NCBI GenBank assembly: GCA_914767715.1
Contig: OU612072.1
Location: 6,758,001 to 6,822,000, forward strand
Direction: 5' to 3'
Source of the DNA: Membranipora membranacea
Lineage: Eukaryota > Bryozoa > Gymnolaemata > Cheilostomatida > Membraniporidae
DNA length: 64,000 nt
Shown here: positions 1 to 64,000 of the stretch, in pieces
How the letters are laid out: every line of letters begins with the position of its first letter
Position numbering within the stretch: position 1 is the first letter of the stretch
Program-made: the position numbers and the translations under genes
Notes under the pieces: generated by a model
Seen by the model: only the letters and a program-made list of their open reading frames with translations
The model's database searches: none
Told to the model about the DNA's origin: nothing

Positions 1-2317
1 TTAGGATCGAAGCTCCGCAGTTTTTTGACAAGATTAGGTACAATTATATAGGTATCATCATCTCCCAGACAGAACCATTTGTACCTACATTTGTAGGAAG
101 ATAACCAAAAAATCGACATTTTTATACAAATCTGCGTGAGCTTTTTAACTCGCATGACTTTTCATGTTCAAATGACTTGAAGCAGTAAGTAAAGTTTATA
201 TATATATATATCGTATCCAAATGTTGAAGTCAGCCAGTATTGTCTGGCTGTTTTGCGCGACTCACTTGACGTCTAAATTGAGATAAGAAGACATACTAGC
301 ATCTGACATACATGTTACATGCAATGTTATCTAATTTCATTGGAGTAAACTTGTTTCGGGTTATCAATATTCTAGCTTAAATCCCCCGATTCAGAGAAAG
401 AATCGGCAGTGAAGAATACTACCTCTTTTTTGCACTATTAGCCAAACAATCTTATTTGTTGCTACTGCAACAACAAGTTGATTGAAAGAATTAATAAATA
501 ATTTGCAATTAAAACAAATAGTTCTACCTCTCTGTTAAAGCCCACTAACCGATTAATCTCTCGTAGAAATCTGTCATATATAACTTGTACCTTGCAGATT
601 AGATCTATGCTGTAATATAATGCATAGATCAGAATCAAATCAGAAGAACCCTTTCCTCGGAACAAAATATGTATTATATATAGTACAAAGTATTTGATGT
701 TTATCACTCAATTTTGTCATATAGGCACCATAGTGCTCTCCAAGAGCGCCTATCTTTCTCTGCTTATCACTTGCTGATGCAAATTTTTGAGCACCAAATT
801 TTGCTGCTCTAACACCCAAATTTTCTGCCAGTGATCGAATGCACACATATCCAAATCCCCAAAAAAGATTTAAGTAATCCAATACTGATTCTACAATTAG
901 ATTTGAAAAGTTCAAATTCCTTTATCATTATTTTTCCCTATGCACTAGATCTTATTTGACCGCCCTATTCAACGGGCCCCCTCAAGCGCAGGTGGCTTGT
1001 GTGGGGTAGTACCCTATAACCTTGCCCGCCGTTGCCGCCTACTCTATTTCGAAGAGGCAGAAGGGGATCTTTATACTGCGTGCAAGCATACAGTTTTGAG
1101 AACATGAAAACTTACGAGAGATGTGATTCAGCACATCTAGTGATTATAAATCTTTGTTCACCTTCAAAAATAAAAAAAAATCAATAATAAACTTACCTAC
1201 AGTCCTCATTGATAATTATGGTCCTACTTCTTATAACGATGAAATTATGAATTTATCTATTATTCATCTTTTAATACTATTATTGTTTGATTATGAATAT
1301 CTTATTGAATCTTTACCAAAATATATGTTTGGGTGTTGTGTTTCCAGTTTGTGCCGAGAGATAAGAAAGCTATTACCTCCATACATACTGGTGTAAAGTG
1401 ATACGAAGAGAGACCAAGTTTGATCCACAGGGCCGGGTTGTTCCCTTCGGCGATTGAGGGGGCAACTCCAAAGCTGGCAAAATGGATTCAATAAGAAGCA
1501 AAGTTGACTGGCTCGATTATATCAATTTGTTATAAAGATATTCATTAACCACATCAATATATCATTCAATTTAAACTTATCAACCCGAATACAAAATGCA
1601 TGTTAAGGATTTTGCATGCCCAAATTAGAACTGCTGCGTTCTCAACTCACCAAATAAGTCTGAATACTTTGTATCATCAGTATCAGTGAAAATGTATGTC
1701 TACAAAAGAATGCATCATTGTAATCGTGAGAAGTTCAAAGGAAACTAAACCTTTGTGATGATGACGTGTAATTATATAACAGTGTCTCAGTCCTACTCAC
1801 ACCTGATAACTGAAATCTAGAAATAGTGACATAAGTGGCTGGACAAGTATGCTAGTTAGGTATATCAAGTTTATTCTATCATCATATTAGTCTAACCGCT
1901 CAGATAGCTGAAATCCAAGTTAGTGGCAGTACAATGAGTGTTTGATAGTGTAATGCCACTAACTCAGGGCACTTAGACTATCAACTTCACAATGATTGCA
2001 AACTGTATTCCCTATTTGGCAACAGTTGTATCACCAAGTACTGCAGTGGTATAACCACCTACAGCATACTCCTGACAGGATTCAAACAATTTAAGATTTC
2101 CTCCAGATGAGGAAAATACTCCGTAGGCAAGTTGATTTAGTGTATGTAACAAAAATGTTTAGATCAGGCTATTAAGGTTATCTCTACCTTATATTGCCAC
2201 CAGAGGAAAACACATGTTCTATCTTTCATCCATGCATAAGTCGGAAAATAAAATTGAATAGGTAGCAAATTCGGTGACACAATTTAATTTTATGGATGAA
2301 AAGGATCAGTATCTTAC
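1..2317 (-). other. Intron 1 of the Fringe-like gene
   Basis: Non-coding on both strands. The only feature that stands out is a GC-rich patch at about 961-1080 inside otherwise AT-rich DNA, with a short inverted match (GCCCCCTCAA-type) near 1440-1480. No Fringe catalytic exon is seen here. Confidence 0.5.
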
Positions 2318-2728
2318 TGAATCTGCAGCTTGAGTTATCCAAGTCTCTGTTAGCAATGAGAGTCGAGATTTGTGGTAACTTCCTGTAGTTTTTATTGCTA
2401 TAAAGATATCTTCGATATACGTTATGTCTTCTTTGTCCGCTGTGCCTACGTCCTTTCGGGAATATTTGAAGTTTCTGAATTCACTCAGACTATCATGTAT
2501 ACGAGGTTCTCGCGCTAGGCTCCTAGCACTGCTGTTTGGGCAGATAAGATAAGATCCCGCAGCTGACTCATGAGGGTAGCAATTTGGTAATGTGTAAGTT
2601 ATAGTAAGATAGACCATCAACAAGTTTAACAAAGCAGATACCGCCAAGAGAAGTGAGGTTCTGCTAAGCCTGGAACGCCTGCTGCCTCTCAATCTAGCCA
2701 TTGTCATAGGGCAATCCAAATCTCTCAT
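2318..2728 (-). CDS. fng: Fringe-like glycosyltransferase, first coding exon (partial gene)
   Basis: This exon encodes the N-terminal 137 residues of a Golgi type II membrane protein of the Fringe family (beta-1,3-N-acetylglucosaminyltransferases that extend O-fucose on Notch EGF repeats). Seen: a short basic N-terminus, a hydrophobic signal anchor at about residues 25-47, a variable stem, then the family hallmark DIFIAIKTT ... LLTETWITQA at about residues 107-134. In known Fringes this segment opens the catalytic domain just before the FTDGED block. The ATG at 2728 has an in-frame TAA directly upstream; Met8 or Met10 could also serve as start. The exon ends in phase 0 at a GTAAGA donor (2317-2312), placed where I recall the vertebrate exon 1/2 junction. 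The catalytic exons, including the DDD metal site, are not found in 1-2317 and must lie beyond the left edge. Family assignment is strong; the exact paralogue is not resolvable. Confidence 0.85.
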
Positions 2729-4734
2729 TTATATAGTATGTAGGCTGATTGATCCAACTGTGTTAACTAATATGCCAAAGTCATTTACACTTGTAACTAT
2801 CATAATGTTAACTACCAGCTGCAATTACGATCCTTGTGTTGTATTCAGTGACTCAAATTATGAGCAGGAACTAATGTCTGGTTATTTGATACAACAAGGA
2901 AACAGCCAGCATAAGCCATTCATATCGATAATATTTATGTAATTCATGTATCGATGTCAATGTCACAATTATTACATCATGAAAATATACTGGTATATCA
3001 AATCAGTGTATTAAAATCACTTATACTCATTTTGTAAAAGACCACATGCTGCTACTTTTTAAGTTAGGTGAGAGAAAATTCCATTCGCAATCCATGATTG
3101 TGAGAGTAACTACTCCCTCTACTCCCGCTTCCTTTGTCTTACTAAATTTGTTGCATATGCCTAAGAGCACAATTGTGTCTAATTGTAAATTTGGTATGTA
3201 ACACAGCTTTGGCGAAGAAGCCATTTTGATGCAGTCCACAACCCATGATTTTGCAATTTGTACGTCAGCTTAGCTGTTCTATATTGAGGAGTTGGGGATA
3301 GTCCGACACTTTAGATGCTGGAAGTGATATTCACAAGGTATATAAACAAGTATCAACCAAACACACAAACAGAAATGATTTGTGTTCCTTTTACTTTTGA
3401 GTACATCAGTATAATTTGTGCCTGACATATAAATCAATACAGTAAGGTATCTTTGAAAATAAAAAAATATGCTCAACGCACGGATGGAGAAGAACAAACC
3501 AGAGCTGAAATAAGACCATAGAAAATCCATGGTAAAAATCAGATATAATTTGAATATTAGTTATTAACATGTGTTGATAACCCATAACGTCACATAAATT
3601 ATGCTTAGTTATTAGCCAATAGGAATTCAGTATGAATAATAAATAATAATGTGGAAAGTAAGAATGTCATCATAGCCTTCATCAACTGAGGCATATTTTT
3701 GAGGCTGCAGCTAGACATTAGTGTATTTGAAAAGCTTTGAAGGGGCCCCTAATTTTTTCAAATGCAATGAAAATTCGATTAGGTGTGTAAAAGACTCTAG
3801 CGCCTAACACGGTGTCATAGGCCATAAATTGTTGTACAGGTGTAGTATTGACAAGTGTACACTGTGCAAACTGACCCCTGGAAAATTTGTAAGCTGTATT
3901 GTCCCCCTCCCCCTTATTTCATAGTGTCGTCCCTATTGCAGACTGCCCAATCTCAAAGGTCCATCTATTTTGGATTATTATGAGAGGGTTTGATTTCCCT
4001 GGTGCAATCCATGATGTCCTAGCCGTCATTAAGAAGACACCAGGGGTACAAAGTAATGGTGGTGGTGGTATCATTGACTGCAGTGTAAAGCACCGTATGA
4101 GCACAGATAAGCTCCTACTTTGCCATATTTCGACCATAGCTTATGATATATAATAATAATTTACTTCTCCGCATTTCTGTTTTTAGCTTCACACTGAGTC
4201 TTCCAATCGCATATTGATTGAAGTGAATAATCCCCAAGTATCAACCCCCAGGATAAGGAGAATTATTTGTCTCAGTTTTTACATGAATGCGAAGTTCTAC
4301 TGACAGTTAATATTTTATTTTTCTATCAGCAATGTCTTGTTACAATAAAAGTGAAGATAGCACTATGCTCAAGACCAAAATATTTATCAAAGCTTTTCAA
4401 TCGATCGATCGGTCAGCAGTTTGCGATCATAACCCCCTCAATTATAATGCGCATTTGTATAGCAAGTTGATTTCTTACTGTACCTCTTCAGAAGCATTAT
4501 AGCTAATGAGTTCAGAGATGTGTCAGATGGTATTTATTGGTGTCAAGAGCCTCACCCATCTTAGATTCTTGTAGGTAATCACTCCTTTGCTTGATGTCAT
4601 GGCCTTTACGAAACTACAGAGTAATTGTGCTTGAATGTGTATTCTCGAGCTCCTTTTTTTAGAAAGAGTACAATAATCATAAGGACTGTAATTTATTTTG
4701 ATTAAAAAATCACCAAATGGGATGCTAGACTAAA
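2729..4734. other. Intergenic, mostly unassigned; holds one dispersed repeat
   Basis: No gene is supported. The part at about 4290-4600 is a dispersed repeat whose inverted relative lies at about 25360-25660. The two share the segments around the string ATGCTCAAGACCAAAATAT (4366-4384) and the GATCGGTCAGCAGTTTGC block. Short ORFs here have no coding character. Confidence 0.5.
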
Positions 4735-5290
4735 TTTGAGGCTGCTATTTTGTAACACATCTTATTCTCAATACTTTATTCTATCATGTGAGTGATTTCA
4801 AGCTTTAGAATCCAAATAGTGAGGAAGTTATGGCCTCTCAGACATCTAACGTGATCGCCTTCAATTGGCATTGGGAATCAGCGGACACACCTTGTTGGAC
4901 ATCAAAATGCGTCATATGAGTTATTACATTATTATTTACACAGATAAGATGATGATCAGATAGGTAGGACTCGTACCTGGGTCTTTCAAACCAACAGGCA
5001 TCGCTGCTACCATCGCACCGCTATGGTCCAGCTCTGTGAGACTGTAGACAACATAGCTCAACGTAAACCTGAGTTCGAGACCCTCTAAATCCCTAAACAT
5101 TTTGATCATCATCCTATCTATCAGTATATTATAATAAGAATGATGCGTTGTGACGTCCCACAAAGCGTCCCCTTGGAAGTTTGAGAGGCCATAACTTCCT
5201 CAATATTTGGATTCTAAAGCTGGAAATCGCTCACCTGATAGATTAAAATTTGGAGAATAAGATGTGATACAAAATAGTAGCCTCAAAGTA
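4735..5290. repeat. Foldback element with tRNA-like core
   Basis: The segments at about 4735-4850 and 5170-5290 are imperfect inverted repeats of about 115 bp, sharing for example GAGGAAGTTATGGCCTCTCA and its complement. The loop holds a minus-strand tRNA-like stretch with a B-box resembling GGTACGAGTCC near 4965-4980. This is a non-autonomous element, possibly a SINE trapped in a foldback. Confidence 0.6.
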
Positions 5291-5339
5291 TGTCTTTAAG
5301 TTCTATATCGGGATTTTGGGCAAAGCCCCAGCCTCAAAT

Positions 5340-5490
5340 TCCTGACAATGCCTATTCAATAATAATGTTTGAGGCCAAGAAAGTGTAAAATGTTTTTTTA
5401 GGGGTCGATGATGGTGCGAACAGAAAAACTGACAAAGGAAGGGCATTTAAACTGCAGTAATAAGATTTGATTATAATCATTAAAGTAGAA
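5340..5490. repeat. Dispersed repeat, inverted copy at 24095-24265
   Basis: About 150 bp here matches the reverse complement of about 24095-24265. Both contain AATCAAATCTTATTACTGC-type sequence and the GCACCATCATC block. Family not recognised. Confidence 0.55.
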
Positions 5491-6072
5491 GACAACACTG
5501 GAACCACTAAATACGTATCAAGATGCAATGGGCCTTCACCAATAGGCAACATACTCAGCAATAGAAATCCAAGGTATAAGCATTGGATCTGCACCACAGG
5601 GCAGTCAGTAGCCCCTTCACCCCATGGCTGCAATAAACTGAATTAAGTTGAGAAGCTATTATAATAAAAAAAAAATGCTTAACTTTCGGTATTGAAAACA
5701 ATAATAATTATTGTTTTTGTAGATGATTTTGTAACTGAGATGACTGTTTATATATTATATATTAAGATTGACACAGCATAGATAACTGCTTCGATTCTAG
5801 AAAACAATTATTTTATACATCATTTTTTTCCAATAATATATTTATTTGGAGAGAACGGGTATTTGTGTTACTGAAACAAAATGGTGGAAGAGAGTTCGCA
5901 ATTGAAATAATTAAAGTTTACAAATTTAACATTTATTTATAACACCTAAATTCAGAAGGAGTACATCATTACGCATCAAATACCAAAATATAACTTTTGT
6001 GGTTGTCTACCACTTTAAGTAGACCACATCAAACTATTTATGGTCACACATTCAAGGCTCAAAAATTATGTC

Positions 6073-6345
6073 ATTAATTAACATTTTGCTAAATGGATTT
6101 TTTAGATTTAAATTGTTGTATATTTTGGAGTTGGCCCTCCTTGATTCACAGGCCCCCCTCCTGATATGCGTGTCTGGAATGGAGCACAGTCCATGTAGAC
6201 TAATGTCTAAAACCTACTTTGAAGTCTGGTATGTGGTCCTGATTGGCTAACCAACTACATACATATTGAGGTGCAAAGGTCATTACCTTCCTTTCATTGC
6301 TTTACCTCTGACCAAGTGACAGTGGAGCTCGGAATATTGAAAAAT
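6073..6345. repeat. 270-bp dispersed repeat, second copy at 11101-11373
   Basis: Near-identical to 11101-11373. Both start TTAACATTTTGCTAAATGG and end GGAGCTCGGAATATTGAAAA. No terminal inverted repeats or coding potential is visible. The next 1.3 kb shows nothing assignable. Confidence 0.75.
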
Positions 6346-7679
6346 GTAAGTATAACATAACTCTTGGCCTAACCATGACTTGATAGTTTATTGAGAGTTT
6401 TACTACGTTGAGCTAAGCAATGGCTATGGTAGTGGCCTAAATAAAGGCACTGAGAGGAAAGAAGACTGACACACTGACTGGGTTCATTTTAAAATCATTG
6501 AACATTGGAATTTGACTGATTCTCGAACATCATCTGTCAAATCTAAATTATATCACTTCTCTTCTGGAACATCATAATAGGACCTGCAAACGCAATATAT
6601 ACCCATATCTGATGCTACTCCCTCCTCCTCCTCCAGCTGTTGACCAAAATGAGTGGTGATGGCATGAACACACCTTTATTATCACAAATGCAAAGAAGTC
6701 CTGGGTACCAGTTAACGGATTTGACGGAAGTCGGTTTGAAAGCCAGGGATTAACTCCCGTGTACCAGCAACGAAAAGGGCCAGCATGAAAATGTTGATAA
6801 CTTGGCGGCCGGGCATTGATTCATTTTAAGATGAGAGGCTTAGAGACCAGATTTATAGTGCATGAAGGCAAATCATGGACACAAGTGTAGGGATCTACAG
6901 GGTCTGTGGGTGGGGAAAAAAATGATGCACAGACAAAGCTGTTGTAATGCTGCTTGTTAGTGATTTGGGATCTACATGTAGTCTGATGCTAGTCTCAAAG
7001 CAAACATGGTATGTGGTATGCCTGGGCAAAAAAAATACCCCTGCGGTCTCTATTATGAATATCCGTGTTTAGTTGCATTACATTAGTATTCGGTTTTTGG
7101 GATAAATTTTTTTTAAAGGTGTGTTGGTGTTTCTTTTTTATCTTTTGGGAATAATGATAGTATGGTCTTTATCTCTGTTGATAAATTAGTAACATTTAAT
7201 TTACCACCCGGAGTAGCTTTCATTGAAGTGCGGTTAGGATTTTGTTCAGGATAAAACCATAGTTTGGCAAGATCAGGGGCATCTTGAGGATTCTTCATTA
7301 CAACCACAATCGGCTAATTTGTCTGCCTTGCCCGGTGGCTGATAATACATGAACACAATAGGCTTATATTCATAATTTTCTCAAGCTTCCAATTTATTGT
7401 CACCACCAAAAGTGGATGCTTTGCTGCTGCTTTCCAGTTTTTATTTCAGCTCAATTGACAGCCTGTTGACTTGGTGTGTGTCAACCAGGACGACGCAAGA
7501 GTTTGACAGCACTGGTATATGGTGATGGAGGCTATGATAATTGTATGACAGGACGTAATGCTATAGGCAATTGGGGCTGCAAACAAGGCCGCAAACAGAC
7601 GATTGAGGCGAGATAAGAACATTTACAAAGGAACACCACAAAGCTAAGTTAAATATTATGTATTGCTACTTTTTACAGC

Positions 7680-8340
7680 CATGTTTAAGTGATCCTCCAA
7701 ACAAAGTTTAGATCATTTGGAAGATTTGTCCAATTGTTGCATACATTGGCCTGCTATGAACATGGATGTTGGTAGCTGTGCTTTCAAGCGAGACCAATAT
7801 AGCTTGCTAGATTGAGTTGAAAGGCTTTCGGTTTGAAGATAGAACTACCTAAGCTTGTTAAACAACTTGTGTAAGCTATGAAATTGGCTCAAAGATCCCT
7901 GTAGCATAAGTGCTTTCTATCCTCTGTACAAGCAAACCTAGTGTGATAGCATGCAGACCAAATGAACTGTGGAATGGCACATTCCCCCCTTTTTCCGCTG
8001 GTTACAAAATATCTAGGGGCCAGCACATAAATTCTCGATAGCATAAGCATAAGTGCTGTTTATTCTCTTTACAAGCAAACATAGTGTTATCGCGTGCAGA
8101 GTTCTATAGTTTTACTGTATAGGTGATCTTCCAAACAAAGTTAGATCATTTGTCCAATTGTTGCATACATTGGCCCGCCTTTAATTTGGATTTTGGTTGC
8201 TAAGCTGTTAAGCGAGACCTGTGTAGCTTGCTAAACACTAAAATGAATTGAGTTGGAAGGCTTTCGGTTTAAAGGTATAGAATTACCTAAGCCTAACAAA
8301 ACAGCTCATGAAAGCTATGAAGCTGGCGCAAAGAGCCATA
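7680..8340. repeat. Diverged direct repeat pair
   Basis: The block at about 7688-7900 is repeated in direct orientation at about 8110-8335, sharing CCAATTGTTGCATACATTGG and AGGCTTTCGGTTT. A shorter third relationship links 7905-7965 with 8040-8100. These are non-coding. Confidence 0.7.
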
Positions 8341-10746
8341 CTTGAAAACAAAAACAAAATTTGATAGGATGTGAAAAAACTGGCCAATTTGAAATTAAGT
8401 CACCACCATTGCAAACGATTGGATGTATAATAGAGGAGAATCTGTGGAGCAGGTGTCACTTACAAATTTTAGCATCAGCAAGCCGTTAAGCTGATAAGTT
8501 TGCCGAGTTGGAAAAAAAGTGTGTCAGGTTCGAAAGCTTTGCTAGGTACAATAGCTTGCCAAGTACGATAGCCTTCCCGGTGCAAAGTTGGTGCGAAAGT
8601 TTGCCATACCCTACAAAAATGAATGTGTACCATGCAATTGCCACTAACCATGTACGTTTAAAAGGGATTTTGTAGCAATTTTTTATCGTTATTGGCCAGC
8701 TCTCATAGGTGGCTGACTTTGACTTCTTTTTATGGCAACATTTTCCAATGTTTTTGAATTTAAGGCTTATTGCGTGATGTTTGGATTCCTTGCAGAAGTA
8801 CATCATTAAGATGGTACATTAACAATTAACATTAAGGTGATCATTAACAATGGTACATGAAATAAATTTTTGCATGGTATGGCGTCTGAGAAACTAATTC
8901 TGGGCACAAATGGCAGTGATAGTGAACAATTTTCACCGTTGATGCAAACTGTGGCGTTTAGCCTAAGTTTTTCAAGCGGAAGTATATATTTTGCTTTGCC
9001 AAGATGGGTCATCATCACAAAACCAGTCCAAAGGCTGAAAAACCAGATTAATGTTTTGAGTCAGGTTGATTGCTGATAGCATTTGACCCCAGATCCAAAA
9101 TTTTTGCTGACTGCATTAAGTGTCGAAATGTAATGAAAGACCCAATTGCAGGATGCGTTTCATCACATGTACTGCGAAAATCTTAATTTTTACCTGTCAA
9201 GTCTTTGAATTGTACTCCATATGTTAGTATGTTGTTTTAGACTTTGACAGCCGGTGATTTGAATAGTTTCTTTTTTTGGATCAGTACAAATTCAAGGTAA
9301 AGTGCTTATGAGCATAAAATATCGGGTCCTTTCCTGGTAACGTGATTTTAATCGAGGATGTACTAAAGAAGAAGCAAAAAAAAAGCCTTTACAAATGATG
9401 TTAAAATTTGTATTGCGTAATGCACACCAACAGGGAACTGATTGAGGAGAGAGGTGAAAGGCCAGAATCGCTGGCATCTTTATACAGACAGAGGAGTGAG
9501 CTCGTGATGTTCTCACTGCAAACCAACATAGCAATGTGGATAGTAATTCGATAAGATAATTTTGCAAATTGTTCTTAAGTGTGTATACGCTTTGGAAATC
9601 TGATATCCTTTCATTATATGCGATTGAAAAGCTGGGCATAGGATTTCATGCACAGACTACGGTTTTTCAATTTTCCCAGTTACCAGGGAGCACAACTACA
9701 GACTTGAACTCCTTGTTTAAATGTTGTCCTGGAAAACAACTGTATTGTACACATTTGACTGCCTTTCCTGTTTATTTGACAGAAGCGCAGAGATATCTTT
9801 GCAATAAGATGGACTATAGTTGATTTGTTATTTCATTCCACTGGTTGACCAGGACAGAAAGCATAGGATATTCTTCCTGGAACTGCACATGACAATCAGC
9901 ACTCACAAATAAAGCTAAGTACTGTTCAACAGCTCCCATCATTAACATACTGGATGGTACAATTGAAATATAAAGTTACATCAACCTCTAGTCATATGCT
10001 TTGAAATGATTTTGATCTCCTTGTGAGATCAAAAGTATTGAGATATTGAGATTACGTACATGATCATGTTATTTGACAAACAAGTTTCCCACAATGCCGT
10101 TTTGAAAGTGATGAAATTATAAAGTTAAACACATGCGCAGTCCTTGTCTCAATTTGAGGGGATACGAGGAGTCCATTGTGCCATTGAATAAGAAGACAAA
10201 AAATTTATTTCTGCACTTCACCCAACAAACACACTTGGGATGTGTTTTGTTTTGTACACCATGAGACTGAACCATGTTCCTCTCGCTAGATGGGGCAATT
10301 GCCACCTATTGGTACTGCACTACAAACCAGAGTGCCTGTATTGTGATGTCAAATTTGACAATTTATAAAAATCGACTATTCGACTATAAAGATCAAGACA
10401 TTTCATCGAAACAGCATGCACTTTAGCTTTCAAACAAAAGTGGCTGACTATGGCATCATGTCTATGGTGCCTATCGATGATTCAACAGACAAGGTTGTTC
10501 ATCTAACAGAATATCTGTTGGAAAATTTTGAAACTTTCACCACCTCAAATTGGCTGGTCCGGTTTTCTTAGTCAGTAAACTTTGGCCCAAAGAGACCATT
10601 TAAGCCAAAGGATTTCCACTCTAGGAAGCTGGTTACTTTCCAGTAAGACATTGGTTTTGACTGGCACAATTTGTTGGTGACAAAAGATGATATAACTAAA
10701 AATTGCCTGAGATTTTATGGCCGGATTTTCCCCTAGTAAAGTCTCT
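8341..10746. other. Intergenic, nothing recognised
   Basis: Several ORFs up to 115 codons occur, but none has a recognisable domain, a splice context or amino-acid composition suggesting a real protein. No RNA gene was seen. Confidence 0.4.
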
Positions 10747-11820
10747 TGTGACACCATTTGGAAGCCAGATTCATTTAAATGATTTAGAGACTACTGCTTA
10801 TCCTGTTTGAAGGCTGATCATCCCCACGATCTAGAGATCAACAGTTGCGTTTGGAGACCAATCTTGAAGCCAGTGACTAACAATCACTAAGATTTAATTT
10901 GTCACAGCTGGGGTGAATCGGTATTCACCAAAATGTCGGCGTCCTATTCTTCGCCAAAATACCTTACTCAGAATTGTTTTTATTCAAAAATGATAACCTT
11001 TTACTGGAATGTTTTGATGTGTTGTACAAATAAATACCTGAATCAAATGATGGAGTTGCAGCCCGTTGATTGATTAGGCAGCAATAATTGACATGAGAAA
11101 AAATTAACATTTTGCTAAATGGATTTTTTAGATTTAAATTGTTGTATATTTTGGAGTTGGCCCTCGTTGATTCACAGGCCCCCCCCTCCTGATATGCGTG
11201 TCTGTAATGGAGCACAGTCCATGTAGACTAATGTCTAAAAACCTACTTTGAACTCTGGTATGTGGTCCTGATTGGCTAACCAACTGCATACATATTGAGG
11301 TGCAAAGGTCATTACCTTCCTTTCATTGCTTTACCTCTGACCAAGTGACAGTGGAGCTCGGAATATTGAAAAACCCTCCAGCCTCCCCGTTTACCACCCT
11401 ACATGTCTGTACTCACATTTTGTTTTGTATATTTGTAGATAGAGTGGAAAGAGTGTCATTGGGACACCATGTGGAGTGAAAGACCCTTATTGAACGATTT
11501 GGAGACCAACGCTTATCCTGTTTGAAGGCTGATCATCCCCACGATCTAGAGATCAACAGTTCGTTTGGAGACCAATCTTGAAGCCAGTGACTAACAATCA
11601 CTAAGATTTAATTTGTCACAGCTGGGGTGAATCGGTATTCACCAAAATGTCGGCGTCCTATTCTTCGCCGAAATACCTTACTCAGAATTATTTTTATTCA
11701 AAAATGATGACCTTTTACTGGAATGTTTTGATGTGTTGTACAAATAAATACCTGAATCAAATGATGGAGTTGAAGCCCGTTGATTGATTATGCAGCAATA
11801 ATTGACATGAGAAAAAAATG
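10747..11820. repeat. Direct repeats flanking a 270-bp element
   Basis: About 330-350 bp at 10748-11098 is repeated almost exactly at 11487-11818. Shared blocks include the string GCTGATCATCCCCACGATCT and the segment ending AATTGACATGAGAAAAAA. Between the copies lies the 270-bp dispersed element (11101-11373) and about 110 bp of unique sequence. This looks like a tandem duplication anchored on a mobile or repeat sequence. Confidence 0.8.
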
Positions 11821-13080
11821 CCTGTACGTTCCTCGTCCAATCTTTGATTCCCCCAATCATAGTCTGTGCAACCTGGTGTCTTGAGGAGACAGTTGGTGAT
11901 ATGATTCATAGACATTGATGTCATTTCAGTGTAATTATTTCTCCATGACAACCCATCTATAGGATTAATGTCATCATTATTCCATTCATGGATGAAGCTC
12001 TTCAGTATAAGACTGCAATGTACATGATTGCTGTCAACTTTGGCTGAATTGAAAAACTGAATCAATTATCATTAACTATTGGCTGGTGTCATTGTCGTAG
12101 GTCATAAAACTGGATTACTCTTAATCCCCAGGCCATGCAGAATGTGAAGCTGGGGGTCAAATTTACACCTCCTAGCTATTTTTCTCTTTCAGCTGGCAGC
12201 ATTGAATGATTTGTAACAGGTGAATAGCCGAAACCACTGCCACAATTTCACTTGCATCGCTTTGCAGAGGCCTACTGAACATTGCCCTGCATGGGTAACG
12301 CTGCTGAGAATTGGCAAAACCTATTTCTATTGCCTTTTAAGATGAGGCAGGGTATAGTACCGCTGATTTCTCATTGATAAAATAGAAAGAGGTATTCAAG
12401 GAAATGGCAAAATATCGTAAGCCATTCCAAAAACACAGCTCTGTTGGAGAGTGTGTATTTGGAAATTATTTCCATATACCTTTCCCTGTTTGAAGATGAT
12501 AATGGTGCCCAACTTTACTCTTAGAATATCGGAATAGATTAGAGAGGTAAAACCCATGTAAGTTAGGTGAATTTAACTGGTCCTGAAGGCTTTAATTGTG
12601 TTAGAAATACCATCAGTGTATTGATTTTACATAATTTGGTTGTCAATCCAATCACTTGGCATAGATATTTCTAATGAAGTCTCTAAACACCCTTCTAATC
12701 AAAAGTATTACCTGCACACAACTCAAATCAGATTTTCAGAGTTCACCTCTATCTTCTTGCCCATGCACCAAGTTCACTACTTTGCAGAAATAATTAAAAA
12801 ATACAAGGTTGCACAAAGGTCGCACAAGATGATAAGCTCAAATGTTATGTTAATGAAAGCCTTCTCCTCCAACAGATTTACATCACCAGAATTGACCCCA
12901 TCATCGCCCTGCAACCATGTGCCCTAATTAGAAAATTTGTGTTACTATTTTTCATTCAATGATGTAATTTTCGTGTCATTCTATGTCCATGTCATGTCTG
13001 TCTATATTAAAATGTCATCATTATTCCGGCAATGGCTATTTCCCTCTCAGAATAATATACACATGTGGCACAAGCCAGCT
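11821..13080. other. Intergenic, nothing recognised
   Basis: I see no supported gene, RNA or repeat element in this stretch. Confidence 0.35.
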
Positions 13081-13430
13081 GTCAACCTGGGATGGTACTC
13101 AAGAAGCAATACATTATCACCAATCATTTGCCTTGTGTCATTGCCGCTGTTCATAAATAATGCTCTCGGCATGCCAGCACGAACGCTAACACGAAGAAAG
13201 AAGCCATCGGCTAGTTCTTCCTCAACAATATCTCCATTCCATGATCTTCAAGCTAATAGTAGAAATGATTTGCGCCAATGCTTAGATGCTGTGAGCAAAG
13301 AGAAATTTTCTGTCACTTTATGCTATCAATTTAAGTCCTTTAGTTTCAAAACTCGAGAAAAAATTTCTCAATTTACAATACTTCTTGTGTTAAGTAATGT
13401 TGTAGGCGCATTTAATTATTGAATATATTC
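13080..13430. repeat. Dispersed repeat, interrupted inverted copy at 22320-23760
   Basis: The sequence matches the reverse complement of 22320-22502 joined to 23668-23760. Shared blocks include GGCATGCCAGCAC, CTTCTTTC and CCATTCCATGATCTTCAAGC. The long ORF across it therefore sits in repeat DNA and is not treated as a gene. Confidence 0.65.
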
Positions 13431-13752
13431 GTACATTATACACAGCCAAATATTTTCTCTAACCTCATTGACATAATTCAACATCTTTTCTAAGAGACAA
13501 TGAAAGGTTCTACTTAAAAACATATTGCTTCCCGAAATACACAACAATATTCGATGTTGACCAATGAGTAAGGTATATCATAGGAAACTCAGGTGTTGGC
13601 ACTGAATTACATTTTAGTGGCATATAAGACTATGACGGTATTTGCAGAAGCCATCCAAACATAATATATGTTAAACAACAGCCACTTCTCACATGTTTAA
13701 TCAAATTGGCCACTCAGCATTTATGATACTCTTGACCTCTTTTTGCTTACAG

Positions 13753-13937
13753 GAGGTCGATGCCCAGCTGCACGTTGGGATAATGGGATATGCGTGGAGG
13801 CTTGTGGCCTAGGCTGCCCTGCTGGAAAGCTCTGCTGCTCAAATGGATGTGGACTTACATGCCAAACGGCAATTTTTGACAAAAAGGTCCTCTTCCCGAT
13901 TGTAAGTTCAATAATAATTTATTCACAAATAGCCTAA
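13753..13937 (+). pseudogene. Orphan WAP exon in inverted duplicate
   Basis: An intact copy of gene A's terminal exon in the opposite orientation: a CAG acceptor at 13750-13752, then GGRCPAAR ... TCQTAIFDKK with all eight WAP cysteines, a TAA stop at 13935-13937 and an AATAAA at 13963-13968. Differences from gene A include one inserted residue (RWDNG against RGNG), Ala for Asp before the third Cys and Leu for His near the eighth Cys. No linker, antistasin or signal-peptide exon is seen upstream on this strand, and the duplication begins within the intron. It is probably an unexpressed duplicate exon, although its frame and splice acceptor are undamaged. It could be expressed if a distant promoter reads in. 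Confidence 0.8.
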
Positions 13938-14037
13938 GAAATCGATGTGGATGATATTAGCAAATAAAATCTATAATATTCAAATTGAGGCAAATACTAT
14001 GACCTTGTAACTTAACAACCTGATTATTAAGATGTCA

Positions 14038-14727
14038 GTGTGATACGTGGTTGAAAGCAATCGCAAGGTGGTTCAACTTAGCCCAGCTAAGATTTATATC
14101 AGTATGCAAGAAGGTTTAGATGTAAATAATAATTACCAGAGAGATAGATGTCGAGTGTGTCTGTCAGTATGTCCAGGTGAGAGTATGAATGGAATGGATA
14201 CCAATGGTGTGCGATAAGCGTGTAGCCTTGTTAGGTCAGATAAGCGAGCTAATGAATTGTAATGGCCAGTTGACCATCCGTATGAGCTCAATACGAGTAC
14301 CATGAAAGGCAAGTGAGTAACCTAGTTTAGGTCAGTTAGTTGAGCAAGTTAGATGTAATGGACAGTTGACCATCTGTGTGTATGCTCGATATATGTAGTG
14401 GAATACCACCAGTCATGGGTTTTCCCGGCTAAGCCGATGGCATCCTAGAATGCCAGTCAGGGTTTTCCGACTATGTGTCAGCGACAGCCCAGAACGCGCC
14501 AGTTCCCAGATCAATGCCAATGTTTGCACCCCACCTTTTTAAAGTTTTAACTTAAATAGTGTGCTATTTTTCTGGCTAGATGAGATAAATACACATAGAG
14601 TAAATAAAGTTAATAATAACATTCTGCAATAATGATAACGACTCAGTCATTATCAATGTAGAAAGCGGTGGTTGGTAGTAATTACATTTTAATTACTACA
14701 GGTTGTGTGTTAAAGTATCTCAGTCAG
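14038..14727. repeat. 690-bp segment present only in the left arm
   Basis: The right arm joins ATTAAGATGTCA directly to TTCCATATCAC, while the left arm has 690 bp between the same blocks. A short GTCA/GTCAGT repeat borders it. It is either an insertion in the left arm or a deletion from the right arm between short repeats. Confidence 0.7.
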
Positions 14728-16105
14728 TCCATATCACTTTCTCATTTATGATTTTAGATGATTGCCAGTTGAACAAGACCGAACTAATAAGGGACAATTG
14801 ACCAACAGAATGCAGTTTTTAATTGAATGTTATTTCTCATTTTAAATTTAGAATTTGTTTAACTTAGATTTTAGATTCGTTGAACTTTAATTTTTGAAGG
14901 ATATGAAACCAATAGAACTGTAAACCCATGTGAAATGACTAAAGTAGTCTGCACACACCTAAATGTATGGTGATTGCTCATAACTTTGGCACTACCTGGC
15001 CCATCACTTTATTTATTTGTTCCTTTAATATTCTCATCAATAATTGGGAAAAGGCCCATTCCAACTGCAAATCTACAAACTTCATGAATCTGCATGTGTG
15101 GATCACTCTATTGGTTAACAATACAATCATATATGTACTATCTCTGAAATTTGTGGTCCATATTGCCACGCATGCCTCATGACTCCAGGCATTCAGTTGA
15201 GGAGCAGTCCGACAACATCAGACAAAATTTGAACTGTTATGAATTCATTTATGTACAAAAATTGTGAATCAATTGAACACATGACCATCAAATGACTCTA
15301 ACTTGCTTGGTTCTTCAGGCAGGCTTTCAGACTGTAATGCTTGTTGAGACAATGGAGACAAGACAGGTCAAGCATGTGCTGCAGTTTTGATGGAAAGGGC
15401 AGACATGAAAATTATAAAATATCAGGAGTAGTTCCTATTTCGGCCTTTGCCTGATCCCACCGGGCCTGTAAAAGTGTGTGACCCTACGAGACAACACTCA
15501 TGATGCCTTTTTGCAAACTATCATATCAGTGTCATTATCAAACCATGGTTTATTCATTCTTAGTAATTAATTTATCATTTCTCATCTACTTGTGGATGTA
15601 ACTTTTCAGATTATGACTTGTGGATACATATTTCCATGAGTATCCCTGATAAGAAATCAATGCCAATATCAGACTCAAAAACTTACTTTATATCGATGTC
15701 CGGCATCTACGTCAATTTGACATCAGATTGACTTCCGCTTGCCTGCTGGGTTTCAGTAATGACTAGCAAACACTAATACATTAGAGCGTTGTTGAGTTTT
15801 GTGATCATTGTCTAATATACTCATACTATTATTGTATGAAGGTTTTTTATTTTCGATTCAACAAGCGTAGTCAATGTTGCATCAAAACCCAGCTGAATTC
15901 GCACTAAAACAGAACCATCAATTCTGTTCCCTCAATAAATTGTGATATGTTCGCTGGAGTTTGGAGGTCCCACAAGGTTTCTGATCTTCTGTGGATTTTG
16001 ACCAGTGTCCCACCAGCTATATGCACTGACAAGCTGAATAGATTATTAGCGAGCAAGATTGATGGACAATGATAATGGGACCTGGCACACGATTGATGAA
16101 AATTA

Positions 16106-17509
16106 ATTGATTTCTGATCAGGGATACACTTGGAAATATGTATCCACAAGTCATAATCTGAAAAGTTATATCCACAAGTAGATGAGAAATGATAAATTAA
16201 TTACTAAGAATAGAGAAGCCATTGTTTAATAATGCCACTGATATGATAGTGTGCAAAAACCATCATAAGTGTTGTCTCATAGGGCACACACCTATACAGG
16301 CCCCGGTGGAATCAGACAAAAGCCGAAACAGGAACTACTCCTGATATTTTATAATTTTCATGTCTGCCCTTTCCATCAAAACTGCAGCACATGCTTGACT
16401 TGTCTTGTCTCTATTGTCTCAACAAGCATTACAGTCTGAAAGCCTGCCTGAAGAACCAAGCAAGTTCGAGTCAATTGATGGACATGAATTCATAACTGTG
16501 CAAGTTTTGTCTAGAGTTGTTGGACTGCTCCTCATACTGAATGCCTGGAGTCATGAGTCAAGCGTGGTGATAGGGACCACATATTTCAGAGATAGTACAT
16601 GTATGATTGTATTGTTAACCAATAGAGTGATCCACACATGCGGATTCAAGAAGTTTGTAGATTTGCAGTTGAAATGGGCCTTTTTCCAATTATTGATGGC
16701 AAAATTAAAGGAACAAATAAGTAAAGTGATGGGCCAGGTAGTTCCAAAGTTATGAACAATCATCATACATTTAAGTGTGTGCAGACTACTTTAGTCGTTT
16801 CACATGGGTTTACAGTTTTATTGGTTTCATATCCTTCAAAAATTAAAGTTCAACGAATCTAAAATCTAAGATAAACAAATTCTAAATTTAAAATGAGAAA
16901 TAACATTCAATTAAAAACTGCATTCTGTTGGTCAATTGTTCCTTATTAGCTCGGTCTTGTTCAACTGGCAATCATCTAAAATCATAAATGAGAAAGTGAT
17001 ATGGAATGACATCTTAATAATCGGGTTGTTAAGTTACAAGTGTCATAGTATTTGCCTCAGTTTAAATATTATAGATTTTGTTTGCTAATATCATCCACAT
17101 CGATTTCCTAGGCTATTTGTGAATGAATTATTATTGAACTTACAATTGGGAAGGGGATCTTCTTGTCAAAAATTGCCGTTTGGCATGTATGTCCACATCC
17201 ATTTGAGCAGCAGAGCTTTCCAGCAGGGCAGCCTAGGCCACAATCTTCCACGCATATACCATTACCACGTGCAGCTGGGCATCGACCTCCTGTGTGCAAA
17301 AAGATGTCGAGAGTATAATAAATGCTGAGTGGCCAAATTGATTAAATATGTGAGAAGTGGCTATTGTTTAAAATTTGTTTGGATGGCTTCTGCAAATACC
17401 GTTAAAGTCTTATTTACCACTAAAATTTAATTCAGTGCCAACACCTGAGTTTCCTACGATACACGTTACTCATTGGTCAACATCAACTATTGTTGTGTAT
17501 TTCAGGAAT
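16106..17509. repeat. Right arm of large inverted duplication
   Basis: Inverted partner of 13531-15661, separated from it by about 445 bp of unique loop. It includes gene A's WAP exon and its intronic flank, but not the linker exon at 17687-17719. Confidence 0.9.
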
Positions 17510-20500
17510 TACCATTCCAGGAAAGCAGATAATTCGTGATCTCTGAAATTGGCAGCTTCTCACAGCATCAAAATGGTTCATCATGGTCATATTTGCATTC
17601 TTTCATTTGTTTATCAGCTGCATGATTCACTGATAAATTGCAGATAAGCTGATACTAGTAGCAGAAGAAATGTAAACTTCATTTACCTGATGTGGGTGGC
17701 TCTACTGACGGCTTTGGATCTAAAAGTACATTATAACTTTTCATTAAACAAATGTTTCTGAAAGCACACAGTATAACAGTAACTCTGTGAATAATGCATA
17801 CATGCAGATGAATCTCCTAAAACTCTGCTTTTGCTAGCAGCACATCTGGATGATTTTGAGTGAGGATCTAAAGTTTCTGGGAGTAGGATATTCATTGGAA
17901 CTTTTGGGGACAATCAACTACATATTCTTCAACCATCTAGTCAAGGCCTGCCATACCATAGCTCTGTCTGTCCCTAGGCTAATGCAATGAGGGATGAAAA
18001 GGCATGAAAACTTTAATGTGATGCGAAATTAATTGATAGTAGCTTTGGAGGGCATTTAAAGGGAATGATGGTGATAATAAAAAGGATCTATCTACAGTCC
18101 TAAGGGTTCATGTTTTCTAGAACTAAATTATTAATCACAGCATTCTATTAAATATGCATGCACAATCCTAGCTGCGCATACAGGGAGAACTCTATAGCAG
18201 CTAAGATGATGTGGTCATAAAAATCAATCTTATGATGGTATTGAACCTTCTATGATAATTATGTGTTTTGTTAACTTACTACAAGGAGGGCATGATGTGT
18301 AGCAACCATCAGCAGCTTTTTTGAATCCATACTGACAGTATTTCCTGCATAGAGGTCGTTCAAGACATTTCTTTGGCTCTACAAAAGTTTCAAGCTCATA
18401 GTGTGGTTTCTTGTTTGCTGCTGTTTTTAATGTCATAGTTCGGGCCATAATGAGGAAGAATTTAGGCCACAATGAGAGATAACATAAATTACTAAATATT
18501 TCAAATTCAATAGAATCCAAAGAAATTACAATGGTGAATAGCAATCAATTATATCTCATATCATTCTATTTTATATTATGTTAACTTACTGCATCCACAT
18601 GTTGCGCAATTATCACTGTCTACTTCATTGCCATATGGACAGTAGCGGTTACAAATTGCTTTTCCCGCACATTTGTTTGTAACTGCAAGGATAAAAAAAT
18701 ATAATAAAATAAAAAAATAGGGCGATTATACCAAATAATGAAACAGGTCGTAAAACATGATAAAAGATACAGTAATTGGACTATTCATTGAATAAATTGC
18801 AGACAGGAGTCATTAGGAATTTGGGTTATAGGAAGTTGAATGGATAACTTTGTCCCCATGGAATTATGTTGGATGTCCGATATCTCAAACATACTGGTGA
18901 CTATTCAGGCACATTTATAATGATACATTTGCAAGCGTTCTAATAAGGGTGATCACCCAAAAGGCCACTGCCAAAAAGCCACTGGCCATAAAGCCACTGG
19001 CCAAAAAGCCACCGGCCATAAAGCCACTGGCCAAAAAGCCACTGGACATAAAGCCACTGGCCAAAAGGCCACTGGTCATAAAGCCACTGGCCAGAAGGCC
19101 ATTAGTCATAAGGTCATTAGCCAAAAAGCCACTGCCCAAAAAGCCACTGGTTCAATGGTTACATAATATGAGTCTGATATCAATGTTCCACTGACATGTT
19201 TTTTGGGCCCGTAACAAGATTATAGCCCTTGATATGTCATTTATCAATGATTTTTTTTCTACTAACTGATTCCCATTTTAGTAAAGTTAGAAAAGATACC
19301 ACCCACCCACCCACCCGTTGAAAATAACGATTTCAGATGACTACACCCAGACATCTTCTCACATTTTCTCTGTAACATAACCCCCAATTAGTACATTTTA
19401 ATGTATCTTGGTGGACAAATTACAGTCATCAAAGAAGCAAACAGTCAGCAAGTTTAGATCGAAGCAATGCCGCAATGAGTAGAGACAGCGGCGTAGCTTT
19501 TTTGATTTTGACATGCCACTTGCCATGCACAAGTGAGTTGCATAGCCTTCTGGGAACAACAGAAAAGGTCGGTGATCAGGTTACAAAACTTTAAGCAATA
19601 GTGATCAAGCTGAGCCGGTTGGGTTTGTTGGTCATCAATAATAAAAACATTCGATGGATGCACATATAGGTTTCGGTAGAGGCTAGTATTGTCCACAAAA
19701 GAGTTTAGTTTTTGCTTAGTAACAGATCCGATATAATCATGTGATAATCAAAATGGATCACAGGGTGCATTGCATGCAAAAACATGTCGATGGAAAATTA
19801 ATATCAGACTTCTATTATGTAACAATCGAACCAGTGGCTTTTTGGACAGTGGCTTTTTGGATAGTGGCCTTATGACCGGTGGCTTTTTGGCCAGTGGCTT
19901 TATGGCCAGTGGCCTTTTGGCAGCGGCCTTTTGACCTTTTGAAATCTCAAATAAGTGAATGAACTTACAAAATAATTCATGTGAAAAGATCAACTGGTAA
20001 AATTTTTTTTCCAACACTTAGTAATTATTAATAACTTTTTTTGGAATGTAAGCAGTCCTTACATTCTTTTAAATATTATTTAAGAGAATGTAAGGACTGC
20101 TTACATTCCAAAAGAAGTTATTAATAATTACTAAGAGTTGGAAAAAAAATTTTACCAGTTGATCTTTTCACATGAATTATTTTGTAAGTTCATTCACTTA
20201 TTAGAGATTTCAAAAGGTCAAAAGGCCACTGGCCATAAAATTTTCTTTTTCCCATATTATGGGAAAAAGAAAATTTTTTTCAGCAGATTTTTCATTGGTG
20301 AATGAAATTGCTGCTTGTGAGAACATAATGAGGAACATACTATACTTCAAAAAACCTTTTGCTCAAGTCCTTGTTCATTGATAAGAAAGATTTTTTGTGC
20401 AGATGGACTAAGGTAGGAAAAATACAGATTAAATTAAAATAGTAACTCATACAATAAAATGAATTAATGCTTCTGCTTTATCGAAACCTTATATTGACTT

Positions 20501-21185
20501 AATGGAATAAAAATACTTACTGCGACAGCTCCAGTTTAGACACCTTGCAGGTAGTATACCTGTTAAATACAAAATTCTTTACTTCGTAAATTTATGTTTG
20601 ATAATTTTTAATTGACGCCTACTGACAGATGTCAAATGGCAATGATAAGCTTTACAAGCATAATAAAATGTCAAATCTCAACTGATAGATACCACACTAA
20701 AAAAAGTGAGTGAAGAAGATGTATCTAACAAATCCTCATTCAATTTTCAAAGCTTTGAATCTTATAAATGGAGACCTCTTTGCCTCTGTTTCTACCTGGT
20801 ACAGGGCATATTCCTGTGTCAATGTAACAAACAATTGGCCCGTACTACCAGCAAACTATTGCAGTGTTTCCATTAAAGTTTTGAGCTGATTGAATAGTGG
20901 AGAAATGACATCAAACAAGAAGAACATTCACTCTAAGTTAAATGAATCAGAGAATCTACATTGCTCCATTACTCACTGACAACAATGATAGACTATTACA
21001 TACCAGAATGTGCGCATGAAAGTTCATCAAGTCAAATATATATCACAGATATAACTTAGCCTACCGAGCAATTTATTCGAAATTAATTACACTAGAAGGT
21101 TTTCGTAGATCCAATACTTACTGAGGGCAGATGTTATCGAAGCAAAGGCACAAACAAGTGCTAAGCTGAGAAGTACAATCCTCAT
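17108..21185 (-). CDS. Gene A: secreted antistasin-antistasin-WAP protein
   Basis: Six exons: 21185-21122, 20559-20521, 18682-18590, 18378-18280, 17719-17687 and 17289-17108, all joined in phase 1 and giving 169 aa. Residues 1-21 are a signal peptide (MRIVLLSLALVCAFASITSA). The mini-exon (about 22-34) has two Cys. Antistasin-like domains follow at about 35-65 and 66-98, each with six Cys in the C-x3-C-x-YG ... C pattern. Next come a Pro/Thr linker (99-109), an eight-Cys WAP (110-150) and a short tail ending at TAG 17110-17108. By comparison with hirustasin, the P1 positions are Asn (domain 1) and Arg (domain 2), so domain 2 could inhibit trypsin-like proteases. The WAP exon also contains a GTAAGT (17143-17138) before the stop; I chose read-through because no further exon was seen and the left-arm copy has an AATAAA just after its stop. 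Gene A has AACAAA there. A secreted protease inhibitor is inferred from the domains. Confidence 0.8.
18959..19935. repeat. Inverted AAGCCACTGG minisatellite pair in gene A intron 2
   Basis: About 13 units of AAAGCCACTGGCC(A/C)-type run from 18959 to 19150. The complementary GGCCAGTGGCTTTTT array runs from 19831 to 19935. The flanks 19151-19205 and 19783-19830 are also inverted copies of each other, so the whole is one foldback element with minisatellite ends. The repeats are open in several frames (KPLAKKPLAIKPL-like) but non-coding. Confidence 0.85.
19922..20236. repeat. Long near-perfect palindrome in gene A intron 2
   Basis: About 145 bp to either side of 20071-20083 are complementary with few mismatches; the innermost 25 bp (GGAATGTAAGCAGTCCTTAC and following) are perfect. 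The outer ends run into the GGCCAGTGGC minisatellite. Palindromes this long can extrude cruciforms and are unstable in clones. Confidence 0.85.
20237..20277. repeat. Perfect 19-bp hairpin
   Basis: The arms AAAATTTTCTTTTTCCCAT and its exact complement are separated by ATT, directly abutting the longer palindrome. Confidence 0.85.
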
Positions 21186-21243
21186 CTTGAGCTCTTGGTC
21201 CAGTTCAGAGAGTGAAAATGAAGAAACATTCTTAGACAGCAGG

Positions 21244-21250
21244 ATTTATA
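21244..21250 (-). promoter_or_regulatory. TATA box of gene A
   Basis: TATAAAT on the minus strand, about 60 bp upstream of the ATG at 21185. The spacing equals that of genes B and C. Confidence 0.7.
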
Positions 21251-21282
21251 CTGGACATCAGGCTTTGGCATTCTGGTACGGC

Positions 21283-21296
21283 ATTGCTATGGTAAT
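21283..21296 (-). promoter_or_regulatory. X-box-like element of gene A
   Basis: ATTGCTATGGTAAT read on the plus strand is nearly palindromic and differs by one base from the RFX X-box consensus RYYNYYATRRNRAC. It lies 33 bp upstream of the TATA box. Confidence 0.6.
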
Positions 21297-21299
21297 CAG

Positions 21300-22320
21300 G
21301 AAGCTCATAAGGAAACATGGACACAAGGCGCAGAACTTATGATAATTTATTGATTTTTGATCATCAGCTCAACCTGGGTGCTGGCAAGAGCTGCATAAGC
21401 CCAACGTTTATACTGACGGCTCTCAATCTAAAATAATACAGCTATTGAGGAAATAATAATGACAGTATTTCTACAAATTGACATGTCATGGAGAAATAAT
21501 GGCAGTGAAATGACATCAATGTCTGAAAGATCATATCACAACCTATCTCATCAGGTCGCAGGGTGGCACATGAAGCGATGGCCTTAATCAGGGAGGGAGG
21601 GAATAACATATCATAATGGTAAACCATGGAGTTTGACCTTTGATTGTTTATCTTGTTGGGTTTACATCAATACAAATGAGCTATCAATTAACAAATGCTT
21701 TGATGCGGCAATGTACTCCATGTCGCATCTTCAGTTTAAATTTCAGTATACCATAGACCTCATCCTCATCATATTTTGACAATCTAAAACCAATATCCTT
21801 GTTTGTACCCGGACCGGGTACATGCAGTTTAGAATTATTCCATTTTCAGCATCGATCAGAACTAGTTCGGTTCTACGATCCGATAAGAATCGCTTGTCTA
21901 ATCCCTCAGATCAATAATTGAAAACTCCTGGTCTCTTTTCAGACGATAGGTATGGCATGTGTTTAACAGATTATCATCTTTGCATAATATATCCCCAATT
22001 TTTATCCAGTACTTCCCTTTTTGTTAGTATATTATTAGTTATTTTTTAATATGCAACACATCCCCTGATACTTTTAGATCTCGATCTAGCTCTAGAACAA
22101 ACCCTTGATATTTCTTGACTCTATGTGTTGGGTTATATGAAGCAATATGTTCATGCGTAAAACCTTTCATCCTCTCTTAGAGGAGATGTTAAATTGTATC
22201 AACAAGGTTTAGGAAAATATTTGTGTGGCTGTGTTTTATGTACAAATGTTCTAGAATTAAATGCACCTACCACATAATTTAACACAAGGGGTTTTTTAGA
22301 ATTAGAAATTTTGTCAAATT
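21300..22320. other. Intergenic upstream of gene A
   Basis: No gene or clear repeat beyond the gene A promoter is supported here. Confidence 0.4.
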
Positions 22321-23760
22321 TTGAAACTGTACGACTAAAATTGTTAGCGTAAAGTGCCAGAAAAAAATTTCTCTTCGTTCACAGCATCAAGCATTCACAC
22401 AAATCATTATTGTGAGTTGGTTCGACCTTTTGCTTGAAGATCATGGAATGGAGAGATTGTTGAGAAAGAACTGGCTGATGGCTTCTTTCTTCATGTTAGT
22501 GTTGGGGGCTCCCCGCGTATTTTACAGAAGATTGAAGATTGAGTGTTTCAAAGTTGAAGAAAAGATTTAAAGGGCAACCAAGGTTTCACAGCAATGCATT
22601 AAGGGGTAGCAAATAATGTGCTGGGCAGCATCAGTGTAACGGCAGGAATGCACCCTGCAGTAGGCTTTATGCAAAGCTATTAATTTGTAAGCTACGAAGC
22701 TTCGCTCGTTATCATATTTTCTATTGTTAGCGCTTAGACCCAAAATATAGGGACTGCACTCTAGAAAGTGAGTCAGAGAGACATAGATGCATCGTTGTAT
22801 TCATAGATATTATTTGTTGTAATCATATATACAGAGACAATTCATACGCATACCAGATACATTTGCTGCCGAGAAATCATAGGAGCCAATAGTTTTACAT
22901 CTCAACGGAATAAACCCCAATGTGTTAGTAAACTCTAAACTTCTTCGATTTCTCGGCCGCTACAATCAGCTTTGTGCATTACGCAATGCAAAACTCAAAG
23001 AAGTTGCTGACTCTAAGCTGGGTAACACTTCAGTTTAGGGGAGGTTCCAAGACTTTGCTGTAATAATTATAAAGCACAGGCTAAATAATAACAGGAACAG
23101 GAAACTGCTATGTGGTATTCTCTTTTAGCTGAGTTTGAGTACCTGATGGAAGAAATGTTTCACAAGATTTCTGGCTGAATAATCATTCGAATTATATTTA
23201 GTCTTTTCCCCCATTCAGAAGGTGCAATCTGCTATTAATCAATGGCCATCAATGAGAAGTTGTTTGAAACCTTAATTGCCCTTTAAATGAAAAATCAATA
23301 GAAGATTTCCCCATTTCAAGTACACTGGATTCAGTCCAAAAACTTCCAGTTATCTACTCAGGTTAGGTTTGTTGATTTGAGCAGACAACTCCACACAACA
23401 AACCAAAAGTCATCAGTGTTACTGATTTTGGATATCAGGATCCTGGGTTCGAGCCCACCGAATGCATTGTTTTTCTGTTGAAAAGTGATCACCTTCGTTA
23501 ACTATCAAACTTGCTGGCTCTGTTCTCACAGGCATTTAGGTACAGCAGATTTTTGACCAGTCCAGTTGTTATGAAGAAGTTATTTTGAAGATTAGAGTTT
23601 TGAAATTGAAGATTGCTCTATTTTCTCTAAAGAAATTGAAGACAGCATTGTGTGCAGGGAGCCCCTGTGTTTGTGCTGGCATGCCAAGAGTATTATCAGT
23701 AGCCCGGATTTATGAACAACGGCAATGACTCAGGGCAAATGATTGGTGATAATTTATTGT
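22320..23760. mobile_element. Dispersed repeat split by a 1.16-kb inserted element
   Basis: Outer segments 22320-22502 and 23668-23760 reconstitute the inverse of 13080-13430. The interior, about 22503-23667, has inverted ends (TGGGGGCTCCCC on the left; GGGAGCCCCTG on the right) and a short target repeat (TGT). No transposase ORF was seen, so it is a non-autonomous DNA element nested in an older repeat. A tRNA B-box-like GGGTTCGAGCCC lies near 23448-23459 inside it. Confidence 0.65.
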
Positions 23761-25938
23761 TTCTTTAATACCTGCCCAGGTTGACAGCTGGTTTGTGCAA
23801 CATGTGTATCATATTCTGTGTGGGGGGGGGGGGGAAACAGCCATTGGCGGAATAATGACGACATATTGCTATAGATCTACATGACATGGACATAGAATGA
23901 AACGAAAATTACATCATTGTATGAAAAAAAGTAGCAGTAATTTTTCTGATTGGGGCAATCTAAGATTGAACAAGGAAGTTACGGCATTTAGAAACATAAT
24001 TATGGAGCCTAGAATATGTGACCATTATTGCTCTTCGATGTGGTCTACTTTGGTGATCACATTGACGCATTGGCAAGGGTGGTAGAACAAAAAAAAAATG
24101 ATAGTAATAATACAATCAAATCTTATTACTGCGATTTAAATTGTTTATCATACCTTTGTCAGTTTGTTTGTTTGCACCATCATCAGCTCAAAGCAGAGAA
24201 AATAAAAAAAAATCATTTACAATTCCCGGCCTCTATCATCATTATGGAATAGTCAATATCAGAAATAAGGGTTAACAATTTTTTGGAGGCTTTGGCATTT
24301 GGGGCATCCTATTTGACGATTTTTTAACAACAAATAAACTACGGAATTGATTGTATTATTTTAAAAAAGGAGCTTAAGTATACATGTTCAAGCGAACTTT
24401 CTCTGTAGTATGATAAGGACCATGACATTAAGCAAAGAAGTGATTTTCTACAAGAATATTTGTAAAAGAAATTAATGTAACGGAATGAATAAAATTCAAT
24501 GAAAACTCATTATTATCTAGAGTTGCCTACTTGACATTTGAATATTCACCAAAATGAATTCTGCAGATATCGCGTTAGAGAATGCATCATCAGGATTGAC
24601 CTATCCTTCATTATTGAGTAGAACCTAGGTTCTATTCTTGATTCATGCAATCATTTATATTTAACACTACTACCAAGGCCAAAGGCAAGGAGGGGTCTCT
24701 GACCAAGGTTACCATAACCATTTTCATTGTTTCCTTTCAAAGACATTATCAATCTTGGGATCTATACTGTTGCAATCATTGATATGAATTCATGGATTAG
24801 TAGTAATACACAGTATGGCTATTTGTGGAGAAATTTCAGCAATATATCACTTTGTGTCAGTCATTGGATGTAGCTGAAATTCTGGCAGTTTTGATGTCAT
24901 GCATTGACTGACGTCCCAGTAACGACCTTTAAAAACACAGGCAAGCCATTGAAAAATGTAACATTACTGAACTTTCGGACCTATAACAGATGATAAATTG
25001 TTTCCAAAAATCATACACGATCAGATATATTTCTCAAATCCATGACTATATATCAATGGTGGCAATAGTCTGATACCCCCAAGAAGAGTTTTTTTCATAA
25101 CTAGACGGAGACTTTGGTTTGATGGTCAGATAATTGAATGACAATATTATAGGTTTGATATAATTTTCCTCCATTTCAGATTGCTGATATTCTATTGGCG
25201 ACCTGGCGGCGGTTAAACGGAGCAATTCTACTATCAGAAAATATCAACCAAGTTTTATCTATAAAGAACCTAAATGAAACTTATTGCTTTTTCTAGCTAG
25301 ATAAAACTTTGTTATTGGTCTAATTGTAATCTATGATCAGCTAGCTTGAAACACTTAAAAGATCTCCAGGCATCATATATAATTGAATGGTCACATAAAT
25401 CTAAGATGTGTGAGGCTCTTGACACCATTTAAGGCCATTTGGCACATCTGTGAACACATCAATTGGAGAGGTACAGTAAAAAGTCAACATGTTGTACAAA
25501 TGTGCATTTTGAAAGGGTAGTGATTGCAAACTGCTGACCGATCAATTGCACACCTTTGATGAATATTTTGGTCTTGAGCACAATGCAATCTTGAGCACAT
25601 CTTCATTTTATTTGTCACAAAACTTTACCGATAGAAAAATAAAATATCAACGATCAGTGTAACTTCATATTCAAAATAAATTCTCAATTCTGATGATTGA
25701 TACTCCAAGGATGATATTCTTCAATCAATATGTGATTGAACCACTCAGTGTGAATCTAAAACAGGAAAGTAGAGGTCTGTATTATCAAATATCACAAACT
25801 ATGGTAGAGTATGATAAAGAACACATGATGAGCAAACAATGTTCAGCGTAAACTAAGGACACATTTATAGATCACACATTGATGAGTAAAATTCAGTATA
25901 AAATACAGATACATGATATGTTTCAAAGAAAAAATCTT
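23761..25938. other. Intergenic with two dispersed repeat copies
   Basis: Includes an inverted copy of 5340-5490 at about 24095-24265, an inverted copy of the 4290-4600 repeat at about 25360-25660, and a poly-G run near 23822-23834. No gene is supported. Confidence 0.5.
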
Positions 25939-26311
25939 AAACCGCTGCTGCTAGACAGCCAAATCTGTGCTTATAGAATTCTGTATAGCTCAAAACTAAT
26001 AAAATGAGGCTGCAATCTCAGCATTGTCACCTAATGAGCAAATATTTTGCACAAATTGATCGTCAAAATAAGGGTACGAAATTAATTATCTACCACAATA
26101 GGTGATGTAGTTACCGTTTTACTAGTGGAAATTGTACACGTCATGAGCTGGTGCGTAGATTTCATGCCCTGATTTTGAAGATCAGTTTGTGCAAATTATT
26201 TGCCCATTAGGTGACAATTATGAGATTAAAATATCAATCAGTTATCTTGGAGCTATGCAGAATCCAATGAGCACAAATTTGCATGAGTGAGTGGCAGCAG
26301 TAGTTTAAAGT
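25939..26311. repeat. Foldback element just downstream of gene B
   Basis: The arms at about 25939-26090 and 26160-26311 are imperfect inverted repeats (shared TTGTCACCTAATG.GCAAATA and TGCACAAA.TGATC). They begin about 90 bp beyond gene B's stop, so they may lie in its 3' UTR. Confidence 0.75.
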
Positions 26312-26401
26312 CTGCTTTCAGTTTTTTGTGCCGAACCACAAGTCGCCTTCAAGAATGTTGTAGAATGTTGTATGTTTATGTGTTGCTTTTGAGCTTTTAA
26401 C

Positions 26402-29400
26402 TTACACTGGGTTGATACAGATGTATGAACCAGGCCTTATGCTGCAGCATTTCTGTGTGCCTGGGCAGTTATCATCGTCACCAGCACAAGAGATAGCTGA
26501 TGTTGTAAAGGAGGGCAGCCTAAGTTGAGGGCAGGATCCGGCCTTGGGCTCATAATCTGTAATTAAAAAGGAATTAGGTATCATATGGTTTTCAATATCA
26601 CTTAGTTGTGGCTCAGTTTGAATAGATTTTGAAGGATGCTGGCAAAATCACTGCGGCACCGACTCTTCAGCAGCATGAGTCAAGGGCGCTAACCATTGAA
26701 CCACCTTGCCTACCCCAAAAAGTAAGAATTGATGGCACTGATATAACTCACTACTCGGAGCACTTTCACTCAACCAAATCAATCAATCCACCCACCACCA
26801 CCCTGTGCATCACAGAGTATGTTTTAAGGTTGGCCTTACACGCCCATCGCTGCAATTTCAATCCCGATATATTGTGACAACTGTCTCAGCTTACCGAAAA
26901 TGGCAGTCTGGCATGTATGGCCACATCCATTTGAGCAGCAGAGCTTTCCGGCTGGGCAGCCTAATCCACAGGCCTCAACACATGTACCAAATCTGGGTGC
27001 GGCCGGACATCGACCTCCTGCAAAGTAAATCATGATTCTTAAAATGATGAACTTCAGGTGTCCAGGCCTTTGTTTATCACAAGCTTATCTAAAAATTTAA
27101 TTTCACGAGTAACATCTCTTTCCTATTTGACCACATTTTGTTTTCCTGCAAAGCCCTACCTACCACAACATTTAATACTTTAAGTTATCTAGACCTAGTT
27201 TTTCTGATTTATATGTGTAAGCAGATTGCCTGCCTTTTGCTGGTAGGCAATTTATTGTTTCTCTCCATGAAAGCAGAGATCAAAACCTACAGAAAAGTCA
27301 AAATTATCATAAACCACCATAAACCACAATGAAGTTAATGGTCTGTACTGTCTAACCGATCTGCTTCTCAGGGTGGAGAACTGTTGATTGGCTAAACAGA
27401 ACATTTACCTGATGTAGGTGGTGCTACTGTCGGATCAGGCTCTGAAAACAAAAACAGAATAGAGGTGTCAGACCAACTTTGTAAGGCAACCAATATATAT
27501 CCATAATTCATCTATTAGAAAATAAAGATCCCATGGCATTTGCTAGGCTGCATGTCATGGGTTTTGTATAGAACAGGATGATGACATATGACATAAGTAT
27601 GAAAACCTTTCTGAGATACAACAGAAGTAGGGTAGGAAAAGTGGTGTATGTGATAATGACCCTTATAAGCCTAAAACAATTCATTATTTGTAGGTTGTGC
27701 GAAGACCGTATAACCACACTGAAGTCGTATCCAAATAATGCCAAATATTTTGACTGGAATAAGAGCATTGGATATGAATGATCAAAAATTTGTTGGTATT
27801 ACTCACTGCATCTGCATGTAGGACATCCTTTGTCATCTTTTACATTTCCATTTCGGCAGAAGATAGCACATACTGGTCCACAGATTGGTGGTGGGATGGT
27901 TGGTTTTGGATCTGCAAAAAAAGACAAGAACCTGAAACAATCTCTATCATTATTTTGATGCATTCAATCAAGTTTGTGTGAATAGTTTTCTACCATTTCC
28001 AATTGACAAAACCAACTTGCACACGAGGGATAAAAGTATCAGTGCTTAATTTGTCTTTGAAGAAAACCATACTATATGATACAGTGCTAGTGGCCTAGTC
28101 TTATAGGAGAGTCTCATAGCTATAGCTCATAGCTAACTCAGGCTAGAACAGTGGTACTGGTACTGGCAAATAATGACCTTAAACCTTAGATCAAGATCAT
28201 GATTGATGAATATATGTTTACACTTCATTGCTTTCCATTTTCTTTGTAAGGTTATGCAATTTCTCCGTTGGAATATCAGATGAAATTCAGTGATTGTTAA
28301 GGCACACTCATGTCACCCATATACCTGTATTTCGAATGGTATTCATTTTTTCTATCAATTCAACCCCTAGTACTGACTCAATCTAAGTAGCCTCTAATAT
28401 TAATGCTCACATATACCGTAATACCTCACCTATAAGGCGCCGGCCTTATAAGTAAAGCACCTCCACCGGAAAAAATAAAAATGCTTCAGTTATAAGGCAC
28501 CCCACAGATATAAGGCACCCCTTATAACCCCGCAATCTTGTGTTTCCAAGGCAGCCACTCTATGTACTAAACTATTCAGCTCCACTTCTAAGAGGTGGAT
28601 ATGGTCCAAATTAAATATAAAAATGCTTCAAATAATAGCCGCGCCTATATGCTCCACTCTTTTAGGCGCCTTCATCTACAAGGCACGCGCCTTATAGGTT
28701 AGGTATTACGGTACATTTAAGATGTTCTACACATTTATCAACTCACTGCAAGGAGGGCAGGATGATGAGTGGCAACCATCAGCATCTTTCTCGAACCCAT
28801 ACAGACAAAACTTCTTGCATGTAACTGTCCTAATACAAGGCTTTGGCTCTAAAAAGACAAAGTTCATCATGATATTCATCATTAAAATATATACATAATG
28901 CAATACTTTAGGCCAAACGGAGAAGGATTTTAAGAATCTACACTCCACATTCATTAGAACACAGGAGCAACAAGTTAAGCTCTCGGTATGGGTAACTTTG
29001 GGTCTAGGGGCTGTGAATTAGGCTTTGGCCGGCAACGAGTCATTCTCACAACATTGATTGATTGATTGATTGATTGATTCATCAATTGCTTCAAGTGGTA
29101 AGAAGAATTCTTTCACAAACCATTTCTATATCAATATATCAACTAACATGGGTTCAATATCATATTCAGTTATTATAACAACATGTTGATGACTATAAAA
29201 CCGTTCAGAATTTACTCACTGCATGTGCATGTGGGGCATCCATTCTTATCCAGCACATTCCCGTATTGGCAAAAGATATCACAAACAGGTCCGCACAAAG
29301 GTGGCGAAACTGTTGGTCTGGGTCTGCAAGAAAAAGACCATGGACATGACTTGTCTTGTCATAGTGCCCATCATGTCAATATTATTGATTGTTAGCCATT

Positions 29401-31789
29401 TCTTTTCTATGTAAGATGCCAGAGTTGACACATCTTTGAATGTTCAATTATTTGCAAGGAGCTCTTCATGTTGTTAAGAAACTGTGGAGATCTTTGTTGA
29501 ATTCGTATATGGATATATGGACCAAACTTAGATGTCATTGGCTGGAGGCTCTATGGATATATGGGGTCAAAGTTCATCCGGTTATTCATCATTAGATATC
29601 ACAGAATGCCATAACTGGGGCACAGCGGATATAATTTGGCGGAATTTAAGACTGAATTTAACAATTCATTGTATTTATACTTACTACATCGGCATGATAT
29701 GCAACCATCGCTGTCTAGTGCATTGCAGTTGGGACAAAAGCGGTTACAGATTGGCCGGAAAGCACATATGCTCGGAGGTGAAGCAATAACTGTAAAGATA
29801 ATCAAAAGAAATAAGTGGTGAAAACCTTCATGGCATGTCAATTATATTATTGTGGTGAATAATCTGATTGAAACAACATCATAGAAACAAAAGAGTTCAA
29901 TTCTTTTATCATGATATTTTGACAGGCATTTTGTTAGTTTTTTCCAGCATGATGTGTATGCTATGAATACATTGGTACATAATTATTGAACACATAACAT
30001 CATGTACTAAATTCTTCAACAAGATTGCAGGCAATGAACTTGAAGAAATGAAATTATGTTAAATGGTCCAGTTTTGCTTGAAGACATAGAGATAGACAAT
30101 GGTGGTGAATGCGATAATGCGGAGGTGCAGTATGAATGCGAACAAAAAAGAATGCCAGTACCGTTCATGATGGTGATTAATACGCAATCAAATGACAGTT
30201 TCCTCAAACTGCTACCAATGGCTTGATGGCTTCAATGATGAATGGGTTAAGGAATGATTATTACCAGGGTGGCAGACTTGGTGGTTGATGACATTCAACA
30301 GTTGCAACATCGACCAGATAACTGCTCAACATCACAATCGAAAGACTATTAACTTTAAACTTATTCTAACCTCAATATACTGGCCTGAAACTGATACTGT
30401 GTGCCCCAAAGTTCATAACTGAACATCCGGTCTAGTTTTTTGAGGATTACCCATTTGGTTTCTATTCAACCCAAAGTGTAACTCGATAATATATCAGTGT
30501 TGGTAAAGGGGGAGGGGAAAACTTATTCAGCAATCATTGGATATAAACTATGGTCTTACTCTTGACTTAACTACGGTCATGACTTAGGCACTAATAGCTA
30601 GTCTTAGTTCATCCTATCTTATTAGAACACACAACTTGTACAGGTGAGAGAATACAAGTTTTAAAATCTTCAAAGAACGGATACTCTGAGGGAAAATTGT
30701 CCTAGGTATCAGAGCAGGTCATCAAAATTCTTACAATATGGGGATTTATGAGAAAGTGTGTGAAACACCACTAATGAATTTTTTTAATACGTATTGTTTT
30801 AAATTGTAATTGCATTTTGGGTTTTAACATTCAAAGGATACCAAAAGCATACAAAATACAGTAGCTTTCTTGTATAAATATTGCATTGTATCTATATTTA
30901 AACCTTAATTAGGGTCAATTTCCCATTCTCTACAAGGAGAACTAGATATAATAATTTAGTTGCCTTTCCCCTGAACTCATATCAAAATTCAAGGAGCATC
31001 TTGTTTTTGAGGGCTAGGGCTGAGAATTTGAGGTTGGACCACGGTGGTGGGATTGTTCTCACAAAAGCAGTACTGAGGAAAAGTAATTGATAATATATGT
31101 ATTTACAAAACTGCACACCGACTCCGATCTGCTCTTATACCTTGGAGAAACATCAAGCACTACTAGTCCGGACCTAACACTCGCTCCAGAGATATTTATC
31201 ATCCTAAGAGACCTACTCAAACGATATCCTTCAGTGATAACAAAGGTGTATGTAATGTAGAAGTCAGCACAGACAACACAGTATCACATAACATCATATC
31301 TTGTAACAAACAAACGATTGTGTCTGCTCAACCATCACAGTGTAGTTACTTAACAGTTCATGCACTTACCATCACAGTCACATGGTGCCCTTACACATAC
31401 ACACTTCGGGGGTATGCCTGTAAAAATGAAAAATAATATATTATTAGTCGTTTGAAGTTTGATGTTTTAGCATTATGAACCGCATAATCACAATTTTAAT
31501 CTAGGTCTCAGGTAATATGACTGTTTGAATTACTACTGGTATGCTTAGGGGATTGCTTGTTACACATATATCACGGTTTTGCCTGTCATGAACCAACTTT
31601 TCCGCACAGCAACTTACATGTGAACTGACATAGAACGACAACCTCTAAGTTAACCAACTAAACAAACCGGTGTGTTGAAAAATGAGACAACCAGTACAAC
31701 ACTCACTCACTAAGAACAGATGGCACTGATTTAGCAGCTACTGAAGTGAAGGCACATACTAGTGATAAGCTGAGTAGTATAATCCTCAT
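26402..31789 (-). CDS. Gene B: secreted multi-antistasin, double-WAP protein
   Basis: Nine exons: 31789-31711, 31417-31370, 29789-29685, 29323-29220, 28848-28747, 27911-27807, 27441-27409, 27017-26895 and 26556-26402. Exon 1 is a signal peptide (MRIILLSLSLVCAFTSVAA). Exon 2 has CVCVRAPCDCD. Exons 3-6 each encode an antistasin-like domain with P1 equivalents Asn, Asp, Lys and Ala. Exon 7 is a Pro/Thr linker, exon 8 an eight-Cys WAP very close to genes A and C, and exon 9 a six-Cys WAP ending in TAA. All junctions are phase 1 and all exon lengths fit except exon 4 (104 nt, one short), which shifts frame if included. Without it the ORF is 249 aa. The stop overlaps a GT|GTAAGT donor-like string, so a further exon is possible. 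A secreted protease inhibitor is inferred; only the Lys-P1 domain looks trypsin-directed. Confidence 0.8.
26605..26800 (-). mobile_element. tRNA-derived SINE fragment in gene B intron 8
   Basis: On the minus strand the stretch near 26660-26705 has an A-box-like GGTTCAATGGTTAGCGC followed by tRNA-like sequence. The B-box is poor and no tail is defined. Confidence 0.45.
28414..28713. mobile_element. 300-bp MITE with 27-bp terminal inverted repeats
   Basis: The ends TACCGTAATACCTCACCTAT and the complement of AGGTTAGGTATTACGGTA, each next to an AAGGCGC block, are inverted repeats at a TA target. Internal repeats of TATAAGGCACCCC are present. It sits 34 bp downstream of the exon 5 donor in gene B intron 5. 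The termini resemble Tc1/pogo-type non-autonomous elements; the family assignment is tentative. Confidence 0.85.
29055..29080. repeat. TTGA microsatellite
   Basis: Six to seven perfect GATT/TTGA units in gene B intron 4. Confidence 0.85.
29220..29323 (-). pseudogene. Gene B exon 4: antistasin domain with one-base deficit
   Basis: The domain reads cleanly (CGPVCDIFCQYG ... GCPTCTC) in one frame. However, the exon starts CAG|ACCCAGACC where sister exon 6 starts CAG|ATCCAAAACC. One base is missing at the acceptor, so joining to the phase-1 donor of exon 3 puts the domain out of frame. Skipping the exon restores the rest of gene B. Confidence 0.7.
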
Positions 31790-31848
31790 CTTGCTTGTCT
31801 GGCAAAGCTCAGCGATTGATAATGAAGTAGAAATTCTTACGCGGTAGA

Positions 31849-31855
31849 ATTTATA
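31849..31855 (-). promoter_or_regulatory. TATA box of gene B
   Basis: TATAAAT on the minus strand, 60 bp upstream of the ATG at 31789, inside AGTATAAATTC. Confidence 0.7.
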
Positions 31856-31895
31856 CTAAACATCTGAACCTGGCACTGAGAGTGTCATTGTCTTG

Positions 31896-31909
31896 GTAAC
31901 CATAGAATC
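31896..31909 (-). promoter_or_regulatory. X-box-like element of gene B
   Basis: GATTCTATGGTTAC on the minus strand matches 12 of 14 positions of RYYNYYATRRNRAC and sits about 40 bp upstream of the TATA box, as in gene C. Confidence 0.5.
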
Positions 31910-34900
31910 TGAAAATAATGGCTGTATCGGCTGAGACACCGACATAGCAATAATTAAGTTTGATGTTGTCGGCTTATCATAGTATTCAATATGATTGCTC
32001 ATTGCAAGCGGGCGTAATATTTAACGCAATGTTGCTGCTGTAGATTGGGGATAAGAAGTTGCAGTTGATACGCTGCTGTACTTGATAGAGCAACGAAAGT
32101 GAAGAGAAAGTGTTAGACCAACCAACAGCTGACTTAGAAGCTGACTCTGCATCATGTCTGCCTGTCAAACAGGTAATGTGATCTATCCTTCCTGGTTGCG
32201 AAAATGACATCAGATCCAAAGTAAGTATCCTCATATTATAAGAGGCCGGATCATCTCATGATTTCCTTCTGTTCAATGCACTTGGTAATAATTTCCATTG
32301 TGCGCAGCTAATGCTTAAGAAATACCTCTAGGGTTAAGCTGTACCTCATTCCTCTTTGAGTTTGCAGTTGACCTCAGGGTATATCTAAATTTCCGATCCA
32401 ATAAGCATAAATATCATTGGGATGACCTGGCCAATCACATTGTTTGTTCTAACTATTATTACTTGGTACCATTGTACCCATTGGAAGTTTTTGTCACGGC
32501 CAGGATCTATAAATCTACAATCAATCATGGTGTTTCCTAATGATTTAAGGAAATGATCTGATGGCCTGTTAAGAAATATGGAGATAATGATCGACATAAT
32601 CCCTGATAAGGTCATGACTCATTTGCAGATTTCACCAGAAAACAGTGACCATCCTGCCAAAAAGAACCTCAGCCAGGAATAATGATTGCTTCAAACTAAT
32701 TTATGCCATCGAGACAACACAATGCAAGGTCTTGGCTTAAGTTATTTTACAATTTGATGACACAATCCACACAATAGAATATTCTGATGAGGAAATTATG
32801 TTCATTATATGTCAAAGCTGAGAAAGATTATTACTAGAAATCTAAGAGCGTACCTGCCTGATACCTGCTGTTACAAAGTGGAAGGCCTTCGCAGCAAAAC
32901 CAGCAGATATGTTTTAAGATTGCAAAATAGGGGGCAATGGTATAACCATTACAACCATAGTTCCTGGGCCATCAATAAACTCTTAGAGCAACCGACAAGG
33001 ACTGTCTCTCCTGGTAGTGTGTATTTGTATCGTTTTGGCAAATAAATAAAAATCAATCAGCTGCAACTCATTGGTTACCTTGAATACAATTTACTCCCAT
33101 GTTGACATCAATCATCAATATTTATGTTATAACATAAATGTTGGAAAGCAGACTTTGATGAAGAGGCCTAGTACTGCATGAAATACAAGATTTTTTTAAA
33201 ATGTTGCAATGCCTGTATTCATGTTTTCAACGTCAAAGTACTTGTAACATTGCATAATTGACAAGCAATTGTATAAATTATTTCGCTATTAACTCCGTTT
33301 GGATCTTGGAAGTCAACCATAACAATATCCTGTTATATTACAAGTGTCCATAATCCTTGCAACGCAATATCATTTCAAAGATTCCAAGATAGGCAGTCAA
33401 CAGGTTGTCATGTTACAACACCTCCAAAGCATCTGCTGGCAAGGAATATTCACGATTGATTCTTGATTGACTGTCACTTTCAAGGCTACTCCGGTCTGGG
33501 GAGGCAATACATAGCCCCTCCCGCACCAAACCATCCTTTGTATAGCATGTTTAAACTGAAAGATAATGTGATCTAATTAGTTTAAGGTGATATTCTGCAT
33601 CATATTTTAATATTTATTTCCCTGACCTGGTCAAGTAACAATAATTCTTGCTATCAAAAACTCACAATCAGCAGAAAGTGATTTACCAAATATTGTAATT
33701 TTCTTGGTAATGAGGCTATTCTTGCAGCTAATGGTACAATTGGCTGGACTTATCATCAGGATGTGCGGAATGCGATCTGTAGATAATATCGTTTGTCTGT
33801 ATTTTTAGTAATCCCAATGTCATTGTCATCTGCTTGACAGTACCATGAATGCTAGTCAGTACCATTTGGTTTCAACAAATGGTACTGACTAGCATTCATT
33901 TCCTTATTCATCCGTAATCTGCGTTGCCAGCCAACAATTATAAATGGTGATGTATTGAATAATAATTTCATTGTAGGCATGACATTCTGCTTCCCCATTG
34001 GTATGCTATGTGAATTCTTTTGCAGTTTTGTAGTCTCAAGAATCAGTTGAAATAATATTCAAGAAAAGTATTTATATTTAGGATGCGATGGTTGTACTGG
34101 AAGGCAGTATTGTACTGGCAGATCATCAACCCTGACAGATGGCAGATATTGAGTTCGTTGAAATTTTGGCGAGGCCATGTCGGTTACTACAAGTTGGTGA
34201 TGTCAAATCCTTAAATTGGCATTTTGTCTAAACAATCAAACCCTGAATGTTTAACAGACCAAACCAAAGAGTAAAGTATTCAAATCAATTAGTCTAATAT
34301 AAATGTTCACACAGCTTTGAATCACTCTTCAAAGCACTCCAAGACGTAATCTAGATGTTGGTTAACCATCTTTCAAAGTACACAAACATTGAAGCAGTTC
34401 TGTTGTCTCTTTTGAAGTAGGGCCCTCCTGAGCAACTTGTCGCTCCACTCCAAATGGTCATGACTATAAAACACACAAAAGAAAATTGTGAAGAATTCAT
34501 GCACGTTGTTGTGTAGAATTCGTGCATGCCATAGATGCCAAGAATAAAGAAGAAATATATTTTAAGCAGTTTATCTGTTTTGAAAAACACAACAATGCTG
34601 GATATTCAAATAATTCTATGAATATTAAAATGAAAGGCAGGTTGGAAAACAGCCAGCCCATCCATGTCATGTCCACCTTTAGGGTGCCCTTGGAAACAGC
34701 ATGTGCAAGACAAATGTGGTGCGCTTTTCAAATGTTTAGGATGCATCGCCAGAAAATTTGTGGATGGACGGCCTTCTCTGCAAAATGAACAAGTGAGAAG
34801 TTTGAGAAGGAAATCCTGTAGGGTATGAGCAGATGGACAGCTTCAATAGAAGGATAGGAAGAATCGGTTCCATATGTGTACAGGTGGTGTACAGATAACT

Positions 34901-36595
34901 TTGCTCTAAGCCATAGACCTTCGAAGTAACTGAAACCACTATTGAAGACCTATCAACTTCGAAGAATGAAGAATTATTGCTCTATAGAGCTATAATTGAC
35001 TCAACATGTCAGGTGGCCTCATATTTGAACATTTTAAAGCCTTGTGTTGGATCCTGTATCTGAAGTTGTTGCTAATTTTTTTTGCATATTGTGTATTTCC
35101 AACTCATTATCAATGGTTTATTATTGTAAAATACGACCATTTACGCTGCCAACGGCATTGATTGATGAATATAATAGCATTAAAATAAGAATACAATATG
35201 TTAGGAGTAGCCCCCACGTGTTTGGTGAGAACACAACTCCCCCATGCAAAAAACGGTTATCAAAAGTCACAGACAAGGTTGTTTACGGACCATAAATTCC
35301 AAAGCCACCAACAACTATTCTGAACCTCTATAAATGTATTGGACAATCCATATCATCTACAGACCATACTTGATTAGGCCTTATTACTCTCATGGTTTAC
35401 ATAAGTTGTCCTCAAATACATTGTGCATTTACTTTGCCAGTGGTCACAAGACAATGACAGATTCTTAGTCTGTTTCTAAGAGCTTTGTTTTACTCTAAAA
35501 ATTGCAGAGTAATATCCTTCTTCCTTATTAATGTTTTAACTCATGGTTTCAACATATTTCAGAGTAATAAAAAGTACATTTATTTGGTGATCGATTTCAT
35601 TTTAATTACAGATCATCTCTCACATCCTACCTATCTGGTATTCACTCAAAGCTGCAATAAGTTTTATTTCCTCATGTCATAATCATGTGAAATTGTGTTG
35701 CGTGACTATCTGTCATTATTGTAGACTCTGTACATGACATTTGGGATATTTTTGAAAGATATCATCAGGCAATAAACTCAATATGTTAAAACAATCCCAA
35801 TGTATATTCCACATACTTTTTGGTCCAATGCCATCGCGTAAGATGTAATTTTGGAGTCTGAGGTGTGAATGATACCCACGGCCCACATGGCAGTAGCCAG
35901 GACCACCAACAACTTTGCCATCAATGATACTATATGAGCAGCGATCATCTTATGTCTCCTGGTCTACAAAAAAGTTTAACTAAGCGATTATCAAAGTATT
36001 GGGTTTTGGTTATCCTTTCCAGTATTCTTATAGTTTTGAGGTCTCACCTCACCTCAGTATTGTATAACATACCAAATTAGAAAAAAAATTGAAGCTACAG
36101 CAGGGCTATCGGTTCTGCTGCTAGTGTATACATAATTTGAGTTCAAGGTGACATCGAGTAACGTAGTGATTATCAGTTTAGTTGAGGGGTACCATCTGTT
36201 ATAAAAACAATGTTAGAGCGCGCACCCTACATCCCTTTGGGTTTGGATTGCTTTAGCTGACGATTGGTATTTTCTCACTCAATAGTTGGGAGGGAGCCCT
36301 CGGAGGAGAAGGTATGAAAATAAAGTCCAATCGCATCAATCCTGCAGTAAATGGTGCCATTATACCCACTGGAAGTAAGGAAAAGCATTTACAATAATTT
36401 AATTACCTTAGCCCATAGGTAATTTCTTCCAGAGACCATGTCCCACGTGCAAGATAATGCAAGGATTAGTACACGAGGAATCAAAACTGAGCAATAAGAA
36501 AGAGATAATATGTTGATGATGACATGTATGAGCAATGAAATAATGATTGTGCGAATAATGTCATGCAGGCCCAATGATTTGTGATCTTGCGACAA
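31910..36595. other. Intergenic between divergent genes B and C
   Basis: About 4.7 kb between the two promoters, which point away from each other. No exon of the family was found on either strand. The main structure is the perfect hairpin at 33845-33899. The ORFs at about 32385-33045 and 34351-35295 have no recognisable domain. Confidence 0.5.
33845..33899. repeat. Perfect 23-bp stem hairpin
   Basis: ATGAATGCTAGTCAGTACC plus four more bases is exactly complementary to 33877-33899, with a 9-nt loop GGTTTCAAC. It is isolated in the B-C intergenic region. Confidence 0.9.
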
Positions 36596-36609
36596 ATCAC
36601 TATGGCAAC
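36596..36609 (+). promoter_or_regulatory. X-box of gene C
   Basis: ATCACTATGGCAAC matches all 14 positions of RYYNYYATRRNRAC, 40 bp upstream of the TATA box. Confidence 0.65.
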
Positions 36610-36648
36610 TATCAAACAAACCAGAAAGGAAAGGATTTCCAGTCAAAG

Positions 36649-36656
36649 TATAAATA
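36649..36656 (+). promoter_or_regulatory. TATA box of gene C
   Basis: TATAAATA, 59 bp upstream of the coding ATG at 36715. Confidence 0.75.
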
Positions 36657-36714
36657 CTGATCATTGAGCAGATGTGTCTCAGTTTCATCCGATGGTAGAG
36701 CCTGTCAAGTCATC

Positions 36715-39661
36715 ATGAAGTTTGTTATTCTCTGCATAGCATTAGTTTTTGCTTTTGCTTCGGATGCAGCCGGTCTCAGTGAGTATCAACTCATTTACTT
36801 GTCTAGTTAATGAATACATTGATTAGTGAGGATATTTATCATCTTGTTGCCTTCAGATCAATAGAATAGAGAAAAAGTCCAAAGTTTGCAAGCATAGGTT
36901 TCCCATGTTCCTGGTCAAGTACTAGTCTAGCGTAGATGTATGTATGTATGTACTGCTCTGCCAGGCTTCAATTTGATAGTCATTCTAATTTAGTGTAGCT
37001 AGAATTGAAATCTAGTTTCATTGTTCTACATTTTGAGTCACGAGACCACTGAACCGTCCATACAGATTCAATTGCAATGATATATTCAGCAAAGTCAATC
37101 CATGCCTAAAACTAGGTAGAGATAATAACTATGTTCGGACCCTGTTTGGTATTTAGCATGTGATTTCATGTGGTCCCTCTATAGATATTTGTTTTTTTTA
37201 TCTTTCCAGGTATTTCAAAGATAATATGTCCGGTCTGTGTACAAGCACCTTGCCCCTGTGACAGTAAGTATATTCTTGTAGCTGGAAAGCATCTGGACAT
37301 CGTTGTAAAAAATTGATATCAAGAAACAGTCCGGTAGTGAATGATCGATTGAGCATCTCAGAATGTTGTGAAGGCAATAAGTAATACTCAATTCTCAGTT
37401 CGGTTAGGACAAAAATCAGAATTTGTAGAGTTCATCAGGCATTGAAAGCACTCCCCCCCTCCCCAAGATAACATCCAACAAAACATAACCACCATTACCT
37501 GATTAGTCTCATATTAACTTTATTTTTCTTAGCAATAGACTCCAGCTCACCTCCTCATTTAATTTTTGTCTGTAGTAAAATTAGTATTCCCAAATCAGGC
37601 TAGGCATAAACATCTCTGCTGAAAAAATTGAATAACATTGACTGACATTCAATATCTCTTACTTTCAGATCAGTGGCCAACAAAAACTCCACCGTCATCA
37701 GGTATGTACTTAACTAACTCCAAGTAGGCAGTGGACTGCAGTGGGATTTGAATCCATAACCTTCAACGTTTGCATGCTGAGCCATCTCCTACTCCTAAGC
37801 TTTACCGGATATATCGTTATGACCAAATTTTTTATTACCCAATTTTAGTACATAAATAAAATATAACAACTTGATTGTAGCGTAATCTAATCCTATCAAC
37901 TGGGAATTGAGGCCTGAAGAAACAGTGATCATTCTTGCCTTGCCATACACCACAAGAATTCCGGCCAACTGTGTCACAAACAAAGAAAAAGCTATGGAAG
38001 GTGTCAATCGATCCGTTTTCTAGAGACAGACCGATTATATCTGTGTTATGCTCTTTCTGAAAGTCACCTTTTTTTTCTTAGAAGGACGTTGCCCATCTGT
38101 CAGTGGTTTTGGTACTTGTGTTGAGGCTTGTGGACTAAGCCAAGCATACAACCTAAGTGCTCTGAGTGGTGGAGCTGGAGGCTGCCCTACTGGAAAGCTC
38201 TGTTGTTCAAACGGATGTGGACACACATGTCAAACACCTATTTTCGGTAAGTAGTGAATATTTTTTGGAAAATATACTTGTGCTGTTCTGATTCACAGAA
38301 ATCAAAATGCATTTATTACTAAAAGCCATAAACACATAACTACTCTAGACTGGAAACTATTGGCTATGTGATACATGCTTAGTGTCCTCTCTCATTCGGT
38401 GCATTCCTCATGTCACTGCGCTGTTCACTTTTTTACTGTAGTTCATAGGACAGAGTAGGAATTATGTCCCCATACATGAAATGTAAACATAAAACACCTT
38501 CTTATGTCTGAATATAACCAATACACCTAGGTACACCTGGTGAATTTTACAGATCATATACTATTAAATTATAAAATGTTATCAGTATATCGTGCCATTA
38601 GATATTGTCCATGTTTTATGCTTATGCTATAGATGCTTCTTTGTCTATAGTCTCTGGATGAATAATGGTGCATAGACTATTTAAAATTTAAGGTTTTGCT
38701 CAGCATTTTACTTCAGAGTTTACTACCTAAGAAAATCTGATTCAGTCATAGCCGCACTCTATTGAACAACATGTTGCAGACTTTAGTCAATGGATAATTT
38801 CACAGATATTGGCTTAATTTAGAGAATATATAGGTACAATCTGATTTGATACACAGCTTTTTTAATATCCCTCTACCACCACCGAGGGAGCAAACTTGTT
38901 CTGACCTAAGGTTTCAAGCATTTAGTTGACGAAAATACGTTGGAGATAAAACCTTACTCTAGGACCATCAGTGTCTCCCATCTTAGGTTTACATGTCTGA
39001 CAGCTGGAAATATCAGATTCAGTCAACTAAGTAAAATGCTGGGCAAGACCTTAAATTTCGAATGGTCGATGCACCATTTTCAATACAAACGCTATAGACA
39101 GGAAGCAGCTATAGCATAAATTGTTATGACACGGACAATAATTAATGGCACGATATAGCCTACAGATCAGATTTTATACTTCATTAGCATCTGTTTTGTA
39201 AAACTCACAGGGTGTACCCAGTTGTATCTGTCATAATAAGAAATTAGAGGGTGTTTTATTTTTAAATTTAATTAATGGGGATATAATTCCTATTCTGACC
39301 TGTGAACTACAGCGAAAAAGTGAATAGCGCAGTGACGTTGTGTCACTGAATAAGAGAGGACGCTCTAAACCTGTAGTTTCCAGTCTAGAGTATATATATG
39401 TGTATGCAAAAAACAAACTGATCAGAGCATAGGATAGTAAAACATGTTGTCAATAATGTACTGGAATAGACATCAACAATGATTGCAGCCACATAACAAG
39501 CTGTGATCTTACATAGTTTTCTTGCAATATATAAATATGGATGTGGATTTCTGGCCTTTTCTCTGCAATTGGAAAGCAATTTATTGATACACATAACTAA
39601 CTAACTCATCAACCTAGTTCTTTTCTCTGTTTCAGATAACCCTGACCCAAACTCTTTTTAA
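36715..39661 (+). CDS. Gene C: small secreted single-WAP protein
   Basis: Five exons: 36715-36778, 37210-37263, 37669-37701, 38082-38246 and 39636-39661, all phase 1, giving 113 aa. Residues 1-20 are a signal peptide (MKFVILCIALVFAFASDAAG). Residues 22-39 carry the mini-exon motif CPVCVQAPCPCD, and 40-50 a linker like those of A and B. Residues 51-105 form a WAP domain with all eight Cys but 17 residues between Cys3 and Cys4 (three in A and B), because 14 Ser/Gly/Ala/Leu-rich codons are inserted in frame. The tail is DNPDPNSF. There is no antistasin exon. Codons and splice sites are intact. It is probably a secreted antiprotease or antimicrobial WAP; the activity is inferred only. Introns hold a SINE fragment (intron 3) and a 1-kb foldback (intron 4). 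Confidence 0.85.
37735..37800 (-). mobile_element. tRNA-like SINE fragment in gene C intron 3
   Basis: The minus strand reads GAGATGGCTCAGCATGC ... GGATTCAAATCCC, which are A- and B-box-like. Ends are not defined. Confidence 0.5.
38341..39392. mobile_element. 1.05-kb foldback element in gene C intron 4
   Basis: Ends TACTCTAGACTGGAAACTA and its complement at 39374-39392 begin long imperfect inverted arms (about 350-400 bp each). Pairing blocks include TAAGGT.TTGC.CAGCATTTTACTT and TATCGTGCCATTA. No ORF for a transposase. A TA target duplication is possible. Confidence 0.8.
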
Positions 39662-40430
39662 CTCTACCAACAAGATTTACCACCAGAATAAGACAACGGA
39701 TATGGAAGAGATGTGTTATACTTCTGTTTGTATTCCTCCTTGACCTAAGAATTTTAATACATGAAAACCAACATTGATAATAATGTTTTATTTGAATACT
39801 CATCAGTCAGTCAAATGAATTTTGTTGAGAAAAACATGCTTCCACAATTCTAGTTAATTTTACCGAGGGATTCAATTGATGATTGCAGGGGGATAAAGAT
39901 TTTGGGTTTTTATAAGTATTATTGTCTCCCTCTCCTTCAGCTTACAATAGCAACATGTGATTGGGAGACATTGCGAGGCTGAATATTTTGGGGTTTGTTT
40001 TAGACAAAGGGCAATAGAACTCAAGCTCATGAAACCTCTAAAACTGTAAGGGATGAAATCTTGTTTATTATGAAAGGCTTCTGCTAACAATCAAGCGGAG
40101 GAGGGGGGGGGGGGCAAACGTTGGATAATGCCATGTTGGATTAATGAAACCAGAGATAGTTCACTTTTTATCCAGCGACATCTCACTTATCAGTTGCATG
40201 TATAGCTGTTATGAGAGCAACTAGCAATTCAAATTCAGGCATAGCAGAGATAGCGAATTTTATAATGATAACAGATCAGTATTGTTCAAGAAGATGGGGA
40301 CACAGATTGATATGATTCAAAGTTTTTGAAGTAAAATGGGGTTCCCGTTGTTTGAGGTCAGATTGTGGTCAGATTGTTTGCCTCAAAATCGATAGAAAAT
40401 ACTACTAGCTATTGGGAGGAAAGCAAAAAC
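39662..40430. other. Gene C 3' flank and spacer
   Basis: No canonical AATAAA is seen close behind gene C's stop. A G-rich run occurs at about 40097-40114. Nothing else is recognised. Confidence 0.4.
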
Positions 40431-40439
40431 TGGACTTAT

Positions 40440-43030
40440 CCGGAGTAAGAAAAGAGGCAAAGATCTGGAGCAAGACAAAGGGCCGGAGGGACCAAATATA
40501 ATGGAAAGGTCAAGACGTCCTTACCTAGCCTATTCCTTTCAAGTGTTAATAGACTCTATAACGAGGTAGATCAGTTAGAGGCAGCATTCCAGTCAAAACA
40601 ATTTCAAAATTGCTGCCTAAGTGTTTTGACTGAAACATGGCTTTCTGACAATATCTTAGACTCCCAAGTCGCTCTGAGCGGATATTAGATCATCAGGTGA
40701 GATAGAGACAATAAGATCACTAATAAAAATCAAGGTGGCGGGATAATTAATATATTAATGTAATGAAAAGTGGACTGATGAAGGAACAATTATATTGACC
40801 CACTCAGAGCCGACCCTAGATGTGGTGGCAGTCAAACTAAGGCCATGCTGGTTGCCAAGGGAAATCCCTTGCGTCATCATTCTCGTAATATAATTCACTA
40901 TATTTACATCACCAACTAGCAGTGTTGTCAAGGAAACAAAAGAATAATCCATGATGCAATCACACCACTAGAAAGGGGAAACCCTCAAGCAGTGATTTTT
41001 GCCCTTGATGACTTCAGCAGACCAGCAATCTCACTCCCTCACTTCCATCAGCAAGTAAAATGTTCTACCATAGGTAACAAAACACTAGACAAGTGCTATG
41101 TCAAGATCAAGCATAGTTAAAAGGCAACCAAGAGACCAAACCTAGGTATCTCTGATCATAAATCCGTGTTCCTCCTTCCAACATATAAACACAGAGCTCA
41201 AACCACCACCCCAGTAACAGCAACCATGCATATATGGAGTGAAGCCAATACTGATAAACTGCTGCGCTGCCTCGACGACACCAACTGGTCCACCCTGTTC
41301 AATCTAGAGACTGATGTAGATAAAGCAGCTGACTCCTTTGTCTCGTACCTTAACTTTTGCATAGATGGATGCATACCAACTAAGCTAGGTAACTCCTAAA
41401 GTCCGTAGGTTGATTGAGCAGTGAAATTGTGCTTTTTTAAACATAACAAACTGAAATCTAAAATTCAGAACGCCATCAGACGTGCCAAAAAAGGAACATG
41501 CTCATGAAATAGAACAAAATATGACATCAGACAGTAGAATGGCATGGTCACAATTGAAAAGTATTTTGAAGATCAAGTCCAATGTGAAAGGGTGCTCTCT
41601 CGATGCAAACGCTCCGAATCAGTTTTTGAATAGATTTGATAAGCCATGTGATGTATCTGTTTTACCATCTCTTTTATCATATTGTGGTGAGGTTTTTAGT
41701 TATGTCGAAGTGTATTCCACTCGGTGCAGAGTCAAACTGAACTAGAGCACAGGGCCAGAAAATATCAATCTGTCTTCTCAAATCATCAGCGCCAACCCTT
41801 GCACGGCCACTCACTGGCCTGTTCAAAATGTCGATCAAACAAGGATGTATGCCTACAGTGTAGAAAATAGCAAGTATCAGACCCAAACCTAAATGTGCTG
41901 GTGCAAATGAACCTAAAAACTTTAGACTGATAGCTCTAACATCGATTGTCAGTTAATGCCTGGTAAAACTAGTTATCATAAGAATGTCACCAAAGCTGAA
42001 TGACTCATCACAGTTTGCGTACAAACCAAACAGGTCAACTGGAAACGCTCTCATCACTTTGATTGACAAGATCAGTGAACATCTGGATATGAATACCAAG
42101 AACCATGTCAGAGCTCTATTCATGGATTATACAAGTCCCTTCAGTACCAATTACTCACAGATAAACTCGGTGGCTATGACTTCCATCCAACATAGTTGAT
42201 TGGGTTTATAGATTCCTGACCAACCGAAAACAGAGGGTAATAACATTAACCAACACATCCGAAATACTCAGCACGTCAACAGGAAATCCACAAGGCTGTG
42301 TCCATGAGTCTGTTCCTATTCCCTCTGTATGTAGCGCAGATGACTTTAGTCCACCAATTAACAAATTTAATAAAATATGCTGACAACACGGTTCTACTAG
42401 AATATCTTCCTGAAACAACACAAGAAAAGTTACAAAAAGAAGCTACCCATCTGGAAAACTGGTGCTCCTCAAACGACCTTCTCCTCAATGCCAAAAAAAC
42501 GAAGGAGCTAGTATTCATCAATGTAGGAGGTAACCGTCTGCCAGCGCCGTCACTAGTCATCAACAATATTAACATCAAAGTTGTAGACTCCTTCACCTAT
42601 CTCGGCACAGTTCTATCTGATAACTAGACTGTACACTCAATACTGAGAAAACTATCGACAAGGCTTGTACCAGAACTCACATACTTGCCAAACTCTACCA
42701 TCCATGCAAAAAAACAAGAAAATCGTATGAACCTGTTGCAAATCATTCATTGAAAGTGTTATCAGCTATAATCTAGTGGTGGTCTTCAAGCATCTCAAAT
42801 CAGGCTCCCATAGAAGACTGAAACATCTTATCAGCACAGCAGAATACCTAGCTGGCGATCAATCTTTTACCAATATACAAAATCTATATTCGCTCAAACT
42901 GAAAACCAACAGCCTGAGAATGGTTGCTGGCAACTACTCTATACCAGTGCTGACATTAAAAGGCTTCGTTCAGGACGGTTTCAGGCAGTAAAACAGAGAA
43001 CTCAGCTATACCCTGTAACTGTTTTAGGGC
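40440..43030 (+). mobile_element. Decayed non-LTR retrotransposon (APE endonuclease + reverse transcriptase)
   Basis: Fragments in several frames of the plus strand line up in LINE order. An endonuclease motif LTETWLSDN is near 40626, the SDHKS motif of the endonuclease C-terminus near 41152, an RT fragment around 41984-42200, then an RT catalytic block LIKYADNTVL near 42370, followed by thumb/C-terminal pieces to 42991. Frameshifts and stops separate them, and YADD has become YADN, which would abolish the second catalytic Asp. It is a Jockey/CR1-like element by motif order; the clade was not resolved. It separates gene C from the D array. Confidence 0.8.
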
Positions 43031-43552
43031 TCACCCCGTCAGATATTTAAACACAGTTTTTCGTAAATGGATTTAAAGTGCAATTTTTGTATACAATTTT
43101 ATTCCACATATCTATGGCGGACCACTTCATATCCTTAATATTCATATTTATATATGACATGCTGAATCACAGTTAAACTAAATTGAATCCTCATTTGATG
43201 ACACAACATTTATTGGCGAATCTGAAATCAGTCCAGATATAGCATTTCATAATTGACAGATGTTCGTTACCATTTGATTTTTGAAATATATATATACATA
43301 TACATCAGTGTAGGTTGGTATCACGTCTCTGAATTTGTAAATTATGGCATTTCCTTGTCATGTCAACACCTGACACCACTAACTGTCATGATAACCAGCA
43401 ACAAATAGAATAATTGCAATTTGAAGATATTTTCCTGCCGTTTTCTTAAATCGCTAAGTGCTGTAGCTCTATATCAAAGATCTAGCTGACACTTTTTTCT
43501 GATGATTGCCATATATATGGCACCTTGTCTCAGGACTTCAACAAAATCTCGT

Positions 43553-43566
43553 GTTGCCATGGGGGT
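43553..43566 (+). promoter_or_regulatory. X-box-like element of D1
   Basis: GTTGCCATGGGGGT, 139 bp upstream of the D1 ATG. The left half fits an RFX site well; the right half is degraded. Confidence 0.45.
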
Positions 43567-43691
43567 GATATATTTTGTTTGATGGTTGCAGCAATGACCA
43601 GTCATTGCAAAGTGGTCGCTTCATACTACAGGTTGAGTTGCTATCTATTTAGCTGTTTTGGTGACTTACTAGCTTCTACCGCTGACCGATA

Positions 43692-44529
43692 ATGAGGATT
43701 CTTCTCGTCACAGTTGCCCTTTTAGGCGCTCTCGTAACATCTTCTCTTGCACAAGGTTTTGATAAGTATATGCAACAAGTTTTTCTACCGCATAATAGTT
43801 TTATATATGTTGATGCAGCCGTTTGCAGTACACTCAATCTAGTATTTACTCTTATAGATAGTATTTTCATTTGTTGGGATGTTTCTTTTTCAATATTTAT
43901 AAGTAGAAGCTAATACTCGGGGCTTTCCTGTCAGCAATCACTAAAATTTGCACGGTTTATTGTGGCAATTTGGTAAGCAAGCTCGCCATAGCCTTGTATA
44001 ATATATTTTGATGTTTGATTCAGCTTTAGTTGCCAATGTCCACTTTATGCTTGCAAAAGTTTCCATAATCTAAAGAGTTTTTCCTGCGCTAGTTATGCAT
44101 CCAAAAATTTCCAGCACCCAGAAACGTCAAAAAGCTTTTCAGTTGTGTATGAGATTCTTTAAAACAACGGCAATATTTATATTGAGTAAAAACATTCCAA
44201 TGTTATCGAACCTTGGTCTGATATAGAAATTTATTAAAAGCAATAAAATTGTCATGCTTATCTTAGATTTGTCTTTCTCCTCGTTGTAGTAGCTTCTCCG
44301 TGTTCGTGTCAAACACCCTTCTGCACCTGTAAGTACATCAATGTAGTAGCAAGATACAATTATGCTTTGTTTAAAGATCAATTGATCACTTAAATGCAAA
44401 AGGAAATTACCTACATATGAGCTTTTCTCATGAAATTATACATTAATCACGCCTCTCCATATCATGTGAAATGTGTTTAATTCTGCAATTTTTTTTCAAA
44501 TTACAGGCGATACCTACGTACTATCATAA
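43692..44529 (+). CDS. D1: secreted four-Cys mini-peptide
   Basis: Exons 43692-43755 (or -43761), 44290-44328 and 44507-44529, giving about 41 aa. The signal peptide MRILLVTVALLGALVTSSLA is followed by a mature part of about 21 residues containing SPCSCQTPFCTC, a C-x-C-x4-C-x-C array whose last Cys is built across the exon 2/3 junction. The C-terminus is ...YVLS. The exon 1 donor is odd: the position homologous to D6's GTAAGA reads ATAAGT, so either a rare AT donor or a weak GTTTTG six bases earlier is used. The acceptor TAGTAG at exon 2 could give two forms. I do not recognise the peptide family. It is secreted by its signal sequence, and a disulfide or metal-binding role is inference. Confidence 0.7.
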
Positions 44530-47500
44530 CAGCATGGGCCAGCAATCAGATCATTCCATCATTGTCTCTGTCTCTCTTGTTAGTATTACAAAATGTATAC
44601 TGTTACTAGTTGAGAGATAAATTATGATACGCAATAACTGTTTTGCCTTTGCCTATGAACACTCTTTACCATACTATTAAATACACTGCTTCATTTCAAA
44701 TGCATGCAATATCCACATAATTTCATGGCACTATTACGGCCGAAAAAGCCAACTGCTTTCTTTACTGAGCGATTGGGATATTTCACAGCTATTTCAAACA
44801 AGGATCTTGTTCATATTCTTTCTATCCTTTGAGCGAAACAGTAATCACTCATAGCAGTTCATCTTATGGTATCATAGGTAGAAGCCACTATGGCTGTTAT
44901 GCATCATGAACTGATCGAGTTTGTTCTGCAGTCATCATAAAGTGACGCTGTGGCCAATAGAAAAATTTCAGCTGTAACTTTACAAAAAGCCGTAGCTGGA
45001 ATATTTTGGTCGGCAACTGCTAGAAGAAAAAATAAAATGACGTGTCTCAAAGCGATGTTTTATAATGCTTTTCATAAGATAATGAATGAAACAACTCGAT
45101 AAAAAGTTCTAACTCACAAGAAACAATGTAATGCTGACAAACACATATATATACAGCCAATAAAATGTCCTCAACACAAAACAAAAAACTTAAAAAACAA
45201 TATTGTCAAGTTCATAGTATGCAACCTTGATTACAATAATTAGCATCCTTTGGCGTAGCAAAGAAGCAGAAAACGAGGGAAAGTTATGACAGCATTATGC
45301 ACTTTGTACTATCTCTTGAAGTATTGTTCATCATATCTTTTAATGCTCGTAACAGATTCAATATCATATCAGATATCATCATGGTATGTCCTCATTTCCA
45401 ACCACACTTCGAAATTTTAATATCAGAGTAATTGATTCCTAGAATGATGGCATCTTCAAAAATCATATCAATCACTTAGTTGACAATCTACAGAGTCAAC
45501 AAAAAAGATTGTATGCATGTTACTAAGGGGATTGGACCAGGGGGTCACATTTCTAGTCATTTTGAGAGACTAACAATCAAGCCATTGCAAATGCTTTTTG
45601 AATACAGAACTTTTAATCTTTTATTATTTCATAATACAAGATATTTTGAATATGAGAACAGACCGTGAATACAGCACACGATCCAACAAGCTTAAATTTA
45701 CTTAAACCTACAACATGCGAGGAGAGAGGTCCTTGTTGAGCGATGGCATAGCCTTGTTCAACAAGCGCCTTATTGGATTTTGGACAGGCCAGAGTGGGAC
45801 CTCACAGTTAGGCTGGTGGGGCGTCTCTGCTCGTGCGGTGAATAGCTGGTACGATGGACATGTTTTGTCTGGGTTTTTCATGATGTTCGATTGGTGTTTT
45901 TGTATTTTGTTGGAGGGTTGGCCACCACTCTCATCACAGACTTTCTGGCTGACTGATGCTTTTATTTACTCTTTTTTGAACATTTATCACTCTTAACTTA
46001 ATTTGCAATGTTTCTTCATCACAGAATACAAAAATAGATATTTTTTACAACTAAACTTTAATTACCTCCACTTGTAAAAAATCTTCATGATGATTTTATG
46101 ATACTTTTGTCAAACCAGCCTCACTCTCGTGTGCAAGTATAGCTACTTGTAAGACCAAATCCCAGTAACTTGAGCACAGAATGAGCAAAATGATGACACC
46201 TTATCCTTCCTGGTAGAGGGATATCAACTCACAAGTTGCTATGTTAATACAGTCTAGGCAGAATCATTGTGTGGCTCAGTTGAAGACCAGCCATTACAAG
46301 ATGTTCACTGCATTCTACAGGTTTAGTTGCTATTCGTTTTACAGTTTTGAGATTGGATTTATTCCTATCCGATTTCAACCACAGTTGTGCAACCTTGCTT
46401 TATAACATGCTGTGTACATGACTTCCATATGCTGTTAAAGATGTTGTGCTAAAGATTCACATAATAACATAGGAAAAATACTATAACAGAATATCAATGA
46501 GCAGAGGAAATTAATGAAAAAGACCCATGTTGTTGGTGCATGCATATGAGATATTTCAGTCAGAATTTGTCCCGATCACAAATGAACCGATCAATGTTAC
46601 TGCAATCGAAGCCATAACTTCAACATGATTGGTATGCATGAGTGCCAATATCACCTTGGTATCATCAGTAAATTAGTATAACCCAAGAGGAGGAAAACAT
46701 TCACTAGAAGATTACATCACGATTTCGAGCATCAGTGAAATGACATTATTTTGGAAGTCTCAACTACATCTGTTCGTGATTTTTCCATCTTTACTCCAGA
46801 TCCATGAATTTTCGATAAGTTACATGGTGAATTCGTTCAATGGCTGAGCTTTTTTGAACTCGAGTTGATTGACCCTTATCCAACACCTTCGTCAGCCAGG
46901 GTAAAGAAAAATATTGAAATTAGAATATAATTGATTTGTTTTATTGTAAATTTCAGATTCACATTCAAACCATCAAACATCGGATCAAGCGTTTATCCTG
47001 CTTGCAGTTATCTGAGAAGTTTACTTCAGTTTTGAATTATTTTTATGTTGAACAGGTCTGATTGAACTTACCAACCGCATTCATATTTGCGTTGTTTTCT
47101 TCTTTTTTTTCTCTCATTGCTGAGCGAGTCTCTAGCTCTCACCCTGAGGTATCTACGACATTTGAACTGATCACGTGCTAATGAGTAACTAAATGTATTG
47201 TGAGATGTGAAATTAGTGGAACCTGAATTCCTATTTAAAGTGAAAGGACTATCCTCCGGCAGGCAACAACTTTCTAACTAGCTGAACTTAACTCTAGCAG
47301 ATAGTTAGTTCTCTAGAGTGAAATAATCATAAATTTGGTTGCAATATTCCCTTATTGAGCTATCCATGTAGGTGGGATGGCTTACATACATGCTATCACA
47401 CATAATTATCTTCAAGCAGCTTTGCCTTACACTTACATATAGTTGGTTAGGAGAAGTTAAATCAGCAGTGAAGAAGAAAGATGTATCAAACACCCTGGTT

Positions 47501-48140
47501 ACAACTATTGAGCCTCTCAAGCAAGAGGAGAGAGGTGCCTGGTAGAACACTTAACTAAGTGCACAGCTCCTTATGAAATCTTCAGTAAAAATATCATCAA
47601 TCCGATGTTTCAATAATATGCCATATCATCTCAGGTTTCATCATTTACATACAGTCCATGTGATGTAACCATCTTCCAGCGCAACCCAAAATTCAAATCT
47701 TGATAATTAGCTAAATAAAAAAAATTGTGGAAATGTTGAAATGAATTAATTATTTGCATCCTCTCAAAGCATGACTATCAATTAGCCCCACAAACAAGAC
47801 CTATGATAATGCATATTCTTAGATGAAAATATCAAAAGAGAATTTGACGGTCTAGTTGTGTTATACTGCACAAATCTATTGATGGAATCGGCATTCACGT
47901 TTCAATTTATCATGCCAGGTTTCATCATCTCCTGTTTATATCATTTCTTGTCATCGTTTTGAAAATTACAATTTGGAAAAGATTTGGTTGCACCTGTCAC
48001 AACTGAATCATCAATTAGCCCATAAATAAGATTCATGATGATGCATTTATTTTTCCGATGGTGTAAGATTATACGAATTGGGCCTTGTTAAAGGAACTAC
48101 AATTTTGCATTTGCTCGATGACTCTGTGAAAAATCTTCAT
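44530..48140. other. D1-D2 spacer with a decayed D copy
   Basis: The D1 3' flank to about 45010 is homologous to the D6 3' flank (about 62920-63430). A degraded X-box-like GTTGCTATGTTAAT lies at 46234-46247, followed at about 46285-46345 by promoter sequence resembling D1 and D6 but with no signal-peptide exon. The ORF at 45715-45996 is unassigned. Confidence 0.5.
46234..46345 (+). pseudogene. Promoter relic of a lost D copy
   Basis: An X-box relic, then GACCAGCCATTACAAGATG and CTACAGGTTTAGTTGCTATTC, which match the D1 and D6 promoters. The ATG exon is absent. Confidence 0.6.
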
Positions 48141-48154
48141 GTTGCTATGGTTAC
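48141..48154 (+). promoter_or_regulatory. X-box-like element of D2
   Basis: GTTGCTATGGTTAC, 150 bp upstream of the D2 ATG. A TATATAA follows at 48230-48236, about 55-60 bp from the ATG. Confidence 0.5.
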
Positions 48155-48290
48155 ATATTTTGTGAATCATAATTATCCTTAAAGACAAGTCATTACAATA
48201 TAGTCGCTGCCAACAACAGTTTGCCTTGCTATATAACTTTTGCTACTTGTGACTTTTTTTATTCTCTCAAATCTCAACAGCTCACCAATC

Positions 48291-49492
48291 ATGAGGTTCC
48301 TTCTCATCACAGTAGCTTTTTTAAGTGCTCTCATAACATCTTCTCTTGCATTTAAGTATGATTAACATCAGTGGCGTATATTAGCACTCACGGCCCTCAG
48401 ATTTCCGTGAGTGGCTGAATAGCTCAGTGTGTAGAGCGTCTGCCTAATGATCACTGTATAATGATTGTTGTGGGTTCGAATCCCATCAAGGACAGTTTTT
48501 TTTCAAATGGGTGCTTTATAACTGGAGCATTTTTACCGTAATCTTCTACTGCTGTTGAGTTGTTTTCTGAAAGTACCCAACAGCTCAGTGAGCTATTGAA
48601 ATACCTCTCTGCTTGCACTATTTTGCTACCGATATGCAAAAATTTCCGTGGTGGGAGGGCGCTTAAGCGCCCCTCCCACACCCTCCCCGCCACGCCTACA
48701 GCGTGTGGATCATTATGCTCATCTCTGAAAAGTCAGTGAGTGAAATTTTTTAGAATATACGCCCCTGATTAACATGTAGCAATGAGTAATCGCGGTGGGT
48801 TGCTGTCAATATTTTGTTAAATTGTCTGGGTTTAGTCAATCCAAATTATTGTTTTCGGTAATCGTGAGTACAAACAACATCTAAGTTTTGAGATTTCTTG
48901 TCGTCACATCACACGATGCTTTTAAATTGATGAAGATTCTAAAAGTCATGAAGAAAAACATATCACCTAAACATTGTAATTTATTCAAGATTCTTGTTTT
49001 TTTCTCTTTCATCTAGCCTCAGTGTGTAACGGAAATCTGGAGAAATGTCTATCTGGTAAGTACATCTACAGCAGTACATGTGCAGAGAACCTCAATAAAT
49101 ATGAAAGTAAAACAACAATAAATAGGAGGATGTACAGCATACAATCCTTACTAACCAAATAAATGAATGAAATAATAACATAGCATTATATTTTTATGTA
49201 TTCAACTCTGTAACCAGAATTACATAGAGATCTTTGATAAAAGGCTCCTTTGTGACTTCCCAGCAGAGTCCAAAGAAAAGGCCAAGCAAAACAAAATCTT
49301 GAGTAAGAATTTAGGACAACCGTGATCGGATTTTATCCTGACGAAAGTTGTACTCAAAATGTTTACAATTTAGAGATTTTTATTAGTCTCCATCACACAT
49401 TCACTCGGTTACGCTTCTTTGTACTTTAATAATATGCTTTATGTTATTATGTTCCTCTTGTTTTTTGTTTCGTAGATGTCATAGTCTCATAA
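48291..49492 (+). pseudogene. D2: mini-peptide gene with broken first donor
   Basis: Exons 48291-48351, 49017-49055 and 49476-49492 are recognisable by homology to D3. They encode the signal peptide MRFLLITVAFLSALITSSLA, a mini-exon with SVCNGNLEKCLS and a tail ending VIVS. At the exon 1 boundary D3 has A|GTAAGT, but D2 has T|TTAAGT. The only nearby GT (48356) is in the wrong phase and leads to an early stop, and reading on reaches TAA at once. So D2 is probably non-functional or spliced abnormally. Exons 2 and 3 still look intact, with GTAAGT and AG signals and AATAAA at 49614-49619, so the loss is recent. A hAT-like element is inserted 17 bp after the exon. Confidence 0.65.
48369..48767. 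mobile_element. hAT-like non-autonomous element with tRNA-like core
   Basis: Terminal inverted repeats CAGTGGCGTATATT and AATATACGCCCCTG, flanked by a perfect 8-bp target duplication ATTAACAT (48361-48368 and 48768-48775), the hallmark of hAT transposons. Inside, 48417-48496 has A-box (TAGCTCAGTGTGTAGAGCG) and B-box (GGGTTCGAATCCC) sequence but does not fold as a proper tRNA. It lies in D2 intron 1. Confidence 0.85.
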
Positions 49493-49619
49493 TGTCAGAG
49501 AGCAGCCATTGGATACTTTTCTCACCATCTGTTGGGTAATTAATATTCTCACAGCGTGACTAGGAAATGTAGGCTTTTAGCAATACAATGCATGCTATCC
49601 ATTATGAGGACTGAATAAA

Positions 49620-52562
49620 CTATTCTAACAAAAAAAACCTCTGTTATTTTTATTGTTTCCTCTTGAACTTTCAAATACACATTACACTCACACATTCTAA
49701 TGACTAAACATATTTCTAGGTGGACCAGCTCTGCATGTTATTGGTTTTAGTTTCCATGGCCTTGCAAGTTGAATGGTCTCAGTTTTTTTTTACTACAAAC
49801 TAAGTTCGGATATTGCACAGACAGAATAATAAGCTTGTTTGGATTTTGCAATTACACTTATCATGTTACTCTTGGTATCATCGATAATGTACTATTTTCA
49901 GTCTGCGAAAAACAATCGCTGTTTTATTAGTGAAGGCATTGCAAAGCAAAAGATATCACCTGTGACTTTTATAATGGTTGTAGCTGAAAGTTTTTGATTG
50001 GCCATTCCTTGAAAAATGAGGCAATCAGGGAAAATTATCATGGTGCAACTCTCTGCTTAGACCAATAGGTATGATTGTTCATGACTAGCATAAATCATTA
50101 AGATCTTATTACAGCACACTAGGGCTATGATCGATATTATTTTACCACTCCAGATGTGTACTGCCCAAAATGTCTTTATACTGATAAGTTCATTGCACTA
50201 GTAACCCACTTTGCCCAAGTGCAGCAATCAATTCAGGTTGATTATCTTTGCATCAAATTCCAAATGTCTTTGGAGCAGCACTAGTTTCCGATCCAACTAT
50301 CAATATTCAGTTAGTAAACGATGATAATCCACAGCTTTTATCAACAATAATCACAAGGATTTTTATATCCTTCCTATCAGCAAAAAGTCGTGCGCATGTC
50401 ACCTTAGGAACCACACATAGTACACTAGATAACACGTATTAGGAAGGAAAATATCTTAATCACAGGCAGGCATGAATAGCAAGAAGCAAAGAAAGCATAT
50501 CTCAGTCTCAATTTTTCCTTTGAGTCTGTTCTTCAGACCTTTGACTAAAAGCACATTTGGTATAGTCAATCAATGACTCACAAGACTTACTTTGTTTATA
50601 CTTAGCACCAAGCATATCCTTTGGTAACCAAGATTGAGATAATAATAATAATAATATAATAATAATAATAATAATAATAATATGAACTTTATTTCCTATT
50701 CAGTGCCCCTTTCGGGGCAAATGAGAATATGGTTACATAAGATTGATGATACATGATACAAGATACATAAGATCAATGATACATGATACAAGATACATAA
50801 GATACATGAAACACTGATACGCTGGTACATAAGATTGATGATACATGATACGACTCATCTATTTAGCGCACCCTTGTACAATGTAAGGGTGGGCAAGCTA
50901 GGCCATTGATCGGAGAGCTCACCTCTTTCAGCAGAATGGGTAGCAACCGGGATTCGAACCTGCCACTCTCAGATTGAGAAGCTCAAATCCTAACCACTAC
51001 ACGACCCTGCCTGCCTGCCGAATGTGAATGTGAAGTGAGATTATCTTTCTGATTTCTTCTTCAGTAAAGTTAATGACTATGAACCTTGCAAAAACAGCCT
51101 CAGCAAAAACTCTCAGCAAAAAAACTAAACCCCAAGCAGAAACCATACTTCAAATACTTTTGAATGTGTATAGATAAGTTTAAATTTGTGTCAATAATAA
51201 GTATTCAAGAATAAATGCAGTTGTTGAACAGCTCAACTAATAACATTTGGAGTAGTAGTGACAGTCATGACCATGCATAGATCTTATACGAAGCCATCAA
51301 TATTGGTAGGAAGTTGAAATGTGTTATGCGCTTGCTCTAACTTGATAACACCATCGCCCTTCCGACAATTTGGGAAATACAAGTGGCTTGGAAATTTAAC
51401 TTCAAAGCGCTCTTTTAGTCATCAACAAAACTTATTTATATTTTTGCAATTTTTCCTTCCTGACAGCTTTAATTTTCATGTTTATAGGTTTGAAAAGGTA
51501 TGACATGAACACAGCGAGCTATCTCAAAGTTATCAGATTGAACTTTTCAATCACATTCCGCATTCGTTGAATTTTTGCTGACATGAATATCTACAAACAT
51601 ATCTAACCAAGCAGTAGCTAGCTCTCACCTGTAGCATGCAAATCAGTTGTATCGATCATGTTCTAAAGAGTAACTAAATATACCGACAAAAATTAGTTAA
51701 ACCTCAGTGAATACCTATCTCCTACCTATGCTCCCACTGACGACATCTCCTAAACTAATTTAAACAAGCCCTAGAATGTTTATTAGTAGCAAATATCGCA
51801 CATCATGATGCGATCAATGTTGGTGAGGTGGTGGAGGGTTTTACATGCATGCCATGCACTGCTCACTCAGAATTATTAAGTTTATGGCACCTTTGCCTTA
51901 CGCTTGCAAATAGCTGATTATGAAAAGTTTTGTCGTTAGTCAAGAAAAATGATAATGCAAGCGGCTTGGTTATATCTTTTGAAACCTTCCAAGCAAGTAT
52001 TTGAGATGCTTCTGTGTAACACCTTATTTCATGCACTGCTCCCAAATAGAATCTCCATCTATCATTTCATTATCATGTTCATTATCATGTTCACATATTA
52101 TCATGCCATCATTTCCTGTCCATGTTATGTCAGCATTTCCAAGCAAATCCAAAAAGTGAAATCTTGAAGATTTGCATAATGTATAATATTGGCAACTTTG
52201 AAAGTAAATTGTTGGCCCTCTAAAATCATCGCTACCAATTATCCTCACAAAAACAACTCTTGACAGCCCGTATGTCCTCAGATGAACCTACCAAAGCAGA
52301 TCTTGAAGAACAATCTGTAACCAGCTCTTAATGGAATTGTCATTTATCATACCATCCCAATTTTTCATATTTTACATTACAGTGTCCGGTTTCCTCATCT
52401 CCTGTACATGTCAATTTGGTGGCATCTGTTACAACATAATCATCAAATAAACATGATTCATGATGATTTATATTTTCCAATGATATAATATTATGCCAAG
52501 GGAACCTTGTTATAAGAACAAAAATTTTGTATTTCCTCGATGACTAGATGAAAAATCTTTAT
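49620..52562. other. D2-D3 spacer
   Basis: Holds a SINE at 50638-51013 and diverged repeats shared with other D spacers (for example CATATCATGCCAGGTTTCATC-like stretches, also near 47620, 47915 and 54530). No gene is supported. Confidence 0.5.
50638..51013 (-). mobile_element. tRNA-derived SINE with ATT-repeat tail
   Basis: On the minus strand the head reads GGGTCGTGTAGTGGTTAGG (A-box) then GCAGGTTCGAATCCCGG (B-box at 50949-50962), a body with 24-28 bp ATACATGATAC repeats, and an (ATT)n tail at 50638-50683. This is a typical SINE architecture. Confidence 0.8.
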
Positions 52563-52576
52563 GTTGCTATGGCGAT
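52563..52576 (+). promoter_or_regulatory. X-box-like element of D3
   Basis: GTTGCTATGGCGAT, 153 bp upstream of the D3 ATG. Confidence 0.5.
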
Positions 52577-52715
52577 TGAATATGTAAAATCATTGTTATC
52601 CTCAAAGACAAGCCATTGCGAGATAGTTACTGCCTACAACAGGTTGCCTTGTCATACTATTTGCTATCTTTGGGACTTCTATTTATTCCTTTCCAATATC
52701 AGCAGCTCACCAGTC

Positions 52716-53870
52716 ATGAGGATTCTTCTATTCACTGTAGCTCTTATAAGTGCTTTAATAACACTTTCTCTCGCAAGTAAGTATTATTATCATGTCACGA
52801 CCTCAGAGTTTGAGGGCAGGATGTGTTTTGCCATCTGTGCAAAGGTTAAGAGCTCAAATTTATGGCTTACTGCGCCGCAAATGTACCTTTCGAGTGAGTG
52901 CTTTGGATAGCCGATAATACTTTGTTTACTCGCTTGGATGTAAATCTTAATTGTTTTTCTGCAGTCATAAAATACAAGCAACATCTACAAAATATTAGGA
53001 TATCTTGTCATCGCTTTGCATAATACCTATAGATTGATTCAAATTTAAAATTTGATGAAATTATGAAAACCTCTCATGCTTGTTCTGCCTCGCCCAAATT
53101 TTGAAATTAATCTCAGCTCTGCGATGCTAATTTAAGTTCCACCTTTTCTCCTTCCTAGCCAAACCGTGTCTTGGATCACTGGAGGTATGCCTATCTGGTA
53201 AGTATATCCACCATATATTAAATAGCAGTACACTCACAGAAAGCCTCATTGAATAAAATTGTAAAAAAGTTAATAGGATGATGCATGATATACAATCATT
53301 ACAATCAAAATGAATGAATAAAAGAATAACATAGCAATATAAATTAAGTACTTATCTTTGTAGAAAGAATTACTAAGAAATCTATGATTCGCAATGTTCC
53401 AAATGTTGACATGACATCAGTTTTAGGCCCAATCGATACATGGGAATAGCAGTTATCTTTCGCATATATTGATATGCATTTCTTGATGCGAAACCAGATA
53501 CTGTTTTCATTAGCAAGCATCGTATAAGGCAGTGTTGATGAATGGATAGTGCACCTGCACACAATGACTTCAACAAACGTTGTCGCGGGAGGCCCGGTGT
53601 CAAATACCTTGAAATCAATAGCATTCATCATTCGAAATGGGAGCGGACCACTCATTCGAAGCGTGGAACCACAGTGATTTAGGGCTTCTTTGTGACATTC
53701 CTAAGGGATCACAAGTATATACCAATCAAAACGTCGCCTTTTATAGGAATTCATTGAATTCAAAATGGCAATGACACATATTTAATTGTTATTATCAAAT
53801 CATCCCATCACCATTATATTTTATTAGTTATAATGCTATTTTTTGTCTTGTAGAGGAATTTGTCTCATGA
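52716..53870 (+). CDS. D3: secreted two-Cys mini-peptide
   Basis: Exons 52716-52776, 53159-53197 and 53854-53870, all with standard GT-AG signals and phase 1, giving 38 aa. The signal peptide MRILLFTVALISALITLSLA precedes a mature part of about 18 residues with KPCLGSLEVCLS and the tail EEFVS. Of the four array cysteines, positions 1 and 3 remain while positions 2 and 4 are Gly and Ser. AATAAA lies at 54012-54017. D3 is the intact sister of D2, with matching exon lengths, 3' UTR and flanks. Function unknown; one disulfide loop is predicted. Confidence 0.75.
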
Positions 53871-54864
53871 TGCTGGTGGGAATGCCATCAACTATCTTCC
53901 TCACTATCTGTCAGTCATTAAACAAGCAAGATATTCCCACAACAAGTCAAGGACATGCTAAATGTAATGCTATAAGTAATTTAACATGTATATTATCTAT
54001 TATGAGGACTTAATAAACAATTCTAACAAATAGCCACCTTTGTTGTGCTTACAAACATCGATTCTCATACTTTCAAATACATATTTAGACTGAACAAATT
54101 TCTAGGTAGCTCAGCCCTGCCAAATTAATACATAGCTTGTTTACATAACAAGTTAGTATTGGCCATTGCAAATCACCTATGGTATTCTAGGAATCAGCTT
54201 TAACTCATGGAATTCTCAGGAACTTTGGAAATATGGGAAGGTAGCATTGTTTAGTTGATCACTGCTTGCTTGGAAAAATAAACAGGGAGAATTCTCATGG
54301 GGCAATGCGCTTGAGACCGATTTTTTGTGAATTTATCCCGTACCATGTTGTGATATGTGCTTACTTATTTTTGATAATGTAAGGAATGTCTGAACAGTTG
54401 CCCTGGTTATAGTTATTGGAGGCTTCAAATGAAAGTCTGAAGGTGCCTCTGCATAACACTAAATATGGTCTATGGCTCCCTAAGAAATCTCCATCCATCA
54501 TGTCAATATCACATCATGACATCATGTCAGGTTTCATCATCCCCTGACCAAATCGTGTCACTTTTCCAAATTTTAAATCTCATACGAGAACAGTGGTTAT
54601 GGTTGAAAGGAAATTTGATAGAACCTGTTAAAACACGATCAGCAAATAGCCTTCCAACCACAATGCATATTCTGTGATGATAGAAAAGTATCACTTTCAT
54701 AACATGCCATATGGCGTTGGGTGTCTTCATACTCTGTTCACTTCATGGCAGCATTTCCAAGAACAATCCAAAATGGTTCTTTCATATACATAAAAACAAG
54801 ATCTATAATAATGCATATTTCCTGTTGGCCTGATTAGAACTTCTTGTGAATGAAGGGAATGACA

Positions 54865-54985
54865 AGACAAGCCATTACACAACTGTTGATATTACGCATT
54901 GAACTGCTTGTTTCTGTGACTAACATTAATTGTTTATTCTAATGATGGGTATCATGAGTATTTCCCTAGTTTGATCTTTCCTTTC
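54865..54985 (+). pseudogene. Decayed D copy between D3 and D4
   Basis: ACAAGACAAGCCATTACAC at about 54868 matches the D2/D3 promoter. Then ATCATGAGTATTTCC at 54951 aligns with the start of a D signal exon but reaches TAG after five codons. No matching exons 2 or 3 follow. Confidence 0.55.
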
Positions 54986-55189
54986 TATGTTATGATATGT
55001 GATTGTGTGTTGTCGAATCAATTATGGTTGATGTCGTGAAACAACTTTCTGAATATAAAGTGTCATAACAGTGGCATTTAGAATGATAATAATGAGAAAA
55101 TTATTACATGACAGCTACTTATTTAATGGGTATGGAAATTATACAATAAAACAGGAAACTATAAGGAACAACGACAAGGAAATAGTCAC

Positions 55190-55203
55190 GTTGCTATGGT
55201 GAT
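55190..55203 (+). promoter_or_regulatory. X-box-like element of D4
   Basis: GTTGCTATGGTGAT, 151 bp upstream of the D4 ATG. Confidence 0.5.
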
Positions 55204-55340
55204 ATGTTTGTGAGACCATTGTCTGCCACTTAGACCAGTCACAGTCATTACAAAGGTAGAAGCTGCATACTACAGGTTGTTTAGTATCTTGCCACATAAG
55301 ATCCATTTACCAACATCAGATAGCAAGCTGACCACGGATC

Positions 55341-56305
55341 ATGTTGATACTTCTAGTCAGTGTAGCCCTCTCAGGTGCTTTAATCGCATCTTCTATTGCA
55401 CAAGGTAGGCATCTAAAACTCGTATCAACTTAAGAATTATATTGCTTGAGACAAATTCATAATACTTACATTTGGGTTGAAATATATGCTTCACTTTGCC
55501 TGTCAAGCTAATGTACCCCTTGTACTTCCCAGCCGAGGATCAAACCATTAATTATTTAAAAAATAATTAGGTTTTTGGTTTTTGTTAGTGCAAGCCAACA
55601 CATATGACACATATGATATCCCTGTTTCATCCCAATCTCCAAATGAGTTACATATGTCAACTGCAAGCTTAATGTAGATTTTCTTTCTCTTTTAGGTCAA
55701 ACCGAACCATGTTTGTGTATGATAGGCCCGTGTCCCTGCAGCGGTGAGTGTATTCGCTGAAGCTAAAAACCATCTGTTCATTAGTATGCTGTAGTATACC
55801 CTCTAGAGTACAGGTACAGGGACCCATGGTACTCAAGCCACACCCTATACCCTTACATGCCAGAATTCCGGCTACTCTTATCATCAAAGAGGTAGAGGGG
55901 GGTCTTTTTAGTGCATGTGGGGTGTGCAAACACACAGTGGACATCTGATATGTTTAGTCCCGCTCCGCCAGTACCAATTCAGAAACGGCTGCTGGTGCCG
56001 GGAATTGAGCCTGGACCTTACAGAGCACAAGTCTTACCCTTAACCATCAGACCACTCCTGACTCCTCATATGTATTCATATTGCCTTCAAAAAGCATTTA
56101 CTTATCTAGATTTACTGGCACCTTTGTGACATCTCATTGTGACCAAACGGACATTTTAAGCCATACAAAACAACTATTGAGAAACTGTAGTATAAATTAT
56201 TTTCAAACTTTACGGCGCTGACTATTGCAATTAATTATAGTGTGCAATTTGTAACCAGTTTTCTATATTTTTCTATTTACAGTCATAATATCAGCACTGA
56301 TATAG
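55341..56305 (+). CDS. D4: secreted four-Cys mini-peptide
   Basis: Exons 55341-55404, 55696-55743 and 56283-56305, standard splice sites, phase 1, 44 aa. The signal peptide MLILLVSVALSGALIASSIA is followed by a mature part of about 24 residues with EPCLCMIGPCPCS, the full C-x-C-x4-C-x-C array with Pro before Cys3 as in genes B and C. The C-terminus VIISALI is longer than in the other copies. AATAAA lies at 56553-56558. Intron 2 carries a SINE. Family not recognised outside this locus. Confidence 0.8.
55798..56075 (-). mobile_element. tRNA-derived SINE in D4 intron 2
   Basis: The minus strand reads GGAGTGGTCTGATGGTTAAG (A-box region) and CCAGGCTCAATTCCCGG (B-box region). Body and tail limits are approximate. 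Confidence 0.65.
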
Positions 56306-56904
56306 GACGACTTCATCACTGTCTCCCTCGCGCTATAGATATATTTACACCGGGTTAAGGAGTTGTATTATCTCACTTGTCACATTATTATGATGGGGTT
56401 GACCAACAAACTATTTAACACACACCAACCTTTTTTATGCTCATGAATACTTTTAGAACCATCACCAATCAACATATCAACATTCTCACCTGTGAAAAAC
56501 GATGTTTTCTGTATTTTTTGTATGCTGTACATACCAATTGTGAAATTGACGCAATAAACCGTTTTAAAACACCAGAAAAAATGCAATGCTATCAGAATAT
56601 GATATTTCCCGATGTTGTCAATAATATTAACAGGGATAGTACATCCTTCCTGTCAGCAAGAAAGTTAGTGTGCATAGAGTGTCATGTAACAAATCATTGG
56701 TAATAAACATGATAACTTGAAATATGAAGGAAGATCGTAATTTCAGGCAGGAATTTATAGCAAGAAGTGAAAAAAAATATGTCAGCCTCAATATTTGGTT
56801 GCGACTTTTATGTCTATTCTTCAAACCAATAACTAACAGCACAGTTGTTTTAATCAACCGCCAGAACTATGTCGTATGTACTGAGCATCATTAATTCACT
56901 TTAG

Positions 56905-57745
56905 TGATCAGGTTTGAAATATAAGTACGCTGATGATACTACTATATATACACCAGTTAAACACCCAAATCATAGTGTAGCTAATGGCATTCAGCAAGCT
57001 TCAAATTGGTCTGTAGCTAACAACATGCAACTAAATCATGACAAACTGTTATTTTAAATGTGGCTTTTTCTGAGCGTAAAGGAATTGATGATCCTGTTAA
57101 ATATTTGGACACTGATTTAGTTTTTAGTTTTTAGGCGTTACTTTTGACCGGACATTAACTTTTTCAAATCTTATTAGTGATATTTTTAGCAGATGTAACA
57201 GTAGAATTTTCCTTACGAAACAACTTAAACAGATGGGCATGAATTCTGATGGCCTTTTAACTTTTTATAAGACGAATGTCAAACCTGTTTTATCATATGC
57301 TGCTCCTGTTTGGTACACATTTTTAACAGAGCATGACAAGGCAAAATTAGAGAAGATACAGAAAACTAGTAGTAAAATTGTTTTAACCGAAGTTGATGAT
57401 TATATCAGATTAGATCAGCTTAATCTTCCAAAGACTGACGAGTTTTTATTTTCCGTCTGCGCTCACTATTTTAGTAAAGTTTCTGAGGACCCGAGCCATC
57501 CTCTTATTAATAGAATCAAGATTCAATAATTTTAAAACATCCTCTCGTAAACCTGTAATATCAAAATAGCATCCTGAGAAGTGTCGAACTGGGAAGCGCA
57601 AGAAGAGTTTTTTTCAGTTTTTCATGTGGCATTATAATGCATGAAATACTTTTTTTCTATAACCAACCTAGTTTTATCATTTCCTTCACTGGAAAATGAT
57701 ATTTTGGTTGTGAAATAAACACATACATACATACATATATAAATA
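56905..57745 (+). mobile_element. 5'-truncated non-LTR retrotransposon end
   Basis: Begins in the RT palm (YKYADDTTIYTP near 56925, with an intact YADD), continues FLGVTFDRTLTF and a C-terminal domain (ORF 57233-57529, MGMNSDGLLTFYKTNVKPVL...), then a 3' UTR and an (ACAT)n tail at 57718-57738. Small frameshifts are present. It belongs to a different subfamily from the 40.4-43.0 kb element. Confidence 0.8.
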
Positions 57746-57749
57746 TGAT

Positions 57750-59212
57750 GTCAGGTTAATCTTGCTAAATTCTTCTTCAGTAATGTGAATTTCAAAGACC
57801 ATGCATTTACTGTTACCCTGCTGTAGCATAAAGGTCAGATTTTTTGATATTCAGTTGCAGATGTAAAACTCAGTAAAAAACAAACTCTGAGTGAAAACTA
57901 TACTCCCACTGACATCATCTCCAAAACAAACTAAGAAAACCCTAGAAAATATTTAGTTATTCAGGGTGAGAATGTATATTGGTAGCCAAGATCACACATT
58001 ACTTATGAAGCGATAAATTTTTCTTAGATTGTGAATCTTATAACATTCATACTATGCACTGATCACACAAAATTATATTCTGGCGCCTTTGCCTCACACC
58101 TACAGATAGTGATGGCAATGCCTCGGTCTCGGTCTCGATCCCGGTCTCCTCGAGAGACTCTCTCGTCTTGATGAGACAGACACATGTCGAGACTTTATTA
58201 TAAACATTATTATGATGATTACTCGATGGGCCATACATGATAATGATCAAATGATAATATCAAAATTAGTAAATTTCTCTTGCATCATATTCAATTTCCA
58301 GATGCCAATGAAGTGCAGTTTTCAATTTCATCGGCATCAATATATGTTTCTGTCTTGTCTTGGTCTCGAATTTTGTTGGTGTCTCGGTCTCGTCCTGTCT
58401 TGTCAAAAGTTTAATCAGAGGTGAAGAAGATTGATGTATCAAAAACCCTGGTTATTATTGAGCCTCACAAACTAGAGAATGGGGGTGATTCTGTAGAACA
58501 CTAAACTTAGTGCACAGCTCCTGATGGCATCTTCATTTATCTTATCTTGTGTAAGCATTTCATTTTTATGTTTCCATAATATGCCATATCATGCCAGGTT
58601 TCATCATTTCCTTAGTGACAATCCGTTACTGATAATCAAATAATTTTGACTAGTAGGCAAGCATACAACATTTCAAGCTGCACAGCAAGTAACATAGCAA
58701 GCTGCATACAACTAATGTGTTGTATGAAAATTTTCACCAAACCGCCATAAGTTGTCAATCATTGTCAATGTTTGAAGTTAGTATTAAAAATGATTTTTCT
58801 TGTAGGAAAATAACACAGCATACTTATAACTATTCCTCTAAATCACTCTTTCAAGAAAACATCTGTAATTTCTTACAGCTTTGCGTACATGGGTGGCACC
58901 AAAGAATTTTGGGTAAAGGAAGGGTTTGACATCCCAATTCATCTTTCATATGACATGTGAATACGTTTCAAGTCAGGTCGTATTGATTATTGTTCATATC
59001 ATCTAACCACTTCCCAAATATGAAATGTCATAATAAAATAGCTAGAAAGAAAATAATTAGCAAATAATTTGATGACATCTCCAAACACTATCAGCCACAA
59101 ACCGAATGCCTTTGCATTACCACAAGGATCTTTATATCACTTAGTATAACATGATTGACATTTATAAGAACACATATGCAACTCTGAGGAGCATCAACAA
59201 GCGAATCTTACT
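57750..59212. other. D4-D5 spacer
   Basis: Shares blocks with the D1-D2 spacer (58405-58560 resembles 47450-47590). That homology is interrupted by about 300 bp (58103-58404) bordered by GGTCTCGGTCTCG-type repeats, which looks like an insertion. No gene is supported. Confidence 0.5.
58103..58404. repeat. Insertion with TCTCGGTCTCG ends
   Basis: Absent from the homologous spacer near 47440. Both margins are rich in CGGTCTCG/CTTGTCTTGG motifs. The family is unknown. Confidence 0.5.
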
Positions 59213-59226
59213 GTTACTATGGTGAT
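59213..59226 (+). promoter_or_regulatory. X-box-like element of D5
   Basis: GTTACTATGGTGAT, 141 bp upstream of the D5 ATG. Confidence 0.5.
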
Positions 59227-59353
59227 ATATTTAGTGAGACTAGCGTTTGCTATGTGAACCCATGACAGACATCACAGAGGTAGTTGCTGAAGACTATAGG
59301 TTGCTTAGCATCTTGCCGTTTGCCATCAACTGATTGCGAGTCGAACACCAATA

Positions 59354-60427
59354 ATGAGGATTCTTCTAGCCACTATAGCCCTACTAGGGACTTTTGTAAT
59401 GTCTTCTTTTGCACAAAGTGAGTAACCGCATTATGATCATCACTACGTCTTGCATGTTAAGTTGAGGATTGATTCATGCCTTGCCCTCATATTGCAAACA
59501 TGATGACCGCTAATTATTGTATACTCACAGCGTGCTTGTGACACCTATCCAAGAATGCCATGCATTGACGCATTGATAAGGGAAAATGAGCCACAGTTAA
59601 CTTCACAGGCAGGTCAGAGCAGATCTAAGGATCGATCCAGTAATCTATTTGAATAACAAAATATGTTAGTTCTTCACTTTGTCTACATGCAAGCCGAAAC
59701 CATAACTTAGGGATTTCTTGGCGTAACTCAATGGAAGCCAGATTCTAATTAGCATTCAGACAACCTGGTTTGGTGATGCCTTGATGATGGTTAGCATCAA
59801 AAAGAGAAAACAAAGTTGGGAGCTGAAATAAAATAGAGAGAAGAGTAAATTAAACCTAGCAATTAATTATTCCATTCCAAGTAGTTGCAAAGAGGTTAAG
59901 TTGTCTTGATTCTGACTCCTAACTTTGTATTGGCTATAATTGTCAACTTCAGGCACATCTTAACCTTTTTCCATGCTTTCAGGTTTGTGCGCGTGTATAA
60001 CAGACCCCTGTGAATGTGACCCTCACGGTAGGTACATTTCCTGTACCATAAAGGTATATACATGGTGATATTTTGCAAATTAGCCAATAACGCTGACTAA
60101 AAAATTAAGATCAACAATCGGATGAAGTATGTCATATGCAGATAAGATGCTGACAATCCATATGTAGGCCTATGGTTATTTGTAAGTGACAGTCCCTATA
60201 TCACGAATATTTAGAGATTTTTAGGCATCTTTGTGGTATTAGTGTTTTACACATAGGTATTTCAAGTGAGACAGCCTTGGTCCTTTCAAAACAAAGTTGC
60301 ATCCGAAATGGTAACGGCTGGTAGGTAAAACTATTCTCAAAACACACACTCACTTCTCATATCATATTAGGTGTCACTTGGTCACAACTGCTTCTTTTAA
60401 TTTGTAGGAAACATCATCTTTTCGTAG
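59354..60427 (+). CDS. D5: secreted four-Cys mini-peptide
   Basis: Exons 59354-59417, 59983-60027 and 60408-60427, standard splice sites, phase 1, 42 aa. The signal peptide MRILLATIALLGTFVMSSFA precedes a mature part of about 22 residues with SLCACITDPCECDPH and the tail NIIFS. The full C-x-C-x4-C-x-C array is present with Pro before Cys3. The peptide is acidic after the array. AATAAA lies at 60583-60588. Function unknown. Confidence 0.8.
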
Positions 60428-60684
60428 CCCCGCAGAACAATTCATAAGATCATTCCATTATCGACTGGTGTGATAGTCAGGATTTATGTTAATCGATACT
60501 TTCAACATCGTAGTGAAGAAACAAACTCAATATAACAATTCCAACACACGCAGACTAATGAAATGCTATTGAACTTACTTTCAATAAAACTGCTAAATTT
60601 TAAAAGGCCTCAGCCATACAGCTAAGACCTACAACAATGCATATTTTCTGATGATGGAATCTTATACGCTAGAAGGGTGCAACG

Positions 60685-61420
60685 TGGATGGCCATTACAA
60701 GATTGTGCATCAAAAGCGTTGTCTTCTTTATTTTTGCAACCCCTGTATATCCTTTATTTTGATGGACCAACAAATATACGGATTCCCTTCTATTTTCATA
60801 TTTCATCCTTAGGTCATGACATGTGATTGGCGAGTCCGGATGTGTCAATAAGTGTTCACGTCATTTAACCACTTTTCAAATATGAAGTGTCAAAACAACT
60901 TCATTAATAATGATAATAATTAGGAAATAATAAGATGGCAGCTACCATATTCGTAGACATATGATTGAACTAGAAACTATAAAACAACAACAAGAAATTA
61001 TTGCTATGGTGATATAGTTTGTGAACGCAATCTTCCCACATACTGATTACAGTCATAACAAAGGTAGTAGCTGCATAGGACCATTCTGCTTGCAGGATAG
61101 CCTTGTGACATAGTCTATCTCTGCAGCACAGCAGTGGTGGCGCTGCCTTCCATCAAGAAAGGCAACTCCCAGGGTTCAAGGTTATGAGATATCAAAACCA
61201 GTGTTCCATGTAGGCCCAAATATTTCCAAATTATGGGTTTCCATTGTTTTCCCAATTTTGGTACTCAGACTAGGTGAATTAGTTCAAGCCCTATGCTGCA
61301 GAGACGAACATATGCCTCAACAGTTCGCACATGCGCAGACTGGCATAGGACAGGTTGCTTAGTATCTTTCGTTCCGACAACAGATTGCAAGCTGAACACA
61401 AAACATATGTCTATTGTATG
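60685..61420 (+). pseudogene. Two decayed D-copy promoters between D5 and D6
   Basis: At about 60690 GGCCATTACAAGATTGTG matches the family promoter block. At 61000-61013 ATTGCTATGGTGAT is X-box-like, followed by GTCATAACAAAGGTAGTAGC. After about 260 bp of unrelated sequence comes CAGGTTGCTTAGTATCTT near 61350, as in D4 and D5. No signal-peptide exon remains. Confidence 0.55.
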
Positions 61421-62085
61421 GTAGACTTCTATCTATTGAGAGGTTCAATTACAGTAGTGTTACTGTGTCACTAATCAGATGATTTTGAAAAAAAATGTGT
61501 AGTTTTGGCATGAGAGGCTTGGTTCATACTATTAACAGGTCATTCCTGTCTAACAGAGAACAATATGTAATGGGTAGGGAAGGTTTTTCTGAGCTTCCTC
61601 AGGGGTGTACTTTGACCACTTCATATTCTAAATATTTATATATGACATGCTGAATTACAGTTGAACTGAATCGAATCCCCATATAATGAGACAACATTTG
61701 TTGACGGATCTGAATTCAGTCCAGAAATAGCATTTCATGATTGACAGATTTTCTCTTTGAGGTTTTGTTTCCATTCGATTTTAATTTCACATATAATGTC
61801 CGGGTTGGTGTCTGTTGGTATCAAATCTCTGAATTTGTAAACTATGGCATTTCCCGGTTATGTCAAGTCCTGGCACAGCTTACTGCCATGATAACTGTTT
61901 CAAGCATCAAAAAGAATAATTGCGATTTGAAGATAATTTTCTGTCATTTTATAAAATTGCTTAGTGCTGTTAGCTCTACATTGAATTTCTAGTTGACACA
62001 CATTTTCTGATGATTGACATATAATATATTACATCGAATAATCAACCTTGTCTTAGGACATTAACAAAACCTCATGTTACCATGG

Positions 62086-62099
62086 TGATTCGATGTGTT
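62086..62099 (+). promoter_or_regulatory. X-box-like element of D6
   Basis: GTTACCATGGTGAT, 127 bp upstream of the D6 ATG. Nearly palindromic around CCATGG. Confidence 0.5.
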
Positions 62100-62212
62100 A
62101 AATATGTTGCCTCATTGACCAGTCATTACAAGGTTGTCGCTTCATACTGCAGGTCAACTTTCTATTCATTTTGCTGCTCATTTTGTGACTCACTACTATC
62201 AACTGACCGATC

Positions 62213-62920
62213 ATGAGGATTGTTCAAGTCACATTAGCACTTTTAGGCGCTGCTGTAACATCTTCTCTCGCACAAAGTTTAGGTAAGAACCCTCATCATG
62301 TTTTGCCGGATGTCCTCTTTGTGTAATGTACAGTAATACATGAACGTGTATCAATCAGGGATCAAGCTTGTGATTTCTCTTATAGATAGTTATGAAAGTT
62401 GTTGGAAATTCCTTTTTCTACATATATTAATACAAGACAAAACAAAGAGCTGTCTTGTCAGCACTCAGAACTCTGCAGAGTTTTAGACTTCCTCATCGAA
62501 AGATCCTTGCCGATATATATTGATGTTGATTTCGGCTTGAGATGTCTATGTCATGCTCATCTTAGATATCTTTTTTTTTCCAGTAGCTGCACTGTGTCTG
62601 AGTCAAACCCAACCATGTAAGTACATCACTGAGTTGATAAATACATTTATGCATTGTACAATGTGTACACATATATATATATAACTTTATTGGCGACCAA
62701 AGTCGTCTCAATGGAAGTGTTATGCACTCAGTGCCAGAAATAAAAATAGAATCAAAAAAACGGCTGAATGACCATTTCAAAGAGAAATGAGCTTGTTTGA
62801 GCGAATAAATCCCTAATGGTATCGAAAATATGTTACACCTCATTAAATAGCCAGCATGTGGAATGTTTCTTAATTTTGTTCTTTTTTCTTATTATTATAG
62901 GCAATATAATAGTGTCGTGA
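62213..62920 (+). CDS. D6: secreted two-Cys mini-peptide
   Basis: Exons 62213-62282, 62584-62616 and 62901-62920, standard splice sites, phase 1, 40 aa. The signal peptide MRIVQVTLALLGAAVTSSLA is followed by a mature part of about 20 residues with AALCLSQTQPC and the tail NIIVS. The second cysteine is created at the exon 2/3 junction, as in D1. Against D1 the exon lacks two codons and the middle cysteines. AATAAA lies at 63044-63049. The surrounding 1.7 kb (61610 to about 63430) is a duplicate of the D1 neighbourhood (43120 to about 45010). Confidence 0.75.
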
Positions 62921-63439
62921 CAGCATGAAGCGACGGTGTCAGACCATTTCTACATTATTTCTGTTGGGCAGCAGCAGCAGGTCTATGATATGTTTTTGTT
63001 ATTAGTACAATCTGTATACTATGGTTAATGGATAAATCAATTTAATAAACCACTTACTACACAGTAACTGTTCTTCCACTCATGAGTTTTTTTTTCATAT
63101 AATTAAATACACTGCCTCATCTCAAATAAATACATTACCCATGGCCAAGTATCAATAGTAGGGAGTATCAGTTTACAAAGCTGACTGCTTACACTACTGG
63201 GTAATTATGGTCATTTCCGAGATATAGCAAACATCAAGCGTATATTTTTTTATGCTATTAGCGAGACAGTAATTAAGCATATCCTGTCATCCTATGGCAT
63301 TATAGGTAGAAGTATTCTGCAATAGCTGTGAAGCATCATGAACTGATGAAGGTTGTATTGCAGTTCCCATGTTCCCATGTCGCTTTGGACAAAAGAAGGA
63401 TTTCAGCTGCAACTATACGATTATCTGCAGCTTGAATGT

Positions 63440-63660
63440 AGTAGGAGGTAGCTCAGTTGGTTAGAGCGCCAGACCTTTAACGCGCAAGCGTTTGAGGTCC
63501 TGGGTTCGAATCCCGCTGCAGTCTACTGACTACTGGGCTCAAATGACGCCCCAGATGTGCTTCAACCTGCCTGCAAACTGAGAGCAACTTGGCTTGATAT
63601 TTCTCAGTCCTCGGACGGAGACAACACTTCGGGTTTTAACCCAAATTTAATTGGCAACTG
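63440..63660 (+). mobile_element. tRNA-derived SINE head
   Basis: GGTAGCTCAGTTGGTTAGAGC (A-box; 20-nt core at 63453-63472) and CTGGGTTCGAATCCCGC (B-box, about 63499-63515) are tRNA-like, but the acceptor and anticodon stems do not pair. The adjoining 140 bp is probably the SINE body; its end is not defined. The remaining sequence to 64000 shows no gene. Confidence 0.6.
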
Positions 63661-64000
63661 CTTAGAATGAACTCTGTCTCAATGTGATCAAGAAAAATGG
63701 TAACCACCTACAAAACACTTAGTATTACTTAATGACTGGACAACGATATTGAAAGTCTCACCTGCCAACTGTAACTATAACGATATAACTGAAGAAAGAG
63801 CTGCTAAGGCTACCTATCGCAAGGAATCAGCTTGGGCATAGAATAGCAGTTTTGCTAAATTATTTCCAAATTTTGCTAAATTAATTTATTCAAATATTAT
63901 GCAAATAATCCACAAATAGAAAGAGTGCATCAAATTGAGATGTTGGATTCAGAGAAGAATATTCCCTAAAAATCCAACAGCATTTAGCCAGTGATCCTGC

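Follow-up and report, generated by a model that had tools for sequence, protein, structure and literature searches.

The window analyzed here, i.e., the whole stretch of 64,000 nt, contains the start of a tandem array of genes that encode putative secreted peptides of only 37−47 residues. We consider it rather probable that these genes form a birth-and-death array that arose from the 5′ portion of an antistasin/WAP protease-inhibitor family, members of which (genes A, B and C) are found in the same stretch. In such a scenario, each tiny gene would have retained two exons of an inhibitor gene, one for the signal and a short N-terminal one with the cysteines, would be devoid of the inhibitor domains and would end in a small tail exon; the inhibitor exons would have been lost rather than gained. 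Coordinates are those of the window, and the numbering is continued past the window end on C8 for the tail of the array.

Extent and Structure of the Array

All exon sets of six loci, which had been proposed in an earlier note, were found at their positions in the window (Table 1), but the array is not limited to these six. A first-exon model built on them identified 28 copies on C8, at window coordinates 43.7−158.3 kb, i.e., the array runs ~94 kb past the window end, as well as four more copies in a small cluster within 20 kb on C2. Intact three-exon models, composed of a signal exon, a cysteine exon of 33−51 nt and a short tail exon, were obtained for 19 of the 32 first-exon copies. Two phase-1 introns are found in all 19, where the scoring of the models favored phase 1 and C-x6-C. 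An AATAAA is located close by in 16 of these models, and AATAAA or ATTAAA is found ≤200 nt from the start of exon 3 in 18 of the 19, compared to 24% of random stretches. Annotation easily overlooks genes of 37−47 codons that are divided over three exons.

Seven of the 32 copies are broken and six further copies yielded no model, which indicates that many copies in the array are decaying. Together with two promoter relics inside the window (Table 1), these counts are also what would be seen if the array were composed of decaying 5′ fragments, i.e., duplicated promoters and first exons of inhibitor genes that, transcribed or not, encode no selected peptide. We find this explanation unlikely, because three exons, the frame and the stop are retained in 19 copies, and because of the poly(A) signal in 18 of these.

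Damage is seen also among the loci of the window. At the first locus (43692), the family donor position reads ATAAGT, as compared to GTAAGT in its relative on C2 (90% identity across promoter and exon 1); the donor is thus degraded, and the in-frame donor that is left is the weak GTTTTG. The second locus (48291) is a probable pseudogene, as judged from its sequence: the donor position of its relatives reads TTTAAGT, and the only GT available there puts exon 2 out of frame.

Table 1. Features of the array and of the neighboring inhibitor genes (window numbering)
Feature	Position	Strand	Remarks
Gene C	17153..21185	-	signal exon 21185-21122; short exon 20559-20521 (C-x4-C); antistasin-type exons 18682-18280; WAP-like exon near 17290-17153
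Gene B	26895..31789	-	signal exon 31789-31711; cysteine exon 31417-31370 (KCVCVRAPCDCD); antistasin-type exons between 29789 and 27807; WAP exon 27017-26895
X-box-like site before gene A	36596..36609	-	12/14; 119 nt before ATG
Gene A, whole model	36715..39661	+	signal exon 36715-36778; cysteine exon 37210-37263 (ICPVCVQAPCPCD, first spacing C-x2-C); linker 37669-37701; WAP exon 38082-38246; tail 39636-39661
Locus 1 X-box-like site	43553..43566	+	10/14 consensus positions; 139 nt before ATG
Locus 1 exon 1	43692..43755	+	signal peptide; weak donor GTTTTG
Locus 1 exon 2	44290..44328	+	four-cysteine type, PCSCQTPFCT + cysteine completed by exon 3
Locus 1 exon 3	44507..44529	+	tail + stop
Promoter relic without gene	46228..46347	+	nhmmer E 1.5e-10
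Locus 2 X-box-like site	48141..48154	+	13/14
Locus 2 exon 1	48291..48355	+	family donor lost, frame broken
Locus 2 exon 2	49017..49055	+	two-cysteine type, open in family phase
Locus 2 exon 3	49476..49492	+	
Locus 3 X-box-like site	52563..52576	+	
Locus 3 exon 1	52716..52776	+	signal peptide
Locus 3 exon 2	53159..53197	+	two-cysteine type, KPCLGSLEVCLS
Locus 3 exon 3	53854..53870	+	
Locus 4 X-box-like site	55190..55203	+	
Locus 4 exon 1	55341..55404	+	signal peptide
Locus 4 exon 2	55696..55743	+	four-cysteine type, PCLCMIGPCPCS
Locus 4 exon 3	56283..56305	+	
Locus 5 X-box-like site	59213..59226	+	
Locus 5 exon 1	59354..59417	+	signal peptide
Locus 5 exon 2	59983..60027	+	four-cysteine type, LCACITDPCECDPH
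Locus 5 exon 3	60408..60427	+	
Promoter relic, two pieces	60999..61406	+	60999-61081 (E 5.1e-8) and 61344-61406 (E 6.1e-4)
Locus 6 X-box-like site	62076..62089	+	
Locus 6 exon 1	62213..62282	+	signal peptide
Locus 6 exon 2	62584..62616	+	two-cysteine type, second cysteine completed by exon 3
Locus 6 exon 3	62901..62920	+	

The Cysteine Exon and the Predicted Peptides

The data support a family of tiny genes in tandem, whose structure is read in the DNA and whose products are predicted to be secreted disulfide peptides. The pattern C-x-C-x4-C-x-C, assigned earlier to the six loci as a group, holds for three of them (43692, 55341 and 59354), while the other three display C-x6-C only. Using an exon finder that requires an acceptor, an open phase-1 frame and a donor, C-x-C-x4-C-x-C exons were found 19 times in 117 kb of array and not at all in 124 kb of flank (both strands in each case); for the looser C-x6-C the corresponding numbers are 29 and 8. 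Independent of the gene-model scoring, a DNA model of exon 2, for which 15 tiny genes served as the training set, identified another 13 places in the array at E <0.01, some of which are near-copies of training exons; here, 11 places read C-x-C-x4-C-x-C, one C-x6-C and one C-x7-C. That the four-cysteine pattern is kept at 11 of 13 places outside the training set speaks against mere decay of 5′ fragments.

The conservation of cysteines 1 and 8 is in part built into the analysis, i.e., C-x6-C was required in the exon-2 search and rewarded in the scoring of the models. Cysteines 3 and 10, on the other hand, are both present in 11 and both absent in 7 of 18 peptides, and neither is ever found alone. 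This state changes four times on the tree, where at least two of the changes are forced; full support in the tree of promoter and exon 1 is found at only 10 of 25 inner branches. The joint presence or absence of cysteines 3 and 10, which also is difficult to reconcile with fragments under decay, leads to a predicted connectivity with disulfide bonds 1−8 and, in the four-cysteine type, 3−10. The peptide would fold as a small loop held by these bonds, with the variable residues between the cysteines in contact with an extracellular target.

All 19 models open with a hydrophobic leader of 20 residues ending in S-x-A, a small-x-small cleavage site as judged by eye. The predicted mature part is composed of 17−27 residues without a pro-region and has a net charge of 0 to −5 in all 19 cases (counting K, R, D and E). 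Signal peptidase would presumably free this ~17−27-residue peptide, with no further cleavage needed.

The small size of the disulfide loops and their acidic or neutral charge are more in line with a receptor ligand than with a membrane-active peptide, and the high copy number and divergence would fit recognition. It is therefore conceivable, but in our view rather improbable, that the array encodes signaling peptides, such as hormones, pheromones or recognition cues, and not defense or inhibitor peptides. Neither dibasic sites nor peptide repeats were seen by eye in the 19 peptides, i.e., the dibasic cleavage site is absent from all mature parts. A terminal glycine, which would allow amidation, is seen in two models of uncertain structure (74752 and 82861). 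Pfam returned Neurokinin_B once (E 0.041, in one of the six members of the window), and no neuropeptide family was found at E ≤1 among the 19. Furthermore, hormones are rarely so variable between tandem copies, which also argues against a signaling role.

Relation to Antistasin/WAP Inhibitor Genes

The proposal that the peptides belong to no named family is consistent with searches of 5.8 billion proteins, Pfam and the PDB, which returned nothing above chance. In the first of these, which is word-limited and detects only relatives sharing 5-residue words, the six peptides yielded five candidates, none at E ≤1. Neither the Antistasin domain (PF02822) nor the WAP four-disulfide core (PF00095) was found by Pfam in any of the six or of the 19 tiny peptides. 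The best PDB match (E 0.19), to the signal region of a viral hemagglutinin, is at chance level, and scans of the window with Rfam and for tRNA gave nothing. Among the open-licence matches listed, the tiny-gene family is undescribed in titles and abstract openings.

That the tiny genes stand on their own as a family of six is nevertheless not supported: they represent the smallest form of a wider family, whose other members in the same stretch carry antistasin and WAP domains, and their cysteine exon is common to two of these genes. In 284 kb, the exon-2 DNA model of the tiny genes matches the cysteine exons of gene A (E 1.3e-6) and gene B (E 1.1e-7), and leaves the short exon of gene C unmatched. 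The first-exon model matches the signal exons of gene C (E 6.1e-4) and gene B (E 0.018); the first exon of gene A is unmatched. Where modeled, the exons of the inhibitor genes are in phase 1. Their identity is indicated by an Antistasin (PF02822) score of 22.9 bits for an exon of gene C, above the cutoff of 21.2, and of 21.0, just under it, for an exon of gene B, as well as by a WAP (PF00095) score of 18.5 bits for gene A, which is under the cutoff of 20.8; all 11 database matches of gene A carry WAP.

Judged by sequence, the array is kin to genes A and B via the homologous cysteine exon, and the tiny genes have the appearance of shortened derivatives of the antistasin/WAP inhibitor family. 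The likeness comprises the cysteine exon (genes A and B), the signal exon (genes B and C) and an X-box-like site. The tiny genes differ in their small size and in having no antistasin or WAP domain, and the first cysteine spacing is C-x2-C in gene A as compared to C-x-C in the tiny genes.

The Promoter

An X-box-like site, named after the X-box consensus for RFX factors, had been noted at each locus and was indeed found 137−153 nt upstream of all six ATGs. Allowing ≤2 mismatches, GTTRCYATGGYGAT occurs 14 times in the window compared to 3.05 expected, and none of 100 shuffles reached 14. A score of at least 12 of 14 is seen in 17 of 34 promoters vs 2.5% of 3000 random stretches, a difference that is overstated because paralogous promoters are not independent; 9 of the 34 score ≤10 of 14. 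Genes A, B and C, with scores of 12, 11 and 12 of 14, carry the site 111−120 nt before the ATG. The exact GTTRCYATGGTGAT is found 77 times genome-wide (reversed control, 7), and 9 of the 77 are inside the array. Clusters of such sites at C8:15.705−15.761 Mb and C4:20.906−21.027 Mb may mark further arrays. An RFX-type factor may drive the tiny genes. Elsewhere in the genome, C1 was found to harbor at least five Hox-like homeoboxes within 61 kb, a bilaterian-type Hox cluster (49 candidates scored). This points to a bilaterian host, possibly a xenoturbellid: five Hox genes and 18 chromosome-like scaffolds are reported for X. bocki, compared to 18 contigs here, but the genome sizes differ (~111 Mbp in X. 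bocki vs 339 Mb here). A sponge, suggested at first by a divergent Fringe, low CpG and the 18 chromosomes listed for three demosponges, was rejected in view of the Hox cluster and of a silicatein-like query that reached at best 41% over its full length (up to 68% over short pieces); the three matches of a Fringe search were uninformative as to kinship.

Divergence and Selection

Conservation is seen in the signal exon; the mature exon diverges about as fast as the introns. In six sister pairs, the signal part displays a dN of 0.057 and a dN/dS of 0.42, and the mature part a dN of 0.226 and a dN/dS of 0.71; the nonsynonymous rates differ (p 7.5e-7). By itself, the dN/dS of the mature part, determined from only six pairs, is compatible with neutral drift. 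In 7 of 12 pairs, exon 2 is less conserved than the first intron, as would be expected also for decaying fragments; the dN/dS of the signal exon speaks against such decay.

A conserved signal combined with a fast-changing mature part and fixed cysteines is the pattern of venom families. A role as venom or prey-capture toxins of a predatory worm is nonetheless very unlikely, since no toxin homologue was found; the sole PDB match of the mature peptides, to a spider toxin, has an E of 6.2, i.e., chance level.

Comparison with Known Systems

Conotoxin- and beta-defensin-like tandem families also combine a conserved signal and promoter with a diversified mature part and evolve by birth and death. 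The array resembles them in these respects and differs in that it has no pro-region, a mature part of merely 17−27 residues and an exon in common with protease inhibitors. Protegrins, which have a strongly positive charge, display the spacing C-x-C-x4-C-x-C, but the likeness to such hairpin peptides is one of resemblance only: the charge of the tiny mature parts is neutral to negative, and the joint occurrence of cysteines 3 and 10 would favor bonds 1−8 and 3−10 instead of the protegrin-type ladder (1−10 and 3−8).

Schistosome micro-exon genes (MEGs) are described as having exons of 3−81 bp and introns of up to 5 kbp, and as being scattered over chromosomes (PMC10526429). The likeness is that of secreted products (predicted in the present case), very short exons and long introns, with no homology claimed; the tiny genes differ in that they are organized in a single large tandem array plus a small second cluster, and in their three-exon plan and fixed cysteines.

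Functional Implications

Our best guess for the role of the products of this probable inhibitor-derived array is that of a peptide secreted by a surface or glandular epithelium, for defense or as a mini-inhibitor. More tentatively, and as a possibility to which we attach limited confidence, a trimmed protease inhibitor may have become a lineage-specific arsenal, where the inhibitor exons were lost, the ciliary-type (RFX) promoter, the signal exon and the ten-residue cysteine loop were kept, and the peptides of ~30 diversifying copies would act at the ciliated body surface, possibly that of a xenoturbellid worm. If the host were a xenoturbellid, such a peptide system would belong to an animal of pivotal phylogenetic position. 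The cysteine pairing predicts disulfide bonds that can be tested, and the X-box-like promoters point to a regulator that can be tested likewise. The locus represents a plausible route to tiny secreted peptides, i.e., a shuffled-domain inhibitor gene loses exons, and both forms are found side by side.

Tandem array and its C2 relatives

An earlier note had claimed six exon sets for tiny genes encoding secreted disulfide peptides, and all of these sets were found in the window. Exon 1 encodes a signal peptide of the MRILL...SSLA type, exon 2 carries the cysteines and a short tail exon 3 includes the stop codon; both introns are in phase 1 in 19/19 accepted models, obtained with a scoring that favoured this phase. 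Two of the six loci, named by exon 1 start, are impaired, i.e., 48291, where the family donor and the reading frame are gone, and 43692, which reads ATAAGT vs GTAAGT in its relative on contig C2.

The genome comprises 339.3 Mb in 18 contigs, and the window corresponds to C8:6758001-6822000. A profile of the six window first exons, searched against 284 kb (including 60 kb to the left of the window and 160 kb to the right), gave 28 matches at E < 1e-5, all at 43.7-158.3 kb in window coordinates, and the profile rebuilt from these 28 copies added one place (143.7 kb, E 3.6e-9). To the left of 43.7 kb, first-exon profiles at E < 0.1 found nothing except the first exons of two inhibitor genes, B and C. 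Used as a DNA query, the promoter of locus 1 (43692) identified 16 places, 13 on C8 (the contig of the window) and 3 on C2, and that of locus 4 (55341) identified 7, on C8 only. Because a WAP gene resembling gene A is found ~11 kb ahead of the C2 tiny genes, the data suggest that a block was copied between the chromosomes.

Modelling of 32 copies (28 on C8 and 4 on C2) yielded 19 intact genes, including 107478, which was modelled by hand, and 7 broken copies, including 48291; for 6 copies no model was obtained. A scripted reading of 48291 as an intact gene was implausible and was discarded by eye. The assignment of exon 3 is uncertain in 74752 and 82861.

Relation to antistasin and WAP inhibitor genes

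A profile of exon 2, trained exclusively on 15 tiny genes, matches the corresponding exon in gene A (WAP; E 1.3e-6) and in gene B (antistasin and WAP; E 1.1e-7); that of gene C (antistasin and WAP-like) was unmatched by this profile. The cysteine exon of gene B reads KCVCVRAPCDCD vs IPCNCVRAPCPCS in array exon 124578, which is outside the training set, and gene A has C-x2-C instead of the first C-x-C. The tiny signal exon was matched by the signal exons of gene C (E 6.1e-4) and gene B (E 0.018), and in the same search the signal exon of gene A gave no match. Judged from these matches of the second exon (A and B) and of the signal exon (B and C), exons are common to the tiny genes and the inhibitors. 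Furthermore, antistasin-type exons are found downstream of 149419 and 156272, both without a model, so that a tiny-type first exon is again tied to inhibitor genes. We infer that the tiny form was derived through loss, as opposed to a gain on the side of the inhibitors.

In gene B (26895-31789, minus strand), one antistasin-type exon appears by eye to be displaced in frame relative to its sister exons, and this gene may therefore be broken or the exon skipped.

Positions of features (window coordinates unless a contig is given)
Feature	Position	Strand
Antistasin-type exons amid tiny-type copies, behind tiny-type first exons (beyond window)	143312-143638, 148702-148995 (-)	
Gene B exon with displaced frame	near 29323-29220	-
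Inverted duplication, ~90% identity	13529-15661 and 16106-17508	
Additional WAP-like exon	13752-13883	+
Divergent Fringe-like glycosyltransferase gene (PF02434), more exons in left flank	2728 to about -2400	-
tRNA-like stretches (by eye)	48400-48500, 63440-63530	
Three exact X-box-like sites (56 kb)	C8:15705091-15761119	single
Three exact X-box-like sites (121 kb)	C4:20906130-21027299	single

Of the tRNA-like stretches, one is located within intron 1 of the broken locus 48291; ARAGORN called no tRNA at either, and they are perhaps SINE-type insertions.

The X-box-like promoter site

The X-box has a consensus sequence and is linked to RFX and cilia. A 14-nt X-box-like site scores ≥11/14 in 25/34 promoters, located 108-164 nt upstream of the ATG in those 25; among random stretches, 10% score ≥11 and 2.5% score ≥12. 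Genome-wide, the family form has 77 exact matches vs 7 for a reversed control, and thus looks like a real motif of the Membranipora membranacea genome. The array harbors 9 of the 77 vs 0.03 expected by length. An X-box-like site is also found upstream of genes A, B and C. Two further groups of exact sites, on C8 and C4, are possibly additional tandem arrays sharing the promoter.

Evolution of exons and cysteines

Conservation of exon 1 exceeded that of intron 1 in 10 of 12 pairs, with 1 equal and 1 lower (some copies enter more than one pair, and alignments between distant introns are poor); for exon 2 in the same pairs it was higher in 5 and lower in 7. In six sister pairs, dN was 0.057 for the signal and 0.226 for the mature part. 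The cysteines were compared in 18 aligned cores, excluding 158272 (C-x7-C); 109888 begins with an additional cysteine. Positions 3 and 10 both carry a cysteine in 11/18 cores (C-x-C-x4-C-x-C), and both lack it in 7/18 (C-x6-C). The simplest reading would be a constant 1-8 bond, joined by a 3-10 bond in the four-cysteine type. A weakly resolved tree of 28 copies (promoter and exon 1) requires the type to have switched 4 times, with no fewer than 2 of the switches on well supported branches.

Homeoboxes and a published genome

Among 49 candidates scored with an Antennapedia homeodomain query, five Hox-like homeoboxes (92, 84, 71, 62 and 66% identity) reside within 61 kb of C1, a further homeobox (60%) is found 0.73 Mb away from this group, and one (83%) is on C2.

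The Xenoturbella bocki genome has five Hox genes, 18 chromosome-like scaffolds and a size of ~111 Mbp (PMC11521371); compared with the genome studied here, it agrees well in Hox and chromosome number and poorly in size. The main text of the Xenoturbella bocki genome paper holds 0 mentions of antistasin or WAP (PMC11521371). Its peptide screen is described as targeting dibasic patterns that occur repeatedly, together with models of known neuropeptides (PMC11521371); a screen restricted in this manner would presumably miss the tiny-gene family.

Proposed function

Transcription of the tiny genes would be driven by the putative RFX-type promoter, the three small exons would be spliced together and the signal peptide would be cut near residue 20. 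The secreted product would then be a small disulfide loop, neutral or acidic, in which the variable residues between the cysteines could meet a target outside. A signalling role is a second choice; our first, a tentative one, is that the peptides may act in defence or as mini-inhibitors at an epithelial surface, a role preferred because the related genes resemble protease inhibitors.
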